Below are positions 1 to 64,000 of a stretch of DNA of 64,000 bases, piece by piece (position 1 is the stretch's first letter; each line of letters starts with the position of its first letter). The notes below the pieces were generated by a model, which did not search any database, had not been told where the DNA came from, and was given only the letters and a program-made list of their open reading frames with translations. The position numbers were made by a program, and so were the translations under genes. Source of the DNA: an uncultured Anaerolineae bacterium (GTDB taxonomy: Bacteria > Chloroflexota > Anaerolineae > Promineifilales > Promineifilaceae). The DNA is taken from positions 124,001 to 188,000 of the forward strand of contig CAJQMR010000008.1 in assembly GCA_905479495.1 (NCBI GenBank), given 5' to 3'.

Positions 1-1697
1 AAATCAATGACATCAGGGTAAGGATTGTTGCCCGTTCCCGGTGCAGTGACGGAACGCGCTGCTTCGTTAATACCAATGGGGAAAGCGGTACAGCCAGCAG
101 TTGTATCGCCTGTACTGCTTACAGGTTCTTGGGGAATGCTCATTTCCCAGGTGTGCATATCGTTGATGCCGCCATTGAAGTGAGCCATCAGCCGCCCGCC
201 GTAGAACGGTGTGCAATCAGCCATCGTGGGATTGGCATAATTGCAGTCGGATAAATCTCCAGGTACGGTGATTTGATAGGCTGGATTTATCCATTGTGAA
301 TTGCAGCTTCCGGGAACACAACGTACGCCTTCCGCTACGCCATCTGGGTCATCTTGCCCGGCAACGCTAAAAGCCATAGCCCAGTCGGTGCTTACCGGAT
401 CGTAGCCTAACGGATTGGTCGTGTCAGGGGTAAAGCCTATGGTGTCAAAGTAGAAAACGATAGGAGGCTGCGCCCCAGCATCACTGTCAAACAATCTGAC
501 TTGAATCGTCTGGCCAATGGACTCTGGGCCAACGTTGAATAGCGGGATATCGATAGGATAATCGGCGGCGCGTGTTTGGGGCAAGGATCCTAATGCCAAA
601 ATCTCAACACCAGCAGCGTCATGCGCGCCTGGGTTATTCAAAATAAACAGGTTACGGTTATTCACATCGCTAGGTACGTCGGGCACGCTTGAATCGCCAT
701 CGGTATAAATAGGAGGGCCAGCCCAAATATCAAACCCATTTTCGGAAGCACCGCTCAATGTTTGGATATCTAGATAAAGGAAGCGATCACCGGTTAAGGT
801 GTCTTTGATGATATTGGGCAGATCGGTGGTGAGATCGACTTCAAAGCTATCAATATTTTGGGGGATTGCAGGTACAGTCACACCAGGTGTATCTATAGGC
901 GAAAACGGTTGGTTTGCACCTGGGGACACCCAACGGAGGTCGGTTAAATGGTCCCCTGTATCGCGAAGGTTATCTCCCGTTTGCCCTGCATAGGCAACAA
1001 GCGGGACGCGTAAAGGTGTTTCATCCGGATTTTGGGCAAAGTAATAAAGAGTATAAAGTGTTTGGGTATTTGCTGCGGATATGTAGCTTTCGGGGAAACC
1101 ACAAACAGTAGGATTCACCTGGATGCGATTTCGATCTACACGAACGAACCAGTGGGGATTGATTTGGTCAAAATCGAGATTGGGTGAGCCTGTTACTAAA
1201 GTGCGTTCATCGGTGCTCAAGGCGCAGGTTTCTGTTTGGTTGCTGCTACCACCATCACTGCCACAAGTTTTGAGGGCTGTCGTATTTAACCCTTCAGTGA
1301 TTGCTACATTCGAGCGATTGATAATCAGTGAATTTAACTCGGTATTGATAGAGTCTGGATCAAATAATTCTACGCGCACAACATCCGATGGATAATTGGA
1401 TGGAATGCGAATCAGATACGTATATGTGTAGGAACCTGAAGCAAAAGGGCTGTTAATTGGCGAATAGGGGTCGCCATCTGCGATGCAGCCCAGGGGGCCA
1501 AGGACTGCTTGATAGCCGGTGGAGATACGGCCGTTTCGCACATCCCGATTTATAAACACCCCTTTTGTGGGCAGGGTGAATTGAGGAAGATCTCCGACAG
1601 CACTCGCTGCCGCCTCTAAATTGGCATGGGGTTTAGTCAACATAATGCTGCTCAGTACAAAAATACAGAACAAAGTGAATAGTGCTGCTTTTTTCAT
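1..1697 (-). CDS. Secreted surface protein, C-terminus beyond window edge
   Basis: This open frame is missing from the ORF track because it runs off the left edge. It starts at ATG 1697 behind AGGAGAAATTGCG. Residues 1-25 form a signal peptide (MKKAALFTLFCIFVLSSI, then a hydrophilic stretch). The following 540 or so visible residues are rich in Asn, Asp, Thr and Pro with scattered Cys, typical of an extracellular beta-rich protein. I translated the frame to the edge and found no stop. No family is recognised. It may be a cell-surface or pilus-associated protein, but that is only a guess from composition. It carries one ACGGCCGT, encoding Asn-Gly-Arg. Confidence 0.85.
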   Translation of the reverse strand, partial: MKKAALFTLFCIFVLSSIMLTKPHANLEAAASAVGDLPQFTLPTKGVFINRDVRNGRISTGYQAVLGPLGCIADGDPYSPINSPFASGSYTYTYLIRIPSNYPSDVVRVELFDPDSINTELNSLIINRSNVAITEGLNTTALKTCGSDGGSSNQTETCALSTDERTLVTGSPNLDFDQINPHWFVRVDRNRIQVNPTVCGFPESYISAANTQTLYTLYYFAQNPDETPLRVPLVAYAGQTGDNLRDTGDHLTDLRWVSPGANQPFSPIDTPGVTVPAIPQNIDSFEVDLTTDLPNIIKDTLTGDRFLYLDIQTLSGASENGFDIWAGPPIYTDGDSSVPDVPSDVNNRNLFILNNPGAHDAAGVEILALGSLPQTRAADYPIDIPLFNVGPESIGQTIQVRLFDSDAGAQPPIVFYFDTIGFTPDTTNPLGYDPVSTDWAMAFSVAGQDDPDGVAEGVRCVPGSCNSQWINPAYQITVPGDLSDCNYANPTMADCTPFYGGRLMAHFNGGINDMHTWEMSIPQEPVSSTGDTTAGCTAFPIGINEAARSVTAPGTGNNPYPDVID

Positions 1698-1937
1698 CGC
1701 AATTTCTCCTAGCTTAATAAGCACTGTCGGCCTGTTGCAGCGACAGTTAATATTTTCGTTCATTTAAGCGTGTGGTTGAATCGGAATGTGAGCGCACAGA
1801 TGAGAAAGAAAAACCCGCAAATTATTCAGGGGATGATCCTAAATCATTTGCGGGAAAAGGTACAGAATTATGAATTTTCAGGCAAGCACTTGAGTGTCAT
1901 TGGCCGGTTACGGCCGTTTCCACCCTCGCTTACTTAC

Positions 1938-2042
1938 TTAAAATCTGGACACCGGCCGACTCATCGACACACCAACGATGATGCCAATGATGAGCGCGAT
2001 AAGCGCAATAATGATGATAGTTGAGAGTTGAATTGCGATCAT
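1938..2042 (-). CDS. 34-residue single-span membrane peptide
   Basis: Too short for the ORF track. ATG at 2042 follows a near-ideal ribosome binding site (TAGGAGGTGCAAC). The product begins MIAIQLSTIIIIALIALIIG, one hydrophobic helix rich in Ile/Leu, and ends with a short basic tail (SMSRPVSRF). It lies between the secreted-protein gene (241 bp downstream) and the DUF4349 gene, with a hairpin repeat just upstream. The binding site, the clean helix and the stop make it credible. Its role is unknown; small one-helix peptides can be toxins, transporter subunits or membrane stress regulators. Confidence 0.7.
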   Translation of the reverse strand: MIAIQLSTIIIIALIALIIGIIVGVSMSRPVSRF

Positions 2043-2066
2043 GTTGCACCTCCTAAGTGTCATTTG

Positions 2067-2118
2067 AGCAAATCACAAGAAATGTTGCTTCTTTTTCAAA
2101 AGTTTTCTGTGATTTGCT
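2067..2118. repeat. Intergenic hairpin, AGCAAATCACA word family
   Basis: AGCAAATCACA (2067-2077) is matched by TGTGATTTGCT (2108-2118) across a 30-nt loop. The same words form a second hairpin at 48051-48104. It follows the DUF4349 gene that ends at 2222 on the minus strand. Confidence 0.8.
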
Positions 2119-2221
2119 ACACAGCCCAAACTCGATACACCATTAGAGTATCATGCTTAACCGCTATCACGCTTTCATAAATCTGACACCAGCCAAACAA
2201 ATCAACCACAAAGGTGATAGC

Positions 2222-3064
2222 TTAGGCAGATTTTTGTGTGTCGTCATCCTGGCTATTTTCTTCCCGCTGTGGAATAGCTAAGATAGTACGGCGCTTGATT
2301 CGACTGAAAATCCATAAACCGAAACCCAAAAGCAGCAGCCATGGCCCCCAGGTGATGGTGCGATAAATCGTGAAATCAGCGACAGATTGGGCATTTTGTT
2401 GGGTGCGCAGCGTGGCCAGTTTGGCGGTGCGGCCCGGCGACCAGCTTTGCGGCGTGGGCAGCGGCGTCGGGGTGGGTGTCGGCAGCAGAGCCGTTAGGCG
2501 CAGCGTGATTTGTGCATTTGTGGACTTGCCGCTGTAAAAGTTGAGCTGCCCTTGCAGATCGTTGATTTGGTTTTCGACCTGTACCAGCCGCTGGTGCACC
2601 GCCAACGTTTCGGTCGTGTTGCGGGTTTGCTCCAGAAAGGTGCGCATCCGGGTTTGGTTGCTGGTAAGGTTGTCCAGGCGCGATTGTAAATCAACGGCCG
2701 TTGCCAACACATCTTGCCCACTGAGCTGCTCATCTTCCACCGTGCCCAGCGTGCGCAGGGCGTTCAGCAGCGCTTCAAACTGCTCGGCGGGAACGCCAAG
2801 AGTAAGTTCCCCGTAGGTGGTCGTGTCACCGGTTTTCCATTGGCGCTGGTTGAGCACGTAGCCGTTGTAATTTTCGGCCAGATTAAGCGCAGTTTGAACG
2901 GCCGTACTAGTCTCCGGCACCGTTAAGGCGAGGGTTGCTTCTTTGATCACCAGCCGATCATCTACCTGGGCAGCCTGCACCGGGTGATTGCCGGGCCACA
3001 TCAGCCAGAGGGGCAGCAAGCCCATAAGAAGTGCAATTGTTAACATAACGTATCTTTTCTGCAT
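2222..3064 (-). CDS. DUF4349 domain membrane protein
   Basis: The 280-residue protein starts at ATG 3064 behind AAGGAGGATTCTG; the longer ORF in the track runs back into the upstream gene and is not used. The order is a signal peptide or N-terminal helix (residues 1-30), a DUF4349 alpha/beta region with a coiled-coil-like helix around LVQVENQINDLQGQLNF, a Pro/Thr linker (PTPTPTPLPTP) and a C-terminal helix (WGPWLLLLGFGLWIF) with a basic tail. DUF4349 is a family of envelope proteins of unknown function. It is a paralogue of the next gene upstream, separated by a short repeat, and the two are probably co-transcribed. Confidence 0.85.
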   Translation of the reverse strand: MQKRYVMLTIALLMGLLPLWLMWPGNHPVQAAQVDDRLVIKEATLALTVPETSTAVQTALNLAENYNGYVLNQRQWKTGDTTTYGELTLGVPAEQFEALLNALRTLGTVEDEQLSGQDVLATAVDLQSRLDNLTSNQTRMRTFLEQTRNTTETLAVHQRLVQVENQINDLQGQLNFYSGKSTNAQITLRLTALLPTPTPTPLPTPQSWSPGRTAKLATLRTQQNAQSVADFTIYRTITWGPWLLLLGFGLWIFSRIKRRTILAIPQREENSQDDDTQKSA

Positions 3065-3083
3065 CAGAATCCTCCTTATTAAA

Positions 3084-3125
3084 AGCGGAACACAGAGCTG
3101 CACAGAGCAAACACAGAGAACCGCT
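3084..3125. repeat. CACAGAG-word repeat between DUF4349 paralogues
   Basis: Three CACAGAG copies are enclosed by AGCGG (3084-3088) and CCGCT (3121-3125). The next bases (3133-3152) are AATTAC-type words that provide the stop of the upstream gene. The CACAGAG word recurs at 34605-34625. Confidence 0.65.
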
Positions 3126-3149
3126 GAGAATAATTGCTCAATTACCGAA

Positions 3150-4055
3150 TTACTCACGCCACCAGCCAAACCGCTGCCGCAGCCGCCAGCCAATCCAGCC
3201 AAATAAGGCCAACAGCAGCAGCCAGGGACCGCACACAATGCCGTAGTAGATGGAAAAATCGGCCGTTTTCTGGGCGGATTCTTGCAGATTGACTACCGCT
3301 ACCTGAGCTGTGTTGCCCGGTTGCCATGATTCGGCCGTGGGAATGGGGGAGGGCGTTGGCGTGGGCAGCAGCGGCTGCAAGGAAAGGTCGATGGTCGAAA
3401 AGGCAGCCCGATCGCTGAGGTAGTTGCGGCGGCCTTGAATAATGGCGATTTCTTCTTCAACCTGTTTGAGCTGATCGTTGACACGCAGTGCCTCTTCCAC
3501 TGTTTCGGCATCATCGAGGAAGGTGCGCAGGCGGTCGCGGGTGGCAATCAGATTGTCTAGCTTCGAGCCTAAATCGACGTACTCGTCGGTGACATCTTGG
3601 CCACCGGCAAAATCATTGGTCACCTGGCCCAGTGCCCGCAGTTGGTTAAGGGCGGTTTCAAATTGAGTCACTGGCAGGGCCAACTGCATGTTCGCTGCGC
3701 TAAGACCAAACTGCGTGTCAAAAATTTGCTGGCTGATGATATAACCACCTAATTCGGCGACGAGTTGGGTAGCAGTGGAGACGGCCGTTTCCGTATCTAC
3801 CACCATAATGGCCAGCTCCCCATTTTTGATGATGAGCCGTACTTGTGGTTGCGCATTTGCCAGAGAGGCATCTGCGCTTCCGGTAACGGATTCGGTTATT
3901 ACACGCGTGACCTCTACTGCTTCTCCTTCCACGGTGACCGTTTCGGTTACGACGCGTGTCACTTCTACCGTTTCAGCCTGCGACGCACAGGCCGCGAGCA
4001 CCAGCAGCATGGCGACGATTGCCGCTGCCAACCAAGAAAAACGTTTGGCGTTCAT
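3150..4055 (-). CDS. DUF4349 domain lipoprotein
   Basis: A 301-residue protein starting at ATG 4055 behind CAGGAGAAAGAAA. It has a lipoprotein signal with a lipobox (LLVLAACAS, Cys about residue 23), then an unusual stretch of repeated EVTRVVTE/VEVTRVITE units (residues 28-60), the DUF4349 region with a long helix (LKQVEEEIAIIQGRRNYL), a Pro/Thr linker (PTPTPSPIPT) and a C-terminal membrane helix (GPWLLLLALFGWIGW) ending in basic residues. It is therefore anchored at both ends. Function is unknown; it probably works with its downstream paralogue in the envelope. Confidence 0.87.
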   Translation of the reverse strand: MNAKRFSWLAAAIVAMLLVLAACASQAETVEVTRVVTETVTVEGEAVEVTRVITESVTGSADASLANAQPQVRLIIKNGELAIMVVDTETAVSTATQLVAELGGYIISQQIFDTQFGLSAANMQLALPVTQFETALNQLRALGQVTNDFAGGQDVTDEYVDLGSKLDNLIATRDRLRTFLDDAETVEEALRVNDQLKQVEEEIAIIQGRRNYLSDRAAFSTIDLSLQPLLPTPTPSPIPTAESWQPGNTAQVAVVNLQESAQKTADFSIYYGIVCGPWLLLLALFGWIGWRLRQRFGWWRE

Positions 4056-4232
4056 TTTCTTTCTCCTGACTCTTTAATGATTTGCTTAACAAAATCCCCA
4101 GGGTTACTGGGGAAACGTCGCTGTGGCCAGAAAAGTTCCGTTGTTGGAAAAATTGGTGACAGTTTGGGGGCAAACATGGCCGGGAAGTTTGTAAATAGGC
4201 CAAACGAATTGGACGCATTGGCTCGTCGTTGC

Positions 4233-4261
4233 TTGTCAGGTGTCCACTTAGCTTCTACAAT
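4233..4261 (+). promoter_or_regulatory. Sigma-70-type promoter for the APH-fold gene
   Basis: TTGTCA (4233-4238), a 17-nt spacer, then TACAAT (4256-4261). Transcription would begin near 4268, only about 3 nt before the ATG at 4271. This fits the lack of a ribosome binding site and suggests a leaderless mRNA. Confidence 0.65.
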
Positions 4262-4270
4262 GTAACCGTA

Positions 4271-5500
4271 ATGAGACAATCAAAACTCTTGGCCACCCAA
4301 CTTCAAAGACGCGATCCGAATGCCTGGACCGCGCTCTTGCGTGATCATATGGAAGTGGAAGAGTTGGTGGTAACGGCCGTATCTGCTAAACCGATCAGAC
4401 CGCACGCCCAATCCAGCCGACGGATGACACGTTACTTGCTGTCGCTGGCTGGGCATTCTGATCCCATCTCCTTTATTGGACGGTATGTTGAGGCTGTAGA
4501 ATCTGCTTTTTACACGGAGTTTGCCCCTCGCTTGCCAGAGTTGGTCCCCGGCTGCCACTTCTTGCATCAGGCAGAACCCAACGGCGAGGGTTGGGCCGTG
4601 CTGGATGATGTGCCCAATGATGTTTCCCCAGAAAGATGGTCCACCGAAGATATAAACGCCATTTTGGAAAAATTGGCTCACCTGCATGCGATGTTCTTCG
4701 ACAAAACGGATGATCTGACGAGTGCTGGCCTGAGCCGGCTGTTGGATCGCACAGCGTACCAATGGGAGTCGCTGGTGGCGGAGCAGGCGGTTTATTTTGA
4801 AGAGGGGCCAGCGGCGATTTTGTCTGAGCACGCGCTGTCTCAGGCCGGGCAGTTGGCACCGCTCTTTTTGCAGGCGGCCAATGGCCTGGTGGTGATGCGT
4901 GATTTAGGTGGATGGCCAGGCATTTTGGGGGAGTCACATTTAACGGCCGTTGCCGACCTTTTGGATGATCCCGTCCCTTTGCTGGAGCCACTGCGCCAAC
5001 TGCCGCCCACCTTGCTGCATGGTGATCCCAATAACCGTCGCTGGCGTGTCACTGTGTTTGATGATCAGCGGCTTACTGGCTGGCAAACGGCCGCTGTTGG
5101 CCCCGGTATTTGTGACCTGATCAGCTTCATTGAGCAGTTCAGCTTGTTAGACGATGCCGAAAGGTCTCCCAACTTGAGGACACGCTCTACCTGGCCGATG
5201 GATGAAGAGACGATTATCGACAGCTACCTGCTAGCCCTTTCGCAGCGGTTGGGCAACCGGGTGAATACACGGGCATTGCGGCAGGCAATTCCGGCGGCGC
5301 GCTGCCTGTATGTAATCACCAACTGGTTTCCGCATTTTGCCACCTGGTTTGAAGAGATGCCCAATAAATATACCTGGCAAAAGATAAATCGGATGGCCGA
5401 ACACGATTTTGTGGACACACCGCTGCAAGGCTTTTTGCAATTACGGCCGTATCTCTCCGATGTGTTCGAGCGCTTTTTGCTCGCTTACCGCTCCCTCTAA
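4271..5500 (+). CDS. Aminoglycoside phosphotransferase-fold protein
   Basis: A 409-residue soluble protein. The ATG at 4271 (MRQSKLLATQ) is chosen over the track start because a promoter places the transcript start only about 3 nt upstream. The C-terminal half has the APH/choline kinase pattern: a catalytic-loop match LLHGDPNNRRW, then GWQTAAVGPGICDLISF in place of the usual IDW(E/D)..G.G..DLA segment. The metal-binding Asp expected before that segment is not evident, so phosphotransferase activity is doubtful. APH-fold proteins phosphorylate sugars, choline, amino acids or antibiotics; the substrate cannot be told here, and resistance should not be assumed. The gene is monocistronic and followed by a hairpin. 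Confidence 0.75.
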   Translation: MRQSKLLATQLQRRDPNAWTALLRDHMEVEELVVTAVSAKPIRPHAQSSRRMTRYLLSLAGHSDPISFIGRYVEAVESAFYTEFAPRLPELVPGCHFLHQAEPNGEGWAVLDDVPNDVSPERWSTEDINAILEKLAHLHAMFFDKTDDLTSAGLSRLLDRTAYQWESLVAEQAVYFEEGPAAILSEHALSQAGQLAPLFLQAANGLVVMRDLGGWPGILGESHLTAVADLLDDPVPLLEPLRQLPPTLLHGDPNNRRWRVTVFDDQRLTGWQTAAVGPGICDLISFIEQFSLLDDAERSPNLRTRSTWPMDEETIIDSYLLALSQRLGNRVNTRALRQAIPAARCLYVITNWFPHFATWFEEMPNKYTWQKINRMAEHDFVDTPLQGFLQLRPYLSDVFERFLLAYRSL

Positions 5501-5559
5501 TCTTTGCGACGATTAACCACTCCCTGCGTACAGTCTACCGTTAAAAAAATTTACTTGAG

Positions 5560-5624
5560 AGGTGCGACGCACTTTGAAAGATGGTTTGTGAATCGAGGAT
5601 TCTGGAGAAAAGTGCGTCGAACCT
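5560..5624. repeat. Intergenic hairpin, GCGACGCACTTT word
   Basis: AGGTGCGACGCACTTT (5560-5575) pairs with AAAGTGCGTCGAACCT across a 33-nt loop with one mismatch. It follows the APH-fold gene and immediately precedes the ribosome binding site of the DUF456 gene. Confidence 0.8.
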
Positions 5625-5655
5625 GACACACAAAATTTATTTGGTTGGAGGCATT

Positions 5656-6150
5656 GTGGCCCAACTTTTTGAAGCAGTTTCTGTTGGTGTTGTTATTTTT
5701 TTATTATTACTCAGCCTCATTGGCACATTGATTCCCATTATTCCTGGGGTGCTGCTGATGTGGGTGATTGTTTTTGTTTACGCGCTGGTGGATGGCTTTA
5801 CGGCCGTTTCCATTACCGCCATCGTTGTTATCAGCCTCATCGCCGTGGTCACCGGCACGTCAGACATCTGGCTGACGTTGTTTGGCACCAAAAAAGGGGG
5901 CGCTTCGATTAAGTCGATGCTCATTGGTACGGTCGGGGCCGTTGTTGGTTCCCTCGTGTTCCCTATTGTGGGCACGATTGTTGGTTACATTGCCGGACTT
6001 TTGCTGGGCGAATATTGGCAGCATGGCGATTGGGAAATCGCCAAAAAAGCAGGCTTTGGCGGGTTGGCGGGTTGGGGCATTGCCACCGTTATTCAATTCA
6101 TTGGCGGCATTTTTATTTTTGTTATCTTTTTGTGGCAGGTGTTTTTCTAA
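5656..6150 (+). CDS. DUF456 family membrane protein
   Basis: The 164-residue protein is assigned to a GTG start at 5656 because GGAGG lies directly upstream (TTGGAGGCATT) and the family begins with a membrane helix there. Four to five hydrophobic helices are visible, with the Gly-rich pattern typical of DUF456 (GTLIPIIPGVLLMW near the start; GTVGAVVGSLVFPIVGTIVG in the middle, continuing GLLLGEY). The family is found in many bacteria and has no known function. The track start at 5581 would include repeat sequence and lacks a binding site. Confidence 0.85.
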   Translation: MAQLFEAVSVGVVIFLLLLSLIGTLIPIIPGVLLMWVIVFVYALVDGFTAVSITAIVVISLIAVVTGTSDIWLTLFGTKKGGASIKSMLIGTVGAVVGSLVFPIVGTIVGYIAGLLLGEYWQHGDWEIAKKAGFGGLAGWGIATVIQFIGGIFIFVIFLWQVFF

Positions 6151-6159
6151 AAAGGATCA

Positions 6160-6214
6160 TTTCCCCGGAAACTATCTTTCAAACCAACATCCAGTCTGAA
6201 AGTTTCCGGGGAAA
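6160..6214. repeat. Intergenic hairpin, TTTCCCCGGAAACT arms
   Basis: TTTCCCCGGAAACT (6160-6173) is exactly complementary to AGTTTCCGGGGAAA (6201-6214); a TTTCA/TGAAA pair extends the stem inward. It starts 10 nt after the stop of the DUF456 gene and has no U-tract on the plus strand. Confidence 0.85.
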
Positions 6215-6229
6215 TATAAATGACTTACT

Positions 6230-6601
6230 ATGGATTTAGCTGAATTTCTTCGTGACTTTGGTCTTATACTCCTTACCCTGATGGGTGTGGCGCTCCTCTT
6301 ATCTTTGCTACTTTTGCTCATCGTTTGGCGGCAAGTTAAACGCATCCACATTCCCCCCGACGCCACCTTTGGCGAAACATTGCTGCTCACGCCCCTCCTG
6401 GTCGTTCTCATGATCGACCTGCTCGACTTTGCCCTGGATTTTCTGGCGGCTCCCTTTTCCTGGATTATTTTAGATCGGCTGGGGTTGAAGGCCCTCCGTG
6501 GCGTTTCTATGGTAGAGTCGCTCATTCCCTTCACGCAGGCGATCCCCACCATGACCCTGGCCTGGATTTGGGTACGGCTTTTTCCGGGCACGGTTGGGTA
6601 A
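6230..6601 (+). CDS. Small membrane protein of unknown function
   Basis: A 123-residue protein starting at ATG 6230 without a clear ribosome binding site. It has an N-terminal helix (LILLTLMGVALLLSLLLLLI), a short polar stretch (RQVKRIHIPPDATFGE), then two further helices (LLLTPLLVVLMIDLLDFALDF and the IPTMTLAWIWVRLF end). I do not recognise a family. It follows the DUF456 gene across a hairpin and may be expressed separately or as weak readthrough. The converging YdcF-like gene ends 11 nt beyond its stop. Confidence 0.65.
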   Translation: MDLAEFLRDFGLILLTLMGVALLLSLLLLLIVWRQVKRIHIPPDATFGETLLLTPLLVVLMIDLLDFALDFLAAPFSWIILDRLGLKALRGVSMVESLIPFTQAIPTMTLAWIWVRLFPGTVG

Positions 6602-6612
6602 CTGGGAGAAGC

Positions 6613-7152
6613 TTACTTTTTGTCTGGGAACGGCCGTTCCCCAATCTGGCTGTTTTGCCGGAAAAGCTGCTCCCAATTTTCCCGCAAGCTGCGCAGCGCG
6701 CGCGTTTCATGTGCCAGCAATTTAGCCAAAGTAGGCGGGTCAACCTGGTTGGGTGCGCTCAAATATTCGATGGTCATGCCCGCAAATAACTGCCCAAAAA
6801 TGAACTTGACCCGCTGCATATGAAATTCAGAAGTGATCACGACAAGATGTGAGACTTTTGAGCTGGCAACTCTCTTTTTGGCACAAATGGCATCTTGTAT
6901 GGTGTTGGCGCTGTGGGTAGGGGGCAAAATCCGGTTTGCCGGGATGCCGTTGGCTAACAAATAGTTGGTCAAATATTGCCCGTGCGGAATTTTGGTTGTG
7001 TTAAAGTGGGCACCAAACGCGCCAGTCGGCAGCACCAACCACTCGTCATTTTTGTTAAGAAAGCGAACGGCCGTATCGGCCCGACTGATGGCCACCGGCG
7101 ATAAATTACCTTCGCTGTCATTCTCATTGCCCAGCAGCACGACTAATTTCAA
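6613..7152 (-). CDS. YdcF-like (DUF218) protein
   Basis: A 179-residue protein of the DUF218/ElyC/YdcF superfamily. The start is a TTG at 7152 behind GGGGGAGATGG, a strong binding site at good spacing. The N-terminal strand LVVLLGNENDSEGNL, the middle THSANTIQDAICAKK (the usual S.NT..NA motif) and LVVITSEFHMQRVKFIF match the family's conserved segments. Family members include ElyC, which affects envelope lipid-carrier metabolism, but most lack a known substrate. No signal peptide or membrane helix precedes the domain, so this copy is probably cytoplasmic. Confidence 0.8.
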   Translation of the reverse strand: MKLVVLLGNENDSEGNLSPVAISRADTAVRFLNKNDEWLVLPTGAFGAHFNTTKIPHGQYLTNYLLANGIPANRILPPTHSANTIQDAICAKKRVASSKVSHLVVITSEFHMQRVKFIFGQLFAGMTIEYLSAPNQVDPPTLAKLLAHETRALRSLRENWEQLFRQNSQIGERPFPDKK

Positions 7153-7198
7153 CCATCTCCCCCTTGGGTTTTCCGAGAAGCTTTACATAAAATAGCCG

Positions 7199-7516
7199 CT
7201 ATTTGCCCTCAACAAAGGTGCGGGCCTCGCTGATGAGCTGCTGCCAGAGAGTGGCATCTCGGTTGGGAATGGCAACCCACTCTTTGAAGCGACGGCCGTT
7301 TGGCGCAAAAGGTTCGCCCACCTCCGTCTCGATTAAATCCAGCACCCGGTTCGCAGGCAGCTTCACAATCAAATCCCCCGTCGTGCGATGCACCGAAGCA
7401 AAAAAGTCCTCATTTATCCGCAAACAAGGAAAGCCCATCATCGTTCCTTTTTCGATGGCTTTCTCAGCCAAAAGCGGCTCCGCTAATTCCCAAAAAAAGC
7501 TATCATTTTCCTTCAT
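7199..7516 (-). CDS. YjbR/TfoX N-terminal-like protein
   Basis: A 105-residue single-domain protein starting at ATG 7516. The pattern GTMMGFPCLRINEDFFASV, then a KLP..R.......G..F.P.GR.FKEWV segment, matches the MmcQ/YjbR and TfoX N-terminal fold, a small alpha/beta domain found in proteins of unclear biochemical role. It lies 46 bp upstream of the YdcF-like gene on the same strand and could share its transcript. Function is not assigned. Confidence 0.75.
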   Translation of the reverse strand: MKENDSFFWELAEPLLAEKAIEKGTMMGFPCLRINEDFFASVHRTTGDLIVKLPANRVLDLIETEVGEPFAPNGRRFKEWVAIPNRDATLWQQLISEARTFVEGK

Positions 7517-7631
7517 CCAGACTTTATCCTAGGCTAATCAGCCTCTGGTTAAGAATAAAAAGAGGTTGAAATAATAGCACATAGGTGCTAATTCCGAAAA
7601 TAAATTTTGGCTTTGGGGGATGAGTTTAGTT

Positions 7632-7671
7632 GGTGACAGTCACTCCAGAATTTTTTAAAGTGACTGTCACC
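7632..7671. repeat. Intergenic hairpin, GGTGACAGTCACT family (copy 1)
   Basis: GGTGACAGTCACT and AGTGACTGTCACC form perfect 13-bp arms around a 14-nt AT-rich loop. A related, less perfect copy is at 47031-47079. This copy lies just downstream of the M42 gene whose stop is at 7679. Confidence 0.9.
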
Positions 7672-7678
7672 AGAGAAG

Positions 7679-8671
7679 TTACAATTCGATAGGGTTGGCG
7701 AGGATTTCGACGAGGAGTTTGATCGAGTTTTCCACATCGTCGGCATCGACGGTTTCGCTTTGCGAGTGCACGTAGCGGCAGGGGATGGAGATGCAGCCAG
7801 CCGCTGCGCCACCGTTGGCAATTTGGATGGAGCGGGCGTCGGTAGAGCCGCCGGTGAGCACTTCCAGCTGGTAAGGAATGTTGGCTTCCTCGGCGCGCTG
7901 TTTCATCAGGCGCACCAGGCCAGCGTGGGCAATCATGCCCGTATCTTTTACTTTGATGGCCGTGCCTTTGCCCAATTCGACGGCAATGGGTGTGGGTTCC
8001 GGGGTATCACCCGCCAGGGTCACGTCCAGGGCGATGCCTACGTCGGGATCGAGCATGTTGGCAGCCGCCTGTGCCCCGCGCGTGCCCACCTCTTCCTGCA
8101 CGCTGAAGACAATATAAACGTCGTGCGGTGTTTTCTTGAGCCGCTTGAGCGCTTCGATGGCGATCACGCAGCCGATGCGGTCATCCATGCTTTTGGCGCT
8201 GAGACGTTTGCCTTGGGCCAGAAACGGCCGTACAAAACCCACCGCATCTCCCACTTTCACCGGACAATCTTCTTTGCTGGTTGCGCCTACGTCGATGTAA
8301 TGTTTTTCCAGCCCATGCACCTTGCTGCGGTCCGTGATGCGGTCGCTGTAAATGATGCCGATACGGCCGTCGGCAAACTGCACCCGGCTGCCCAGCAGCG
8401 TGTGGGTGTAAATGCCGCCAATGTTGGTGAAGCGGCAGAAGCCATCTTCGGTGACATGGGAGACCATCAAGCCAATTTCATCCATGTGGGCAGCAATCAT
8501 CACCTTGAGGCCGTCACCGGTGCCCTTTTTGTGGGCAATCAGGTTGCCCATCGCATCCACCGAAATTTCGTCGGCGTATTTTTCAATTTCGGGCCGAATC
8601 AGCTCCCGCATGTGGTCTTCAAAGCCCGATGGGCCGTACGCTTCTACCAGTTTTTTGATTAAATCGTTCAT
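7679..8671 (-). CDS. M42 family metallo-aminopeptidase (1 of 3)
   Basis: A 330-residue cytosolic peptidase of the M42 glutamyl aminopeptidase/TET family, expected to trim short peptides using two metal ions. The ligand motifs are all present: AAHMDEIGLMV (His-x-Asp), MDDRIGCVIA (bridging Asp), QEEVGTRGAQ (catalytic Glu pair), ALDVTLAG (Asp) and RYVHSQSE (His). The start is ATG 8671 behind GAGGAACAC. It is the most downstream of three tandem minus-strand M42 genes, which are paralogous but divergent. Spacer repeats separate them, so they may be one operon with hairpins between cistrons or three units. Confidence 0.93.
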   Translation of the reverse strand: MNDLIKKLVEAYGPSGFEDHMRELIRPEIEKYADEISVDAMGNLIAHKKGTGDGLKVMIAAHMDEIGLMVSHVTEDGFCRFTNIGGIYTHTLLGSRVQFADGRIGIIYSDRITDRSKVHGLEKHYIDVGATSKEDCPVKVGDAVGFVRPFLAQGKRLSAKSMDDRIGCVIAIEALKRLKKTPHDVYIVFSVQEEVGTRGAQAAANMLDPDVGIALDVTLAGDTPEPTPIAVELGKGTAIKVKDTGMIAHAGLVRLMKQRAEEANIPYQLEVLTGGSTDARSIQIANGGAAAGCISIPCRYVHSQSETVDADDVENSIKLLVEILANPIEL

Positions 8672-8704
8672 GTGTTCCTCGAAAGATAGGGTGAGTGTAC
8701 TGGT

Positions 8705-8769
8705 TGTAATTAAGTAATTGAGTAATTATGTAATTGCCCAATTACTCAGTTACCCAATTACTCAATTAC
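8705..8769. repeat. AATTAC-word hairpin (copy 1)
   Basis: One arm is a run of GTAATT/AGTAATTG words (8705-8735); the other is CAATTACTCAGTTACCCAAT and similar (8739-8769). The arms are complementary around a very short loop. The stop codon and last residue of the M42 gene ending at 8762 lie inside the repeat. Related copies are at 24881 and 37104. Confidence 0.9.
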
Positions 8770-9799
8770 GTTTCACAATATCCATGGTCAGGTTCAACAA
8801 CGTCGCCTTTGCCAGCTTCACCACATTCGCATAATCATCCAGATTAATCATCATGGCGGGCGTGTGGGCGTAGCGACCGGGCACGGCGATAGTGGCGGCT
8901 GGAATGGCTCCTCGCACGCGCTGGATAACGGCCGTATTTGTGCCGCCACCACCGGGACGACGAATTTGGCAAGGGATGTCATTATCTGCGGCCGTTTGGG
9001 TGATGAGACTTACCAGGCGCGGGTCTTGCATGGTGCCGCTGTCCATCACATAGATGGAGGGGCCTTTGCCCAAGGCTACATTCGGACTCACATCATCCTT
9101 GTTGGGCAAGTCATAAGCAGGGGTGCATTCCAAAATAAGGGCCACATCCGGCTTGACGCCGTAGGCGGCGGTGGTTGCCCCGCGCAGGCCAACTTCTTCC
9201 TGCACGGTGAAGGTGGCGATGAGATCGAAGGGATACGGCCGTTCCCGTAAAAGTTCAATCAACGCCGCGCAACCTGCCCGATTGTCGAAAGCCTTGCCAA
9301 CGGCCGTTGGCCCCAGCTCCTCGTACTCAGTTACGAACGCCGCCCGGTCGCCAATATTGACCTTGCCGCTGGCGGCATCTTTATTTTTGGCTCCAATGTC
9401 AATGCGCATGGCATCCATTTTGGTGATGGTGCTGCGCTGGGTGGCATTGAGCAAGTGGATGGGGCGTGCGCCAATGACCCCGGTCAGCTTTTTGGGGCCA
9501 ACCTGCACCACTTTGCCTAGCAGGGCACGGTCGTCAAAGCCGCCCACGCCGCTAAATTTCAGGGTGCCGTTGCTGTCGTAATCAGTGACGATGAGGCCGA
9601 CTTCATCCATGTGGGCATCTACCATCACCCGTAAATCAACTGCCCCAGTGCCCTTTTTCAGGGCAATCAGGTTGCCCATCGCGTCAACGTGCCATTCATC
9701 CACATGGTCGGCGATAAGGTCGCGAATGAGCAGCCGCACCTCTTTTTCCTCGCCAGACACGCCGACGGCTTCGGTTAGATTTTTGAGTAGTTCGTTCAT
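8762..9799 (-). CDS. M42 family metallo-aminopeptidase (2 of 3)
   Basis: A 345-residue M42 peptidase. ATG 9799 is preferred to the overlapping TTG at 9802 because GGAG lies 6 nt upstream of it. The metal and catalytic motifs are intact: VDAHMDEVGLIV, AFDNRAGCAALI, QEEVGLRGATT, LILECTPAYD (Glu replaces the usual Asp as metal ligand, as in some family members) and RYAHTPAMM. The last codons, AAT TGA, are part of the AATTAC repeat. It shares only family-level similarity with its two neighbours, so the triplet is an old expansion and may cover different peptide specificities. Confidence 0.93.
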   Translation of the reverse strand: MNELLKNLTEAVGVSGEEKEVRLLIRDLIADHVDEWHVDAMGNLIALKKGTGAVDLRVMVDAHMDEVGLIVTDYDSNGTLKFSGVGGFDDRALLGKVVQVGPKKLTGVIGARPIHLLNATQRSTITKMDAMRIDIGAKNKDAASGKVNIGDRAAFVTEYEELGPTAVGKAFDNRAGCAALIELLRERPYPFDLIATFTVQEEVGLRGATTAAYGVKPDVALILECTPAYDLPNKDDVSPNVALGKGPSIYVMDSGTMQDPRLVSLITQTAADNDIPCQIRRPGGGGTNTAVIQRVRGAIPAATIAVPGRYAHTPAMMINLDDYANVVKLAKATLLNLTMDIVKRN

Positions 9800-9815
9800 C
9801 AATTGCTCCGCAATT

Positions 9816-9880
9816 TGGAGATTGGAAACTGGAGATTAGAGATTGGCTTTAATCTCCAGTCTCTAATCTCTAATCTCCAT
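9816..9880. repeat. GGAGATTAG-word hairpin (copy 1)
   Basis: TTGGAGATTGGAAACTGGAG and GAGATTGG words face complementary AATCTCCAGTCTCTAATCTC words across a very short loop. It overlaps the last codons of the M42 gene ending at 9870, supplying GGA GAT TAG (Gly-Asp-stop). Related copies are at 26757, 42311 and 53971. Confidence 0.9.
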
Positions 9881-10958
9881 CTTTTTCCATCATCCCTGCC
9901 GCCAGTTTGCCCAAAAATTCGTCATCCAGGTTGGCAATGAATTCGCCCATTAAACGGCCGCATCGTTCCACATCCTTTAGGGCAACCGATTCGACCATGG
10001 TGTGCATGTAGCGCAGGGGGATGGAAATGAGTCCGGTGGGAATGCCGCTGCGGGCGACCTGCACGCCAAAGGCGTCGGTGCCGCTGGCCCGGTTGTGGGT
10101 GCCGGTGCTGATGGACATTTCCAGGGATTCGGCCGTTTTCTTGAGTGCCTTGTACATGCCGGTATGCACGTTTGGCCCCAAATCGAGCGAAGGGCCGCTG
10201 TCCAGCTCAAAGGTGCCGGTGTCGCTGGCCCCCGGCCCTTTGCCAAAGGTCACGTCGATGGCGATGGCCAGGTCTGGCTGCTGGGAATGGGCGCTGGTGA
10301 ACGCACCGAGTAGGCGCGTTTCTTCCTGCACGGTGGCCACGGCGACGACATCCCAACTGTGTGTACGCTGGCTCAAATAGTCCAGGCAGATGGTGACGGC
10401 GGCTATGGAGGCCCGATTGTCTAATGCTTTGCCCGCAACACGGCCGTTCTGCAATTTGCGCAGCGGCTGGCGGAAGCTTATAAAATCGCCTACGGAGATT
10501 TCTGCTTCCACTTCAGACAAGGGCAAGCCTACATCCACCACCAAATCTTCATAGCCAAACGGCTTGTTTCGTTTTTCTGGCGGCAGCATTGTTTTGGGCA
10601 GGCTGCCCAGGACACCAGTAAAATTTTTGTTTTTGCCATGTACCACCACCATCTGCCCATATAAATGGCGAATATCGACGCCACCCACGTTGGTGACGCG
10701 CAAAAAGCCATTGTCGTTATGGGACACAATCTGGTGGACCATCAGGGCGATTTCATCCATGTGGGCGGCCAACAAAATGGAGCGGCGGGGTGCCTCTCCG
10801 CTGCCCTCCTTGACGGCCATCAGATTGCCCACGCGATCCCGTACAAAATGAGTGGCGTATGGCTGCCACCACTCTTCTACGGCGTTGGCGATCGCTTGCT
10901 CATTACCAGATGGGCCGGGGACTTCGGTTAAAGTTTGTAGTAGTTTAAATGTATCCAT
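9870..10958 (-). CDS. M42 family metallo-aminopeptidase (3 of 3)
   Basis: A 362-residue M42 peptidase and the first gene of the triplet. The start is ATG 10958 with a weak AGAGAG site. Motifs: LAAHMDEIALMV, ALDNRASIAAV, QEETRLLGAF, AIDVTFGKG and RYMHTMVE. The QEE motif is followed by TRLLG instead of VG.RG, so the active-site surroundings differ from the other two copies. The C-terminus (MMEKDGD) ends inside a GGAGATTAG repeat. M42 enzymes usually assemble into dodecameric tetrahedral particles; with three genes, mixed assemblies are possible but not shown. Confidence 0.92.
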   Translation of the reverse strand: MDTFKLLQTLTEVPGPSGNEQAIANAVEEWWQPYATHFVRDRVGNLMAVKEGSGEAPRRSILLAAHMDEIALMVHQIVSHNDNGFLRVTNVGGVDIRHLYGQMVVVHGKNKNFTGVLGSLPKTMLPPEKRNKPFGYEDLVVDVGLPLSEVEAEISVGDFISFRQPLRKLQNGRVAGKALDNRASIAAVTICLDYLSQRTHSWDVVAVATVQEETRLLGAFTSAHSQQPDLAIAIDVTFGKGPGASDTGTFELDSGPSLDLGPNVHTGMYKALKKTAESLEMSISTGTHNRASGTDAFGVQVARSGIPTGLISIPLRYMHTMVESVALKDVERCGRLMGEFIANLDDEFLGKLAAGMMEKDGD

Positions 10959-10985
10959 AAGCTCTCTCTTGTTGTGATTGGGCAG

Positions 10986-11588
10986 TTATGGTGCTGCGGT
11001 CGTGGCTGTTTCCGTTGGTGCGGCTGTTGTGGCGGTGTTGGTGGCTGTGGGTGAAACGGCCGTTGTGGCGGTTGGTGTTGCTGTCGCTGTGTTGGTGACA
11101 GTTGGCGAAACGGCCGTGGTTGCCGTTGGCGTTGCTGTCGCCGTGTTGGTGGCTGTCGCGGTGACACCTTGGGTTGCCGTGGCCGTTGCCGTGTTGGTAG
11201 GCAGTGCCGTTCCAGTACTTGTGGCGGTGGCCGTTCCGGTTGCGGTTCCCGTGGCGGTGGGTGTCGCGGATGCGGTGGCTGTTTCTGTTGGCGTTGTTGT
11301 TGGCAGCACCACTGGCGTTTGGAACTGGTCAGGTGTTGGGGGCAGGGTGGCTGTGGGTGGGCCTTGGGTGCTGGTGGGAACGGCCGTTAACGTACCCGGT
11401 GGGCCAGCTTCTGTGGCCGGACTCGTTGCCGTGGGAGTTGGCGAAACGACAACGGGTAATGTGGGCGGCAGTTCGCTTACAGGAGCATCTGGCGCAATAA
11501 CCAGCAAGAAGACACCAGCGATGTAGCAAGGGATCGTCAGCAGGATGACCCCAATCAAAATAAGGTAGGTGCGGCGACGAGAATTCAT
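10986..11588 (-). CDS. Membrane-anchored Thr/Ala/Pro-rich stalk protein
   Basis: A 200-residue protein starting at ATG 11588. After a basic N-terminus ([10 protein letters not shown]) comes one membrane helix ([21 protein letters not shown]), then about 165 residues of low-complexity Thr, Ala and Pro with a [13 protein letters not shown]-type repeat. The sequence is too biased for a fold and resembles O-glycosylated or wall-spanning stalks common in Chloroflexota. It appears to lack a folded head domain. It ends 27 bp before the M42 gene, so co-transcription is likely. Two of its repeats contain ACGGCCGT (Thr-Ala-Val). Confidence 0.7.
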
Positions 11589-11732
11589 TACGAGGATGAT
11601 AGTTTACAACTTTATAAATGACAAACAGTTTGTCTTGAAAACAGCCTGTTTCTGCTATTAATAATTGTTGTTATGTATGAAAGATCTCGGTTGACCCATG
11701 ACTTTCGGTTTGTCTCTTTTATTAGATGTTGA

Positions 11733-11761
11733 TTGCTATGGCTATAAGCGCATGTTATAAT
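11733..11761 (+). promoter_or_regulatory. Candidate promoter in the 11589-11963 divergent gap
   Basis: TTGCTA (11733-11738), a 17-nt spacer, then TATAAT (11756-11761). It would start the sensor-kinase transcript near 11768 with a leader of about 195 nt. The rest of this 375-bp gap is AT-rich and holds nothing else I can name. Confidence 0.45.
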
Positions 11762-11963
11762 CCCGTTGTTGTATCGTTATTGTAAAGTAACCTTTGTAAA
11801 CTGTTTTGTTGGTATGGCTGTGCCCAAATTCATTCCTCGCGACGCTTGGCAGGCCGTACTTTAGGCAATTTGGCAGATCATCTTTGATGACAGATCCTGT
11901 TGGTGTCAAATTGCAATTAGCGTTAAGAGAGGCAAGTCACCTCGGCGTGAAGAGAACAACCGT

Positions 11964-14900
11964 ATGCCAGTAAGTCTGTGGGGTGTAAGTAGGGAAGTTT
12001 CGCTTGACCTGCCAAACCGTGCGGTAGGCTACCTGCTTTTGCTTTTGTGTGCAGCCCTTTTTGTTTACCTTGCATCCTATTTCCGTCCAAATTACCAACG
12101 TTTTTCCAGAAAACAGTGGCTTTGGACGGCTGCCCTTTCATTGGGCGGGCTGGTTACCAGCCAACTGCTCCCCTTTCACTTCCAATTTGCCTCGCCGCCC
12201 GTGGCTGAATTGCCAGATAGTGCGGCCATGCTGCTCGGTGGCATCCCGCTGCTGCTGGCTGGCGTTGTGGTGGGCCCGCCTGGGGCGCTGCTGGTTGGTG
12301 CATTTACTGGCTTGGGGACCCTGCTGGGGCAGACGCATTGGCTGTTTGATATTTTCTGGGGGGCGTTTACGGCCGTAACCATCGCTTTCTTGTTACAGCA
12401 AAATTATATCGGGTCGATTTACCATTGGCTGCGGCAGCCCTGGCTGGCGGGGTTGTTGAGCGGCTTGCTGTTTGTTGTTTTTAGCGGGTTTGGGGGCTTC
12501 GCGTCTGCAGCCGTTTCTGGTCTGTCGGCGCTGGATCAGGCCCTGGTGATGGTGACGGCGAATTTTTGGCCGTGTTTGCTGGAAGGAATTGTGGCAGGTG
12601 GCGTGGTCACGTTTGTTTTGCACAATATGCCCGATTTACGGCCGTCTCAATCGCTCATTCCCCCACCAACCCGGCGCAGCCTGCAAAAACGGCTCCAATT
12701 AAACTATTTCACATTTGCGGCCTTGCTTATCCTGCTTTCCATCACCGTTGTCTATAACTTGGCGGTCTCCGTTTCTACCCGGCTGGTGGTGAACCAGATG
12801 GCTTACAATGCCACCGTCGTTTCTGAGGCCATCCCCGAATTTGTTAACCAGTTGGAAACCCAGCTAACATTGTTTGAAGATGAGCAGGCGGCGCTGCTGA
12901 GTGACGATACGGCCGTTGCCAGCACTACTTTGGCCGAGCTGTACCGTCGGAATCCGACATACCAACAATTGTTGCTGGTTAATGAGGCAGGCGATGTAAC
13001 GGCCGTTTTCCCCCAAGACGAAACCATTCCCGAGCTTTCAGCCACAGAAACCACCGCCGTGGCTGAGGCGTTTACCCCCAATCCTAAGAGTGTAGCTCTG
13101 GCCAACATGCCTACGCAGGAACAAGTGTTGAGTTTGCTTTTGCCAGTGCGTCAGGATGGGGAAACGGCCGTTGTTCTCATTGGACGGCTGGCCAATTTTA
13201 GCCTGGATGATTTGCTGGTTGGTTTACAAGGCACGGTGGGTGGCGGTACCGGCTTTCTGGTCAATGAACAGGGACAAATTATCGCCCATCCTCAAAACAC
13301 GTATTTACGCGCTGGCTGGCCCGGCGAAGAGGATGAACTGCGTTCCCTCTGGTTCCTGGGCCTGGACGATATGGAGTTGGGTACAGCGTACCGTGGCTGG
13401 CTGCAAGGCAGCAGCACGCGGGACCTGATTTACACCAAAGCGGCGGCTGAGCTAGGTTGGACAGTGGTAACGGCCGTTCCCTATGAAATTGTGCTGGGGC
13501 AGGCATTGCGCATCGGCTGGCCGCTGCTGCTGGTACTGATTTTAGGCACGGTCCTGTTTTATACCAACGTTACCTTGTTGGGACGTGACATCACCCAGCC
13601 AATTAGCAAAATTGTGGCTGCCAGCAAGACGATGGCCGCCGGAGGCAGTTGGTCTGCCACGGAGCTGGAACACCGTGAAGATGAAATTGGCGAGCTAAAT
13701 CAGGCATTTATCCAGATGCAGCGAGCCACGCGTAAGCAGCTTAACGATTTGTCGCTGCTGTTGGGCACCAGCCACGATGTTTCCACCAGCATTGACCTAA
13801 CGCAGGGCCTGCCGGCCGTTTTGCGCGGCGCATTGCGCGGCACGGGGGCAGCTGGGGCGCGGGCTGTTGTGCTGAATCCGAGCGGCGGTGCCCCCCTTTC
13901 CTTTGGTGAAGGCCCAGCAGCCCCCGCGATGAAAGAATTGGATCGGCCGATCATGACCCGCCTGCGCCACATGCAGGAGCTGATGCTGGCCACGCCCAAC
14001 CAGATTCGTGCTGCTTTGGAGCTGGACCGTGACGCAGAGCCGCCGGTACCCGCCCTGGTGGCCATTCCGCTTTACTCCCATGATCGCTTCCAGGGGATTT
14101 TGTGGTTGGGTTACCGTCAGGCACACAGCTACGATATTTCTGAGCGCAATTTATTGGTGACGTTGGCCAGCCAGACGGCCGTTCTTGTTGAAAACGCCCG
14201 GTTGTATGCCATTGCTGAAGGGGGGCGTCGCCGGTTAGCGGCCGTATTGGCCAGCACCACAGACGCTGTTATCGTCACCGACCAGACCGAGCGTATTTTG
14301 CTCATCAATCGCGCTGCTGAGCGCATTTTTAGCCTGAACGCCAGTAAAGTGGTGGGTCGTCCGGTGGCCAAAGTGATTGAACCAGCCAAACTGGTTAAGG
14401 CCCTAACCGGCCAAGATGAGCACACCCGTAACTTAGAGCTGCCCATGCCAAATGGCCAAACTTATTACGCCAGCGCGTCCACCATCATCAGCAATGAAGG
14501 GCAAGTGTTTGGCCGGGTAGCGGTGTTGCGCGACATTACTCATCTCAAAGAAATTGATGAGATGAAATCCGATTTTGTGGCCACCGTTTCCCACGATTTG
14601 CGCAGCCCACTTACCTACATGCGCGGCTACGCTACCATGGTGCCGATGGTGGATGAACTTAGCCCAAAGCAGCACGAATATTTGGACAAAATTCTGGTCG
14701 GCATCGATCAGATGTCTCAACTGGTAGACGATTTGCTTGATTTGGGCCGTATTGAAGCTGGGGTTGATTTGGCTCAGGAGCGCATTGAGGTGAAGCCGCT
14801 GCTGGAAAGCATTGCTGAAGAATATTGGCAGCACGCACATCTGGCAGGCATTAAGCTCCAGGTAGACATTGCTGAAGATATTTCCCCAGTTCAAGGAGAT

Positions 14901-15284
14901 GGTTCACTGATCCGGCAAGCGCTTACCAATTTGGTGGGCAATGCAATTAAATATGCACCGGATAGTGGCCCGATGTGGCTGAAGGCCGAACAGAAAAATG
15001 GCGAGTTGGTCCTCAGTGTGCAAGACAGCGGTCCCGGCATTCCCAAACAAGACCAGATGCGCCTGTTTGAGAAGTTCTACCGGGTAAAACAGCGCGGCAC
15101 AGAAAAAGTGAAAGGGTCTGGCCTGGGGCTGGCGATTGTACGCTCCATTGCCGAACGACACGGTGGACGGGCCTGGTGTTACAGCCAGCAGGGTGAAGGC
15201 TGCACTTTCTCTATCTCGCTTCCCTCACAAAATGGCTACAATTCCCCCGTAAAAGAAACCAGCGCAGCAGACAGCGAGCAATAG
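11964..15284 (+). CDS. Large membrane sensor histidine kinase (5TM-Cache-HAMP-GAF-PAS-HisKA-HATPase)
   Basis: A 1106-residue kinase. Residues 15-215 hold about six helices of the 5TM-LYT/MASE type; a further helix near 245 and another near 520 flank an extracellular dCache-like sensor region. A HAMP segment (DITQPISKIVAASKTMAAGG), a GAF-like region (about 600-760) and a PAS domain (about 765-880, LASTTDAVIVTDQTERILLI) follow. The H-box VATVSHDLRSPL has the phospho-acceptor His near residue 877; the N-box LTNLVGNAIKYAPD and G-box DSGPGIP are intact. No receiver or partner regulator is adjacent; the receiver-only protein at 22205 is one possible partner. The ligand is unknown. Confidence 0.92.
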   Translation: MPVSLWGVSREVSLDLPNRAVGYLLLLLCAALFVYLASYFRPNYQRFSRKQWLWTAALSLGGLVTSQLLPFHFQFASPPVAELPDSAAMLLGGIPLLLAGVVVGPPGALLVGAFTGLGTLLGQTHWLFDIFWGAFTAVTIAFLLQQNYIGSIYHWLRQPWLAGLLSGLLFVVFSGFGGFASAAVSGLSALDQALVMVTANFWPCLLEGIVAGGVVTFVLHNMPDLRPSQSLIPPPTRRSLQKRLQLNYFTFAALLILLSITVVYNLAVSVSTRLVVNQMAYNATVVSEAIPEFVNQLETQLTLFEDEQAALLSDDTAVASTTLAELYRRNPTYQQLLLVNEAGDVTAVFPQDETIPELSATETTAVAEAFTPNPKSVALANMPTQEQVLSLLLPVRQDGETAVVLIGRLANFSLDDLLVGLQGTVGGGTGFLVNEQGQIIAHPQNTYLRAGWPGEEDELRSLWFLGLDDMELGTAYRGWLQGSSTRDLIYTKAAAELGWTVVTAVPYEIVLGQALRIGWPLLLVLILGTVLFYTNVTLLGRDITQPISKIVAASKTMAAGGSWSATELEHREDEIGELNQAFIQMQRATRKQLNDLSLLLGTSHDVSTSIDLTQGLPAVLRGALRGTGAAGARAVVLNPSGGAPLSFGEGPAAPAMKELDRPIMTRLRHMQELMLATPNQIRAALELDRDAEPPVPALVAIPLYSHDRFQGILWLGYRQAHSYDISERNLLVTLASQTAVLVENARLYAIAEGGRRRLAAVLASTTDAVIVTDQTERILLINRAAERIFSLNASKVVGRPVAKVIEPAKLVKALTGQDEHTRNLELPMPNGQTYYASASTIISNEGQVFGRVAVLRDITHLKEIDEMKSDFVATVSHDLRSPLTYMRGYATMVPMVDELSPKQHEYLDKILVGIDQMSQLVDDLLDLGRIEAGVDLAQERIEVKPLLESIAEEYWQHAHLAGIKLQVDIAEDISPVQGDGSLIRQALTNLVGNAIKYAPDSGPMWLKAEQKNGELVLSVQDSGPGIPKQDQMRLFEKFYRVKQRGTEKVKGSGLGLAIVRSIAERHGGRAWCYSQQGEGCTFSISLPSQNGYNSPVKETSAADSEQ

Positions 15285-15326
15285 CCCCCATCATCTATCA
15301 TTAATTAACTGTAAATGACCTCTGTG

Positions 15327-15350
15327 TGTCACTCCCGCGCGGGCATGACA
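15327..15350. repeat. Convergent-gap hairpin TGTCACTCCCGCGCGGGCATGACA
   Basis: TGTCA and TCCCGCG pair with CGGG and ATGACA, with single-base bulges. It starts at the stop of the methyltransferase on the minus strand and lies between two converging genes, so it may end both transcripts. Confidence 0.65.
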
Positions 15351-15351
15351 G

Positions 15352-16137
15352 TTAGAGATTCAATCGGGCAACGATGGCAAAGCCACCGGCGATATAGCGC
15401 GTCTCATGGCCCCAACTGCCTGGCTCGGCACCGGCGTAGGATTGCAGGTAATGGGGTGCTTCGTGCACGCGCTGGATAGTAAAGCCTGCGTCTAGCAGGC
15501 CGTTGAAGATGTCATCCATGCGGTGCCGAAACTCAACGCCGCCGTCTTCACGATGTTGAACCGTTTCGGCATAGGGGGCATCGATGGTGTAGGTACGGCC
15601 GTTCCACCCCACACGATGCACCGCAGGCTGGCTATGCTTTACCCGATATAAACCGCCAGGACGCAGCACACGGGCAACTTCATCGTACACTTTGCGCAAA
15701 TCGGGCACGTAGGCCAGAGAGTCAGCCTGAAACACCAGATCGAAGGCACCATCGGGCAAGGCAGAAAGATCGCGCATGTCGGCCTGGACGGCGGTGATGG
15801 GGTAGCCATAATGGGCCGCTGCTTTTTCATCGCCGTTTAGCTGCCCTGGGGTTAAATCCACCACGGTTACATTGGCACCCAGCAGGCCGAAAACGGCCGT
15901 TTGCTGCCCACCCCCTGCCGCCAAACAAAGCACGTCTTTGCCCGCCACACCTTGCAGCAGATGATAGGGAAACAGCTCATACAATGGCTCCGGGAAGGGA
16001 TCTAACTCACCAGCCGCCATTTGTTGCAAAACGGCCGTATCCAGATCAAGCCAGGGTTGCGTGTAGCCGCCACCTTTTTGTACTTCAGCTTCCCACATGT
16101 TTTGGTTGGCTTGAGCAACTTCATCTAAATGTTTCAC
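15352..16137 (-). CDS. Class I SAM-dependent methyltransferase
   Basis: A 261-residue enzyme. GTG 16137 is chosen as the start because it overlaps the upstream stop as GTGA and has AGGAG 7 nt upstream; the track start at 16158 would lie well inside the previous gene. Motif I is VLCLAAGGGQQTAVFGLLGA, followed by VTVVDLTPGQL (acidic SAM ligand) and the motif IV region FDLVFQADSLAYV. This fits the UbiE/Coq5-like class of small-molecule methyltransferases. The substrate is unknown. It is translationally coupled to the alpha/beta hydrolase gene. Confidence 0.85.
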   Translation of the reverse strand: MKHLDEVAQANQNMWEAEVQKGGGYTQPWLDLDTAVLQQMAAGELDPFPEPLYELFPYHLLQGVAGKDVLCLAAGGGQQTAVFGLLGANVTVVDLTPGQLNGDEKAAAHYGYPITAVQADMRDLSALPDGAFDLVFQADSLAYVPDLRKVYDEVARVLRPGGLYRVKHSQPAVHRVGWNGRTYTIDAPYAETVQHREDGGVEFRHRMDDIFNGLLDAGFTIQRVHEAPHYLQSYAGAEPGSWGHETRYIAGGFAIVARLNL

Positions 16138-17276
16138 TGGTTCACTCCTGAAAGCCATTCAGCCACGGTCTGCATGACGTGCTCTGGCTGGGAAAAAACG
16201 AGAAAATGATCCTCATTGGGGTAAATATGTGTGGTGACCTTGACGTCACCATGTTCCAAATTGGTAATGCGCTGTTCAACATAGCTGAGAGGGATACGTT
16301 TGTCAATTTCTCCAGAAATGACCAATATCGGCCGGTTGGCCCAGGCGGCCTGAAATGGGGCACTGTCTACGATGTTTGTGTCCATTACGGGTGAGAGAAA
16401 AATCAGCCCTTGAAACAGTTCTGGCGCCATTTGGGCCAGCTGCGAGACGCCCAGGCCGCCATTGGAAAGGCCTGCCAGGTAAATTTGATTTTCATCAATG
16501 TTCACCTGCTGTTTAGCATCGTCGATAGCCTGGAGGACGGTTTCGGCCCCGGCTGTGTTCCAGTTGCCAAAGCCATAGCTGGGGGCAATGATGACAAAAC
16601 CTTCCGCTTCGGCCAGTTTGGACCAGACCCAGGTGTACGCTTTGAAATTGCCGGCACTGCCGTGCAAGAAGATGATAGCAGGCAGCGGAGTTTCGGGCGC
16701 ATTTTGCGGCACATAAAGGTAATAGTGGCCCTCGTCAAACGGCCGTCCCCACAATTCTGCATATGCCAGATTCATGGCTGAACCCAGTTCATGAAAGTTC
16801 GGGTCTTGTTCCATTTCCCGATAAATATCCATCGTGAAGGCTGAAACACGCCGGGATTGCTCAACGGCGAGCAGCGAATCGACATAGGGCATGACGGCAA
16901 AGCCCAGGTTGATTTGTTCTGTCTCAGGAATGATGTTGCTGAGGTCGAAACGGCCGTATCCCCCGTCACGAAAATAGCGCTGGTGCACTGGTGAGTTGGG
17001 GCCAGGATCACCAGAAGGAGTTTGCAGGAAAACGGCCGTTGCCAGCACCACCAGTAAAATGGCAACAAGTCCAGATGTTCCGCGCAAAAATTTGTTCTGT
17101 TTTCTTTGGGAAAGGGCCAGCAGAGTGGGCAGCAGGACAGATAACAAACCAATGATTGCCAGCATTCGGCCAACGGCCGTTTGCGCATTAAACAGCAGCC
17201 AAGTGGCAAGCGGTGCCACCAGCAAAAAATAGCTGGCATAAAGTAATAAAAGCACCAGCTTGGATGCGTACTTCAT
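16134..17276 (-). CDS. Alpha/beta hydrolase with N-terminal membrane region
   Basis: A 380-residue protein starting at ATG 17276 (AAGGACC upstream). Residues 1-85 contain three helices (LVLLLLYASYFLLVAPLATW; MLAIIGLLSVLLPTLLAL; GLVAILLVVLATAVF), so the catalytic domain is membrane-tethered and probably exported. The hydrolase has IFLHGSAGNFKAY (oxyanion region), nucleophile elbow AGLSNGGLG, an acid candidate in SGEIDKRIP and the catalytic His in NEDHFLVFS, a complete triad. It resembles dienelactone hydrolase/poly-esterase families. The overlapping methyltransferase downstream and rluD 6 bp upstream suggest one operon with lspA. Confidence 0.85.
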   Translation of the reverse strand: MKYASKLVLLLLYASYFLLVAPLATWLLFNAQTAVGRMLAIIGLLSVLLPTLLALSQRKQNKFLRGTSGLVAILLVVLATAVFLQTPSGDPGPNSPVHQRYFRDGGYGRFDLSNIIPETEQINLGFAVMPYVDSLLAVEQSRRVSAFTMDIYREMEQDPNFHELGSAMNLAYAELWGRPFDEGHYYLYVPQNAPETPLPAIIFLHGSAGNFKAYTWVWSKLAEAEGFVIIAPSYGFGNWNTAGAETVLQAIDDAKQQVNIDENQIYLAGLSNGGLGVSQLAQMAPELFQGLIFLSPVMDTNIVDSAPFQAAWANRPILVISGEIDKRIPLSYVEQRITNLEHGDVKVTTHIYPNEDHFLVFSQPEHVMQTVAEWLSGVNQ

Positions 17277-17281
17277 GGTCC

Positions 17282-18199
17282 TTACTCAGCAAGCTGTTGC
17301 AGAACGGCATCGAGTTCGGGGGGGAGTTCGGCCTGAATGGTGATTTCTTCATCGTCCGACGGCCGTTTCACCCTTAACACCGCCGCATGTAAAAAATGTC
17401 GTCCCAAGCGGATGCTGGGCTTGCGACGGCCGTACACCTTGTCCCCCACAATGGGAAAACCAATGTAGGCTAGATGCACCCGAATCTGATGGGTGCGTCC
17501 GGTGAACAGCTCGCAGCGCAGCAGCGTGTAATCATCGTAGCCAGTGATGGTTGTGTACTGTGTTTGGGCCGGACGGCTGCGGGCCGAGCCGCCAAACGGG
17601 ATCACCGCCATCTTTTTGCGCTGGCGGGGGTCGCGGCCAATCGGCGCGTCAATGAGCGCCGTGGGCGGCTGCACCTGGCCTTCTACCAGCGCCAAATATT
17701 GCTTGCCTACTGTACGCTCTTTGAATTGGGCTTGCAGATGGCGCAGCGCCAGCTCGTTTTTGGCAATCACAATGAGGCCCGATGTTTCTTTATCCAGCCG
17801 GTGCACAATGCCGGGCCGCTTTTCCCCGCCGATGCCGGGCAGGTCGGGGCAGTGAGCCAACACGGCGTTCACCAACGTGCCACTGCTGTGCCCCACGGCG
17901 GGGTGCACCACCATTCCCGCTGGCTTGTTGATGATGAGCATGTCATCATCTTCATAGCGAATGTCTAGCGGAATGGCTTCGGGGAGCAGCTCGGTTTCTT
18001 CTGGTTCGGGCAGGGTGACAGTGACTTCTTCCCCCCCTTCCAGGCGCAGGTTGGCTTTGGCGGGACGGCCGTTTACCAAAATTTGCGCTTCCTTCAACAA
18101 GCGCTGAATTTGGGTGCGCGACAGGTCTGGCAGCTGCTCGGTGAGCACTTTGTCCAGTCGTTGACCGGGGGCATCCAGGTGTAAGGTTTGGCTATTCAT
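17282..18199 (-). CDS. rluD: RluA-family 23S rRNA pseudouridine synthase
   Basis: A 305-residue enzyme of RluD type. The start is ATG 18199 (MNSQTLHLDAPGQRLDKVL), inside the end of lspA with an 8-nt overlap; the longer track ORF runs through lspA. An S4 RNA-binding domain (residues 12-75, LSRTQIQRLLKEAQILVNG) is followed by the catalytic domain with HRLDKETSGLIVIAKN (catalytic Asp) and the family's TGRTHQIRVHLAYIGFPIVG. The symbol follows lspA-rluD adjacency, which is common in bacteria; RluC specificity cannot be excluded from sequence alone. Confidence 0.92.
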   Translation of the reverse strand: MNSQTLHLDAPGQRLDKVLTEQLPDLSRTQIQRLLKEAQILVNGRPAKANLRLEGGEEVTVTLPEPEETELLPEAIPLDIRYEDDDMLIINKPAGMVVHPAVGHSSGTLVNAVLAHCPDLPGIGGEKRPGIVHRLDKETSGLIVIAKNELALRHLQAQFKERTVGKQYLALVEGQVQPPTALIDAPIGRDPRQRKKMAVIPFGGSARSRPAQTQYTTITGYDDYTLLRCELFTGRTHQIRVHLAYIGFPIVGDKVYGRRKPSIRLGRHFLHAAVLRVKRPSDDEEITIQAELPPELDAVLQQLAE

Positions 18200-18809
18200 G
18201 AGTGGGATCGGTTTGAGGGGGAACGGCCGTTTCCAGCGGCATCTCTTGGTCATTTTCTGCTTGCTGGCGTGCCTTGTGCTCGCGAGATTCGCGCCACACC
18301 ATAATGCCCAGGATGACAGCCCCAGACACCACGGCCAGATCGGCCAAATTAAAAATGTACCAGGGGCCAATGTCAATGAAATCGGTGACGTGGCCAATGC
18401 GGAAGCGGTCGATCATGTTGCCCAGCGCGCCGCCCATTTGCAGCCCCAGCGCCAAACGCAGCAGCCGCTGGTTGCCTGGCAAAATGTGGTTGTAATAAAT
18501 AATCCCTAAACTCACCAGAATCGCCAGATAGCGAAAAATGTCGCCGCCCCCAGCAAACAGACCAAAGGTGGCCCCGGTGTTGTAGATGTGGAAGATACGG
18601 AACATAGATTCCAGGCTGGGAATGGGGGCGTATACTTCAAACAGAGCCAGATTGCTCTCGACGAGGTATTTGGTGAATTGATCCAGGCCAATCGCCACCA
18701 GCGCGACAATAAAGAGAATTAACCGTTCTGAGATGGCGGCAGGTGGTTGTTTTTTTTGCAGAACGGCCGTTTCGGGTTCGGCCGTTGGTGTCATTTCAGG
18801 TTCATTCAT
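18192..18809 (-). CDS. lspA: Lipoprotein signal peptidase (signal peptidase II)
   Basis: A 205-residue inner-membrane aspartyl peptidase that cleaves the signal peptide of diacylglyceryl-modified lipoproteins. Four helices are visible. The catalytic Asp pair sits in GALGNMIDRFRIGHVTDFID and IFNLADLAVVSGA. It has a long, charged N-terminal extension (about 30 residues) and a hydrophilic C-terminal tail of about 45 residues (RESREHKARQQAEND), longer than the usual 150-170. Substrates in this window include the DUF4349, PstS-like and FbpA-like lipoproteins. It overlaps rluD. Confidence 0.95.
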   Translation of the reverse strand: MNEPEMTPTAEPETAVLQKKQPPAAISERLILFIVALVAIGLDQFTKYLVESNLALFEVYAPIPSLESMFRIFHIYNTGATFGLFAGGGDIFRYLAILVSLGIIYYNHILPGNQRLLRLALGLQMGGALGNMIDRFRIGHVTDFIDIGPWYIFNLADLAVVSGAVILGIMVWRESREHKARQQAENDQEMPLETAVPPQTDPTHE

Positions 18810-18832
18810 AGTTGAATTTTACCAATCCCCGA

Positions 18833-19528
18833 TCAAGTTTGCGAGTTGGTGCTTTTTTGGGCAATAAAAACGGTGACAGCGCTGCGCTCTAGTTGAATTT
18901 GCTCAATGGTGATCTGGAAGCCCGCTGCTACAAATCGCTGGCGAAATGGCTCCCAAAGATCAGGGGCGGGCCAATTGTGGGCTTTATCCACGCTAAAAGC
19001 ATCGCTGCGTTGGCCGGTAATGCGAAACAGCCAATCAATCAGCCGGTGCCCCAGGCCATGGCCGGTAAGATGCCCTTCCGGCACAACAACGAGACGGCCG
19101 TCTGCCCGCAGTACCCGGTAAATTGCCGCCAAACTGTCTGGATCAACAATGTAGTCGGTGGGGAAGGTGGAGAGGACGGTGTGGAAAACGGCCGTTTGCA
19201 GCGGCAAATCCTGCACTTTGGCCCGGATCAAATTAGTAGGCAGCTTGTTTCTGTGCAGTCGGCGCTGCGCCTGCCGCCCCATGTGCGGTGATAAGTCCAC
19301 GCCAACCACCATGTGCCCCACAGATTGCAGTTCCATAAGCAAATGGCCCGGTCCGTGCCCAATTTCCAAAATGGTTGGCCCCTGCACAAACGGCAGCGCC
19401 GCCCGTTGCCAGCGCCCCCATTCACCCAGCGACACCAGCCAGCTAACCAGATCATACGTCCAGGCCAGCTCATAATACAGCAGGCGAAAACCAAAGCGAA
19501 CGAATGCAATCCACAGCTTACGAATCAT
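18833..19528 (-). CDS. Class I SAM-dependent methyltransferase
   Basis: A 231-residue methyltransferase. ATG 19528 is preferred; an in-frame GTG at 19537 is the alternative. A hydrophobic, aromatic N-terminus (WIAFVRFGFRLLYYELAWTYDLV) suggests a membrane or lipid surface. Motif I is ILEIGHGPGHLL, followed by VVGVDLSPHM and a motif IV-like VLSTFPTDYIVDPD. The YYELAWTYD segment is typical of the UbiE/Coq5-like group that acts on lipids or quinones. The substrate is unassigned. It lies 23 bp upstream of lspA on the same strand and may head that operon. Confidence 0.82.
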   Translation of the reverse strand: MIRKLWIAFVRFGFRLLYYELAWTYDLVSWLVSLGEWGRWQRAALPFVQGPTILEIGHGPGHLLMELQSVGHMVVGVDLSPHMGRQAQRRLHRNKLPTNLIRAKVQDLPLQTAVFHTVLSTFPTDYIVDPDSLAAIYRVLRADGRLVVVPEGHLTGHGLGHRLIDWLFRITGQRSDAFSVDKAHNWPAPDLWEPFRQRFVAAGFQITIEQIQLERSAVTVFIAQKSTNSQT

Positions 19529-19547
19529 GAACCTCACATCAAAAGCA

Positions 19548-19635
19548 AATCACGAATTTAACGAATGAACGAATGCGCCGAATAAAATGGTGACAAAATT
19601 CGTGATATTCGTCTATTTGTCCCATTCGTGATTCA
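19548..19635. repeat. CACGAAT-word hairpin (copy 1)
   Basis: AATCACGAATTTAACGAATG words (19548-19580) are complementary to AATTCGTGATATTCGTC and CCCATTCGTGATT words (19598-19633). It lies in the divergent gap between the methyltransferase and phosphofructokinase genes. Related copies are at 43882 and 46950. Confidence 0.85.
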
Positions 19636-19711
19636 TCTCTCCACATGCCAGAAGCGGCGACCGATTGTATACTTGATCCGGTCATTGCCGAAACAAAGAA
19701 AGGATTTATTC

Positions 19712-20812
19712 ATGGAGATTAAACGAATCGGTATTAATACCGGTGGTGGGGATGCGCCTGGCCTCAATGCAGTTATCCGGGCGATTGTACTGGCGGCTGT
19801 GCAGCGCGGTTGGGAATGTGTGGGCATTCGTGACGGTTACAATGGGCTGCTGATGCCTGAGAATTATCCCGACGGTGGTCTCATGACTTTGACCCCCGAT
19901 GTGGTGCGCGGGATTACACACCTGGGCGGCACCATTTTAGGCACTACCAATCGGGGCAACCCTCTGGCGTATCCCGTTTTGGGGGAAGATGGCCAATATC
20001 ATGAGGTTGATCGCTCCGATGAACTGCTAGACCGGTTTGCCGAACACAAGCTGGATGCACTGGTGGCTATCGGTGGGGATGGTTCGTTAGGCATTGCCGG
20101 GGCGCTGGCCGAAAAGGGGCTGCGCGTGGTTGGGGTGCCCAAAACTATCGACAATGATTTAGACAAGACGGTGGCGACGTTTGGTTTTAATACGGCCGTC
20201 TACTTTGCCACCGAATGCATTGATCGCCTGCACACAACGGCCGCATCGCACCAGCGCATTATGGTAGTGGAAGTAATGGGGCGGTATGCCGGCTGGATTG
20301 CTCTGAATTCCGGCGTGGCAGGCTCAGCCGATGTCATTTTATTGCCCGAGATTCCCTACGACATCAATAAGGTTGCGGAGAAGGTTCAGTCTCGTGAAGC
20401 ACATGGGCGAGACTTTTCCATTGTGGTGGTGGCCGAGGGCGCACGGCCCATCGGTGGCGATTTGTCTATCATTGGCAAATCGATAGGGCAGGCGGAGCGG
20501 CTCGGGGGCGTCGGGCAAAAAGTGGGTGCGGCGTTGGAAGCGCTTACGGGTAAAGAAACACGCGTCGTGGTGCTGGGGCATCTACTGCGCGGTGGCAAAC
20601 CCACGGCGTATGACCGTCTGTTGTCTCTGCGCTTTGGCGCGGCGGCTGTGCGCGCTCTGGCCGAAGGCGCAACGGGTGTTATGGTGGCGCTCGATCCGCC
20701 CACGGTGAATTATGTACCTTTGTCTGAGGTTTCCGGCCGTATGAAGCAAGTGCCGTTGGACTGCGACACCATCCTTACTGGTCGCGATTTGGGAACTTCC
20801 TTCGGAGACTAA
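19712..20812 (+). CDS. pfkA: 6-phosphofructokinase
   Basis: A 366-residue PfkA-type enzyme phosphorylating fructose 6-phosphate in glycolysis. ATG 19712 follows AAAGAAAGGATTTATTC; the track start 84 nt upstream is ignored. The ATP/PPi-site motif is AIGGDGSLGIAG. The catalytic loop is GVPKTIDNDLDKTVATFGF, and the sugar-phosphate segments VEVMGRYAGWIALNSG and LGHLLRGGKPTAYDR follow. GGDGS (not GGDDT) favours ATP over pyrophosphate as donor. It belongs to the longer group III-like forms. A -10-like TATACT lies at 19668. Confidence 0.93.
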   Translation: MEIKRIGINTGGGDAPGLNAVIRAIVLAAVQRGWECVGIRDGYNGLLMPENYPDGGLMTLTPDVVRGITHLGGTILGTTNRGNPLAYPVLGEDGQYHEVDRSDELLDRFAEHKLDALVAIGGDGSLGIAGALAEKGLRVVGVPKTIDNDLDKTVATFGFNTAVYFATECIDRLHTTAASHQRIMVVEVMGRYAGWIALNSGVAGSADVILLPEIPYDINKVAEKVQSREAHGRDFSIVVVAEGARPIGGDLSIIGKSIGQAERLGGVGQKVGAALEALTGKETRVVVLGHLLRGGKPTAYDRLLSLRFGAAAVRALAEGATGVMVALDPPTVNYVPLSEVSGRMKQVPLDCDTILTGRDLGTSFGD

Positions 20813-20894
20813 ACCAAACAATAGCTGCCTGATAGCTTTTCACCGGCCGAAATGTCAGTGGATAAGTTTTGTTTGGCAGAAACTTGAATTTTTT

Positions 20895-21623
20895 ATGGCT
20901 TTAACACAACAACGACGGGCCATCTTCCATTTGCTGGATGAAGCAAATCCAGCCGATGGCATGGCCGCTTATTTTGCTTTTTATCACCCAGACAACCGCA
21001 CGATTTTACGGCCGTATCCCTACAGCGCACCACGGGCCAAAGGATATGTTGCTTTGTCACGTACAGGGATGGATTTATTTCGGCCGTTTGTTACCCTGCG
21101 CCTGCCCATCCACGATATGCAAACCAGCACAGATGTGATTTACGAGGCGATTGATGTGGGAATGGCTGTTATCCTCAATGCCCCCGCTCGCTATGCCCCT
21201 TTGCTGCATGCCCTGTTCGACATTCAAACGGAAGAAAATCTAAGCCTGTATCAATTACGGCCGTCCAGCTTTCAGCCCATCATCAACGTTTTGGTAACAC
21301 AAGATAAAGCGCCCAACGGCTTGCCCCGTTTCCTCATTCGTGACCGGGAGAATGATGTCATCGGCGCATCAGCTACGCTTAACTGGCAGTCTCCCAGCTA
21401 TGCTGAGATTGGTGTGACCACCCAGCCCGGTTACCGGCGGCGCGGTTGGGGACGTAGTGTCGTCTCTGCCATGGCCAATTATTTGCTGGAAAACGGCCGT
21501 ACCCCCCTTTATGTGGTTGCCCAAAATAACGAGGCGTCCATCCAATTGGCAGAGAGCGTTGGCTTCAGCGATAGTGGCGTGCGCGAAATCATGATACAGG
21601 CTGTACTCCGGTCGCCCCCCTGA
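20895..21623 (+). CDS. GNAT family N-acetyltransferase
   Basis: A 242-residue protein starting at ATG 20895 without an obvious binding site. The C-terminal 110 residues are a GNAT domain: a beta strand with IGASATLNWQSPSYAEIGV, the acetyl-CoA loop TQPGYRRRGWGRSVVSAM and a final NEASIQLAESVGF segment. The N-terminal half (residues 1-130) is weakly related and probably contributes the substrate site. The substrate is unknown. It is 82 bp downstream of pfkA and could be co-transcribed. Confidence 0.82.
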   Translation: MALTQQRRAIFHLLDEANPADGMAAYFAFYHPDNRTILRPYPYSAPRAKGYVALSRTGMDLFRPFVTLRLPIHDMQTSTDVIYEAIDVGMAVILNAPARYAPLLHALFDIQTEENLSLYQLRPSSFQPIINVLVTQDKAPNGLPRFLIRDRENDVIGASATLNWQSPSYAEIGVTTQPGYRRRGWGRSVVSAMANYLLENGRTPLYVVAQNNEASIQLAESVGFSDSGVREIMIQAVLRSPP

Positions 21624-21760
21624 TCCGTGTTTCCCCTTTTTTTCACCAGCTTTCACGCGAATTTCATAGACATTGCCCTGCTTCAATGATAATTTCTTTA
21701 CTAGCATGAGCGGTACAGGAATTAAAGAAAGCGATGTATTGGTAATTTTTTGTTTCAGCA

Positions 21761-21801
21761 AAGCACCATAAGCCCTTGCCGCTAGGGTTTAGGTGCTTTT
21801 T
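21761..21801 (+). terminator. Hairpin and U-tract between GNAT and cold-shock genes
   Basis: AAGCACC and AAGCCCT pair with AGGGTTT and GGTGCTT around TGCCGCT, ending in TTTTT. It could end the GNAT transcript, or act in the cold-shock leader, because it lies only 31 nt before that gene's ATG. Confidence 0.7.
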
Positions 21802-21831
21802 GCAATGTGTACTCAACGCGGAGGTAACGGA

Positions 21832-22062
21832 ATGAGTAAACGAACTGGTATGGTTAAATGGTTTAGTCGCTTGAAAGGGTACGGGTTCATTAACCCTGAT
21901 GATGGTGGGCAGGAAGTGTTTGTACACTACTCCGCGATTGAAGGGGATGGCTACCGCAACCTTTACGAAGGGGATCGGGTTGATTTTGAGCTGGTTGATA
22001 AGGGGCGTGGCCCCCAAGCTCAAAGCGTCACGGCTAAGCGCAGCTTTGGCCCTTCTGAGTAA
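21832..22062 (+). CDS. csp: Cold shock domain protein
   Basis: A 76-residue CspA-type single-stranded nucleic-acid-binding protein. ATG 21832 follows GCGGAGGTAACGG; the track start is upstream and lacks a site. RNP1 is KGYGFINPD and RNP2 is VFVHYSAI; the protein starts KRTGMVKWFSRLKGYGFI as in the family. It is slightly longer than usual between RNP2 and the end. Cold-shock proteins melt mRNA structure during growth or cold adaptation. It has its own terminator, so it is probably monocistronic. Confidence 0.95.
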   Translation: MSKRTGMVKWFSRLKGYGFINPDDGGQEVFVHYSAIEGDGYRNLYEGDRVDFELVDKGRGPQAQSVTAKRSFGPSE

Positions 22063-22091
22063 TAGGTAAGACCCCAATCAAATTATAGTTT

Positions 22092-22140
22092 CCCTCTGGC
22101 ATCCTGGTTTTAGCCAAATGTCCAGGGGGATTTTTATTTT
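22092..22140 (+). terminator. Rho-independent terminator of the cold-shock gene
   Basis: CCCTCTGGCAT (22092-22102) pairs with ATGTCCAGGGGG (22118-22129), with one bulge and one wobble pair, followed by a T-rich tract (TTTTTATTTT). Confidence 0.85.
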
Positions 22141-22169
22141 AATGCGATGAAAATGGGTCTTACAGACTA

Positions 22170-22198
22170 TTTACCTGTGCCCAAGCCTCTCATACAAT
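22170..22198 (+). promoter_or_regulatory. Promoter giving a leaderless response-regulator mRNA
   Basis: TTTACC (22170-22175), a 17-nt spacer, then TACAAT (22193-22198). The ATG of the receiver protein begins 7 nt after the -10 box, at the expected transcription start. Confidence 0.65.
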
Positions 22199-22204
22199 GG
22201 AGTC

Positions 22205-22600
22205 ATGGCAACACATCCACTCACGCAAGAACCGAAAATCCTGGTCGTTGATGATGAGCAATCGTTAGTAAACCTCTGCTTGCTTATTTTAGAGCAGGCA
22301 GGTTACAAAGTGCGTGGTGCGCTCAATGGCAAACAGGCGCTGCAAATGGTGGGGGATGAGATGCCAGACCTCATTTTGCTTGATGTGATGATGCCAGGGA
22401 TGGATGGTATCGAAGTCTGCCGCCGCATTCGTGAATTGGGACCCGCCCAACGGCCGTATATCCTCATGTACACCGCCGACGACCGTCATTACACCAAAAC
22501 TGAAAGCATCAATGCCGGAGCCACGGACTTCATTTCCAAAGATACCCCCATCTTTGATTTGCCCGGCAAGATTAAGAACTACCTGACCCCTACAGCTTAG
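22205..22600 (+). CDS. Stand-alone response regulator receiver
   Basis: A 131-residue protein consisting of one receiver (REC) domain and no output domain. VVDDEQ supplies the acidic pocket, LILLDVMMPGMDG the phospho-acceptor Asp, MYTADD the switch Thr and FISKDTP the conserved Lys. Such proteins relay phosphate between kinases or bind motility or signalling targets; the two large kinases in this window are candidate partners by proximity only. Its stop overlaps the end of the converging flavoprotein gene by 11 nt. No ribosome binding site is present, consistent with a leaderless mRNA. Confidence 0.92.
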   Translation: MATHPLTQEPKILVVDDEQSLVNLCLLILEQAGYKVRGALNGKQALQMVGDEMPDLILLDVMMPGMDGIEVCRRIRELGPAQRPYILMYTADDRHYTKTESINAGATDFISKDTPIFDLPGKIKNYLTPTA

Positions 22601-23765
22601 TTAGGAACGTTTTTGCCAGCTGGCTGTTTTCTTTCATCCTTCGCACCAAAAAATCCACTAAAATTGGAAAACGCATAAACGTTCGCTGCATCCAGGAGGA
22701 GTTACGCATACTTTCCCACATGTGGTCATGGCAAAGCGTTTCATACACCTGCATTTTACTGCGAGAGACGTCATTCGCCTTTAATGCTTCGTCCGCTACC
22801 TGGGCTGCCAGTTCCGCAGAAACCAGTCCATTGTGAATGCCGCCGCCAGTTAAGGGATTAATAAATCCTGCGGCATCCCCTACTAAAATGGCCCCATCAA
22901 ATACGTGACGCAGATGTTTTTGCGATCCGAAATTAAGCTGCCAGGTGGCTACATCTCGCAGTTGCCCCCCGCGCAGCAGGCGCTTTTTGATCTCAGGACG
23001 CTCTAGAAAATCATGCAGCATTTGCTCCAGGTTGTATTTTCTCTTGCGGAAATGATCCAGACGCATGCCCAGGCCAATATTGGCCTTGTTTTCACCGATG
23101 GGGAAGATCCAAGCGTAGCCGGGCAAAATATCCTTGTACAGATAAAACTCTACCTCTTTGGGCAGCTCTTCAATATCGTCAATGTAGGCACGGAGGGCAA
23201 CTGCTCGATGGCTGTCCACATGCTGCTCATTTTTGGGGCGAAGATTGCGGGCCACAACGGAGGTCACGCCATCCGCACCAATGACCAGCTTGGCACGCAA
23301 ATCATGGGTACGGCCATTTGCCTGCACTTTCATCCCCACCACTTTGCCATTTTCTACAATGGGTGCTTTGGCTTGTGCCTGGCAAAATTCAGCGCCAGAG
23401 GCCACCGCGTGTTCTTGAATAAGCGCATCAAAGTAAATACGTGGGGCAACATAAGAGTCGCTTCCCAGCTTGCCATGGTTGAATTTTGCGTGTAATTCGT
23501 GGCCACGAGGAGAAACAAGCATCATGCCTTCTAACGGATACAGTTCACCGCGCTCTACTGCCTTTTCTATTTTTTCGCGCATGCCTAACCGCCACAGTAG
23601 TTCAATTGCGCCAGCCGGGACAGCATCGCCACAGGTTTTGTCGCGGGGGAATTGATGACGGTCTAAAAGAAGCACATCATATCCTTTTTGGGCCAGCGCA
23701 GCGGCGGCCGTTGCCCCCGCTGGCCCCGCTCCCACGACAATTACATCACGCTCAGTCACACTCAT
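22590..23765 (-). CDS. Geranylgeranyl reductase family FAD oxidoreductase
   Basis: A 391-residue flavoprotein starting at ATG 23765. The FAD Rossmann motif VVGAGPAGATAAAAL is at residues 10-24, the family motif FPRDKTCGDAVPAGA at about 38, the ATG/DG region VIGADGVTS near 160 and GDAAGFINPLTGGGIHNGL near 290. Family members reduce isoprenoid chains (archaeal lipids, menaquinone, chlorophyll side chain) or oxidise related substrates. No pigment or archaeal-lipid genes are nearby, so menaquinone or polyprenol reduction is the reasonable guess. Confidence 0.87.
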   Translation of the reverse strand: MSVTERDVIVVGAGPAGATAAAALAQKGYDVLLLDRHQFPRDKTCGDAVPAGAIELLWRLGMREKIEKAVERGELYPLEGMMLVSPRGHELHAKFNHGKLGSDSYVAPRIYFDALIQEHAVASGAEFCQAQAKAPIVENGKVVGMKVQANGRTHDLRAKLVIGADGVTSVVARNLRPKNEQHVDSHRAVALRAYIDDIEELPKEVEFYLYKDILPGYAWIFPIGENKANIGLGMRLDHFRKRKYNLEQMLHDFLERPEIKKRLLRGGQLRDVATWQLNFGSQKHLRHVFDGAILVGDAAGFINPLTGGGIHNGLVSAELAAQVADEALKANDVSRSKMQVYETLCHDHMWESMRNSSWMQRTFMRFPILVDFLVRRMKENSQLAKTFLTKL

Positions 23766-23875
23766 TTTGCTCTTTTCTCCTACTTATAAACGTAAACCGC
23801 AGATACTCTTTGGGATTCTAAAAACTTGTTACGGTTATGTAGATATGAGTCAAGGTTACAAACTTGACCTACGAT

Positions 23876-24343
23876 CTATAACCCTTCACGCTGGCGAATG
23901 GTTTCTAACAGTCCCCGACAACCATCGGCCACGAGCTGGTAGACGTATTCAAAATTGTTGGTGTAGTACGGGTCTGGAACGTCAGATTCTGCATTTTGGC
24001 TAGAGAAATCCAGAAGGCGATGTTGGTTGGAATGATTACCGAACTGGCGGCGCAGGTTGTTGCTATTGCTCTGGTCCATGGTGATGATGTAGGTTTGTGG
24101 ATCAGCCATATCTTGCGCAGTGACCTGGCGGGCACGGCCGTTATAGACAATGCCATGTTCGTTTAAGATTGCCCTGGTGCCAGGATGCGCTTTTTCGCCA
24201 ATGTGCCAGCTGCCGGTACCAGCAGAATCGATGTGAAACTTGTCCGTAAGTCCAGCCTCATCCACCAGCTGTTGGAATACCGCTTCAGCCATTGGCGAAC
24301 GACAAATGTTGCCCAGGCAAACAAAGAGGACGTTGATTGTCAT
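23876..24343 (-). CDS. Low-molecular-weight protein tyrosine phosphatase
   Basis: A 155-residue phosphatase. ATG 24343 follows GGAGAACCC; the track start lies 42 nt upstream. The P-loop VCLGNICRSPMAEAVF gives the C-x5-R nucleophile site at residues 8-15. DVPDPYY carries the catalytic acid Asp. Members remove phosphate from Tyr residues of kinases and envelope polymer regulators, and some act as arsenate reductases; the substrate here is unknown. It stands alone between rnpB and the reductase gene. Confidence 0.92.
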   Translation of the reverse strand: MTINVLFVCLGNICRSPMAEAVFQQLVDEAGLTDKFHIDSAGTGSWHIGEKAHPGTRAILNEHGIVYNGRARQVTAQDMADPQTYIITMDQSNSNNLRRQFGNHSNQHRLLDFSSQNAESDVPDPYYTNNFEYVYQLVADGCRGLLETIRQREGL

Positions 24344-24361
24344 GGGTTCTCCTTTTTCTGT

Positions 24362-24432
24362 GGTCGGTGAACCGTAATCGGTCATCTGTAATCACTTTTA
24401 CTGATTACTGACCACCGATTACTGATTACCGA
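24362..24432. repeat. CGGTAATC-word hairpin after rnpB (copy 1)
   Basis: GGTCGGTGAACCGTAATCGG and GTCATCTGTAATCA (24362-24394) are complementary to TGATTACTGACCACCGATTA and CTGATTACCG (24401-24431). It begins 5 nt beyond the rnpB 3' end on the minus strand. A one-armed relative is at 28007. Confidence 0.85.
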
Positions 24433-24436
24433 GTTG

Positions 24437-24844
24437 CCAAGTTCGCCTATAAGCCGCATTCTGTCTCATTTGCAAGGCTCGCGCATTGCAAACGTAGTGA
24501 TCATCTATCTGGGAGTGTTATTGCTAACACCCTCGTGCGACCTACCCGGACGTCAGATGGGACGAGCCGCCCCTTCGCCCTGCTTGGTCTTGCTCCCGGT
24601 GGGGTTTGCCTGGCCAGCGACATTACGGCCGCTGCCGGTGGTCTCTTACACCACCGTTTCACCCTCACTGGCGAATGCCACGACAACTTTCGTTGCCTGG
24701 CAATCACTAGCAATATACCTCTCTGTTGCACTGTTCCGTCGGGTCACCCCGCCCGGCCGTTAGCCGGCACCGTGCTCTGTGGAGTGCGGACTTTCCTCAG
24801 CCAGGTGTCAGAGACACCCAACCGCGATCACTCAGCCAACTTGG
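24437..24844 (-). ncRNA. rnpB: RNase P RNA, bacterial type A
   Basis: The universally conserved 5' segment GAGGAAAGTCCGCACTCC (antisense at about 24780-24800) and the 3' segment ACAGAATGCGGCTTATAGGC (antisense near 24450-24470) are both present at the expected spacing. The P1 helix is formed by CCAAGTT at the 5' end and AACTTGG at the 3' end, which sets the boundaries at about 408 nt. It is the ribozyme that matures tRNA 5' ends. ORFs called inside it are spurious. Confidence 0.96.
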
Positions 24845-24880
24845 TACCGTGATCGTAGCATTGGCGGATGGGGGGTGCAA

Positions 24881-24965
24881 ATTAATTACTCAATTACCTG
24901 ATTGCCCAGTTACAAACGGGCAAGTGGTAATCAGGTAATTATGTAATTGGGTAATTCAGTAATTG
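24881..24965. repeat. AATTAC-word hairpin (copy 2)
   Basis: CAATTACCTGATTGCCC (24891 on) pairs with GGGCAAGTGGTAATCAGGTA and following AATTG words, with an ACAAAC loop. It encodes the last residues and the stop of the CoxM-like gene. Confidence 0.9.
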
Positions 24966-25766
24966 TTTGAGTGTGCGGCGGGTGAGAACGGCAGCCATTT
25001 CAGCGCGATAGTTAGCCTCTCCGCGAAAGTCACCGGGGTGGGTGTTAGCGGCTGAAGCGGCAATAGCGGCCTCCTCTATGCCAATTTGGACAGCCTGCTC
25101 GGCGCTTTTCAGGCGAAACGGCCGTTCCCCCAAACCTGTCGCCGCTAATCGAACCGATTCATCGGCCATGCGCCAGCCAGTAATGGAAACGATGGGATAA
25201 TCAGCTGGGGTGCGGGCCACGCGATGGCTGGCTCCACTGCCTTCGATGACGGGAACCGTAACAGTGGTGATGAGGCCAGACGGCCGTTCCACATCAGCTA
25301 AATAATCGGCCAAAGTAATACTGTTTTGGCTCGATGGGCTGTGCAAGGTCACAGTCGCCTCAAGTACCAGCAGCGCGGCCAGCAGTTCGCTATCTGGCAG
25401 GCGGCTGGCCACGGTGCCGCCCAACGTGGCGGCGTTGCGGTACGTGTTGGGGCCAGCCTGGTGGATAGCCGTTTGCAGCAAGGCAGCGACCTCGTTTTCT
25501 GGTAATTCTGCTTCTAAAAACTGGCTCAATTTGGTGAGTGTCAGCGTTGCCCCCAACGCCAGCGTTTGTTTGTCACCGGCAGTCACCAATTGAGCCTGAC
25601 CCAGGCCTAACGCTTGCAGATCGATTACGGCCGTTCCCGGCAAACCAGTTTCCGAAGCCAGGAGCTTGGTACCGCCAGCCAGCGGCGCACTGCCAGGTTT
25701 GGCCAGCAGGGCTAGGGCTTCCTCTAGCGATTCGGGGCGATGATAGCTGTCTGGTTTTTGGGGCAT
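24939..25766 (-). CDS. FAD-binding subunit of a molybdenum hydroxylase (CoxM-like), orphan
   Basis: A 275-residue protein starting at ATG 25766. It has the FAD-site motifs of the xanthine dehydrogenase/CO dehydrogenase medium subunit: LAGGTKLLA (first FAD loop) and NTYRNAATLGGTVASRLPDS (second). Normally it pairs with an iron-sulfur small subunit and a molybdopterin large subunit; neither is within 64 kb. It may act with distant partners, or be a remnant. The last residues (LLNYPIT) are encoded by an AATTAC-type intergenic repeat, so the native C-terminus may have been replaced. Confidence 0.85.
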   Translation of the reverse strand: MPQKPDSYHRPESLEEALALLAKPGSAPLAGGTKLLASETGLPGTAVIDLQALGLGQAQLVTAGDKQTLALGATLTLTKLSQFLEAELPENEVAALLQTAIHQAGPNTYRNAATLGGTVASRLPDSELLAALLVLEATVTLHSPSSQNSITLADYLADVERPSGLITTVTVPVIEGSGASHRVARTPADYPIVSITGWRMADESVRLAATGLGERPFRLKSAEQAVQIGIEEAAIAASAANTHPGDFRGEANYRAEMAAVLTRRTLKQLLNYPIT

Positions 25767-25896
25767 GGTTACTCCTTGTGAAATTGACCACTGCTGATTA
25801 CAATACCTACAATGCTTGCTATTTTACCCAAAATCCAGCAAAAACCGACTGATTTCCTCGGCCGTCGGCGCATTTTTAATCCCGGAACCATGCTTT

Positions 25897-26757
25897 ATGC
25901 TTAAGCCTACCTCTCCATTTTCTATGAGTTTAAAGGATGCTTTTCAGCGGCGACGCGCGGTGGCTTTGGGTGTGGTGTTGCTGGTGCTAGTGGCGATGGG
26001 CTGGTTTGCCGTGACGGATAGCACGCACCTGGCGCATGAACCGTTGTTAACCGGTGGGGATTATCTGGGGGCGGCGATTTGTCATCGCATCACGTCTCAC
26101 TCGCTCATGATAAACGGCCGTCAATTTCCTCTCTGTGCGCGCTGCACCGGCATGTATTTGGGCGTGGCGCTGGCCTTTGGCGCACTGTTGTTGGCCGGGC
26201 GCACCCGGCGCACCGATCTGCCGCCGCTGCCCATTTTGCTCACGCTGGTGGGCTTCATTGGCATCATGGGACTTGATGGCTTGAACTCGTATTCCCACTT
26301 TTTCCCAAATTTTCCGCATGTGTACGAACCGCAAAACTGGCTGCGTCTGGTCACCGGTGTGGGGGCTGGATTGGCGATGGGATTGCTCATTTTCCCGGCA
26401 TTGATGCAGACACTGTGGCGCGAGGTAAACGGCCGTCCCATCATTGAGTCGGCGCGGGAATTACTGGGGATGGTATTGTTGGCGGGTATGGCCGTTCTCC
26501 TGGTTCTGAGCAACCAACCCACGCTCCTATACGTATTAGCCCTCGTAAGCGTAGCCGGCGTTTTGCTCATTGTGACGTCAATTAATGCCGTGCTGTTGTT
26601 GATGCTTTTTAAGCGGGATGGATTTGCGGTAAGATGGCAGGAAACGGCCGTGCCGCTCCTGGTCAGTTTTGGCCTAACGATAATTGAATTAGGCACCATC
26701 ACTTTACTGCGCTTTAATTTTACCGGAACCATCACTGGCTTCCCTGGCTTATCTTGA
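25897..26757 (+). CDS. DUF2085 family membrane protein
   Basis: About 286 residues. ATG 25897 (MLKPTSPFSMSL) is the likelier start; ATG 25924 is possible, and neither has a strong site. Six or seven helices follow. The loop AICHRITSHS and FPLCARCTGMYLGVAL carry the Cys/His cluster diagnostic of DUF2085, which might bind metal or haem but has no known function. The stop is followed at once by a GGAGATTAG-type repeat and then a DUF4126 gene. Confidence 0.8.
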   Translation: MLKPTSPFSMSLKDAFQRRRAVALGVVLLVLVAMGWFAVTDSTHLAHEPLLTGGDYLGAAICHRITSHSLMINGRQFPLCARCTGMYLGVALAFGALLLAGRTRRTDLPPLPILLTLVGFIGIMGLDGLNSYSHFFPNFPHVYEPQNWLRLVTGVGAGLAMGLLIFPALMQTLWREVNGRPIIESARELLGMVLLAGMAVLLVLSNQPTLLYVLALVSVAGVLLIVTSINAVLLLMLFKRDGFAVRWQETAVPLLVSFGLTIIELGTITLLRFNFTGTITGFPGLS

Positions 26758-26799
26758 GAGACTAGAGATTAAATCTCCAATTTCTAATCCCCAGTCTCC
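26757..26799. repeat. GGAGATTAG-word hairpin (copy 2)
   Basis: GAGACTAGAGATT faces AATCTCCAATTTCTAATCCC and CAGTCTCC, an imperfect hairpin. It starts at the stop codon (TGA) of the DUF2085 gene and ends 18 nt before the next ATG. Confidence 0.8.
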
Positions 26800-26816
26800 T
26801 GTTTTTGGAGAAAACC

Positions 26817-27383
26817 ATGCTCGATTTGTTTAGCGCTTTTGGTCTGGCGGGCAGTGCTGGCCTCAACGCTTACATTCCCCTCCTGTTGGTGGCCCTGGCG
26901 GCTCGTTTTCCCCTGAATGATCCCCTGCTTAATTTAGCCGAACCATATAATGTGATGGGCAGTTGGTGGGCCATTGGCATCATCAGTGTGCTGCTGATCA
27001 TTGAGATGTTGGTGGACAAGGTGCCCGCCATCGACACCATCAACGATGTGATTCAAACTTTTGTGCGGCCTGCTGCGGGGGCCATCCTCTTTGCCGCCAA
27101 CGCCAACATTGTCAACGATGTTCACCCAGTTTTGGCGCTGGGGGCTGGTCTGATTGTGGCGGGGAGCGTGCACGCTGTGAAGGGCGTGGCTCGACCGGTC
27201 GTCACGGCAACGACAGCAGGCACTGGCAACTGGCTGGTGAGTTTGGTGGAAGACATTGTGGCTTTTTTCACCTCAATCCTGGCGATTTTTCTGCCGGTTT
27301 TGGGGATGCTGTTATTGGTGGTGCTCTTATTTTACGGGTTTCGCTTGTACCGGCGTCGCAAGCAACGCACCGTTTTTCGGTAA
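26817..27383 (+). CDS. DUF4126 family membrane protein
   Basis: A 188-residue protein; ATG 26817 has TTGGAGAAAACC upstream, which is in frame and better than the TTG track start. It has five helices and the DUF4126 hallmarks GLAGSAGLNAYIPLLLVALA at the N-terminus and VKGVARPVVTATTAGTGN in the third quarter. The family is a membrane protein of unknown function, common in Chloroflexota and Actinobacteria. The tail YGFRLYRRRKQR is basic, suggesting a cytoplasmic C-terminus. Confidence 0.87.
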   Translation: MLDLFSAFGLAGSAGLNAYIPLLLVALAARFPLNDPLLNLAEPYNVMGSWWAIGIISVLLIIEMLVDKVPAIDTINDVIQTFVRPAAGAILFAANANIVNDVHPVLALGAGLIVAGSVHAVKGVARPVVTATTAGTGNWLVSLVEDIVAFFTSILAIFLPVLGMLLLVVLLFYGFRLYRRRKQRTVFR

Positions 27384-27431
27384 AAAGGGTTTTATTTCTT
27401 ATCAACCATTTTAACTTTTGGAGGCTTCTAA

Positions 27432-27866
27432 ATGAACAATCTTGATATGCAAAGTGTTTTGAAAGCTGGTGGCATTGGTGCAGGCATTGCAATTGTATTG
27501 GGTCTTTTATCTTTGATTCCAGTTATTGGCGGATTTATTGCCATCCTTTTTCTTTGTGGTGGGTTCTTGATTCCGATTGGCTCAGGCATTCTTTATGGAT
27601 ATTTTGCGCCAGGTCTAGAAGACACTGCTACATCAGCAATCGGTGGGGCGTTAGCTGGTGGTGCCAGTGGTATTTTGTTGGCTGTTTTTAGCGCGATTTC
27701 AGGTGGCATCTCTTCTGGTTTACAAGAAGGCGTTGGTGCTGGTTTAGCGGGTGGCGCGATCAGCGGTATCTTTGGTGCTTTGTGCTTTGGCATCATGGGA
27801 TTTGTACTGGGTGCTATTGGTGGCGTAATTTGGCCGTTTATTCAAAAGCAGATGGGCGGCAACTAA
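27432..27866 (+). CDS. Small Gly/Ala/Ile-rich membrane protein
   Basis: A 144-residue protein with a strong binding site (TTTTGGAGGCTTCTAA) before ATG 27432. Four very hydrophobic helices are rich in Gly, Ala and Ile (GIGAGIAIVLGLLSLIP; GGFIAILFLCGGFLIPIGSG; two more Gly-zipper helices). I recognise no catalytic motif. The sequence has a more AT-rich third-codon style than its neighbours and no ACGGCCGT inside, which could mean newer acquisition or strong conservation. It ends in a terminator built from that palindrome. Confidence 0.75.
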   Translation: MNNLDMQSVLKAGGIGAGIAIVLGLLSLIPVIGGFIAILFLCGGFLIPIGSGILYGYFAPGLEDTATSAIGGALAGGASGILLAVFSAISGGISSGLQEGVGAGLAGGAISGIFGALCFGIMGFVLGAIGGVIWPFIQKQMGGN

Positions 27867-27891
27867 CCTGATCTTTACTCAACATAATAAC

Positions 27892-27929
27892 GAAAACGGC
27901 CGTTTCCCTTTGGAAACGGCCGTTTTTTT
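27892..27929 (+). terminator. Rho-independent terminator made of two ACGGCCGT palindromes
   Basis: AAACGGCCGTTTCC (27894-27907) and GGAAACGGCCGTTT (27912-27925) form a perfect 14-bp stem around CTTT, followed by T's. Each arm is itself the iterated palindrome, so each can also fold alone. Confidence 0.92.
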
Positions 27930-28006
27930 ATGTCTTAGCCACAGGGTGGGCAACCGGAGAGAAGTTTACTTGTTTGGCCAGGGTATCACCCGGTCGCCTC
28001 GTCCCT

Positions 28007-28044
28007 ACCGATCACCGATTACTGATTACCGCTTACCGCTTACT
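28007..28044. repeat. CGGTAATC-word repeat, one arm (copy 2)
   Basis: CCGATCACCGATTACTGATT and CCGCTTACCGCTTACTG words. On the minus strand it follows the last codon of the GTPase gene and contributes its stop (CAG TAA GCGG). No complementary second arm is obvious. Confidence 0.75.
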
Positions 28045-29797
28045 GTTCGCTTTCCTCCGCAATTGCTTTTAACTTCAACTGTGCTTGCAGGCCACTGATG
28101 TGCGCTTCCAGCTCTACCAACTCATCCCGCTGAGCAGAAATTTTATCATTTTCAGCGCGAACAAAACGGGCAAACGGGGCGATGGTATCCTCAATGCGTT
28201 GGGCACCACGCCGCATTTCACGAGTGAATTGTTCGGTTAGACTGCTGACCAGTTTCTGGCGCAGGTCGGCCAACTTCTCGGCAAACTCAGCTTTTGCTTT
28301 CCGTTTACGAGCCGGTAAAACGAGCAGCCCCAAGGCCGCTGCCGCAATTCCGGCAAAGATGCCTGTGTAGTCGAAGAAGGCGGTGTGGGCAACCACGGTA
28401 ATCAGAACACCCAAGCCAACGCCAACCCCAGCCAAACCTGTATTGACAACGGCCGTTCGCGCCGCAGAGGCCATTTCCATGGCTTCTTTCTCTTTGTCGT
28501 AGGTTTCTACGGCCCGCCGGGTGGCCGCCCCGATGGAGTCGATCAGGCGCTGCCGATCATAGGCTAGCGTGCCTTCTTTGGGACCGGCTTGCCCCACGAC
28601 GCGATTGTCGTGGGCTTCCTTGCGCTGCGCCATGTGGTCGGCAATCGCGGTCCATTGGCGCAAATCTTGTTCCACCATCCAGTCGATGAGTTCGCTAACC
28701 CGACTTTCAATGTCGCGGGGCGTTTGGCCGACAACCTCTTGCTCAAATGCTTTTTCCATTTGGCGCGCCCGCATCAGGTCTGGAATGCGGCCCAGTCGCA
28801 TTGTTTCGTCAAAAAAGTCGTTGCCCCGTTTTTCCATCTCGTACAAAACATTGTCGATTTCACTAAGGCGGGCCTTGAAGTTGCGCTGCATGTCTTCGTC
28901 ATAATACAGCATCTGCCGCTCGATGTCGTCTAGCAGCTGCCGGTCCTCTTCCAGAGAAGCAAGGTCAGATTCGCTGTAGCTGAGCTGTTTGCGTACCAGC
29001 TTGAGTCCCACTCCCAATGGATTGAGCAGCTTAAGGCGGAAACGGCCGTCGTCATCCAATGTGTCATGGATAAACTGCTCCAGCGGTTCAAAGCCGCTTT
29101 GCTGCCACAGTTGGGGCTGACCGGCTTTGGCCTGTTGGGCCTGCTTGGCAGAAATGGGGAACACGGCCGAAATCTCACCCACCAGATTTTTGGCAGACTC
29201 TTTGACAAACTCGATGACCTGATTGCGCTCACCCTCTTTGGAAAGAATGTCGGTTTTGTTAACCAGCAGCACAATCTTTTTGCCCCAGTCCCGAATCTGG
29301 GCCAGGAAGGTGCGCTCGCTTTCGCTAAACGGCCGATCCGCCGAGGTGATGAACAGCACCAAATCAGAGCGAGGAATGAATTCGGCCGTCAGCGCCTCGT
29401 GCTCACGCAAGATGGCGTTGGTGCCGGGTGTGTCCACAATGCTGATTTTCTTGAGCATTTCGATGGGGGCCGTTTGCACCCAAACGCCTTTGTCACCAGG
29501 TACCTGGTTGGTTACTTCGCCGTACTTCAGCAGAAAAATCTGGCTGGTAGTTGGGGTGACGCCTTCCGTTTGCAGCTCTTGCCCCAAAAAGGCATTGATA
29601 AAGGCCGATTTGCCTGAATTGAATTCTCCGGCGACGACAAGCAGAAACAGGTCATCTAGCTGGCGGATAGAGTCGGCCAGGGCGGTGCGGTTTTCTTTAG
29701 AAGCGGCCGTATCGCCTAACAGGTCTCGCAGTCGGCCTAATGTATCGCGGGTGCGTTTGAGCAGTTCTTCTTGCTCGGTGTTTAAAATAGCGTCCAT
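28040..29797 (-). CDS. Dynamin-like (BDLP family) GTPase
   Basis: A 585-residue large GTPase. ATG 29797 is the only good start, with a weak site. G1 is VVAGEFNSGKSAFINAFLG, G2 is TPTTSQIFLL, G3 is IVDTPGTNAI and G4 is LLVNKTDILS. The rest is helical with coiled-coil segments, two hydrophobic segments (VVNTGLAGVGVGLGVLITVV and FAGIAAAALGLLVLP, about residues 455-500) and a basic region, then a terminal coiled coil. Bacterial dynamin-like proteins remodel or fuse membranes and can act in stress or phage defence. It is monocistronic and ends in a repeat. Confidence 0.92.
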   Translation of the reverse strand: MDAILNTEQEELLKRTRDTLGRLRDLLGDTAASKENRTALADSIRQLDDLFLLVVAGEFNSGKSAFINAFLGQELQTEGVTPTTSQIFLLKYGEVTNQVPGDKGVWVQTAPIEMLKKISIVDTPGTNAILREHEALTAEFIPRSDLVLFITSADRPFSESERTFLAQIRDWGKKIVLLVNKTDILSKEGERNQVIEFVKESAKNLVGEISAVFPISAKQAQQAKAGQPQLWQQSGFEPLEQFIHDTLDDDGRFRLKLLNPLGVGLKLVRKQLSYSESDLASLEEDRQLLDDIERQMLYYDEDMQRNFKARLSEIDNVLYEMEKRGNDFFDETMRLGRIPDLMRARQMEKAFEQEVVGQTPRDIESRVSELIDWMVEQDLRQWTAIADHMAQRKEAHDNRVVGQAGPKEGTLAYDRQRLIDSIGAATRRAVETYDKEKEAMEMASAARTAVVNTGLAGVGVGLGVLITVVAHTAFFDYTGIFAGIAAAALGLLVLPARKRKAKAEFAEKLADLRQKLVSSLTEQFTREMRRGAQRIEDTIAPFARFVRAENDKISAQRDELVELEAHISGLQAQLKLKAIAEESEQ

Positions 29798-30204
29798 AAA
29801 TTTCCTAAAATGTTTTTATCCGCAGTTTATTGACCAAAGGTCGCGCGGGTTTAAGCAGATTGATTGTTAGGCACCGGTGGGCTGTATGGGTCACAAAACG
29901 GCCGTAAACCAAACAATCTGCAGTCAGACGCTATCGCGCCTTGAATTTAAACAATTGTCAGAAAAGTATAGCATGGGGGAAATTCTATTCAAGCAACGAT
30001 AATCTAGCGTTGATCTCTGCTCAAGATGGCCAAAGTCAAAAATTTAAATAAGGAAGCTCTCGCCATTCACGGGGAACTTCAGATATTACCGGCGAAAAAT
30101 ATCGCTCAGTTGAATCTTGCTGCCTGTTTATTTTCCTGCTGGGTGGTGGCCAAGAAAAGTTCGGCTGGCGAGGCTATGCGCAGGAACCTTTAGTAGAGAT
30201 CATT

Positions 30205-30232
30205 TTGTACTCCCCTGGCATTCACCTATAAT
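30205..30232 (+). promoter_or_regulatory. Promoter giving a leaderless LuxR mRNA; gap 29798-30238
   Basis: TTGTAC (30205-30210), a 16-nt spacer and a consensus TATAAT (30227-30232). The GTG start at 30239 lies 7 nt downstream, at the expected transcription start. The 440-bp gap upstream also holds one ACGGCCGT and an inverted GCAGATTG pair near 29854 and 29915; I see nothing else in it. Confidence 0.7.
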
Positions 30233-30238
30233 CATTTT

Positions 30239-32908
30239 GTGTCCGAAATATTGTTAAACAACAAGCTGTATATTCCGCCGCTGCGACCTAATCTGGTGGT
30301 ACGCTCGCGCCTGACCGACCGGTTTATGCAGGGTTTGCAACAAGGGCGCAAAGTAACGCTGATATCTGCCCCGGCTGGCTTTGGCAAAACCACGTTAATC
30401 ACCGCCTGTTTGCAGCAGGCAGCGGCGACACACCACGCTTGTTGGGTCTCTTTGGACAGCAGCGACAACGATCTAAGCCGGTTCCTTACTTACCTGGTTG
30501 CCGCGATTCAAACCAGCCAACCTGATTTTGGGGAAGGGCTCATGTCTACGCTGACCAGTCTGCAATCCCCTGACCCCGACGGATTAACGCGTGCCTTGTT
30601 AAACGAATTAACAACCATGCGTCAGCCCATCATTCTGGTTTTGGATGATTACCATGTCATTACCGAACCAGCAATTCACGCGACCCTGGAGGTGTTGGTG
30701 GATTATTTACCACCGACGATCCATCTGGCATTGACCAGCCGCGCGGATCCTTTGCTGGCGCTGCCCCGCTGGCGGGTGCGCAACCAGCTTACAGACATTC
30801 GCGCCGATGATTTGCGTTTTCTGGGACGGGAGGCGCGCGATTTTTTGCAGCAGACGATGGGATTGGATTTGGGGGAAACGGCCGTATCCACTCTTGAATC
30901 ACGCACCGAAGGCTGGGTGGCCGGTTTGCAGCTTGCCGTCATGTCACTGCGCGGTTATGAAAACCCTGAGGCCCACATTAGCAGCTTCACGGGCAGCGAC
31001 AGGCTGGTCACCGACTATCTGCTGTCTGAAGTGCTGTCTCACCAATCGGTGGCGATGCAGCGCTTTTTACTACACACCTCGATTCTGGAGCGATTTGATG
31101 CGGCGTTATGCGATCATCTACTTAATCGGTCGGGAAGCCAGCAAATGCTCGATACCCTGGAACAAATTAATTTGTTCCTGATTCCCTTGGACAATCAGCG
31201 GCGCTGGTATCGGTATCATCATTTGTTTGCCGACTTGCTGCGGGATCGCCTGAAGCGGGATGCGGCCGAAACGGAGATTGCGGCACTTCATCATCGTGCG
31301 GCCGATTGGTTTCTGGCGCAGGCACAGCGCGCCGATGCCATTCGCCACACGCTTCAGGCCAATGATTTTGATCGCGCCGCCCAGCTCATTGCCGCGACAC
31401 CGGCCAGTATGTTGTGGGCCCAAAGCGGCGCTGGTCTGATACGCCAATGGGGGCGTGTCTTGCCTCAATCTGCCATTCGGCGACATCCACGCGCAGCATT
31501 TTTAATTGGCGCCGCACATATGATTGTCGGTGAGGTTCAGGGGTTGCAAGCTTATTTGGCGCTGGTGGCGGACGGTGCCAACCTGCCCAAGGTGCTGCAA
31601 ACCGAAATATCTATTTTGCATGCAATTCTGGCCCGCAATGACGGGAACCATCAGCAGGCACTGACTTTGTTAGAAGCAGCACGGCCGTTTCTGTCTGCTA
31701 TCGATCCGGCGGTGCAAAATATTGCCCGTTTGCAGTTGGCCATTAACCATTACGAAACCGGTCACCTCGACAAAGCCCAAAAGGCGCTTGAAGCGCTGCA
31801 AGAAAAACTGGTCATAGCGAGCGAAACCGATTTGAGTATGTGGCTGCAAACATTGCAAATTCAAGCAAATCTGGCATGGAACCGTGCCAATTTAACCGAG
31901 GCAGAGCAAATTTACCGCTCCGGTATGCGTTTGGTCGAGGAAGCGGAGTCTGCCAGCCCAATGGCTGGCTTGATGATCAATGGGCTGGGCGGTCTCCATT
32001 TTGAATGGAACGAGATTGAAGAGGCAGCTGCCTATTTTCATCGGAGTGTGGTGTTGGGTAATCGCACCGGCATCACCGATGTTTCTATTGAGGCCAATCT
32101 GGGTGAGGCTTCGATTGCCATTTTGCAGGGAGACTCTGATAAAGCGGAAATTATTTTAGACGATTTGATTGCGCTTATTCGTCCCGCAAATCTTGCGGGG
32201 ATCTCAGAAACCAGTGAAGCGATTCGGGCGAATTATTATATGCAGATGGGCAAGTTGGCAACGGCCGTTCGTTGGGCCAATGCTTCGGGGTATCAGCTAC
32301 AGGATCGTCCGGCATACAGCCAGTGTTCCTACTATCGTTTGCTGGCGGAAGTTCGTCTTGCCGAGGCCCGCGAGACTGGCGATACCACTGCTTTGCCCCA
32401 GATAGCCAGCTTGCTGGCGTATTTACAGGATATGCTGCAAACTGCAGGGTATACACAAGGCGTCCTGGAAATACACATTTTGCAGGCGCTCACCTTTGAC
32501 ATGATGGGCAAGCAAACGGCCGCACTCAGTTCGCTGCAATCGGCCCTCAATCTGGCGCAGCCGGGCGGTTACATTCGTACGTTCGTCCGTTTTGGACGGC
32601 CGTTGCAGACGCTTCTCCTTCAGGTTAATTACGCTGACCCGAATTATGTGCGGCGTATTCTTGCTGCCTTTCCGCAGCCTTCAGAATCGGCGACGGTCAC
32701 CGGTATACATGCCGACCTGCTCACCGAACGAGAATGGGATGTTCTCAATGAGCTGGCAGCCGGTCTAACCAACAAAGAGATCCAAAGCAAGCTATTTGTC
32801 TCCAAAAACACAGTCCGCACGCACCTCAAAAATCTGTACAGTAAACTCGGCGTGGATAATCGCACCCAGGCTGTCATTCGGGCTCGCGAACTGGGCATTT
32901 TGCAGTGA
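30239..32908 (+). CDS. MalT-type LuxR-family ATP-dependent regulator
   Basis: An 889-residue STAND-class transcription activator starting at GTG 30239. It opens with the typical ILLNNKLYIPPLRPNLVVRS segment. The NTPase has Walker A ISAPAGFGKTTL (about residue 40), Walker B ILVLDDYHVI (about 140) and a sensor-like LALTSRADPLL. A winged-helix/arm region and TPR-like helical repeats (about 390-790) bind the inducer. The C-terminal LuxR HTH is LTEREWDVLNELAAGLTNKE and KNTVRTHLKNLYSKLG. The MFS exporter 222 bp downstream is a plausible target. The inducer is unknown. Confidence 0.93.
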   Translation: MSEILLNNKLYIPPLRPNLVVRSRLTDRFMQGLQQGRKVTLISAPAGFGKTTLITACLQQAAATHHACWVSLDSSDNDLSRFLTYLVAAIQTSQPDFGEGLMSTLTSLQSPDPDGLTRALLNELTTMRQPIILVLDDYHVITEPAIHATLEVLVDYLPPTIHLALTSRADPLLALPRWRVRNQLTDIRADDLRFLGREARDFLQQTMGLDLGETAVSTLESRTEGWVAGLQLAVMSLRGYENPEAHISSFTGSDRLVTDYLLSEVLSHQSVAMQRFLLHTSILERFDAALCDHLLNRSGSQQMLDTLEQINLFLIPLDNQRRWYRYHHLFADLLRDRLKRDAAETEIAALHHRAADWFLAQAQRADAIRHTLQANDFDRAAQLIAATPASMLWAQSGAGLIRQWGRVLPQSAIRRHPRAAFLIGAAHMIVGEVQGLQAYLALVADGANLPKVLQTEISILHAILARNDGNHQQALTLLEAARPFLSAIDPAVQNIARLQLAINHYETGHLDKAQKALEALQEKLVIASETDLSMWLQTLQIQANLAWNRANLTEAEQIYRSGMRLVEEAESASPMAGLMINGLGGLHFEWNEIEEAAAYFHRSVVLGNRTGITDVSIEANLGEASIAILQGDSDKAEIILDDLIALIRPANLAGISETSEAIRANYYMQMGKLATAVRWANASGYQLQDRPAYSQCSYYRLLAEVRLAEARETGDTTALPQIASLLAYLQDMLQTAGYTQGVLEIHILQALTFDMMGKQTAALSSLQSALNLAQPGGYIRTFVRFGRPLQTLLLQVNYADPNYVRRILAAFPQPSESATVTGIHADLLTEREWDVLNELAAGLTNKEIQSKLFVSKNTVRTHLKNLYSKLGVDNRTQAVIRARELGILQ

Positions 32909-33130
32909 CAGAGTGGGGCGAATTTAACCCCAATTCTGCTGCCATCCTCTCCTCATTTCACCTCCCCCGCCTCACCTTTTCACCCCCCTCATTTCACCCC
33001 CAACGGTGAAGACAACCAGCTTCGTACAGCCTAAGATATGAAACATCAGGTGCAAAAAACCGGAGTGAGTTCATCTTTGGTGCATTGCTCGCTGTTTATT
33101 CGATGAATCAATTAAAGAGGAGGCTTTACG

Positions 33131-34363
33131 ATGCTGAAGACGTTAAAAAACAAAAACTTTGCCCTGCTGTGGACGGGCGGTTTGATTTCCATGATTGGCA
33201 ACTGGGTCTTGCTGGCCGCGCTGCCGTTTCACGTTTATGCCCTGACCGGGTCGGCTCTGGCCACCAGTGGGCTGCTGATGGCTTATATCGCGCCAGGGAT
33301 TGTGTTTGGCTCGGTAGCTGGTGTGTTTGTCGATCGGTGGGATCGCAAGCGGACCATGGTGCTAACGAGTTTGATGCAGGCGGTGATTATGCTGGGCTTA
33401 ACGGCCGTACGCTCTGCCGATATGGTCTGGCTTATTTACCTTATCACATTTGCCGAGGCCACCCTGTCCCAATTTTTCCGCCCGGCGGAAAACGCACTGC
33501 TTCCCTTGCTTGTCGGCGAAGAGCATCTCATGGCTGCCAACTCTCTTAATGCACTGAACGACAATTTAGCGCGGCTGGTTGGTCCGGCTGTGGGCGGGGC
33601 ACTGCTGGGCTTGGTTGGCTTTTACAGTGTGGCCATCGTTGATGCCGCCACCTATTTGCTGGCAGGGTTGCTCATTGCGCTGGTATCTGCTCCAAAACGA
33701 GAAGCGGTCGCTGTGGCGGAAACGGCCGTTACCGCTCGCTGGTTACAAGTGTGGCGTGACTGGGTTGCCGGACTAAAACTTGTGCGCGGGAATCGCATTC
33801 TGGCCAGCACATTTCTCATCATTGGCATTGCGATGTTTGGCGATGCCATCATCAGCGCCATTTTGGTTGTGTTTGTACAGGTCGATATGGGCCTCAGCGC
33901 TGTTGAATTTGGCTGGATGATGACCGCGCGTGGCATTGGTGGTCTGATAGGTGGCCTGCTTATTGCCCAAATGAATCAAAAGTTTACCGCCACACAGCTC
34001 ATGACCTGGGGATTGTTCATCAGCGGCGCTTTATTGCTCATTGTCGTCAATATTCCCATCCTCGCTGTGGCCTTGCCCATCCTAACAATTTTAGGTGTGG
34101 CCGCTATTGCCTGGATTGTTAGCATTCAAACCACGCTGCAAACCAACACAGAAGATGCCTTCCGGGGACGCGTTTTTGGCGCTTTTGGCACCACAACCAC
34201 ACTGTTGATGTTTGTGGGCAGTGCGCTCTCTGGACTGCTGGCTGACCAGGTGGGTGCCGTCCCCTTGATGAATGGCGCTGCCCTCATCTACATCGTTTCT
34301 GGCTTACTGGCTGCCGCCCTGTTTGCGAAGCTTGTTACGCAAACGGCCGTTGCCACCGATTAG
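33131..34363 (+). CDS. MFS transporter, EntS/MFS_3-like exporter
   Basis: A 410-residue, 12-helix protein. ATG 33131 follows AGAGGAGGCTTTACG, a strong site. The early segment LLWTGGLISMIGNWVLLAAL and the loop VFVDRWDRKRTMVLT are the MFS_3 signature (EntS, macrolide and drug exporters). It has no extra domain. The C-terminal TAV comes from an ACGGCCGT copy. Substrate is unknown; adjacency to the MalT-like regulator suggests inducible export. The 220-bp gap upstream is C-rich, with TTTCACC(C) words and no clear promoter. Confidence 0.88.
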   Translation: MLKTLKNKNFALLWTGGLISMIGNWVLLAALPFHVYALTGSALATSGLLMAYIAPGIVFGSVAGVFVDRWDRKRTMVLTSLMQAVIMLGLTAVRSADMVWLIYLITFAEATLSQFFRPAENALLPLLVGEEHLMAANSLNALNDNLARLVGPAVGGALLGLVGFYSVAIVDAATYLLAGLLIALVSAPKREAVAVAETAVTARWLQVWRDWVAGLKLVRGNRILASTFLIIGIAMFGDAIISAILVVFVQVDMGLSAVEFGWMMTARGIGGLIGGLLIAQMNQKFTATQLMTWGLFISGALLLIVVNIPILAVALPILTILGVAAIAWIVSIQTTLQTNTEDAFRGRVFGAFGTTTTLLMFVGSALSGLLADQVGAVPLMNGAALIYIVSGLLAAALFAKLVTQTAVATD

Positions 34364-34378
34364 CCTCATTTTTAAAGG

Positions 34379-34408
34379 TTGACAAAGGTCTCTGCTTTTT
34401 TGTATGGT
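34379..34408 (+). promoter_or_regulatory. Promoter of the proS leader
   Basis: Consensus TTGACA (34379-34384), an 18-nt spacer and TATGGT (34403-34408), placing the transcription start near 34415, three nucleotides before a short ORF. Confidence 0.7.
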
Positions 34409-34417
34409 TACGCCACG

Positions 34418-34528
34418 ATGAACGATTGGCTGATTGTGACGAACACACCCGTACCTACCAGCCCCGTTGCCTGGGCAGCGGGAGGCTGGCGTTTGTCACG
34501 CATGCAGCGCATGAGAAAACTCATCTAA
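34418..34528 (+). CDS. Possible leader peptide (36 residues) of proS
   Basis: An ATG about 3 nt from the predicted transcription start opens a 36-codon ORF (MNDWLIVTNTPVPTSPVAW, continuing to a basic end). Prolines cluster at residues 11, 13 and 16; Trp occurs at 4, 19 and 24. It lies before a terminator and then proS. It could be a translated attenuator or chance coding in a structured leader. No homologue is known to me. Confidence 0.4.
   Translation: MNDWLIVTNTPVPTSPVAWAAGGWRLSRMQRMRKLI
34458..34489 (+). promoter_or_regulatory. Competing leader hairpin (possible antiterminator switch)
   Basis: CCAGCC/GGCTGG and CCGTTGC/GCAGCGG form a hairpin with a CTGG loop. Its segment GCCTGGGCAG (34469-34478) can alternatively pair with CTGCCCGGC in the terminator (34575-34583). 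The two folds are mutually exclusive, as in attenuators. Confidence 0.45.
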
Positions 34529-34566
34529 TCCACCAACGATTTATCTGCAATTGTGAAAACGCTTCG

Positions 34567-34596
34567 CCCCGTGCCTGCCCGGCACGGGGCTTTTTT
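34567..34596 (+). terminator. Rho-independent terminator upstream of proS
   Basis: CCCCGTGCC (34567-34575) and GGCACGGGG (34581-34589) pair perfectly around TGCCC, followed by CTTTTTT. It is either the end of a small RNA or the attenuator terminator of proS, whose ATG is 121 nt further on. Confidence 0.92.
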
Positions 34597-34604
34597 ATGT
34601 TGAG

Positions 34605-34625
34605 CCACAGAGAACACAGAGATTT
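34605..34625. repeat. CACAGAG-word remnant (one arm)
   Basis: CCACAGAGAACACAGAGA, a single arm of the CACAGAG family also seen at 3084-3125. It lies between the terminator and proS. Confidence 0.5.
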
Positions 34626-34716
34626 TTGAGATTAGGGAGAAGATCTGTGGAGAGTGTGGTCTTGGAAAAGATTTATATTTTTGATTTGACATAAAGATGT
34701 TTAAAGGTGTTTGATT

Positions 34717-36225
34717 ATGAAGATGAGTCGATTAATGAATGAAACGCTGCGGGAGGCTCCGGCGGCAACTGAAGTGGCGGGGCATCAGCTGCTGCTGCGG
34801 GCGGGGTTTGTGCGGCAGATGGCGGCGGGCGTGTTTAGCTACTTGCATTTGGGGCAGCGTGCATTGCAAAAGCTGGAAGCGATCATGCGGCAGGAGATGA
34901 ATGCGCTGGGCGGGCAGGAGATTAAAATGCCGGTGGTGCATCCGGCGGCCCTGTGGCAAGCGTCGCGGCGGTGGTATGAGATTGATGCGGAGTTGGGGCG
35001 GTTGGTGGATCGAAACGGCCGTTCCCTCACCCTGGCCCTCTCCCACGAAGAAACATTGGCTGAACTGGCCCGGCAAGAAATCCACTCCTACCGGCAGCTG
35101 CCGCAGCTGGCCTACCACATCCAAATTAAATGGCGTGACGATCCGCGCCCGCGCGCTGGGCTAATCCGCAGCCGCGAATTTACCATGCTGGACAGCTACA
35201 GTCTGGATGTTGACGAGGCTGGGCTGGAGGCACAGTACCAGGCCCACTACGAAGCATATTTCCGCATTTTTGCCCGCTGCGGCCTGCCGGTGTTGGCTGT
35301 AGAGGCAGACGTGGGCATGATGGGCGGCACGCAAGCCCATGAGTTTATGTACCTCACCCCCATCGGCGAGGACACGCTGCTGCTGTGCGACGGCTGCGGC
35401 TACCGCGCCAACCGGCAGGTGGCAACCTTTCGCAAGCCAGAAAAATCGGATGGCACGGAGACGATGCAGTTTGTGGCGGAATTGGTGGCTGGCGAAGAGA
35501 CGATTGAACAGGTTGTTACGGCCGTTCTTCCCAAACACGTCCAAATCAATGAAACCAAGCTGGTGCATCTGCTTGATGTCCAACGGGTGCGCCCGACGGC
35601 GGAACAAGCCACCGACCTCTGGGTAGTGGACGACGGCGTAGGCGATTGGTCCGGCCAGGCGGATAGGGTGGCCGACATTGCCGCCGCGCAAGAAGGCGAT
35701 GCTTGTGCCAACTGCGGCCAGCCGCTGCGCACGGTGCGGGCAGTGGAGGTGGCCAATATCTTCAAACTGGGCACGCGCTACAGCCGCACGATGGGTGCCA
35801 CTTTTGTCGATGAGCAGGACGAGGCGCAGCCGATTGTGATGGGCTCTTACGGTATTGGCGTGACGCGGCTGTTGGCCTGCGTGGCAGAACACCATCACGA
35901 TGAAAACGGCCTGGCCTGGCCAGTGGCCGTGGCCCCGTATCAGGTTCATTTGTTGGCGCTGCGGGGTGGGATGGAAACGGCCGTAACCCTCTACCAAAAT
36001 TTACAACAGGCAGGCATTGAGGTGCTATTTGACGACCGGGATGTGCGCCCAGGGGTGAAGTTTAACGATGCCGACCTCATTGGGCTGCCGCTGCGCCTGA
36101 CGGTAAGCCAGCGCTCGTTGGTGGCTGGTGGGGTGGAGGTGCAAGTAAGAACTGGTGGGGAAACGGCCGTTGTGCCCCTGGCCGATCTGCTCAACCACGT
36201 CACAACCTGGCTGGCCGAGCAGTAG
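34717..36225 (+). CDS. proS: Prolyl-tRNA synthetase
   Basis: A 502-residue class II synthetase charging tRNA-Pro. ATG 34717 (MKMSRLMNETL) follows AAAGGTGTTTGATT. Class II motif 1 is around VHPAALWQASRRW, motif 2 is RDDPRPRAGLIRSREFTMLD (normally FRDE.RPRFGL.RGREF) and motif 3 is MGSYGIGVTRLLACV. A C-terminal anticodon-binding domain begins near PVAVAPYQVHLL. The usual bacterial enzyme is about 570 residues; the editing insertion between motifs 2 and 3 is shortened here but retains a Cys-rich stretch (CDGCGYRANRQVA and CANCG) that could bind zinc. Mischarged alanine editing may be reduced. Confidence 0.95.
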   Translation: MKMSRLMNETLREAPAATEVAGHQLLLRAGFVRQMAAGVFSYLHLGQRALQKLEAIMRQEMNALGGQEIKMPVVHPAALWQASRRWYEIDAELGRLVDRNGRSLTLALSHEETLAELARQEIHSYRQLPQLAYHIQIKWRDDPRPRAGLIRSREFTMLDSYSLDVDEAGLEAQYQAHYEAYFRIFARCGLPVLAVEADVGMMGGTQAHEFMYLTPIGEDTLLLCDGCGYRANRQVATFRKPEKSDGTETMQFVAELVAGEETIEQVVTAVLPKHVQINETKLVHLLDVQRVRPTAEQATDLWVVDDGVGDWSGQADRVADIAAAQEGDACANCGQPLRTVRAVEVANIFKLGTRYSRTMGATFVDEQDEAQPIVMGSYGIGVTRLLACVAEHHHDENGLAWPVAVAPYQVHLLALRGGMETAVTLYQNLQQAGIEVLFDDRDVRPGVKFNDADLIGLPLRLTVSQRSLVAGGVEVQVRTGGETAVVPLADLLNHVTTWLAEQ

Positions 36226-36231
36226 ATTTAT

Positions 36232-36306
36232 CCGCAGATTCACACAGATTAGCGCAGATTTTTGATGCGCCAAAACCAATCTGCGTTAATCTGCAAAATC
36301 TGCGGA
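36232..36306. repeat. CGCAGATT-word hairpin (copy 1)
   Basis: CCGCAGATTCACACAGATTA and GCGCAGATTTT face AAAACCAATCTGCGTTAATC and TGCGG. It begins 7 nt after the proS stop and ends next to the stop of the converging phosphorylase gene. A one-armed relative is at 52483. Confidence 0.9.
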
Positions 36307-36311
36307 TTATT

Positions 36312-37079
36312 TTATAAATGTAGTACGGCCTCGACGGCGAGCTGGAAGAGATGGGCGCGGGTGGCGCTTTCTTTTTGCCAGTTACGGCCGTCCCAGGCAT
36401 CCCCGGCTAAATCATCGCCGCCGTAGAGCAGCTGGCCAAAGCGCACGCCGCGAAACTGGGCCACGGCAAAAAAGGCGGCGGATTCCATTTCTACCACAAG
36501 GCAGCCTTCTTCGCGGCGGCGGGCGATGCGGGCGGGTGTCTCCCGGTAGATGGCGTCGGTGGTCCACGTTTTGCCCACCACGTAGGGAACATGGTGCTTT
36601 TGCAGCGCCTGCTCAACCGCCAGCACTGCGTCGGGGTGGGCGGCCACTTCCCGGCTGGGAGGCAGGTAATGGTAGGAGGTGCCTTCATCGCGAACGGCCG
36701 TTGCCGGAACCACCACATGCCCCAAACCAATGTCGCCATTCAGCACGCCGCAGCCGCCGCAGGCAATAAAATCGTGGCAGCCCAGGGCGATCATCTCCTC
36801 CAAAAAGGCCCCCGCCAGCGGTGCGCCCACGCCGGGATGCACCACGGCAACGCGCTCGCCCTCAACTTCCATTTCGTAGACGGGCGCCAGCCCGATTTCT
36901 GAGCCGAGGTGAGTGATGGTTTGGAAACGGCCGTCTGCCTCCAGCTGCGTTAACACGTCCTGAAAAAAGCAAAGCACACAGCGGCGGGCAATGTCCATTG
37001 GTTTCAGAACGTTCTGCGGATCGATGAAGGCGGTCGGGTCGGGATCAAATTCGAGTATGGGGTATTTTTCATGGTTCAT
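36312..37079 (-). CDS. Nucleoside phosphorylase (uridine phosphorylase family)
   Basis: A 255-residue enzyme of the PNP/UDP superfamily, expected to cleave nucleosides with phosphate for base salvage. ATG 37079 is the start. LGSEIGLAPVYEMEVEGERV resembles the substrate-binding strand, VVHPGVGAPLAGAFLEEMIA the phosphate-binding region (usually GIG.PSA) and VVEMESAAFFAVAQ the ribose- and base-binding MESA segment. GGCGVLNGDIGLGHVVVP also fits. Specificity (uridine versus purine) cannot be assigned from sequence. An AATTAC repeat lies directly upstream. Confidence 0.85.
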   Translation of the reverse strand: MNHEKYPILEFDPDPTAFIDPQNVLKPMDIARRCVLCFFQDVLTQLEADGRFQTITHLGSEIGLAPVYEMEVEGERVAVVHPGVGAPLAGAFLEEMIALGCHDFIACGGCGVLNGDIGLGHVVVPATAVRDEGTSYHYLPPSREVAAHPDAVLAVEQALQKHHVPYVVGKTWTTDAIYRETPARIARRREEGCLVVEMESAAFFAVAQFRGVRFGQLLYGGDDLAGDAWDGRNWQKESATRAHLFQLAVEAVLHL

Positions 37080-37103
37080 GCGGGGGATTTTAACTTGAGG
37101 CGA

Positions 37104-37156
37104 TGTAATTGAGTAATTAGGTAATTGAGTAACTTGCCACTCAATTACCTAATTAC
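37104..37156. repeat. AATTAC-word hairpin (copy 3)
   Basis: GTAATTGAGTAATTAGGTAA and TTGAG face CTCAATTACCTAATTAC around an AACTTGCCA loop. It follows the Lnt-like gene (stop at 37164, minus strand) and precedes the phosphorylase gene. Confidence 0.9.
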
Positions 37157-37163
37157 GAAGGCG

Positions 37164-38699
37164 TTAGCTCTTTTTCTGCTGACGCATTACCATTTCTTGA
37201 TAAACCATGAAGAAGATGAGGCCGATGACACAAAGGATGCCGACCCAGTCGCCTAGCGTGATGTATGGGCTGTTGGCGCTGCCCAGAGCCACGTCGGCGA
37301 CCAGCAAATTCTGGCTGCCTTCGGGGGTGGCGGTGTGGCTGAGGATACGGCCGTATCCATCTACCACCGAACTGTCGTAAGCGCGTTCTGATTTGACGAT
37401 GGCTGTTCTGTTCTCGATAGCCCGGAAAACGGTGTGCGTGTAATGATGGTAGGCAATGCCTGACCAGTCGTTGGACGGGGCAGCCAGCAGCTGCGCCCCT
37501 TGCCCGGCCATGATGCGTGACACATCTGTAAAGTCCAGGTCGTAGCAGATGGGGATGCCAATCGTGCCCAGCTCAGTGTCGTGTACCGGGTAGCTGCCCC
37601 GCGATAGGCTCGTCTCGCCTGCAAAGAAGACCGGATGTGCCTTGCCGTATACATCGGAAAATTCGCCCTGAGGTGTGACCAGTATCGACTCGTTGCGCAG
37701 CCCTTCTGGTGTTTCTACGATGTAGCCAAAGGCGAGATAGACGCCCGTTTCTGCGACCAGATTTTGCAGCGCCTCAGCCTGCTCTACTTGCGGTTCGCCT
37801 AAGTATACGCCTTCGGGCCAGACAACCAGCTGAGCACCCTGGGCGGCGGCAGCGCGAGTTTGGGCAAAGAGCGTGTCCCACTCTGCTTGCCGACCGGCTT
37901 CGGTAGAGTCCGGGCCAAGAACGTCAGCGACGTTGGTGCCGGGCTGCACAGAAGCCACACGGATTGTTTCTGGATTGTCGGGGATGGCGGCGTATTGAAT
38001 CAGGCTGATGGCGACCCAGAGTGTGGTGGCAACGGCCGTTCCCACCAGCCAGCGCCGACTGGCAGACGCTTCTACCAGGGGCAGCGCATCCCAACGAAAG
38101 TGCGTATCAAACAAGCGCATTGTGCCCAGCGCCAGGCTGTAGTTGATGGCCATAATCAGCAAGCCAGAACCAAAAATACCGAAGATGCTGATGGGTTGCA
38201 GCAGCCATGCCTGTTCATACAGCGGATGGCTGACAAAACCCCAGGTGCCAAAAATGAGGACGCGGATGAATTCCAGGCCGATCCAGGCCACAGCCCCTTC
38301 CACGACAAACCAGCGGTAGCGTGTTTGCTCGTGAAAAGCACGTTTACTTTTGTCGGCCAACAAATTGATGACGCCGATGATGATGGGTAATCCCTGCATC
38401 CACCAGACCAAATCGGCTTGTGTGCCGTTGATGCTGAAGATGTTTTGGAAGAAGATGCCCAACCAGCCGCCTATGGTGATAGCTGAAGCGAGGCTAGAGT
38501 ATTTGGCGGGCATGACGCGGTATTGAGACACGAGCATCGGCACGAAAGCGAACAGTACCAGCGGCCAGATGGTGTAGGGCGGGAATGCCAGCAAAAACAA
38601 GCCTATGCTTAACAGGGAGAGCAGTGCGCCGAGCAGCAGGCGAACGGCCGTATTCACGTTTGAACTTTCTTGGGTTTGGGTCAGGCTAACAGTTGTCAT
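37164..38699 (-). CDS. Apolipoprotein N-acyltransferase-like membrane nitrilase
   Basis: A 511-residue protein. ATG 38699 (MTTVSLTQTQ) follows TTGGAGATAATC; the longer track ORF is ignored. Seven or so helices (residues 20-225) precede a carbon-nitrogen hydrolase domain. The Glu-Lys-Cys triad is present: VVWPEGVYLG (Glu), DVYGKAHPVFF (Lys) and GIPICYDLDFTD (Cys). A final helix near residue 490 matches the Lnt arrangement. Lnt adds a third acyl chain to lipoproteins. Because Chloroflexota are generally regarded as lacking a lipopolysaccharide outer membrane, Lnt-type tri-acylation here would be notable; it could be a related acyltransferase. Confidence 0.82.
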   Translation of the reverse strand: MTTVSLTQTQESSNVNTAVRLLLGALLSLLSIGLFLLAFPPYTIWPLVLFAFVPMLVSQYRVMPAKYSSLASAITIGGWLGIFFQNIFSINGTQADLVWWMQGLPIIIGVINLLADKSKRAFHEQTRYRWFVVEGAVAWIGLEFIRVLIFGTWGFVSHPLYEQAWLLQPISIFGIFGSGLLIMAINYSLALGTMRLFDTHFRWDALPLVEASASRRWLVGTAVATTLWVAISLIQYAAIPDNPETIRVASVQPGTNVADVLGPDSTEAGRQAEWDTLFAQTRAAAAQGAQLVVWPEGVYLGEPQVEQAEALQNLVAETGVYLAFGYIVETPEGLRNESILVTPQGEFSDVYGKAHPVFFAGETSLSRGSYPVHDTELGTIGIPICYDLDFTDVSRIMAGQGAQLLAAPSNDWSGIAYHHYTHTVFRAIENRTAIVKSERAYDSSVVDGYGRILSHTATPEGSQNLLVADVALGSANSPYITLGDWVGILCVIGLIFFMVYQEMVMRQQKKS

Positions 38700-38815
38700 G
38701 ATTATCTCCAATTGGTTATTGATTGATGCGTTTAGCATAGCCAATTGGAGGTCATGGTTTGATGTGCTGATGGTCATGAACGAGTCATGAAGTAGACCAT
38801 GACGTGCACGTCTTA

Positions 38816-38875
38816 GATTGGACCAATTTGTTCGCCTCAACATTGCCAAGCAAAGAAAATTGGTCCAATCTTTTA
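38816..38875. repeat. Hairpin AGATTG(G)ACCAATTT after the EamA gene
   Basis: AGATTGACCAATTT (38816-38829) pairs with AAATTGGTCCAATCT (38861-38875) with one bulged base. It lies 3 nt from the stop of the EamA gene (minus strand). Confidence 0.85.
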
Positions 38876-38877
38876 TT

Positions 38878-39783
38878 TTAGGGGTTGGGCATGAGCTTGA
38901 CGCTGCGACGGCCGTTTATCAACAAAATCCCGCCGCCAATGAGGACCATCCCGGCCACCATCCAAATAGTAATCGTTTCGTTAAGCCAGAGTACGCCAGT
39001 GATGGCCGCCACTACAGGAATGACGTAGCTGGTCAATGAGAAGGCGGTGGCCCCAAATCGCTTGGTGATGTTAAAGGCCAGCATCTGGGCGGAAAAAGCA
39101 CCGATGAAGGCGGCATAAACCAGCGAAAACCAGCCGCTGCCTGTCACTTGGGAAAGGTCAAAGCCGCGCAGCAAAATGGCAACGGGCATGACGGTTAGAC
39201 CAGCAACCGTGAGACGAACGGCCGTAACATCAAATGAGCTGAACAACTGCATCCGTTTACGAATGAGAATCGTGCCTGCCGTTTCAAACAGCATCGCGGC
39301 AAGGACAAGACCGTAGCCAATTGGGCTGCCTTGAGCCACATCGGGCAGGCCGCTTTCACCACGCAAGACGATCAGGGAGGCCCCGGCCAGGGCCAGGAAA
39401 ACTCCCAGCAGCTTGCGTCGGCTCATTTGTTCATCCGGCAAGAAAAAGTGGGCGGCGATGGTGATGTAGGCCGGGGCCGTGGTGATGAGCAGGGCGGTGA
39501 CCCCGCTGGATTGATAGGTGAGGGAACTGACAACGGCCGTCATGGGGATGGCGGTGCTGACAATACCCAGGAAGGTGGCATAAAGCCACAGCTTGCGGTC
39601 GGTAGGCACGAGACGGCGGCCAGAGAAGGTGTAAACCAGTACAAAGGCCAGGCTGGCCAGCAGCAATCGCACGCCGACAAAAACCATCGGATCGAACTGC
39701 CCTACGCCGATGCGCATGATAACAAGATTGGTGCCCCACAAAAAGCCCAGCAGGCCCACGTAGGGAAAAGCTTTTGTATGCAT
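38878..39783 (-). CDS. EamA/DMT family transporter
   Basis: A 301-residue protein with ten helices in two EamA repeats. ATG 39783 (MHTKAFPYVGLLGFLWGTN) is the first methionine after which the hydrophobic domain begins; the longer ORF upstream is polar and unlikely. No strong binding site is seen. The second repeat starts near PIGYGLVLAAMLFETAGTIL and ends with ETITIWMVAGMVLIGGGILL. DMT exporters move amino acids, metabolites or drugs; the substrate is unknown. A hairpin repeat follows its stop. Confidence 0.87.
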   Translation of the reverse strand: MHTKAFPYVGLLGFLWGTNLVIMRIGVGQFDPMVFVGVRLLLASLAFVLVYTFSGRRLVPTDRKLWLYATFLGIVSTAIPMTAVVSSLTYQSSGVTALLITTAPAYITIAAHFFLPDEQMSRRKLLGVFLALAGASLIVLRGESGLPDVAQGSPIGYGLVLAAMLFETAGTILIRKRMQLFSSFDVTAVRLTVAGLTVMPVAILLRGFDLSQVTGSGWFSLVYAAFIGAFSAQMLAFNITKRFGATAFSLTSYVIPVVAAITGVLWLNETITIWMVAGMVLIGGGILLINGRRSVKLMPNP

Positions 39784-39862
39784 AAGGGAGGAATGATAGC
39801 GGGTTGCGGGGGATTTGTCAGGGGGAGATTTGGATAAATCGATGCTGCTTTTGTCGTGATTT

Positions 39863-40264
39863 TTATTCGAGTTTGCCTGACTGCCGGGAAAAATAGCTGC
39901 GAATCTTTCCGATGAGAGAGTCTGTGCCCTGGCGCGTTTGACGGCGGAAGCGTTGCTCCCACCAGCCTGAGCCACCACCAGAAATAGGTGTCCAGCCTTC
40001 TTTTTTAAGTGCCAAAATTAGCTCGCGATAAGCAGCTATGTGCGCTGGATGGTTCTTTTGCGGATATCCTTCTGCGGCCTGAGCAAAAGGCACTTCGTTT
40101 GATTTGCCTGCCTCGTAACGGCCGTTTGGCCCTTTGGCATCGGCTACAAACCACAGCAGACCCAAATTGAAGGCATTCGCTCCAGCGTATCCCCCGCCCC
40201 CGGCATTTTGGTATGTTCTAAAGACAATGGTGCAGTAATCCCAAACTTTTTGCTCTGTGTTCAT
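39863..40264 (-). CDS. Conserved-looking small protein of unknown function
   Basis: A 133-residue soluble protein starting at ATG 40264. Composition is Gly- and aromatic-rich at the start (YQNAGGGGYAGANAFNLGLL), then a helical middle, a Gly-rich turn (ISGGGSGWW) and a very basic C-terminus (RFRRQTRQGT...RSYFSRQ). No signal peptide or membrane helix. I recognise no family. It lies alone between the EamA gene and the ABC exporter, transcribed leftward. Confidence 0.6.
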   Translation of the reverse strand: MNTEQKVWDYCTIVFRTYQNAGGGGYAGANAFNLGLLWFVADAKGPNGRYEAGKSNEVPFAQAAEGYPQKNHPAHIAAYRELILALKKEGWTPISGGGSGWWEQRFRRQTRQGTDSLIGKIRSYFSRQSGKLE

Positions 40265-40367
40265 GCGAAATAGCGTAATGCAAAACTATTTGGCTTGTCA
40301 ATGAAAGCTTGTTTTCGGCATGAACAGGCGCATTGTCTATATTTTGCATAAGATTATGGAATATTTA

Positions 40368-40396
40368 TTGACAAAATATGTGCAAGTGTTTATCAT
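40368..40396 (+). promoter_or_regulatory. Promoter of the ABC exporter operon
   Basis: TTGACA (40368-40373), a 17-nt spacer and TATCAT (40391-40396). Transcription would begin near 40403, giving a leader of about 75 nt before ATG 40477. Confidence 0.75.
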
Positions 40397-40476
40397 ATAG
40401 ACATTCGTTTTTTAAATTAGCTTTGCCACAAGCAATCTGCATGGAAGCAAAAGATTGTCGGCAAGGGGGTGTATGG

Positions 40477-41451
40477 ATGTCTAATCGAGAAATATTTGTT
40501 GAGAATTTAGTGAAGCAGTACGCAGGCGGGGTAACGGCCGTAAATGACGTTTCCTTCCAGGTGAATTCCGGGGAGATTTTTGGCTTTCTTGGCCCGAACG
40601 GTGCGGGTAAAAGCACCACTATCAAAATATTGACCACCCTGGCCCTGCCCACAGAAGGACAGGCCACCGTCGGCGGCTATGATGTGGTGCACCAGGCAGA
40701 TCAGGTGCGCCGCATTGCTGGTGTGGCCCTGCAAGACATCGGCCTAGACCCGTTGATGAAGTCGCTGGAGCTGCTGGCTATGCAAGCGCAGCTGTTCGGC
40801 GCAACCCGACAGCAGGCTAAGGCGCGTGCCCAGGAGTTGATCGAACTGGTTCGCCTTACTGAAGCAGTAGACCGGCGCGTCGGCACCTACAGTGGCGGCA
40901 TGCGCCGTCGGCTGGATTTAGCTCTGGCCCTGGTGCACAAGCCAGATATCCTCTTTTTGGATGAACCGACGACCGGACTGGATCCCGCCAGCCGCCGCGA
41001 TGTGTGGCAAGAAGTGCGCCGCCTTAACAAAGAGTTGGGCATGACCATCTTCCTTACTACCCAATATTTGGAAGAAGCAGATGAACTGGCCGAGCGCATC
41101 GCCATCATTGACGATGGCAAGATTGCCAAAGAAGGCTCGCCAGCACAGCTGAAAGCGGCCGTTGGCAAAGAATCAATTAATCTGGCCTTCGACAACCGTG
41201 CAATGGCCGAACAGGCCCGCAGCCAGCTCAGCGACATGGCCGAAAACATCCAGACCGACCGTGATATGGTGCGCCTCTACATGAGCCAGGCCGCCCAAAC
41301 GATTCCGGCTGTGGTCACTCGGCTGCAAGCGGCCAATCTGAACCCAATTTCGCTCACGCTCACCCAGCCCACGCTAGATGATGTCTTTTTGCAGGTCACG
41401 GGTCAGCGGCTCTCAACAGAAGATGAAAAAGAAAAGGTAGCAGTAGGGTAA
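40477..41451 (+). CDS. ABC exporter ATP-binding subunit (DrrA family)
   Basis: A 324-residue ATPase. ATG 40477 follows CAAGGGGGTGTATGG. Walker A is FGFLGPNGAGKSTTIKIL, the Q-loop ALQDIGLDPLM, signature YSGGMRRRLDLALAL and Walker B DILFLDEPTTGLDPASRR, followed by the C-terminal drug-resistance extension (LTLTQPTLDDVFLQVTGQ), characteristic of DrrA. It powers export of a drug, lipid or antibiotic-like compound with the permease that starts 4 nt after its stop. Substrate is not deducible. Confidence 0.93.
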   Translation: MSNREIFVENLVKQYAGGVTAVNDVSFQVNSGEIFGFLGPNGAGKSTTIKILTTLALPTEGQATVGGYDVVHQADQVRRIAGVALQDIGLDPLMKSLELLAMQAQLFGATRQQAKARAQELIELVRLTEAVDRRVGTYSGGMRRRLDLALALVHKPDILFLDEPTTGLDPASRRDVWQEVRRLNKELGMTIFLTTQYLEEADELAERIAIIDDGKIAKEGSPAQLKAAVGKESINLAFDNRAMAEQARSQLSDMAENIQTDRDMVRLYMSQAAQTIPAVVTRLQAANLNPISLTLTQPTLDDVFLQVTGQRLSTEDEKEKVAVG

Positions 41452-41455
41452 GCAA

Positions 41456-42289
41456 ATGACAACACAAGTTTCTGTACAAAATACAAGTTCCGTTCGCAGC
41501 GCAAAGCAGCCTAAAGCCAGTTTGCCATTGCAAATTTGGCTGGTTACCTGGCGTAATTTGGTCACGATTTTTCGCACACCGGTGGCCCTTTTTCCGCCGC
41601 TGGCCATCAGCATCTTCTTTTTGGTCATTTATGAATCAACATTGGGTGGGGCGGCAGCCTTTATCCCCAATTTGAGTGGCAACAGCTATCTGGGCTTCAT
41701 TTTGCCGTTGTCCATCGTCAGTTCTTCGCTCTCTGGGGCGGGAATTGCAGCGCAGAACATGGTGCGTGACATTGAGAGTGGCTACTTTGACAAGCTGCTG
41801 CTCACACCGATTAGCCGCGCAGCTTTGCTGCTGGGCCCCATCCTGGCCGGGGCGCTCATTTTGGGCATTCAGGCCAGCATTGTGGTGGGCGTGGCCCTAA
41901 TCATGGGGCTGGAATCGGCCACTGGTTTTGCGGGGCTGCTGCTGGTAGTTGGATTGGCGATTTTGTTGGGGACTGGTTTTGCTGGATTCACGGTATCGGC
42001 GGCCTTGGGCAGCGGCAGCGCGGCGGCGACCCAAGGTGCCAGCTTCATCTTTTTCCCGCTCACCTTCTTGACGGCCAGTTTTGTACCGTTGGAACTGTTA
42101 GATGGTTGGCTGAAAACGGCCGCAAAGCTCAATCCTATCACCTACGTCCTGGAAGCCATGCGGGCCACCCTTAACACAGGCTGGGATAACACGCTCATCT
42201 GGCAAGGGGTACTTGCCTGCTTGCTCTTGGGCGGGGCGATGTTTGCTCTGGCTATTTACGCCCTGCGGGTACGGACGCGGCGCTCATAA
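41456..42289 (+). CDS. ABC-2 type exporter permease (DrrB family)
   Basis: A 277-residue permease, ATG 41456, translated directly after the ATPase. Six helices with the ABC-2 pattern: a long cytoplasmic N-terminus, AISIFFLVIYESTLGGAA, then SGAGIAAQNMVRDIESGYFD, a signature segment that couples to the ATPase. The C-terminal half has FFPLTFLTASFVPLELLDGW and TYVLEAMRATLNTGW, as in DrrB/NodJ proteins. It is the last gene of the operon, and a GGAGATTAG hairpin follows. Confidence 0.92.
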   Translation: MTTQVSVQNTSSVRSAKQPKASLPLQIWLVTWRNLVTIFRTPVALFPPLAISIFFLVIYESTLGGAAAFIPNLSGNSYLGFILPLSIVSSSLSGAGIAAQNMVRDIESGYFDKLLLTPISRAALLLGPILAGALILGIQASIVVGVALIMGLESATGFAGLLLVVGLAILLGTGFAGFTVSAALGSGSAAATQGASFIFFPLTFLTASFVPLELLDGWLKTAAKLNPITYVLEAMRATLNTGWDNTLIWQGVLACLLLGGAMFALAIYALRVRTRRS

Positions 42290-42310
42290 TCTGAAAGCTG
42301 TTGGAATTTA

Positions 42311-42386
42311 GAAATTAGGGAGATTAGAGATTGGAGATTAGAGATTGGAGATTGAAAAATCTCTAATCTCTAATCTCCAATCTCTT
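42311..42386. repeat. GGAGATTAG-word hairpin (copy 3)
   Basis: The left arm has repeated GGAGATTAGAGATTGGAGAT words (42319 onward); the right arm is CTCTAATCTCTAATCTCCAA and TCTC. The loop is TGAAAAA. It sits between the converging permease and ornithine aminotransferase genes and is the longest member of this family. Confidence 0.93.
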
Positions 42387-42388
42387 TT

Positions 42389-43582
42389 TTAGGGCATCAG
42401 CAGGACAGGTTCGATCTGCTCCATGGCCCAGTCGATTTCTTCCTTTTTGATGACCAGCGGCGGGGCAAAGCGGATGACGTTTTCGTGAGTTTCTTTACAT
42501 AAAATGCCGCGCTCTTGCAGCGCTTCGCAGAAGCGGCGGGCGCGTGTGTGCAATTCCACGCCGATGAACAGCCCCTTTCCTCTCACCTCTTTAATGTGCT
42601 CACTTTCAATGCGCTGCAGGCGGCCTTTGAAATATTCGCCCAATTCATGGGAGCGTTGCACCATTTTTTCTTCAACCAGGGCTTTAAGGGCGGCACGGCC
42701 GACGGCGGCTCCCAACGGATTGCCGCCAAAGGTGCTGCCGTGGTCACCGGGATGGAACAGGCCCAACACGTTGCGGTCAGCCAAAACGGCCGAAACTGGA
42801 TAGAATCCCCCGCTCAACGCTTTGCCCACGATGGTGATGTCTGACTTTACCCCTTCATGTTCGCAGGCGAACAGCTTTCCTGTACGGCCGAATCCGGTCT
42901 GAATCTCATCGGCCACAAAAAGCACATTGTTTTCCTGGCAAATGTCGTAGGCTTCCTTGAGGTAGCCTTCTGGCGGAATAATGACGCCGCCTTCGCCTTG
43001 GATTGGCTCGACGAGGAAGCCAACGGTGTTGGGGGTGATGGCTGCTTTGAGAGCGGCCGTATCACCGTAAGGAATCATGACAAAACCGGGGGTAAAGGGG
43101 CCGAAGTTGATTTTGTAGCTTTCTTCGCTGGAAAAACCAATGATGGTGGTGGTGCGCCCGTGGAAGTTTCCTCGGCAGACGATGATTTCGGCTTGATTGT
43201 GGGGCACTTTTTTGACTTCGTACCCCCATTTGCGTGTGGCTTTTACGGCCGTTTCCACCGCTTCAGCTCCCGTGTTCATGGGCAGCGCCATCTCGTAGTG
43301 GGTTAGTTCGCACAGCTCTTTGAGGAATGGGCCCATCTGGTCGTTGCGAAAGGCGCGGGAGGTGAGGGTGACTTTGTGCATTTGCGCCGCTGCCGCCGCT
43401 AAAATGCCTGGGTGGCAGTGCCCCTGGTTGACGGCCGAATACGCCGCCAGGCAGTCCAGATACTTTTTGCCATCTACATCATAAACCCAGGCACCTTCTG
43501 CTTTTTCAATCACTACATCCAGCGGATGATAGTTGTGGGCGCCGTAGGTTTCATCGAGTTCTATAAATTTTTGACTGTTCAT
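42389..43582 (-). CDS. rocD: Ornithine aminotransferase
   Basis: A 397-residue class III PLP aminotransferase. ATG 43582 follows AAGGAGATTGATTCATT. The [21 protein letters not shown]-terminus is typical of RocD/OAT. The PLP lysine is in [17 protein letters not shown], the Asp contact in [15 protein letters not shown], and the arm [19 protein letters not shown] supports the family. It converts ornithine and 2-oxoglutarate to glutamate semialdehyde and glutamate, in arginine/ornithine catabolism or proline formation. No neighbours form an arginine operon. Confidence 0.93.
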
Positions 43583-43650
43583 AATGAATCAATCTCCTTG
43601 CCAATGGGTGTTGGGGAAATCAGGGGCAACGCCATGTTGTTTGGTATTCA

Positions 43651-43709
43651 GGACTGGCAGTCCTTCAAATGGTTGCCTAACTGAAAATGATCTCAAGGAC
43701 TGCCAGTCC
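43651..43709. repeat. GGACTGGCAGTCC hairpin (copy 1)
   Basis: GGACTGGCAGTCCTT (43651-43665) is complementary to AAGGACTGCCAGTCC (43695-43709), a 15-bp stem. A related version is at 58484. Rest of the 43583-43958 gap: a second hairpin at 43882; nothing else seen. Confidence 0.9.
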
Positions 43710-43881
43710 TTAGGTTGATAAAAAAAAGCCTGATCTAATCGAACAATTGTCCGGTCATCAGGCTTTGCTCAGACAACACACTGTGGAGAGCGTGCCATCA
43801 TCTTTTCACAAAAACTATGTTGTTTTCTGGCTCCATTATAGATTTGCTTCTGGTTTCTGTCTATGGGGAAAAGGGGAAAGC

Positions 43882-43950
43882 AATCACGAATTTGACGAAT
43901 ATTTCCAAAATAGAATTCGTTTTATTCGTCCATTCGTGTGATTCGTGATA
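43882..43950. repeat. CACGAAT-word hairpin (copy 2)
   Basis: AATCACGAATTTGACGAATA faces GAATTCGTTTTATTCGTCCA and ATTCGTGTGATTCGTGAT. It directly follows the stop of the PstS-like gene (43959, minus strand). Confidence 0.88.
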
Positions 43951-43958
43951 AAAAATTT

Positions 43959-44786
43959 CTAACGAACACGGCCGTATACATCCTCAATCGCCGCTTGCCC
44001 AGCAGCCGATTGCAGCCAGGCCAGAAAGGTGCGCAGCTCGCCGTTGGGCTCGCTTTCTGTGGCGGTGAGGAAGTAGAGCGGGGTGGTGAGTGAATAGGTT
44101 TGCTCGGCGGTGGTTGTGGGGGTGGCGGAACGGCCGTCTATCACTAACATCTTCACCGTGGCGGTTTGGCTGGCGCTGCTCAGGCTGCTGTAACCCATGG
44201 CGGCGGGATTGTTGGCAACGGCCGTTAACATCGCCTCATTGCCCGTTTGCAGCAAAGCATTGGGGCTGATGCGCTGCTCGGCCATGATTTGCTGCCGCAG
44301 CAGGGTGCGCAGCCCGGACCCTTGTTCGCGGCTGAGCAGGACAATTTCTTGGTCAAGCCCGCCGACCAACTGCCAATTGGTGAGACTGCCGTTAAAAATT
44401 GCCTGCACCTCAGCGCTGGTCAAACCCTGCACAGGATTGTCTGGATGCACGATAAGCACCAGGCCGTCTACAGCAACCGGATTGTAGTAACGCTGATTGC
44501 CTTCTGGAATGTGATGCAGCAAGATGGCATCTAACAGGCCATTGTCCAAATCATCAACCAGCGCCGTGCTGTTGGCCACCACAAACTGCAATTCAACTTG
44601 GGGATATTCTTCTGCGTAGGCCGTTTCCACCAGCGGAATGATGGCGCTGGCGCTGCTGGTGACGCCAATTTGCAGCAGCGTGGGGGTGGTGTCCGCTGGC
44701 AGGGTCGGCGGTGGGGCGGGCTGGCTGTTGCAGGCGGCAGTTGTGACGCCCACCAGCAAAGCCAGCAGCCAGATCCATCGTTTCAT
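43959..44786 (-). CDS. Phosphate/anion-binding lipoprotein (PstS-like)
   Basis: A 275-residue protein. ATG 44786 (MKRWIWLLAL) starts 3 nt from the uppP stop. Lipobox: LLVGVTTAACNS with Cys about residue 19. The domain has the substrate-binding fold of PstS/tungstate proteins: ASAIIPLVETAYAEEYP, LTSAEVQAIFNGSLTNWQLV (the PstS hallmark) and REQGSGLRTLL. No pst transport genes are adjacent, so it may bind phosphate or another oxyanion for sensing. It is probably co-transcribed with uppP. Confidence 0.85.
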   Translation of the reverse strand: MKRWIWLLALLVGVTTAACNSQPAPPPTLPADTTPTLLQIGVTSSASAIIPLVETAYAEEYPQVELQFVVANSTALVDDLDNGLLDAILLHHIPEGNQRYYNPVAVDGLVLIVHPDNPVQGLTSAEVQAIFNGSLTNWQLVGGLDQEIVLLSREQGSGLRTLLRQQIMAEQRISPNALLQTGNEAMLTAVANNPAAMGYSSLSSASQTATVKMLVIDGRSATPTTTAEQTYSLTTPLYFLTATESEPNGELRTFLAWLQSAAGQAAIEDVYGRVR

Positions 44787-44789
44787 CAA

Positions 44790-45605
44790 TTAGCTACCCA
44801 AAAAGGAAATGAGCAGAAAAACGACGCTGAACAGGGCAACGTAAGCGGCAAAGCCGTACAGCGTGTGGTTTTTTACCCAGGTGAGCAGCCAATGAATACA
44901 GGCGTAACCGGTGATCCCGGCGGCAATGAAAGCAGCGATGTAGACACCAGTAGAAAATTCGTTGCTTGTGGCGCTGAAGATTTTTAGGATGGCCTGCAAG
45001 CCTGCACCCAAAATGGCGGGGATGCCCAGCAAGAAGCTGTAGCGAGCGGCGGTGGGGCGGTCTAGCCCGCGTGACAGGCCGCCCACGATGGTGCTGCCGC
45101 TGCGCGACACGCCGGGGAAGAGGGCCATCACCTGAAACAGGCCAATGACGATGGCATCGGTCCAGGTCATGTGGGGGATGTCTTTTTTGCCAGACAGCAT
45201 CCGTTCGCCCAGGACGAGGAGAACGGCCGTTACCAGCAAAAAACCAGCCGCAGCTCGGGGACTGCCAAAAATATCTTCAAAAAAGCCTTCGAGTGGAAGG
45301 CCAATCAGGGCCACGGGGATGGACCCCACCACGATAAACCAGCCCAAACGGGCGTCGCTGCTGGCCATCGGTTGGCGTTGGGACAGATCGCGGAGAACGG
45401 CCGTTACAATATTCCACAAATCCCGCCGAAAATAGATCAGCACCGCCAACAGCGTCCCGGCATGAACCAGCCCAATTAGCGTCAGGTCGGGATTGGTCAT
45501 TTTGAACAATTCTGGCAGCAGCACCAAATGACCAGAGCTGGAGATGGGCAAAAATTCGGTGGCCCCTTGAATAAATCCAATAATAATCGCTTCGATAATT
45601 GACAT
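44790..45605 (-). CDS. uppP: Undecaprenyl-diphosphatase
   Basis: A 271-residue membrane enzyme (BacA family) that recycles undecaprenyl pyrophosphate to the monophosphate for peptidoglycan and wall-polymer synthesis. ATG 45605 begins MSIIEAIIIG. The two catalytic motifs are GFIQGATEFLPISSSGHLVL (residues 10-29) and FPGVSRSGSTIVGGLSRG (about 163-180). Seven or eight helices. Loss or overexpression affects bacitracin sensitivity in other bacteria. The PstS-like gene directly follows. Confidence 0.95.
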   Translation of the reverse strand: MSIIEAIIIGFIQGATEFLPISSSGHLVLLPELFKMTNPDLTLIGLVHAGTLLAVLIYFRRDLWNIVTAVLRDLSQRQPMASSDARLGWFIVVGSIPVALIGLPLEGFFEDIFGSPRAAAGFLLVTAVLLVLGERMLSGKKDIPHMTWTDAIVIGLFQVMALFPGVSRSGSTIVGGLSRGLDRPTAARYSFLLGIPAILGAGLQAILKIFSATSNEFSTGVYIAAFIAAGITGYACIHWLLTWVKNHTLYGFAAYVALFSVVFLLISFLGS

Positions 45606-45627
45606 AAAGTTTCCTAAAATTGCTTTA

Positions 45628-45756
45628 TGTCATTCTGAGCGTAGCGAAGAATCCCTGCAGAGTTGTAAATACCAAGCGTCTTACAGGCGAACAAGGATGC
45701 TGCCTGCTCAGGCTTAATGGGATTTTTCATTTCGCTGCGCTTCATTCAGAATGACA
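45628..45756. repeat. TCATTCTGA-word hairpin (copy 1)
   Basis: TGTCATTCTGAGCGTAGCGA and AGAATCCC (45628-45655) pair with GGGATTTTTCATTTCGCTGC and GCTTCATTCAGAATGACA. The loop is about 60 nt and less structured. It ends at the stop of tgt (45758, minus strand). A second copy is at 55312. Confidence 0.9.
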
Positions 45757-45757
45757 A

Positions 45758-46879
<1,122 letters not shown>

Positions 46880-46949
46880 TTATAAGGCGGGCAATGATTG
46901 TGGGCAATGCGCCCTGGGGTGACTGATTGTGCAAAAGCGTAAAAAACTC

Positions 46950-47025
46950 ATCACGAATAGACGAATGGGACGAATCAGTCAAAGAAATATTGGTGATATT
47001 CGCTGCATTCGTAAAATTCGTGATT
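46950..47025. repeat. CACGAAT-word hairpin (copy 3)
   Basis: CATCACGAATAGACGAATGG and ACGAATCA face GGTGATATTCGCTGCATTCG and TAAAATTCGTGATT. It abuts the GGTGACAG hairpin at 47031, so two families lie in tandem. Confidence 0.85.
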
Positions 47026-47030
47026 AAAAA

Positions 47031-47079
47031 AGGTGACAGCCACCCTAATTTTTGGAAAATCTTGAGCGACTGTCACCTT
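47031..47079. repeat. GGTGACAGTC hairpin (copy 2)
   Basis: AAGGTGACAGCCACCC and GCGACTGTCACCTTT form imperfect arms with an AT-rich loop. It resembles the perfect copy at 7632 with two or three changes, so the copies have diverged. It follows the SET-domain gene (stop at 47114, minus strand). Confidence 0.82.
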
Positions 47080-47113
47080 TGGGGGACTGAATGGCTGCCG
47101 TTGGGCGCTTCAG

Positions 47114-47656
47114 TCAGAGGAAGACGATTTCGTTGACTTCTTTTTCTTGTTTGAGCCGGTTGATGCGGCGCTGGAGGTAGGGGGAAAAGAAGCCATCGTA
47201 CCGGGCTTGCAGCTCTGGCAACTGCCAATCGTTGCCAGTGATGTGGCCTCGGCATAGGTCAGTGCCGCAGCCGCAGATGAATTCGTCATAAGGCGCACTG
47301 TCTGTCATGGCATAGTCGAAGCACAGTTCTTCATCTGGTTGGATATTGCGCAGCGCAACCAGCGTGATGGAGTTGCTTAGGCCCAGATTGGGATCGCAAG
47401 AGTGGTTGACATAATCGCCTGCATCGAGGCTGGAACCATGGGGCACCTGGTACAGGTCATCTTCGATTTGTACACTGTGCTCGCGTTCAAATGATGATAA
47501 CTGGTTAAACTCCTCAGTTGTCACAACTGAACCACCCCAGCAGATGAGCAGTTCATTCTGCGGGATGGCTTCACGGGCGAAAAGCCCGTAACTTCCCTTT
47601 GCTGGATTCTCGCGGACTTCCAGCTTGTGAGAAACATAACTCTTTCGATTATCCAT
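47114..47656 (-). CDS. SET-domain (methyltransferase) protein
   Basis: A 180-residue protein. ATG 47656 (MDNRKSYVSHKLEV) follows AAGGAAAACTAGACCGAAA. SET motifs are in order: GSYGLFAREAIPQNELLICW (SAM site), DAGDYVNHSCDPNLGLS (the HSC.PN catalytic core) and EELCFDYAMTDSAP. A post-SET-like CGCGTDLCRG follows; with the core cysteine it could hold a zinc. SET proteins mostly methylate protein lysines in eukaryotes; in bacteria they are scattered and substrates are usually unknown. A ribosomal, histone-like or other protein substrate is possible. Confidence 0.85.
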   Translation of the reverse strand: MDNRKSYVSHKLEVRENPAKGSYGLFAREAIPQNELLICWGGSVVTTEEFNQLSSFEREHSVQIEDDLYQVPHGSSLDAGDYVNHSCDPNLGLSNSITLVALRNIQPDEELCFDYAMTDSAPYDEFICGCGTDLCRGHITGNDWQLPELQARYDGFFSPYLQRRINRLKQEKEVNEIVFL

Positions 47657-47748
47657 TTTCGGTCTAGTTTTCCTTATTAATGCAGTATTGTTTTTGGCGC
47701 AAAACGGCCGTATTTTCAAGAGCGATGCCACTTTTACACCACAACCTT

Positions 47749-47779
47749 AAAAAAAGAATCCGGCATTGTACAATGCCGG
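47749..47779 (-). terminator. Minus-strand terminator with no annotated gene upstream
   Basis: A perfect 20-bp palindrome CCGGCATTGTACAATGCCGG (47760-47779) is followed on the minus strand by GATTCTTTTTTT. It would end leftward transcription, but no leftward gene lies upstream before the kinase at 48172, so it may terminate a small RNA or protect the SET gene from readthrough. Confidence 0.75.
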
Positions 47780-47859
47780 TTTGTGACAAATTGCTTCTTT
47801 TGCCGTGATTGATTGGGAAACGGCCGTTCTGCAAAATGATCTATGAATTTGCGCGAAAT

Positions 47860-47899
47860 AGTACACTAATTTTGACTGAATACAACAAATTGGTGTACT
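47860..47899. repeat. Inverted repeat AGTACACTAATTT / AAATTGGTGTACT
   Basis: 13-bp arms with one mismatch and a 14-nt loop in the 440-bp gap before the hybrid kinase. No relative was found in this window. It could be an operator or a hairpin. Confidence 0.7.
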
Positions 47900-48050
47900 C
47901 ATTTTGAGTAAGGTATGGCAGGCGCAATAAGCACCTCGTTTTGGGACAGATTGCCTGATGTGCCTCAAGGGCTTTATGCTAAACTTATTGTATCTTTTAC
48001 GTTTAACTTTTGCTGCTTTAAAGTGGCGGATATATTTGTAAGGTTGGTCA

Positions 48051-48104
48051 AGCAAATCACAACAAGTTATCTGACGTAAAAAGGATGTTTGCTGGTGATT
48101 TGCT
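48051..48104. repeat. AGCAAATCAC hairpin (copy 2)
   Basis: AGCAAATCAC (48051-48060) pairs with GTGATTTGCT (48095-48104). It uses the same words as the hairpin at 2067-2118, with a different loop. Confidence 0.8.
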
Positions 48105-48171
48105 CACGTAAAAGCGGGAAGCGGAGTATCCATTTTAAAAAGCTTTTGCCGCTTTTGCATACAGGTTTAGC

Positions 48172-50712
48172 ATGATTGAATTTAAAGTCGCCTCATTGAA
48201 AAATAGTCCAGAAAGCGGTGATTTTTGGCAGGGTCTCAATGCCGCATCGGTTGCGTTACAGCAGGCGGCACAGTCAGAAACGGCCGTTTACCAGGTTTTT
48301 GCCGAACAGTTAGTTAAATTAGGGCTTCACGGTACCGTGAATTTGCTAGATGAGTCGGGGGAAAATTTACGCGTGACTTCCATGGTTTTTTCAGCGCGCC
48401 TGATGCGCCTGATAAAACGTGCCGAAAAACTCCTCAAAATTAACAGCCAGGAATTTTGCTACCCGGCGGATGCTTCTCCCGCCGATGAGACGGTGTTGAC
48501 AAAAGGGGATGTCGTTTTTTTGCACGATAACAGCGAAAAAATGCGGCTGGTGATCCCTCCTAATATTTACCGTGTTGTCTCCAGATTAATAGGGCCCTTC
48601 CTGAAGATACCTGCCATCTTGGCTCCCATTTTTGCCAAGTCAGAAGTGATCGGGGTGCTGTATATTGCTGGGGCTAATTTACGGGTGGAAGATGTGTCGA
48701 CTATTGCAGCCTTTTCTACCCATTTGTCCATTGCTCTAGAAAATGCCCGGCTTTTCCAGGCTGTGCAGCGAGCCGAGTCGCAATATAGGCGCCTCTTTGA
48801 ATCGGCCAATGAAGGTATTTTTCTATTCGATCAACACACGCGCCAGTTGATTTCGGCGAACCCCAAAATGCTGTCATTATTGGGCATAAAGAGTGAAGAT
48901 ATCGGGACGATACGGCCGTCTTCTTGGGCAACACCAGATATCTATCAGCTTTATAAACAACATCTCGCACTCACGTTGGAAAATGGCACTCATTTCTTTG
49001 AAATCCCTTATATTGCTCCAGATGGTGACATACGCCAATGGCAAATTTCGGCAACTCTTGTCGATCTTGAAGGGAGGCCGATGCTGAATGGATTGGTGCG
49101 AGACGTGACGGAATCCAGGCGGGCTGAAGAGGAGTTGCGCCAACGTGAGGAACAGCAGCGTCAGCTCTCGGAAAAATTAACGCAACAAACACGCTTGCTG
49201 GAAGCCATTTTAGCTGCCACGCCAGATAATTTTTTAGTGTTTGATTTAAACGGCCGTTTGCAGTTTATCAGTCTTAGCATCTTGGAATTTTTAGGGTTTT
49301 CCCTGAATGACGTTGTGGGGAAAACATGGCAAGAGCTTCAGTTGCCTGTTGAATTTGGCAAAGTAAGTGACCAGGATCGGGCAAGTGTGTTGCAGACCGG
49401 CAAACCGGTTAGCCGAGAGTTTCAATTTCCCTGGTCAGATGGTTTACGCGAGATCGAATTTGTAACCAACCCCGTGCTGGACAACCAGGAAGAGGTTGTT
49501 TCTTTTGTGACCACGGCCCGGGACGTGACAGAATGGCGACAAACAGTGCGGGCTATGCATCGTGCCCAAAAAATGGAAAGTTTGGGCATATTGGCCGGTG
49601 GCATTGCCCACGATTTTAACAATTTGTTGGTGGCTATGTTGGGCCAGGCTTCACTGGCCCAAACCTATCTAGACAGTCACCAGCCGGCGCATGGGCACAT
49701 TAGCAAGGTTGTTCAAGCGGCCGAACAGGCAGCGGGCTTAACCCAGCAGCTGCTGGCTTATTCCGGTGGTGGCCAGTTCAGTATTAAGTTAATCGATCTC
49801 AATCGTCTTATTCAAGAAAGCATGGACCTGTTTAAGGTGGCACTGCCCAAACAAATTATTCTGGAGTTTGACCTGGTAGATGATTTACCCCTGATTGAGG
49901 GTGACAAAGCTCAGCTGCAGCAAGTATTGATGAATTTAGTTATTAATGGGGCTGAAGCAATTGGTGAACAGACTGGAAGAATTTGTGTGCAGACGGCCGT
50001 ACGACATATTACGCAAGAAGATCAGCGCTTCTGGCGATATACAGATTTGCAATTACCCACGGGAAACTATGTTTCTTTGCGGGTAGAAGACGATGGCGAG
50101 GGCATGGAACCGGAAAACATCGTCAAAATCTTTGATCCTTTCTTTACGACCAAGTTTACCGGGCGCGGTTTAGGATTGGCGGCTGTGCTGGGAATCGTAC
50201 GCAGTCATCGGGGTGGTCTCTGGGTGTCCAGTGAGCCGGAAGACGGCACCGTTTTTGAACTTTTGCTACCGATTTCCACTGAAGTTGAACCAGTGGAAGC
50301 AGCCCAACCAGAAGTGCCTGTGTCGGAAACGGCCGTTACCGGCCTGGTTCTGGTTATTGATGATGAACGCGCCGTGCGCGAAGCAGTGGCTGACATTTTA
50401 GAAATGGAAGGGATGGAGGTGATCGCCGCTGCCAATGGCGATGAAGGCATTGCTTTGTACCAGGCACAAGCCAGCGAGATCGATCTGGTGCTGCTTGATT
50501 TGTCCATGCCCGGCAAAAGCGGCCGCGAAACGTTTGAAATTTTACAGCAATTTGATCCAGATGTGCGCATTATGCTTTCTTCTGGCTATAGCGAGGAGGA
50601 CGCCACGCGCGGTTTTGCCACGCCACCGTTGGTAGGCTTTTTGCAAAAACCTTATCGGCTGGACACGTTTATTCAGCGGATGCAAGAATTTATGCGAAAT
50701 CACAAACTGTAG
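48172..50712 (+). CDS. Hybrid sensor histidine kinase with GAF, two PAS and a receiver
   Basis: An 846-residue soluble kinase. A GAF domain (residues 25-195, IGVLYIAGANLRVEDVSTI) is followed by PAS 1 (about 200-320, LFESANEGIFLFDQHTRQLI), a coiled segment (AEEELRQREEQQRQLSEKL) and PAS 2 (about 342-465). The H-box GGIAHDFNNLLVAMLGQA holds the acceptor His near residue 478, then HATPase with LMNLVINGAEAIGEQ and DDGEGMEP. The C-terminal receiver (725-846) has VLVIDDERAV, DLVLLDLSMPGKSG and LQKPYRL. HDFNN-type kinases are common with such C-terminal receivers. No output gene is adjacent. Confidence 0.93.
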   Translation: MIEFKVASLKNSPESGDFWQGLNAASVALQQAAQSETAVYQVFAEQLVKLGLHGTVNLLDESGENLRVTSMVFSARLMRLIKRAEKLLKINSQEFCYPADASPADETVLTKGDVVFLHDNSEKMRLVIPPNIYRVVSRLIGPFLKIPAILAPIFAKSEVIGVLYIAGANLRVEDVSTIAAFSTHLSIALENARLFQAVQRAESQYRRLFESANEGIFLFDQHTRQLISANPKMLSLLGIKSEDIGTIRPSSWATPDIYQLYKQHLALTLENGTHFFEIPYIAPDGDIRQWQISATLVDLEGRPMLNGLVRDVTESRRAEEELRQREEQQRQLSEKLTQQTRLLEAILAATPDNFLVFDLNGRLQFISLSILEFLGFSLNDVVGKTWQELQLPVEFGKVSDQDRASVLQTGKPVSREFQFPWSDGLREIEFVTNPVLDNQEEVVSFVTTARDVTEWRQTVRAMHRAQKMESLGILAGGIAHDFNNLLVAMLGQASLAQTYLDSHQPAHGHISKVVQAAEQAAGLTQQLLAYSGGGQFSIKLIDLNRLIQESMDLFKVALPKQIILEFDLVDDLPLIEGDKAQLQQVLMNLVINGAEAIGEQTGRICVQTAVRHITQEDQRFWRYTDLQLPTGNYVSLRVEDDGEGMEPENIVKIFDPFFTTKFTGRGLGLAAVLGIVRSHRGGLWVSSEPEDGTVFELLLPISTEVEPVEAAQPEVPVSETAVTGLVLVIDDERAVREAVADILEMEGMEVIAAANGDEGIALYQAQASEIDLVLLDLSMPGKSGRETFEILQQFDPDVRIMLSSGYSEEDATRGFATPPLVGFLQKPYRLDTFIQRMQEFMRNHKL

Positions 50713-50833
50713 CAATAGCCCGAGGATAGAAGCGCATCGTCTGCATCTCCCTGGACAGCATGTTTATCAGTGCTTTCGGTGCTAGGCGGCAGATTTCTTA
50801 CATTGATGGAGATAACACAGCCCCACAGCTTTT

Positions 50834-50862
50834 TTGACAACCACACACGCTTTTGCTACCAT
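50834..50862 (+). promoter_or_regulatory. Promoter of the methionine operon
   Basis: TTGACA (50834-50839), a 17-nt spacer, then TACCAT (50857-50862). The transcript would begin near 50869 and include the SAM riboswitch. A CTTAGGCA/TGCCTAAG hairpin lies at 50885-50910. Confidence 0.75.
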
Positions 50863-50915
50863 CTCACCCACAATTAAATAAAGTCTTAGGCAATATAAAG
50901 CTTGCCTAAGCAATT

Positions 50916-51039
50916 CTTATCCAGAGAGGTGGAGGGAACGGCCCGATGATACCTCAGCAACCACTTATGATCGCCAGCTTGGCGCATTATGGGAAGGTGC
51001 TAATTCCGGCAGAAGAAATGTAATCTTCTGGAAGATGAG
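50916..51039 (+). promoter_or_regulatory. SAM-I (S-box) riboswitch
   Basis: The aptamer has the S-box core: CTTATCCAGAGAGGTGGAGG, AACGGCCCGATGA, CCTCAGCAACC and AAGGTGCTAATTCC. P1 pairs CTTATC (50916-50921) with GATGAG (51034-51039). SAM binding should favour the following terminator and lower expression of the downstream genes. CTTCTGG (51025-51031) can pair with CCAGAAG of that terminator as an antiterminator. Confidence 0.96.
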
Positions 51040-51061
51040 ATGTGGCAATATTGATTTTATG

Positions 51062-51095
51062 AGCCCCTTCTGTGACTTCCAGAAGGGGCTTTTTC
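51062..51095 (+). terminator. Riboswitch expression-platform terminator
   Basis: AGCCCCTTCTG and CAGAAGGGGCT form an 11-bp stem around TGACTTC, followed by TTTTCTTT. It is the OFF state of the SAM-I switch. Confidence 0.93.
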
Positions 51096-51136
51096 TTTGA
51101 TGCGTACGGGTATGTGCGTGGCCAAGCGAGGGAACG

Positions 51137-52408
51137 ATGGAAAACTTGAAAGTACGACAAGACGTAAACTTACCAAATGGGACAACGGCCGTTCACGGCC
51201 ATCTGCACACGCGCCAACCAAACCCCAACCACGCCCTCACCACCCCCATCTGGCAAACGGCAACCTACACCTTTGAGAATACGGCCGATCTCATCGCTTA
51301 CCAGGAAGGCAAATTGTGGGGGGGCACCAACGGCCGTATTGAATACGCTCGCTACGGTAACCCCACCGTCCAGGCCGTCGAGAAGCGGCTGGCCGCGTTG
51401 GAAGCAGGCGATTTGCCGGGACATTATGATGCCCTGCTTTTTCCCACGGGAATGACGGCCGTTACCAATATCCTCCTCTCCATTTTGCCCACCGGCAGCC
51501 ATGTCATCTTCACCGATGACAGCTACCGCAAAACGCGCCAATTTTGCCAGACCTTCCTCAAGCGACTGGGCATCGAAACCAGTGAAGTGCCAATGGGCGA
51601 TTACGACGCGCTGGCCAAAGCCATCCAGCCAAACACGCGCATTATTCTTACTGAAAGCCCCACCAACCCCTACCTGCGCGTGGCCGATTTAGAGAAAGTG
51701 GTGGCCATTGCCAAGCAGCACAAACGCATCAAAACGATTATCGATGCCACCTTTGCCACTCCGGTGAACCAACGGCCGTTAACCTACGGCATCGATCTGG
51801 TCATTCATAGCGGCACCAAATATTTTAGCGGTCACAACGATGTAATGGCGGGCGTGGCCATTGGCGAAGCCGGGCTTATCCACGCTTTGCGCCAAAGCCA
51901 GGGAATGCTGGGCGGTGTGATTGACCCGCACGCGGCCTACCTGCTGGAACGTGGCCTAAAGACATTGGCCTTGCGGGTGCAGCAACAAAATCGCTCGGCG
52001 CAGCAGGTGGCCGAATTTTTGGAGCAGCACCCCGCCATTGACCGGGTTTGGTATCCTGGCCTGGCCTCCCATCCAGACCATGCCATCGCCAGCCAGCAGA
52101 TGCGTGGCTTTGGCGGTGTCGTTAGTTTTGAAGTGGCCGTGCCGCCCGGTGAAAATCCCTTAGACAGCGCTGCACGTGTGGTGGATGCTGTCAGAATTCC
52201 CTACATCGCCGCCAGCCTGGGCGGGGTAGAGAGCCTCATCGAGCAGCCCGCCATCATGTCCTACTACGAGCTGTCTACCGAGGAACGGCGCACAATGGGC
52301 ATGAAGGATAATTTGGTTAGATTTGCCATAGGCATTGAAGAAACTGAGGATATACTGGCCGATTTGGCGCAGGCGCTAGAGTATGTGCATGTGGCAAGTA
52401 GCCAGTAG
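51137..52408 (+). CDS. Trans-sulfuration PLP enzyme (cystathionine gamma-synthase type)
   Basis: A 423-residue Cys/Met metabolism PLP enzyme; ATG 51137 follows GAGGGAACG. Family motifs: YARYGNPTVQAVEKRLAALE, the phosphate-binding LFPTGMTAVTNI, the NPYLRVADL region and VIHSGTKYFSGHNDVMAGV with the PLP lysine. The family covers cystathionine synthase, cystathionine/methionine lyases and sulfhydrylases. Control by a SAM riboswitch and the aspartokinase gene following point to methionine biosynthesis, probably cystathionine gamma-synthase or O-acyl-homoserine sulfhydrylase. Exact activity is not resolved. Confidence 0.9.
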   Translation: MENLKVRQDVNLPNGTTAVHGHLHTRQPNPNHALTTPIWQTATYTFENTADLIAYQEGKLWGGTNGRIEYARYGNPTVQAVEKRLAALEAGDLPGHYDALLFPTGMTAVTNILLSILPTGSHVIFTDDSYRKTRQFCQTFLKRLGIETSEVPMGDYDALAKAIQPNTRIILTESPTNPYLRVADLEKVVAIAKQHKRIKTIIDATFATPVNQRPLTYGIDLVIHSGTKYFSGHNDVMAGVAIGEAGLIHALRQSQGMLGGVIDPHAAYLLERGLKTLALRVQQQNRSAQQVAEFLEQHPAIDRVWYPGLASHPDHAIASQQMRGFGGVVSFEVAVPPGENPLDSAARVVDAVRIPYIAASLGGVESLIEQPAIMSYYELSTEERRTMGMKDNLVRFAIGIEETEDILADLAQALEYVHVASSQ

Positions 52409-52482
52409 CAAATTGCGCACAAACATATTCGACGAATCCAAAATTCAATACAAAGAGACAAAGATACAAAAGGAACAAAGAA

Positions 52483-52524
52483 AAATCTGCGCGCGCAATC
52501 TGCGTAAATCTGCGTAATCTGTGG
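52483..52524. repeat. CGCAGATT-word repeat, one arm (copy 2)
   Basis: AAATCTGCGCGCGCAATCTG and CGTAAATCTGCGTAATCTG words, complementary to the words of the 36232 hairpin. It lies between the trans-sulfuration and aspartokinase genes without a clear second arm. Confidence 0.75.
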
Positions 52525-52556
52525 ATGAAAAGTTGTTTCTATTGAAACTGGAGAAC

Positions 52557-53966
52557 ATGATGACCTTAGTAATGAAATTCGGCGGAACGTCCGTGGGCAG
52601 TGTGCAGGCGATGCGGGAAACGGCCGTTCTCATTCAACACACCAAAAAACAGTGGGGCCAAGCGGTGGCCATCGTCTCCGCCATGGGCTCGAAGCCGGTA
52701 AAAGTGACCGATTTGCTGCTGCAAGGTGCGCATTCTGCGGCCAATGGCGATGGCGAAACGTACCAAAAATTGGCTGAGCAGCTGCGCCATATACATTACG
52801 AAGCGATTGACGGCTTGCTGGCTCCTGACGGGGAGCGGCAGCAAATTTTGGTGGAAAACGGCCGTTTCATTGACCGTTTTTCTGATTTATGTCAAGCTGT
52901 CTATGTGTTGGGCGAACTTAGCCCTCGGGCGTTGGACACCGTGGGCGGCATGGGTGAGCAGATGAGCGCCCGTATTTTGGCGGCGTACCTGCGCCAGATT
53001 GGCGTGCCCGCTGAAGCGATTGATGCGACCGAACTTATCGTCACCGACAGCAACTTTCAGAATGCGGCACCCCTATTTGCCCCGACCAAGCAACAGACGG
53101 AAAGTCGGATACGGCCGTTGCTGGCCCAGGGTGTTGTGCCCATTGTCACCGGTTTCATCGCCGCCAATGCCGAGGGCATTACCACCACACTGGGGCGGGG
53201 CGGGTCTGATTACACTGGCGCAATCCTGGGCGAAGCGCTTGCCGCTGATGAGGTCTGGATTTGGACTGACGTAGATGGCGTGATGACCGCCGATCCGCGC
53301 CTGGTACCCGACGCCCGATCGATTCCCCAGCTGAGCTATCGTGAAGTGTCTGAGCTGGCTTTTTATGGGGCCAAGGTGCTGCATCCCAAAACGATGCGAC
53401 CCTGTGTGGAGAACGGCATTCCGCTGCGTATCAAAAATACGTTCAACCCCGAACATCCCGGCACCGTCATCGTGCCAGACGCGCCCAACGGCAACGGCGG
53501 CATCAAAGCGGTGACGGCCATCAACAATTTAGGGTTGGTCACAGTAGAAGGTAAAGGGATGATGGGCATCCCTGGCATTGCCGCCCGTACCTTCGGCGCT
53601 GTGGCCCGCGACGATCAGAGCGTTTTGCTCATCAGCCAGGCGTCTTCCGAACAATCCATCTGCTTTGCCACCCCCGACGACGCCACAGACAAGATCATTC
53701 AGACCCTGGAAGATGAATTCAGTGTGGAGCTGGCTCGTCGGGATATTGATCGCATTTGGACCCATGAGCCGGTGTCGATTGTGACAATTGTGGGGGCGGG
53801 GATGCGGGGTACGCCGGGCATCGCCGGGCGCATCTTCACGGCACTGGGCGAGCAAAAGGTGAATGTCATTGCCATCGCCCAGGGGTCGTCTGAGTGCAGC
53901 ATCAGTGTGGTGGTGGATGATGCGGAAACGGCCGTTTCCGTTGCCCAAATCCATGCGCTTATATAA
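52557..53966 (+). CDS. lysC: Aspartate kinase (aspartokinase)
   Basis: A 469-residue monofunctional aspartokinase that starts the aspartate-family pathway to methionine, threonine and lysine. ATG 52557 has CTGGAGAAC before it; the next codon is a second ATG. The kinase begins VMKFGGTSVGSVQAMRETA; the nucleotide and Asp sites include TTLGRGGSDYTGAILG and WTDVDGVMTADPRLV. Two ACT domains end the protein (VTVEGKGMMGIPGIAARTFG and VSIVTIVGAGMRGTPGIAGR), implying feedback by lysine or threonine. It follows the SAM-riboswitch gene and probably shares the transcript. Confidence 0.94.
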   Translation: MMTLVMKFGGTSVGSVQAMRETAVLIQHTKKQWGQAVAIVSAMGSKPVKVTDLLLQGAHSAANGDGETYQKLAEQLRHIHYEAIDGLLAPDGERQQILVENGRFIDRFSDLCQAVYVLGELSPRALDTVGGMGEQMSARILAAYLRQIGVPAEAIDATELIVTDSNFQNAAPLFAPTKQQTESRIRPLLAQGVVPIVTGFIAANAEGITTTLGRGGSDYTGAILGEALAADEVWIWTDVDGVMTADPRLVPDARSIPQLSYREVSELAFYGAKVLHPKTMRPCVENGIPLRIKNTFNPEHPGTVIVPDAPNGNGGIKAVTAINNLGLVTVEGKGMMGIPGIAARTFGAVARDDQSVLLISQASSEQSICFATPDDATDKIIQTLEDEFSVELARRDIDRIWTHEPVSIVTIVGAGMRGTPGIAGRIFTALGEQKVNVIAIAQGSSECSISVVVDDAETAVSVAQIHALI

Positions 53967-53970
53967 AAAA

Positions 53971-54030
53971 TGAGAGTGGAGACTGGAGATTAACGATTGG
54001 CTGCTCTTTATCTCTAATCTCCACTCTTTC
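53971..54030. repeat. GGAGATTAG-word hairpin (copy 4)
   Basis: GAGAGTGGAGACTGGAGATT (53972 on) faces TCTCTAATCTCCACTCT. The loop is about 18 nt. It starts 5 nt after the aspartokinase stop. Confidence 0.88.
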
Positions 54031-54038
54031 TTGAACCC

Positions 54039-54060
54039 CAGTTAACTTTTGCTTTAACCA
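54039..54060 (+). promoter_or_regulatory. Possible operator of the iron locus (copy 1)
   Basis: CAGTTAACTTTTGCTTTAAC closely matches the 24-bp palindrome at 55444-55467. It lies upstream of the ferric-binding lipoprotein gene. Function is inferred only from recurrence at two iron genes. Confidence 0.45.
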
Positions 54061-54110
54061 ACGCTTGAATCTGGGTGAACGGCCGTTCACTTAGAAATGA
54101 TCGCCTGTCA

Positions 54111-54140
54111 TTGTCAAGCCTCAGCCATCTCCGGCATAAT
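54111..54140 (+). promoter_or_regulatory. Candidate promoter of the ferric-binding lipoprotein gene
   Basis: TTGTCA (54111-54116), an 18-nt spacer, then CATAAT (54135-54140). Transcription would start about 37 nt before ATG 54184. Confidence 0.5.
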
Positions 54141-54183
54141 CGCGTCTCATCTTCAATCAACAATTCGCAAAGGAGAACAGTTC

Positions 54184-55302
54184 ATGTTAACGAAAGAATC
54201 CAGACAATTTGTCTCGATTGGTTTATTTTTCTTGTTGGCCCTCTTGCTGGTCGCTTGTGGTTCTGGCGCAGAAACAACCACTGAGGATGGCGTCGCTGCC
54301 GAACCCGACCCGCAGCCCGATCCTGAAGCTGTTGCCGTAACTGAAGGCGATGGCACGGCGGGTGACCTGGTCATCTACTCTGGCCGCAGCGAAAGTCTCG
54401 TTGGCCCCATTATCGAGCAGTTTGCTGCTGAGACGGGTATCAACGTCGAAGTGCGCTACGGCAGCACCTCAGAAATGGCTGGTGTTTTACTGGAAGAAGG
54501 GGCCAACAGTCCGGCCGACGTTTTTTATGCCCAGGACCCTGGTGGACTGGGAGCGGTTACTGCCGCTGGCTTATTTGCCACTTTGCCGAAGGAAACCATC
54601 GCCAAAGTGCCAGCTCGTTTTGCCCCCGAAGACAGCACCTGGGTGGGCATTTCCGGGCGGGCCAGGGTAGTGGTTTACAACACCAGCGTTTTTAGTGACC
54701 CAGCCGCAGAGCTGCCACAAGATATTTTTGACTTTGTAGACCCGGCGTGGAACGGCCGTATCGGCTGGGCACCTACCAACGGTTCATTCCAGGCAATGGT
54801 CACCGCCATGCGCGCCACCTGGGGCGAAGAGCAAACCCGCGAATGGCTCAGCGGCATCCAGGCCAACAACCCCGTCGTCTACAGCAGCAACACCCCCATT
54901 GTCTCTGGCGTGGCGGCTGGCGAGGTGGATGTCGGCTTTGTCAATCATTACTATCTTTACCGCTTCCTGGCCGAGGAAGGTGAAAGCTTCCCGGCACGTA
55001 ACTATTTCTTACCCGGTGGTGGTCCCGGTTCCCTGGTGATGGTTTCAGGTGCGGGCCTCCTCAACACCGCGCCCAACGCCGCCAATGCCCAGCAGTTCAT
55101 CGACTTCTTGCTGTCTGTGGAAGCGCAGCAATATTTTGCCGATGAAACCTTCGAGTATCCTGTAGTAGAAGGTGTAGCCATCGACCCCAACTTGCCGCCA
55201 TTCTCAGAACTGGACGCCGTGGCGCTCAACATTTCCATGAATGACCTGGCCGACCTGGAGGGCACGCAAGATATGCTCCTGGAACTGGGCATCATTGAGT
55301 AA
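54184..55302 (+). CDS. fbpA: Ferric iron ABC transporter binding lipoprotein
   Basis: A 372-residue protein. ATG 54184 follows AAAGGAGAACAGTTC; the track start is in the leader. The lipobox is LLALLLVACGSG. After an acidic linker (EPDPQPDPEAV), the FbpA/FutA fold begins at LVIYSGRSESLVGPIIEQF. EVRYGSTSEMAGVLLEEGAN, VFYAQDPGGLGAVTAAG and VDVGFVNHYYLYRFLAEEG (iron-ligand Tyr pair) match. It captures Fe(III) for the permease-ATPase pair downstream. A hairpin at 55312 and a separate promoter-like region may let it be made in excess. Confidence 0.9.
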   Translation: MLTKESRQFVSIGLFFLLALLLVACGSGAETTTEDGVAAEPDPQPDPEAVAVTEGDGTAGDLVIYSGRSESLVGPIIEQFAAETGINVEVRYGSTSEMAGVLLEEGANSPADVFYAQDPGGLGAVTAAGLFATLPKETIAKVPARFAPEDSTWVGISGRARVVVYNTSVFSDPAAELPQDIFDFVDPAWNGRIGWAPTNGSFQAMVTAMRATWGEEQTREWLSGIQANNPVVYSSNTPIVSGVAAGEVDVGFVNHYYLYRFLAEEGESFPARNYFLPGGGPGSLVMVSGAGLLNTAPNAANAQQFIDFLLSVEAQQYFADETFEYPVVEGVAIDPNLPPFSELDAVALNISMNDLADLEGTQDMLLELGIIE

Positions 55303-55311
55303 CCTAACAGT

Positions 55312-55425
55312 CTCATTCTGAACGAAGCGCAGCGAAGTGAAGAATCCCTCTAAACACGATCGCTTAATAACCTTGCCCGTGATAGGTCGTGACCGTAGGG
55401 ATTTTTCACTGCGCTCAGAATGACA
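55312..55425. repeat. TCATTCTGA-word hairpin (copy 2)
   Basis: CTCATTCTGAACGAAGCGCA and AGAATCCCT (55313-55350) face AGGGATTTTTCACTGCGCTC and AGAATGACA. The loop is about 50 nt. It starts 9 nt after the stop of the binding-lipoprotein gene. Relative of 45628. Confidence 0.9.
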
Positions 55426-55443
55426 GATAAGGGATTTTTAACT

Positions 55444-55509
55444 CTGGTTAACTTTTGACTTAACCAGCCGAATATTTCGCTTGATCGCTCGTTAATTCAA
55501 AAGTTGACC
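55444..55509 (+). promoter_or_regulatory. Possible operator of the iron locus (copies 2 and 3)
   Basis: CTGGTTAA (55444-55451) and TTAACCAG (55460-55467) form a perfect palindrome around CTTTTGAC. A related inverted site, TTCAAAAGTTGACC, is at 55496-55509. Both lie 30-75 bp before the -10-like CATAAT at 55540 for the permease gene. Confidence 0.45.
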
Positions 55510-55604
55510 GCCTCCCCTTGTTTCAAATCACATTCACCGCATAATTCTATCGAGGGTAGCCGGATATTTTCGGCACAAATTTTCAACAATCGCAGGGAAA
55601 CAAT

Positions 55605-57284
55605 ATGGGTGTTACTGATTTTGGCAACGTACGGACGCTGCCCAGAATCAAAATTGAATTAGACCAGACGTGGCTGCGCCAGCGGCACTGGTCGCCATTT
55701 CACTGGCTGCTGGTGGGCAGCGCCGGGTTAGTTGCTGCCCTGATTCTGTTGGTTCCCACTTATTTGCTGCTGCGCGTAGGCACCAGTTGGGCCGAGGCGT
55801 GGCAAACGCTTTCCCAACCGCGTACATTAGAAATTTTGGGCAATACGCTGGGATTGGCCGCCGCTGTAACGGCCGCTTCTGCCCTCATCGCTGTTCCCCT
55901 GGCCTGGCTTACAACCTGTACCGATTTGCCTGGCAAACGGTTTTGGGCCGTGATTGCAGCTCTACCGTTGGTGGTGCCTAGCTACGTGGCGGCCTATCTC
56001 TTTGCCTCAATTTTGACCCCAAAAGGTTTATTGCAGCAGATTCTATACCCTATCTTCGGCATCGAACGGCTGCCAAATTTTTACGGTTTTCCCGGTGCAT
56101 TTATCGTGTTGACGCTGGTCAGCTACCCGTTCGTTTTTCTTACGGTGCGCAGCGCTTTGAAGAACATGGACCCGGCGTTGGTAGAAGCGGCCCGCAGTTT
56201 GGGGCTGTCGCCGTGGCGGGCCTTTTGGCGGGTGACCTTGCCCTATTTACGGCCGTCTATTGCGGCGGGTAGTTTACTGGTCATGCTTTACACCCTGCGT
56301 GACTTTGGTGCCGTGACCATGCTGCAATATTCCACCTTCACCCGTATCATCTACAACCGTTATTTGGGCTACAAGCTGGACATGGCGGCGGCGATGGCGT
56401 TGGTGCTGGTGGTGGTAACGGCCGTTATCCTCATTCTGGAACAGCGCAGCCGGGGCAAAGCCCAATACGCTCGCGTTTCTATCGGCGTAGCCCGTGCCCA
56501 AACCCCGGTGAAGTTAGGGCGCTGGCGTTGGCTGGGGCTGAGCCTAACTGGGTTACTCTCCTTTTGGGCGCTGCTGGTTCCGGCGTTTGGGCTGGCCTAC
56601 TGGTTTTGGCGCGGCCTGAATCAGGATTGGGCAGTGAAGAGCCTGGGTGCGGCCCAAACCAACGTGGACTCATTACTGTTGCTGGTGGAACCGGCCTGGC
56701 ATTCGTTGTCGGCATCGCTGCTGGGGGCGGGATTAGCCATGCTGCTGGCACTGCCCATCGCCATTTTGGTGGTGCGCCGACCGGGTCGTTTGAGCCGCCT
56801 GTTTGAACAGCTTTCTTACGCCAGTTTTGCGCTGCCGGGCATTGTGGTGGCATTGGCCTACGTCTTTTTTGGTACAAATTATGCTGCGTCACTTTACCAA
56901 ACCTTGCCGATGCTGCTGATTGCTTACGTCATTTTGTTCATTCCGCAGGCGGTGGGCGCACAGCGCAGTTCGCTGCTGCAAGTGTCGTCCACGTTGGAAG
57001 AAGCGGCACAAAGTTTGGGCAAACGGCCGTCCACTATTTTCCGTCGCATTACCCTGCCCCTGGTTAAACCGGGCATGCTGGCCGGGGCGGCGCTGGTTTT
57101 CCTTACCTGCATGAAGGAATTACCTGCCACCCTCATTTTGAGTCCGCTGGGCTTCAATACGTTATCGGCCGAAATCTGGGCCAACATTGGCGAAGCGTTT
57201 TTTGCTCGCGCCGCCGCCCCAACCCTGCTGCTGCTCCTGCTCTCCTCCATCCCCCTGGCCTGGATGACCTTGAGGAATAATTAA
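55605..57284 (+). CDS. fbpB: Ferric iron ABC transporter permease (fused FbpB)
   Basis: A 559-residue permease with two binding-protein-dependent transport domains in one chain, about 12 helices. ATG 55605. The coupling EAA loops are EAARSLGLSPWRAFWRVTLP (about residue 195) and EAAQSLGKRPSTIFRRITLP (about 465), one per half, as in FbpB/SfuB proteins. It moves iron from the binding lipoprotein across the membrane using the ATPase downstream. The stop lies in an AATTAATGG repeat. Confidence 0.93.
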   Translation: MGVTDFGNVRTLPRIKIELDQTWLRQRHWSPFHWLLVGSAGLVAALILLVPTYLLLRVGTSWAEAWQTLSQPRTLEILGNTLGLAAAVTAASALIAVPLAWLTTCTDLPGKRFWAVIAALPLVVPSYVAAYLFASILTPKGLLQQILYPIFGIERLPNFYGFPGAFIVLTLVSYPFVFLTVRSALKNMDPALVEAARSLGLSPWRAFWRVTLPYLRPSIAAGSLLVMLYTLRDFGAVTMLQYSTFTRIIYNRYLGYKLDMAAAMALVLVVVTAVILILEQRSRGKAQYARVSIGVARAQTPVKLGRWRWLGLSLTGLLSFWALLVPAFGLAYWFWRGLNQDWAVKSLGAAQTNVDSLLLLVEPAWHSLSASLLGAGLAMLLALPIAILVVRRPGRLSRLFEQLSYASFALPGIVVALAYVFFGTNYAASLYQTLPMLLIAYVILFIPQAVGAQRSSLLQVSSTLEEAAQSLGKRPSTIFRRITLPLVKPGMLAGAALVFLTCMKELPATLILSPLGFNTLSAEIWANIGEAFFARAAAPTLLLLLLSSIPLAWMTLRNN

Positions 57285-57373
57285 TGGTTAATGGTAAATT
57301 TTTAATGGTTAATGATCTATTGACACCCCTTTCCATTAGCAATTAACCATTTACTATTAGCAATTAACCATTG
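57281..57373. repeat. TTAATGG-word hairpin within the iron operon
   Basis: ATTAATGGTTAATGG and TTAATGGTTAATGAT (57281-57316) face CCATTAGCAATTAACCATTT and AGCAATTAACCATT. It supplies the stop of fbpB and ends 5 nt before ATG of the ATPase gene, so its stem could hide that gene's start region. Confidence 0.9.
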
Positions 57374-57378
57374 TCCCC

Positions 57379-58428
57379 ATGTCCACCGTCACCTGTCACA
57401 ATCTCCACAAATCATTTGATGACCAGCCTGTGGTACAAAATGTGAGCCTGTCTGTTGCGCCAGGGGACATTTTGGTGCTGCTGGGGCCAAGCGGCTGCGG
57501 CAAGACCACTACCTTGCGCCTGATTGCTGGATTTGAGCAGTTGGATAACGGCCGTATCGAAATCGACAATCAGCTTGTGGCCGATGGCAATCGTCATGTG
57601 CCGCCGGAAAAGCGGCGTGTGGGTATTGTCTTTCAGGATTACGCCATTTTCCCCCATCTCAGTTTGGCCCAAAACGTAGGCTTTGGTCTCAAGCGTGGCC
57701 AGTCTGCCCGCGTGGAAGAGATGCTAAATTTTGTTGGGCTGGGTGGTTTAGGCGAGCGGATGCCGCACCAGCTTTCTGGTGGGCAGCAGCAGCGAGTGGC
57801 TTTGGCCCGGGCCTTGGCCCCGCAGCCCGTTGTTTTGCTGCTGGATGAGCCGTTTTCTAACCTGGATGCGGCGCTGCGCGTGGAGATGCGCCAGGAGGTG
57901 CGGCGCTTATTGAAGGCAAGCGGTACCACGGCCGTTTTTGTAACGCATGATCAGGAAGAAGCATTGTACATGGGGGATCAGGTGGGGGTGATGCACGCTG
58001 GTCGTTTGGAGCAGGTGGGCACGCCAGAAGTGATCTTTCACCAGCCACGCACCCGCTTTGTGGCCGAATTTTTAGGTCAGACCGACTTTCTGCCAGGCGA
58101 GGTGACCGAACATGGCGTGCAAACGCCGCTGGGTGTGCTGCCGCAAACGCTGCCATTGGCCAGCGGTACGGCCGTTGACATTGCTGTTCGCCCAGATGAT
58201 TTGCGGGTGCTGCCCGATGAGGCGGGGAACGGCCGTATTGTTTCGCGGCAGTTTGTGGGCATCGCCTTTGTCTATGAGGTCCGTCTGGCTGACGGTACGC
58301 TCATCCACAGTTGGCAGCCGCACGAGAACAGTTTAGCCGAGGGAACGGCCGTTTCCGTCCAGTTTGCTGCCCCCCACGAACTCCCCTGCTTTTACCAAGA
58401 TCATATCGTTCCCGACAAAAGTCGCTGA
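57379..58428 (+). CDS. fbpC: Ferric iron ABC transporter ATP-binding protein
   Basis: A 349-residue ATPase, ATG 57379. Walker A VLLGPSGCGKTTTLRLIAG, Q-loop VFQDYAIFPH, signature HQLSGGQQQRVALARAL, Walker B VLLLDEPFSNLDAALRVEMR and switch FVTHDQEEAL are intact. The C-terminal TOBE region (from TDFLPGEVTEHG) is divergent and contains three Thr-Ala-Val or Asn-Gly-Arg insertions from ACGGCCGT. It completes an FbpABC importer for ferric iron. A hairpin covers the spacer before it. Confidence 0.93.
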   Translation: MSTVTCHNLHKSFDDQPVVQNVSLSVAPGDILVLLGPSGCGKTTTLRLIAGFEQLDNGRIEIDNQLVADGNRHVPPEKRRVGIVFQDYAIFPHLSLAQNVGFGLKRGQSARVEEMLNFVGLGGLGERMPHQLSGGQQQRVALARALAPQPVVLLLDEPFSNLDAALRVEMRQEVRRLLKASGTTAVFVTHDQEEALYMGDQVGVMHAGRLEQVGTPEVIFHQPRTRFVAEFLGQTDFLPGEVTEHGVQTPLGVLPQTLPLASGTAVDIAVRPDDLRVLPDEAGNGRIVSRQFVGIAFVYEVRLADGTLIHSWQPHENSLAEGTAVSVQFAAPHELPCFYQDHIVPDKSR

Positions 58429-58483
58429 ACGCAGTTCTGTTTCCAGGTATAATTGCTTCAATAAATCACGTTATGAAAGTTGG

Positions 58484-58546
58484 TAGGACTAACAGTCCTG
58501 CTGCTTTTAAACTTCCAATTTACTGAACTCAGGACTATCAGTCCTG
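58484..58546. repeat. CAGTCCT hairpin (copy 2)
   Basis: TAGGACTAACAGTCCTG and CAGGACTATCAGTCCTG surround a 30-nt AT-rich loop; each arm is also self-complementary. It lies directly before the ferritin ribosome binding site. Relative of 43651. Confidence 0.85.
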
Positions 58547-58570
58547 TCCCTCAAAAGGAGAGATCGATAC

Positions 58571-59086
58571 ATGATCATTAAACCAAAAGTTGTAGAGGCG
58601 ATGAACGCCCAAATCCAGAGCGAATTTGCGGCTTCGGCGCAATATGTCGCCATTGCTGTTTACTTTGACGAAGCCACCCTGCCTGATCTGGCCGCTTTTT
58701 TCTATCGCCAGGCGGAAGAAGAGCGGATGCACGCCATGAAGTTTGTCCAGTTCATGCTGGAGGCGGGCTCCAAGCCGATCATTCCTGGGCTGCCCGCGCT
58801 GCGCAATGATTTTGAAAGTGCCAGTGATGCCGTGCAGTTTGCCCTGGACCAGGAGATCAAGGTCACCAACCAGATCAACAACCTGGTTTCTATCGCTGAG
58901 GCAGAAAAAGATTACGCCAGCAGCCAGTTCCTGCAATGGTTTGTTACCGAGCAGGTGGAAGAGGTCGATTCGATGACCACGCTGCTGAACACTATCAAGC
59001 ACGCCGGCGGCGCGCTGCTGCTGGTAGAAGATTTTGTGCGGCGTACGATGGCCGTGGGTGGCGGTGAAGCAGCCCCTGCTGCGTAA
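58571..59086 (+). CDS. ftn: Ferritin (non-haem)
   Basis: A 171-residue four-helix iron-storage protein. ATG 58571 follows AAAAGGAGAGATCGATAC. The ferroxidase residues are in NAQIQSEFAASAQYVAIAVY (Glu), YRQAEEERMHAMKFVQF (Glu, His) and a later QEIKVTNQINNLVSIAE; FVTEQVEEVDSMTTLL fits the C-terminal site. The order follows bacterial ferritin (FtnA), not bacterioferritin: no haem Met ligand is apparent. It oxidises Fe(II) and stores it as ferric mineral. It sits next to the ferric importer, giving an uptake-storage cluster. Confidence 0.94.
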   Translation: MIIKPKVVEAMNAQIQSEFAASAQYVAIAVYFDEATLPDLAAFFYRQAEEERMHAMKFVQFMLEAGSKPIIPGLPALRNDFESASDAVQFALDQEIKVTNQINNLVSIAEAEKDYASSQFLQWFVTEQVEEVDSMTTLLNTIKHAGGALLLVEDFVRRTMAVGGGEAAPAA

Positions 59087-59093
59087 CTTGCCT

Positions 59094-59188
59094 AACCTGA
59101 CAGGTTTACGACAAATTTGGTCAAAAGCGCTTCTTTGCTGGGCGAAATTGACTTGATTTTTGCTTATTTTGAAAACCTGTCAGGTTTT
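59094..59188. repeat. ACCTGACAGGT hairpin after ferritin
   Basis: AACCTGACAGGTTT (59094-59107) and AAAACCTGTCAGGTTTT (59172-59188) surround a 64-nt loop; each arm is itself palindromic. It starts 7 nt after the ferritin stop. Confidence 0.88.
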
Positions 59189-59197
59189 CCCGCCAAC

Positions 59198-60100
59198 ATG
59201 ACAACAGTCCCAAGCCCAGATTTTTATTGCACCGATTGGTCGTTGACTATTGATGAGCCGATGTTGGGTACGGCCGTTTCCAGCCAGGTGTGGCTCTTTT
59301 TGGAATATAACCAGCCCTGGGCGGCCAAAGCGACCAGCGATAATAATTTACCGCAGCCGGTGCAGATGTGGCTGGCAGAACAGAGTGGCCTGGTAAACGG
59401 CCGTCTCCAATTTATCAAGCAGCCGCGCGGGGAGCGAGCCAGTTGGGCTTTCTTCGTAGCCTGCTTTGCCGACACTGGCTCCCGCGTTTACCGCTTCGAC
59501 CTGGCCGACTATGAGGCGCTTTTTGCGCTGGATTTGCCCGCAATCGTGGCGGGAGAGTTTCGCTATGAAGCCCAGCGCACCACCGATGGGCAGCTTCTGG
59601 TGTGTACCAATGGCAAGCGGGATGTCTGCTGTGCTTTGCACGGGGTTGCCTTGCTGCGAGCATTGGCCGCCGCAAGCGATGTTTCTCTTTGGGAGACAAC
59701 GCATTTGGGTGGTCATCGTTTTGCACCAACGCTGCTCACGCTGCCGGATGGCGTGAATTACGGCCGTATCACACCCCAAGAGGTGCCGCAGCTGTTAGCC
59801 CATCTGCAAAATCGCACCCTCTGGCTGGAAAAGCTGCGTGGGCGGGTCTGCTATGAACCCATTGTGCAGGTGGCTGAGCAATTTTTGCGGCAAGAAACGG
59901 CCGCGTTTCATGTGGATGCTTACCAGCACAGAGCCACAGACACGCTGGCAGAAAACCACTGGCGAGTACAGTTTGAGTCCGTTGCTGGGCAGCACCATAC
60001 TGTAATGGTTGAAGGCGCACGGCCACTAACCACTTATCCCAGCTCTGGCCAGCTCAAGGCCAAAACGGTTCCCCAATTCCGCCGCTCTCAAGGCCCCTAA
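59198..60100 (+). CDS. Sucrase/ferredoxin-like family protein
   Basis: About 300 residues. ATG 59198 (MTTVPSPDFYC) is preferred, since the upstream frame lies inside a repeat; no strong ribosome binding site exists. The C-terminal half has the thioredoxin-like [2Fe-2S] ferredoxin pattern LVCTNGKRDVCCALHGVAL with Cys residues at C..(7)..CC, then WETTHLGGHRFAPTLLTLPD and GVNYGRI. Sucraseferredoxin-like proteins are poorly characterised. The ferritin and ferric importer upstream suggest an iron-related electron-transfer role. Confidence 0.82.
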   Translation: MTTVPSPDFYCTDWSLTIDEPMLGTAVSSQVWLFLEYNQPWAAKATSDNNLPQPVQMWLAEQSGLVNGRLQFIKQPRGERASWAFFVACFADTGSRVYRFDLADYEALFALDLPAIVAGEFRYEAQRTTDGQLLVCTNGKRDVCCALHGVALLRALAAASDVSLWETTHLGGHRFAPTLLTLPDGVNYGRITPQEVPQLLAHLQNRTLWLEKLRGRVCYEPIVQVAEQFLRQETAAFHVDAYQHRATDTLAENHWRVQFESVAGQHHTVMVEGARPLTTYPSSGQLKAKTVPQFRRSQGP

Positions 60101-60176
60101 AGTCATCTTGACCCCTGGAAAACAGTCGCAGACAATAGAGCCATCATTTGATCCAGCATTCTTGAGGCCGTGAGCC

Positions 60177-61445
60177 ATGAAGACAATCCCCTTTTGGCAA
60201 GATGATTATCCCCGACCAGACACGTTGCCTGTTTCTCCGTTACCGGAACAGGTGGATGTGGCTGTGGTAGGCGGTGGCATCACAGGACTGGTGGCTGCCT
60301 ATTTTTTGACCAAGCGAGGCGTGGCCACGGCCGTTCTCGAACAAGATCGTATTGGGATCGGAGCCAGCTCGCGCCATCCCGGCGTTGTTACCACTGGCTT
60401 TCGGCAAAGTCTGGCCAACTTGTTCGATTTGCATGGCGAGGCGGTGGCGCGGCAGTTGTGGCAGGCTTCGCTGGACGCGGTGGATCTGGTGGGCGAAATT
60501 GTGGCTGATGAGGGCATTGACTGTGACTTTGCCCGGCGCGGCCACCTGACGCTGGCGGCTAAACCGTCTCATTTAACCTCGATGAAAAAGCTGGTGACCT
60601 GGTATGAGCAGGAGCTGGATTTTCCGCTGGAACTGCTTTCTGCGGCAGAGGTAGCCACGGCCGTTGGCTCCCCGACCTATTTTGGCGGTATGGTCAATGA
60701 GTGGGGTGCCAGTTTGCATCCGACTAAATATTTGTACGGCCTGGCCGGGGCGGTGGCCCGGCAGGGTGGCTTGTTGTGTGAGAAAACGGCCGTCACCCGC
60801 CTGGAAAAACACGCCCAAGGATTTACCGTCCACACCAGCCAGGGTACGGTCAAAGCTCGTGAGGTTTTGTTGGCCACCAATGGCTACAGCGGCAAGCTGG
60901 TGCGCCCCGTGCAGCGGCTGGTTTTTCCCATGAACAGCGTGGCCATCGCGACCGAACCACTTTCAGCAGCACAGCAAACGTATTTGAATCCAGACGGCCG
61001 TACGGCCCAAGATTCCCGCTGGCTGCATCATTATTTTCGGTTGACGCCGGACGGCCGTTTCCTTTTTGGCAGCCATCGTCACTGGCGGCTGGAGCAGGAT
61101 TTGCTGGACTGCGCCGACACGCTGCGCCAACAAATGGTTAAACAGTTCCCCATCCTGGCCGGTGTGCCACTTTCTCATGCCTGGAGCGGTAACCTGGGGC
61201 AAACGTTTGACATGGTACCCCACATCGGGCGGCTGAACGGGGTGCATTATGCCCTGGGCTACAGTGGGCAGGGCGTGGCCCTCTCCGCCTACCTGGGCCG
61301 TGAAGCTGGTTTGTTGCTCTCCGGGCAGAAGCGGCACAGCCCGTTTGTCGCCATTCAGCCCATGACCCACTTTTACTACCGGCAATACGGCCGTTTTGCC
61401 CCGCTGCTGGGTTACTACTATCGCTTTCTGGATTGGATTAGCTAA
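60177..61445 (+). CDS. DAO-family FAD oxidoreductase
   Basis: A 422-residue flavoenzyme. ATG 60177 follows GAGGCCGTGAGCC. The FAD site is VAVVGGGITGLVAAYFLTKR (about residue 29), followed by VLEQDRIGIGASSRHPGVVT. The C-terminal half has the substrate strand and GYSGQGVALSAYLGREAGLL. It begins with FWQDDYPRPDTLP, like gamma-glutamylputrescine oxidase and related amine oxidases. Glycine, sarcosine or amine substrates are plausible, but no pathway neighbours exist. The gene carries many ACGGCCGT copies (about six). Confidence 0.86.
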   Translation: MKTIPFWQDDYPRPDTLPVSPLPEQVDVAVVGGGITGLVAAYFLTKRGVATAVLEQDRIGIGASSRHPGVVTTGFRQSLANLFDLHGEAVARQLWQASLDAVDLVGEIVADEGIDCDFARRGHLTLAAKPSHLTSMKKLVTWYEQELDFPLELLSAAEVATAVGSPTYFGGMVNEWGASLHPTKYLYGLAGAVARQGGLLCEKTAVTRLEKHAQGFTVHTSQGTVKAREVLLATNGYSGKLVRPVQRLVFPMNSVAIATEPLSAAQQTYLNPDGRTAQDSRWLHHYFRLTPDGRFLFGSHRHWRLEQDLLDCADTLRQQMVKQFPILAGVPLSHAWSGNLGQTFDMVPHIGRLNGVHYALGYSGQGVALSAYLGREAGLLLSGQKRHSPFVAIQPMTHFYYRQYGRFAPLLGYYYRFLDWIS

Positions 61446-61502
61446 CTTTAGCTAATAATGTTGTTGCAGTTGATGTTCCATTGTGCCAGAGCAAGATGAA
61501 AA

Positions 61503-62600
61503 ATGAATCAACCTAGAAACAAAAAACACCCATACAATTTGATCCTGTTTGCCATGATAGTATTGTTTGTTGGGCTATTTTTTGTAATTCTTTACCTCTT
61601 TATTGACTATATGAGCACTCCCGTCGAACAACACGGCCGTTTTGAGAAGCAAAATGAACACACGATACTTGATAACACACCGCAATTCGAGTTGCTATGG
61701 CAAAGTTCAGATCACTTAATGCACGATCTTATCATTGCAGACAGTCATGTTTTTGCTGTCATCAATGAATATTATGACTCCCCCCCACCCTCAAACCCAC
61801 ACATGGTTTTAACCCAAATCGATTTGGAAACTGGAGAGCATACCTGGCAACAAGAAGACAAATATTTTGGAAATATTCTCCACAATGACGCCTACATTTT
61901 TGTGCAAAGGAATAATACAGAGGTTGTTGCTTACAGCTTGCAAGATTTAAAAGTCGCCTGGGAACGTGAATTTTCCCCTTTCAAGAATGTAAGCAAAATT
62001 TTGCTTTCGGAAAACTATTTGGTTGTTCACCTGTCTCAAGATAACACGGTTATTTTAGAAAATAATTCTGGCGATGTATTCCTGGATGAAAATTTATCTC
62101 TTTACAATAAGTTGCTGTATTTCAATCAAGATACAAGCTACTTTTCTGTCAGCAATTTCAGCCTTCTAGCTTATGACCACACGACAGGCACGGAGCTTTG
62201 GCGGCATGGAAGCAATGGATTTGAGGGTGAGCCTTACTTTGATGGAGATACCATTTACGTAAGGACTTTTTATGGGCAAATACAAGCACTCAACACCCTC
62301 ACTGGCAGCTTGTTATGGGAGACAAAACGACCTACATCTCTTATTGATGTCGAACGTGTTGTTAGCAATTTTGCAGTCACAGAGCAATATCTATTCTACC
62401 TGACGCAAGATGCTCAACTTAGAGTGTTAGACAAAGTTACGGGTGAACTTATTGGTTGGGTGAACTTCTCAAACAGTTTATTTTTGCTGGGTGATGAGAT
62501 TGCAGAATATTATTTTGAGGTTGCAGCCGATTCCAATTATGTGACAGTTTTTTTTGCGGATAGCTGGCAAATATTTGTCTTTAGGTTTGTTGGTCGATAA
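61503..62600 (+). CDS. Membrane-anchored PQQ-like beta-propeller protein
   Basis: A 365-residue protein. An N-terminal helix (LILFAMIVLFVGLFFVILYL, residues 15-35) anchors an external beta-propeller: repeated WxxxLxxxTG-type blades such as IDLETGEHTWQQEDKYF, YDHTTGTELWRH, LNTLTGSLLWETKR and LDKVTGELIGWV. PQQ-like propellers of this kind often lack cofactor and act as binding scaffolds (for example BamB). The gene is visibly more AT-rich than its neighbours and holds only one ACGGCCGT, consistent with recent acquisition or relaxed codon use. Confidence 0.78.
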   Translation: MNQPRNKKHPYNLILFAMIVLFVGLFFVILYLFIDYMSTPVEQHGRFEKQNEHTILDNTPQFELLWQSSDHLMHDLIIADSHVFAVINEYYDSPPPSNPHMVLTQIDLETGEHTWQQEDKYFGNILHNDAYIFVQRNNTEVVAYSLQDLKVAWEREFSPFKNVSKILLSENYLVVHLSQDNTVILENNSGDVFLDENLSLYNKLLYFNQDTSYFSVSNFSLLAYDHTTGTELWRHGSNGFEGEPYFDGDTIYVRTFYGQIQALNTLTGSLLWETKRPTSLIDVERVVSNFAVTEQYLFYLTQDAQLRVLDKVTGELIGWVNFSNSLFLLGDEIAEYYFEVAADSNYVTVFFADSWQIFVFRFVGR

Positions 62601-62670
62601 AAATTTTTTACGGCCGTTCCCCCCTTCTCCCCCGCACCCCTGCACCCCATCAAAACTTATGTTCTTCCAA

Positions 62671-62699
62671 TAGACGGCCGTTGCCCATTCTGTTATACT
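62671..62699 (+). promoter_or_regulatory. Promoter of the tmRNA gene
   Basis: TAGACG (62671-62676), a 17-nt spacer and TATACT (62694-62699). Transcription would begin a few nucleotides before the mature 5' end at 62711. The -35 box overlaps an ACGGCCGT. Confidence 0.55.
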
Positions 62700-62710
62700 C
62701 TACCCTGTCT

Positions 62711-63123
62711 GGGGATGACTGGCTTCGACGGGGAAGGCTGGTCCTGGACTGCAAGCCGAGCACGCTTTACACCTCGTAAAACTGGAAGCAACCAATAAGT
62801 GCAAACACACGCACAAACTACAGCGCTATGCCTTTGGCTGCGTAACAACAGCTAAAACCTAGCGTGCGGCTTCCTTAATTGGGAGCTCCGTCTACCTTAT
62901 CCGCTCGTTGTCCGGCTGAGTGTTAGGCGACATGAACGCCAACGTGCTGCATCTCGATGCTGCTAGAGATGCTTAAGAGACTCTTTCGGGAGTCAGCAGC
63001 GGGCTGATAGCTGACCCAGTTGGTCGGGGTGCCTATCGGCTAAACCATAAAATAGACCGACTATGCTTGTAGACGTTTAGAGGCCGAATTTTTCGGACGC
63101 GGGTTCGATTCCCGCCATCTCCA
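62711..63123 (+). ncRNA. ssrA: Transfer-messenger RNA (tmRNA)
   Basis: The 5' end GGGGATGACTGGCTTCGACG pairs with CATCTCC at the 3' end, and the T-arm GCGGGTTCGATTCCCGC is present. The tag frame at 62801-62845 reads ANTRTNYSAMPLAA and stops. The final CCA is not fully encoded (ACCTC), so it is added post-transcriptionally. tmRNA rescues stalled ribosomes with SmpB; smpB is not in the window. Confidence 0.97.
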
Positions 63124-63131
63124 CCTCAAAT

Positions 63132-63173
63132 AAAAAACCGGATTTTGAGAAATTTCTCAAAATCCGGTTTTTT
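63132..63173 (+). terminator. Perfect 42-bp palindromic terminator of tmRNA
   Basis: AAAAAACCGGATTTTGAGAA and its exact complement form a 21-bp stem ending in TTTTTT. Both strands have an A/T tract, so it could stop transcription from either side. Confidence 0.95.
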
Positions 63174-63389
63174 ATTGGGAATTTTTCTCGTTCAACCAGC
63201 AGATAGCAAAAAAATTTACACCTGCCGCTGCTGCTGAATGTAGGCAGCGCTTGCTTTAGACACAAATCGTCATAGAGTTGTTAAGTGCTAATTTGTAAAC
63301 TGGTATAAAATGCCCATGATGCCGGTAAATTAAATCTCAATAGTTGCCCATGATGTTGCAACAGAGCGCATTTGTTCGGAGAAGTGTTT

Positions 63390-64000
63390 ATGTCCAATCA
63401 GACAACGTTTAAACCAGGTCCTATCCTCACTGAATTCCCTCGCAGTAAGCGGGTGTCGAATCTTTCCCCTTTGCACCTCATGCGGGTGTTAATGATTTCT
63501 GTGTTTGTGGTGGAACTGGCAATCATGCTGACGATGGAGCCATTATATTTTGATCCCGAGGCAACTTTTCGTGAACTCCTGCTAGAAGGTACGCTTGACG
63601 CGACGCTGCTCTCCATTTTTGTGTTTCCCATTGTGTATTATTATGCCTTTAAGCCATTGGTAGAAGTGATTGGCCGGTATCAGCGCACGGAGAAAGCCCT
63701 GGACACAGCCAATAACTTTTTGGAAATTGTGTTTGCTAGCCTGACGGATGGTGTCATTGTTGTCAATAAGAGGGATCATCAAATATTGTCCTGCAATCGC
63801 ATGGCCGAAAAATTACTCGGCTTCCCCCAAAATCAGCTACGTGGCCAGAATATAGCCAGGTTCCTGGCCTCTGATAAGCATGATTGGGCATCATTGCTTA
63901 CAGAAATAGACGCTAGTTTGTCCCAGGGAAAGATTTTCCGCGCGGAACTGGAACTTAACCCGCGCCGGGAATTGCACTACACAGCTGAGGTTACAGTCAA
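63390..64000 (+). CDS. PAS-domain sensor protein, truncated by window edge
   Basis: At least 203 residues. ATG 63390 (MSNQTTFKPGP) follows GGAGAAGTGTTT. Two membrane helices (VLMISVFVVELAIMLTM and LLSIFVFPIVYYYAF) flank a short external loop, followed by a PAS domain starting near ANNFLEIVFASLTDGVIVVN. The remainder beyond the edge should contain kinase, GGDEF or further sensor domains. The gap 63174-63389 has no gene and nothing I can name. Confidence 0.8.
   Translation, partial: MSNQTTFKPGPILTEFPRSKRVSNLSPLHLMRVLMISVFVVELAIMLTMEPLYFDPEATFRELLLEGTLDATLLSIFVFPIVYYYAFKPLVEVIGRYQRTEKALDTANNFLEIVFASLTDGVIVVNKRDHQILSCNRMAEKLLGFPQNQLRGQNIARFLASDKHDWASLLTEIDASLSQGKIFRAELELNPRRELHYTAEVTV

Follow-up and report, generated by a model that had tools for sequence, protein, structure and literature searches.

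The short, hairpin-forming repeats at and around the gene ends of this Anaerolineae genome are most probably palindromic elements of the REP/RPE-like kind, which persist wherever proteins tolerate them and whose overlap with stop codons is a by-product. The relation to REP- or MITE-like sequences is suggested by the strength of the hairpins, by high and patchy copy numbers and by presence or absence of individual copies between congeners, and such copies would be gained and lost fast. We infer that these copies are mobile as elements, that selection against damage is sufficient to explain where they are found and that proteins altered by them remain functional.

Repeat families and their spread among congeners

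The window, i.e., the whole stretch of 64,000 nucleotides that was analysed, covers positions 124001-188000 of contig C8 of genome G000 (7.28 Mb, 52 contigs). The comparison set comprised 52 genomes of the family, and orthologue comparisons rest on the congeners G027, G028 and G029. Counts refer to sampled stretches of MAG contigs of G000 (1.42 Mb), G027 (0.48 Mb) and G028 (0.66 Mb), in total 2.57 Mb, with 2050 genes predicted on these contigs by a home-made caller. Tracts were detected by their units of 7 or 8 nt in six families, and this unit-based finder returned 0 tracts on a block-shuffled contig. A definition via enriched 9-mers was dropped, as it missed the octamer family found at coxM and indicated no effect of stop overlap.

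In the 2.57 Mb, 230 tracts of the six families were found. The repeats are about 20 to 90 bp long, with arms built of a short run of tandem copies of one unit, namely GTAATTNN (octamer, A8), RGAGATT (B7), CRGTAAT (C7), GTTAATG (D7), GTRAAAA or CGTGAAA. The window copies are predicted to form strong hairpins, with fold z-scores between -4.4 and -9.5. Besides the copies treated with their genes below, the window contains the following tracts:

3132..3153, unstranded: GTAATTNN tract with one arm only, at the stop codon of the gene at 3150-4055 (-) (tract finder)
24372..24431, unstranded: C7 hairpin between rnpB and the gene at 23876-24292 (-) (tract finder)
26757..26799, unstranded: B7 hairpin that begins within the stop of the gene at 25960-26757 (+) (tract finder)
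37105..37156, unstranded: GTAATTNN hairpin just 3' of the stop of the gene at 37164-38849 (-) (fold z = -8.1)
42319..42385, unstranded: B7 hairpin in the gap of a convergent gene pair, its second arm followed by a T run (fold -46.5 kcal/mol, z = -9.5)
53978..54022, unstranded: B7 hairpin 3' of the stop of the gene at 52521-53966 (+) (tract finder)

Copy numbers differ widely even within the genus. Three consecutive GTAATTNN units occur 148, 7, 126 and 103 times in the four congeners, with 148 in G000 and 7 in G027; in G006, from another genus of the same family, the GTAATTNN family reaches 748 copies. Among 183 orthologous genes, a downstream tract was present in G000 only for 17, in G027 only for 5 and in both for 8, and at the stop of the gene G000C8_69 a clean insertion is seen.

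Comparison of filled and empty sites between congeners yielded no recognisable target-site duplication, and no parent transposon was found for the repeat families. Matches to PF01797 (Y1_Tnp) number 5-8 in three of the four congeners, with one weak match in the fourth, and a tract lies near just 1 of 10 fetched PF01797 loci, which links no mobilising enzyme to the repeats; a RAYT-type transposase as mobiliser is unsupported by these few genes. In none of the families do the two arms of one copy pair significantly better with each other than with arms of other copies, and copy-specific pairing as a sign of hairpin correction or selection was dropped.

The window holds further repeats and RNA elements. 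Palindromes of the type ACGGCCGT, which resemble the HIP1 octamer of cyanobacteria, occupy dozens of coding and non-coding sites (e.g., 11041, 30863 and 53913). A separate and longer inverted repeat, TCATTCTGA...GAATCCCT, is intergenic at 45714-45754 and 55313-55353 and also at 45628-45656 and 55397-55425. Rfam matches identify a SAM riboswitch at 50914-51041 and the tmRNA gene at 62711-63126.

Placement relative to starts and stops

Tracts meet gene ends far more often than gene starts. In the sampled stretches of the three genomes, the stop lies inside the tract at 73 of the 208 gene 3' ends that face one, whereas of the 174 sides that face a start, 5 have the start inside (Fisher p = 7e-17); starts are avoided, presumably because selection protects them. 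The overlap reaches 6 coding nt or more at 34 of the 208 ends, and at 77 the tract lies 0-15 nt downstream. Stops are nevertheless not preferred targets, since tracts spread evenly across the gap plus the final 24 coding nt, a rough null model, would give about 95 overlaps where 73 were observed, and special targeting of stop codons was rejected.

Copies would persist where harm is small, that is 3' of stops, over at most the last 24 coding nt, or in loops and linkers with one open frame. Most units carry TAA, TGA or TAG. As neither 7 nor 8 is divisible by 3, each reading frame meets a stop again within 21-24 nt, and a gene entering an array therefore ends almost at once. The depth of stop overlap, which ranges from 1 to 24 nt, fits such stop-carrying units of 7 or 8 nt, as it is the depth that this recurrence predicts. 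The old stop would mostly be kept or swapped at a near-identical place, and occasionally, as in coxM, the end would be replaced with the gain or loss of a few residues.

Gaps between divergent genes are poorer in tracts than other gaps (odds ratio 0.50, p = 0.011). This scarcity could also be expected if the hairpins were transcription terminators or stabilisers of mRNA 3' ends under selection, with the overlap of stops following from that role. The fold z-scores given above, the T run behind the second arm of 42319-42385 and the effects on RNA that REPs elsewhere are thought to exert (PMC3733652) are in line with such a function. However, no other window copy has an obvious T run after its second arm, presence varies between congeners at most sites, the same families occur inside genes, where termination would be harmful, and the stops are not enriched beyond uniform placement. 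We therefore regard a selected RNA function as an unlikely origin of the overlap and retain tolerance of mobile palindromes as the preferred reading.

Gene ends that carry repeat sequence

The following genes and hairpins allow the fate of individual ends to be followed:

24939..25766 (-): gene of the CoxM-like FAD-binding subunit, 275 aa, ending ...TLKQLLNYPIT* (orthologue ends compared)
24884..24964, unstranded: A8 GTAATTNN octamer hairpin between coxM and rnpB (fold -27.2 kcal/mol, z = -5.0)
24434..24843 (-): RNase P RNA (rnpB), directly 3' of coxM and the hairpin (Rfam RF00010, 267 bits)
8762..9802 (-): M42 peptidase gene, ending KRN-TGA (Pfam PF05343; orthologues)
8706..8769, unstranded: GTAATTNN hairpin at the 3' end of this M42 gene (fold z = -7.5)
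9870..10958 (-): M42 peptidase gene, ending MMEKDGD-TAG (Pfam PF05343)
9817..9878, unstranded: B7 RGAGATT heptamer hairpin supplying Gly-Asp-TAG to this M42 gene (fold z = -6.6)
28040..29797 (-): gene of a dynamin-like GTPase, 585 aa (Pfam Dynamin_N)
28011..28045, unstranded: C7 CRGTAAT tract over the GTPase stop, including 3 coding nt (tract finder)
55605..57284 (+): ABC transporter permease gene (Pfam BPD_transp_1), named fbpB in the original prediction
57280..57368, unstranded: D7 GTTAATG hairpin over the permease stop, including 2 coding nt (fold z = -4.4)

The clearest case is coxM, whose 3' end reads ...LTRRTLKQLLNYPIT-TAA and whose protein ends ...LKQLLNYPIT. The AATTAC/GTAATTNN hairpin at 24884-24964 holds the last 23 coding nt, i.e., the last 7-8 codons, together with the stop, which bears out the proposal that LLNYPIT derives from an AATTAC repeat. 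Sharing of these residues by repeat-free orthologues had been named as the refuting observation, and such orthologues end differently, with ...RTLNQLN in G027 and ...RTLNQLQA in G028 and G029; the ends of distant orthologues mostly lie a few residues from the same Gln-Leu position. The RNase P RNA gene follows coxM in G000 and G027 alike, and at the syntenic site of G027 the coxM stop runs directly into the pre-rnpB sequence with the hairpin absent. Because the hairpin is missing at this junction, the alleles indicate that the repeat entered the gene end in the G000 line and replaced the old end, leaving a tail 4-5 residues longer. The motif CAATTAC, which encodes the Gln-Leu codons and matches the unit, is already present in coxM of G028 and G029. 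A peptide near-identical to the coxM tail, KI(T/I)QLLNYLP, is encoded by an intragenic GTAATTNN arm in related proteins, at L063:11977-11998 and 14302-14323 (G000 C8 31977-31998 and 34302-34323) and at local positions 557-578 of L091 (G028 C76).

As was originally proposed, the second M42 gene, at 9870, takes its Gly-Asp-stop from a repeat, namely from GGAGAT|TAG within a GGAGATT hairpin; 6 coding nt lie inside the tract. Its orthologue ends MMEEEGD in G028, again with B7, and MMEEDSKR in G027, where a CRGTAAT (C7) hairpin covers the stop. The permease stop at 57284 likewise lies in a GTTAATG tract; the sampled contigs contained no orthologue of this gene. For the M42 gene at 8762, AAT|TGA does sit at the edge of the GTAATTNN hairpin (5 nt), but the terminal Asn had wrongly been ascribed to the repeat; it is native, as the G028 orthologue without the octamer repeat also ends KRN, followed by TAG. 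Similarly, the GTPase stop is inside its CRGTAAT tract, but its end was not rewritten: the stop holds an identical position in G000, G027 and G028; the tract in G027 belongs to another family, and in G028 none was called. The end of the gene at 25960-26757 is conserved despite its B7 hairpin (PGLS in G027, PGLA in G028). At these three genes, orthologues without the respective repeat stop at the same place with the same or similar last residues, contrary to a rewriting of their ends.

Across 579 orthologue pairs, those without a repeat share the stop position in 72% and differ by at least 3 residues in 10%. With a tract within 15 nt after the stop these values are 95% and 0%, with an overlap of up to 5 nt 73% and 8%, and with an overlap of at least 6 nt 42% and 26%. 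At loci where only one species has a deep overlap, 4 of 9 differ by at least 3 residues compared to about 10% of controls (p = 0.009), a test that is indicative as the pairs are not independent. Two of the four changes are clear, coxM and G000C10_11, the latter ending 5 residues before its G028 orthologue, and the other two lie in tails that vary anyway. Shallow overlaps of up to 5 nt thus behave as if no repeat were present, and the excess of length change is restricted to overlaps of at least 6 nt.

The idea that repeats trim or rewrite C-termini thus holds as an occurrence, at coxM and in the excess at deep overlaps, but its effects are small and a minority outcome in the 579 pairs. In its strong form, insertion or conversion at gene ends would be a general and perhaps adaptive route to new C-termini. 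The residues gained by coxM, the shortened G000C10_11, the GD or SKR ending of the M42 enzyme at 9870 depending on the repeat family, and the length changes at deep overlaps speak for it; yet most stop positions are unaltered, stop overlap is not above uniform placement, the three genes named above keep the end positions of their repeat-free orthologues and half of the deep cases fall in variable tails, which makes a general route highly improbable.

A different origin of the stops would follow if the arrays grew in place by slippage or duplication from unit-like native gene ends, in which case the stops would be original and not donated. The stops within the units, the mostly conserved stop positions and unit-like native ends such as CAATTAC, GAGAGTGGAGAC and CGGTTATCCGTGGTCGG are compatible with growth in place. 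Slippage alone, however, cannot yield inverted arms, and two-armed hairpins of the same few families stand at unrelated loci, whole elements are missing at the same site in some congeners and per-family copy number runs from 7 to 148 within one genus. Growth in place is accordingly quite unlikely, and insertion of mobile palindromes remains the favoured account of the arrays. Some of the overlap may be due to convergence or to targeting by microhomology, as native coding sequence is sometimes unit-like (CAATTAC in coxM of G028 and G029, GAGAGTGGAGAC in G027C125_140).

In-frame copies inside genes and relation to known repeats

In the 2.57 Mb, 39 tracts lie wholly within ORFs and in frame, 20 of them at least 40 bp long. 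Coding-like flanks were found on both sides in all 38 testable cases, and the tracts themselves score as non-coding (average <0). Pfam and PDB comparison identified as hosts RACo, CODH/ACS, MenD, MenE, PurL, PurD-PurM, MutL, RarA, RecD2, adenine deaminase and GltD-like proteins, and placed several tracts in loops or at domain junctions and linkers. Clean in-frame length differences compared to G027 are seen in RACo (+14 aa) and PurD-PurM (+18 aa). Of all families, B7 (RGAGATT) is readable in the most frames, and 30 of 35 long B7 copies outside genes have an open frame; it contributes 29 of these 39 tracts, with 29 of its 77 tracts being internal compared to 10 of 153 in the other families (p = 1e-8).

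FGAM synthase (PurL) contains repeat-coded peptides in up to five loops (L146:12439-16266 in G000; L210, L211, L212, L213), and the same loop can carry different repeat families in different species and genera. In alignments read by eye, the loops read RLEIGDWRL...NLQSPIS in G000, G028, G003 and G004 and TFTINHLPLTIH in G027, and in several genera that lack the repeats these loops are short. In G028, a MenE-like CoA ligase gene (L132:14681-16258) has three in-frame repeats of three different families and a MenD-like gene nearby (L132:10413-12194) has one. A further in-frame peptide of G027, QSFD(S/T)AQDKSP (PurL of L211; G027C159_20, L181-L182), looks like the product of another coding repeat family. 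Tentatively, and with the case for and against nearly balanced, exchangeable hairpin families could recurrently colonise the same permissive protein positions, such as PurL loops, linkers and C-termini, so that repeat-coded peptides would be swapped between species and continually supply essential enzymes with new sequence for loops and tails.

The alleles described here form a before-and-after series in which hairpin repeat DNA of a free-living bacterium turned into protein sequence, be it at a C-terminus or in the interior of an essential enzyme, and are useful for studies on insertion tolerance in proteins and on the origin of new coding sequence. When these genomes are annotated, terminal residues and loops should not be taken as conserved function, since they can stem from repeats. 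In the open-access literature, subscription journals being outside the scope, we found nothing direct on such repeats in Anaerolineae or Chloroflexota and no description of these heptamer and octamer families or of family exchange at fixed loops.

The stop-codon part is known in kind, as stop donation and intragenic REPs are already published. REPs are palindromes tagged by GTAG or CGTC; the termini of GTAG REPs often give a TAG stop to flanking ORFs, some REPs lie inside ORFs including DNA repair genes, and grouped REPs encode 20-30 aa (PMC3733652). Both REPs and the repeats described here are small, abundant palindromes near 3' ends, mostly between unidirectional or convergent genes (PMC3733652), and the present ones are likewise depleted between divergent genes. 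However, their arms are tandem 7-8-mers whereas REPs have a fixed stem-loop, and no transposase gene with the repeats on its flanks was found (10 PF01797 loci fetched). The REP tags are not enriched at tract ends (GTAG 4.6% compared to 5.4% of random intergenic points, CGTC 3.0% compared to 5.9%), and membership in the tagged REP families was rejected for want of both the tag and an association with the transposase.

Rickettsia palindromic elements (RPEs) are about 150 bp long and encode a conserved peptide (PMC10969869). Here as there, several palindromic families have inserted into unrelated housekeeping genes without breaking the frame, and each contributes a peptide (PMC10969869), and the 39 internal tracts, e.g., in RACo, PurD-PurM and PurL, are in-frame palindromic insertions that leave the ORF open. 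Going by the published description, the present repeats are set apart from RPEs as simple-unit hairpins of 20-90 bp that mostly lie outside genes and belong to a large Chloroflexota genome, and by different families occupying the same loop across species.

The TAACTGA heptamer repeats of Beggiatoaceae overlap gene ends by up to 18 nt, with the stop overlapped in 13 ORFs, and share with the present repeats tandem units of 7 nt and stops in all frames (PMC4679880). They are, however, direct repeats and mostly upstream of starts, whereas the repeats described here form hairpins from inverted arms and mostly lie at 3' ends; with units and placement differing, membership in this type was rejected. 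The closest precedent for coxM as an event is the enterobacterial RU-1, of the RU/ERIC type, which became fused to an amidase gene at its 3' end, abolishing the normal stop and lengthening the protein C-terminally (PMC2759123). RU/ERIC-type sequences are unrelated to the present repeats, with lengths of 103-168 bp and extensions of tens of residues (PMC2759123), but the fusion is the same kind of event as the one at the end of coxM.

Follow-up and report, generated by a model that had tools for sequence, protein, structure and literature searches.

The closest described relatives of the hairpin considered here are the terminators built from the DNA-uptake sequences DUS and USS of Neisseria and Pasteurellaceae (Haemophilus), in which an iterated motif forms both terminator arms (Kingsford et al. 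2007, PMC1852404; PMC2397512). Pairs of these uptake sequences accumulate between convergent genes and seldom occur within coding sequences, the A-rich side of the motif supplies the tails, and most copies of the motif lie outside terminators (PMC1852404; PMC2397512). A second type of iterated motif is represented by the cyanobacterial HIP1, GCGATCGC, and the alternate HIPs, which are GC-rich palindromic octamers occurring more than once per kb and mostly within genes, with a different palindrome taking over in some relatives (Elhai 2015, PMC4390886). The word 'terminator' is absent from that paper on HIPs, and a literature search found no paper combining 'highly iterated palindrom' with 'Chloroflexota'. 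While the principle of terminators made from an iterated motif is already known for uptake sequences, what is new here is that the motif is a perfect, HIP-like palindrome and that the host belongs to the Chloroflexota.

The window, i.e. the whole 64-kb stretch of DNA that was analysed (G000:C8:124001-188000), belongs to a genome of 7.28 Mb (G000), whose assembly has a completeness of 95% and a contamination of 7.4%. For the dynamin-like gene in the window, the nearest named relatives come from Chloroflexota/Anaerolineae MAGs, at 84% identity. The octamer ACGGCCGT occurs 126 times in the window, where 1.0 copy is expected, while the whole genome contains 11,512 copies as opposed to 99 of the reversed-letter control; its density is thus about one copy per 0.6 kb. 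Usually it is preceded by an A and followed by a T, and 3,502 of 3,914 copies (about 90%) in a 2.46-Mb sample are genic. Within genes, the octamer displays a strong reading-frame bias (1293 : 692 : 357). As a palindromic octamer far above expectation, with a density of more than one copy per kb (at least about one being the mark of a HIP-like motif), a mostly genic location and a replacement in relatives (TCGGCCGA in G009), ACGGCCGT is HIP-like. On the other hand, it differs from HIP1 in sequence, being ACGGCCGT and not GCGATCGC, and in phylum, its relatives being Chloroflexota MAGs. A methyltransferase link as in cyanobacterial HIPs gained no support from the two families examined: no C5 methyltransferase (PF00145) was detected in G000, a 95% complete MAG, or in the palindrome-rich genomes G002, G004, G005, G008, G012 and G020, and PF01555 gave only weak matches and no strong one in G000. 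In comparison with uptake sequences, the main difference lies in symmetry, since DUS and USS are directional and require inversion for pairing, whereas ACGGCCGT, being its own reverse complement and hence perfectly palindromic, can pair however the two copies are oriented. Moreover, unlike DUS and USS, it has no known uptake function, and it is found in a different phylum.

At 27892-27929, the plus strand reads G AAAACGGCCGTTTCC CTTT GGAAACGGCCGTTTT TTT by direct inspection, where AAAACGGCCGTTTCC covers 27893-27907 and GGAAACGGCCGTTTT together with the following T covers 27912-27927. The locus comprises the following features:

26805-27383, plus strand: DUF4126 gene, codirectional with and upstream of the 144-aa gene
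27432-27866, plus strand: gene of a 144-aa hydrophobic protein without a Pfam family, with the predicted terminator downstream; kept in the related genome G001 including its ribosome-binding site
27892-27907, plus strand: 5' stem arm GAAAACGGCCGTTTCC, with ACGGCCGT at 27896-27903
27908-27911, plus strand: loop CTTT, 4 nt, between the stem arms
27912-27927, plus strand: 3' stem arm GGAAACGGCCGTTTTT, with ACGGCCGT at 27916-27923
27923-27929, plus strand: uninterrupted run of seven T (T7), the putative U-tract, its first bases shared with the 3' arm
28040-29797, minus strand: dynamin-like GTPase gene, convergent with the DUF4126 and 144-aa genes; anchor for finding homologous loci

The two arms form 16 pairs, both contain ACGGCCGT, and T7 directly abuts the stem. 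The fold reaches -29.1 kcal/mol, while shuffled sequences average -10.6 with an sd of 2.66 (z = -6.95). The sequence confirms the original prediction of a terminator-like hairpin with the palindrome in both arms. The same prediction spoke of two copies facing each other; the pair is indeed present, but orientation is meaningless for a self-complementary octamer. This self-complementarity further implies that a perfect stem with ACGGCCGT in one arm must hold it in the other, and because one arm forces the other, the surprise amounts to a single coincidence and not to two.

Like ordinary intrinsic terminators, the element combines a stable, GC-rich stem and a 4-nt loop with a T-run on the gene strand at a short distance from a stop codon, the stem starting 26 nt past that of the 144-aa gene. 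In contrast to ordinary intrinsic terminators, whose stems are locus-specific, the stem sequence is common to many loci. On its minus-strand side the hairpin is followed by TTTTCG only; hence, it mainly serves the plus strand. In the list of a consensus terminator scanner for 20 kb, the site (16 pairs, 8 G-C) stands second of 28, although this total is no overall excess above shuffles (26.8). All six Rfam matches remained under the respective family gathering score. We consider it very probable that the hairpin is an intrinsic (Rho-independent) terminator which ends the DUF4126/144-aa gene pair and whose stem consists of two co-opted ACGGCCGT copies; it presumably terminates transcription in the cell. 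The home-made hexamer model used for gene calling overlooked the 144-aa ORF (coding score 2.8); the ORF is kept in G001, which identifies it as a real gene. Between the terminator and the dynamin-like gene, at 27985-28010, lies the stretch CCCGGTCGCCTCGTCCCTACC, which looks like an inverted repeat found at the corresponding position of the relatives (GGGGCGAGGCGACCGG / CCGGTCGCCTCGCCCC in L106); this region is perhaps a dispersed repeat serving as terminator of the opposite gene.

The original prediction had further proposed a search for other terminators with paired ACGGCCGT in this genome, their lack being named as one ground for refutation; further examples do exist, so that the idea withstood this check. 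A pattern of two ACGGCCGT copies 3-30 nt apart followed by TTTT (ACGGCCGT-N3..30-ACGGCCGTTTTT) was searched in the whole genome, whereas gene-based statistics were derived from 2.46 Mb sampled in stretches. The pattern yielded 25 matches corresponding to 24 distinct places, one of them being counted on both strands, while the reversed-octamer control pattern had zero matches genome-wide. Given 238 close pairs, and thus 476 ends, and TTTT after 1.08% of all octamers, 5.1 matches are expected (Poisson P about 3e-10). At spacers of 31-61 nt, which exceed what a compact hairpin allows, only 5 matches with TTTT occur in the genome, although such pairs are commoner than short ones (366 vs 154 ends in the 2.46-Mb sample). 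Hence, TTTT is enriched about 5-fold, and only at hairpin-compatible spacing. This result also bears on the function of the individual hairpin, because stable 3' hairpins are able to shield mRNAs from exonucleases, and the very stable stem at 27892-27929 could in principle stabilise or process an mRNA whose true end lies elsewhere. With T7 abutting the stem and TTTT confined to hairpin spacing, this option appears extremely unlikely.

With genes called by the hexamer model, 18 of the 24 places fall into intergenic gaps downstream of a gene that is read in the direction of the T-run, and in 10 of these the flanking genes converge; 4 places are genic and 2 of uncertain placement. Pairs 18-26 nt apart were counted in the 2.46-Mb sample. 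Inside genes 15 such pairs were seen, compared to 52.6 expected from local density, while between convergent genes 5 were seen and 0.5 expected, an enrichment of about 10-fold; tail-to-head gaps held 4 (2.1 expected) and head-to-head gaps 1 (1.6 expected). For gene-end gaps versus genes, Fisher's test gives P = 2.4e-5. Moreover, when short pairs are examined for complementarity of the three bases next to the palindromes on the inner side, 87-92% of those at gene ends match, vs 37% in genes. Within genes, copies nearer than about 40 nt are avoided, e.g. 4 seen and 35 expected at 12-17 nt, an avoidance that points to selection against intragenic hairpins. A role at the DNA level, be it as protein-binding dyad, cruciform, uptake or methylation site, would account for the fact that the octamer resides mostly outside terminators and therefore needs some other cause or role; however, it predicts neither that a T-run lies on the same strand as the preceding gene, nor the placement at gene ends, nor complementary inner arms, and we regard it as very unlikely to replace termination as the function of the hairpin.

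Behind 1,481 gene ends of the sample, 222 terminators were predicted (7 in shuffled sequence), so that only 15% of the examined gene ends carry any predicted intrinsic terminator. The commonest octamer in the predicted stems is ACGGCCGT, and paired copies are present in 12 of the 222, where a convergent hairpin may count for both its genes, as compared to 2.1 expected. The latter number is what the mere frequency of the octamer would give if these were ordinary terminators that contain the palindrome by genome abundance alone, without forming a class of their own or being selected as pairs. Considering the observed 12, the excess in convergent gaps (5 vs 0.5), the depletion in genes and the restriction of TTTT enrichment to hairpin spacing, such an explanation is highly improbable. 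Counting against the proposed co-option, besides the 15% just mentioned, is the low share of predicted terminators with the palindrome, only about 5% as opposed to 16-55% with DUS/USS. Apart from this share, the two systems have much in common, namely the use of the iterated motif in both arms above chance, the convergent enrichment and genic rarity of the pairs, motif-supplied tails and the location of most copies outside terminators.

Evidence from related genomes was obtained with the congeners G001 and G003, which share 85% identity in the dynamin-like protein and contain 23 and 34 pattern matches, respectively. At least ten G000 hairpins have a partner at a homologous gene end in G001 and/or G003, and in these conserved hairpins the octamers are kept while loops, inner stems and T-runs are altered. 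Compensatory changes in the inner stems were examined as proof of RNA selection and discarded, being few and, since arms of different loci pair in 83% of cases as well, not decisive. Inside an aligned coding region, G000 and G001 also share a ACGGCCGT pair (L024 and L325) whose copies are 24 nt apart and followed by TTTT. At the locus of 27892-27929, the stems read TTTCC/GGAAA in G000 and TTACC/GGTAA in G003, and G001 possesses a variant with one GCGGCCGT arm. Just upstream of the hairpin in both congeners lies the end of a gene that we take to be Yip1-like from our own reading of its sequence. The order in G001 is 144-aa gene, Yip1-like gene and hairpin, whereas in G000 (27840-28040) the Yip1-like gene is missing and the hairpin directly follows the 144-aa gene. 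Here the operon end has evidently changed, while the predicted terminator stayed.

With regard to the order of events, we infer that the palindrome was there before its co-option. Lacking a loop, a lone ACGGCCGT copy cannot fold in RNA, but two copies close together always constitute an inverted repeat, whatever their orientation, and the A-before/T-after context of the octamer already starts a U-tract. At one copy per 0.6 kb, ready-made stems should arise often. Stems inside genes would be selected against and purged, while those behind gene ends would be kept, their inner arms growing complementary and their T-runs lengthening. The opposite order, in which a terminator existed first and its near-match stem was converted in both arms in step by an octamer-creating process, is possible albeit unlikely. 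It would be consistent with stems that consist of one perfect and one variant copy, such as the GCGGCCGT-armed one of G001 at this locus, with the single-copy stems among the predicted terminators, and with the variation of the stem sequence between genomes with different palindromes. Yet it requires two coordinated changes per stem, close pairs arise anyway at such density, and by itself it leaves the depletion in genes unexplained. Co-option of existing copies should not be confused with the suggestion, made alongside the original prediction, that the palindrome spreads by way of terminators. That suggestion was abandoned, as only about 50 of the 11,512 copies sit in the 24 places and most copies reside in coding DNA.

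The association extends across the family. All 23 family genomes with at least 2,800 octamers contain paired terminator-like sites, compared to 1 of 12 with fewer octamers, and over these 35 genomes the number of paired sites correlates with that of octamers (Spearman 0.82); none was found in 24 genomes outside the family. In G009, ACGGCCGT has only 85 copies and TCGGCCGA has 7,668, and this genome carries 4 TCGGCCGA-paired sites with TTTT. In G033, which has 198 copies of ACGGCCGT and contains TCGGCCGA seven times in one 4.7-kb locus, there are 6 TCGGCCGA-paired matches with TTTT, while no TCGGCCGA-paired T-tailed sites occur in the other genomes searched, G000 included. The stem sequence tracks whichever palindrome a genome iterates. 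A further octamer, TGCCGGCA, is abundant in G013 (3,665 copies), where only 2 TGCCGGCA-paired sites have a T-tail, so that its use as a paired-terminator motif is suggestive at most. Taken together, there is good support for a co-option of the iterated motif into the stems of intrinsic terminators, and the original idea of a co-option for gene ends has held up in view of the recurrent class of sites, their gene-end placement and U-tracts, their conservation in congeners and the parallel with another palindrome in relatives. We put forward as a speculative and rather doubtful extension that the palindrome of the family can switch between ACGGCCGT and TCGGCCGA and that terminator stems are rewritten accordingly. 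The palindrome switch between relatives sets this family apart from DUS and USS.

These results imply that iterated-motif terminators are not peculiar to the DNA-uptake sequences of competent Proteobacteria. Inside one Chloroflexota family, the same co-option is encountered with two different palindromes, whereby co-option, which is explained by motif abundance, becomes separable from the primary role of the motif, and the family provides a phylogenetically replicated set for testing the order of events. If switching and rewriting were true, functional RNA elements would be remodelled throughout the genome by whatever process keeps up the palindrome, which would make the family a natural experiment on the origin and functionalisation of iterated motifs.
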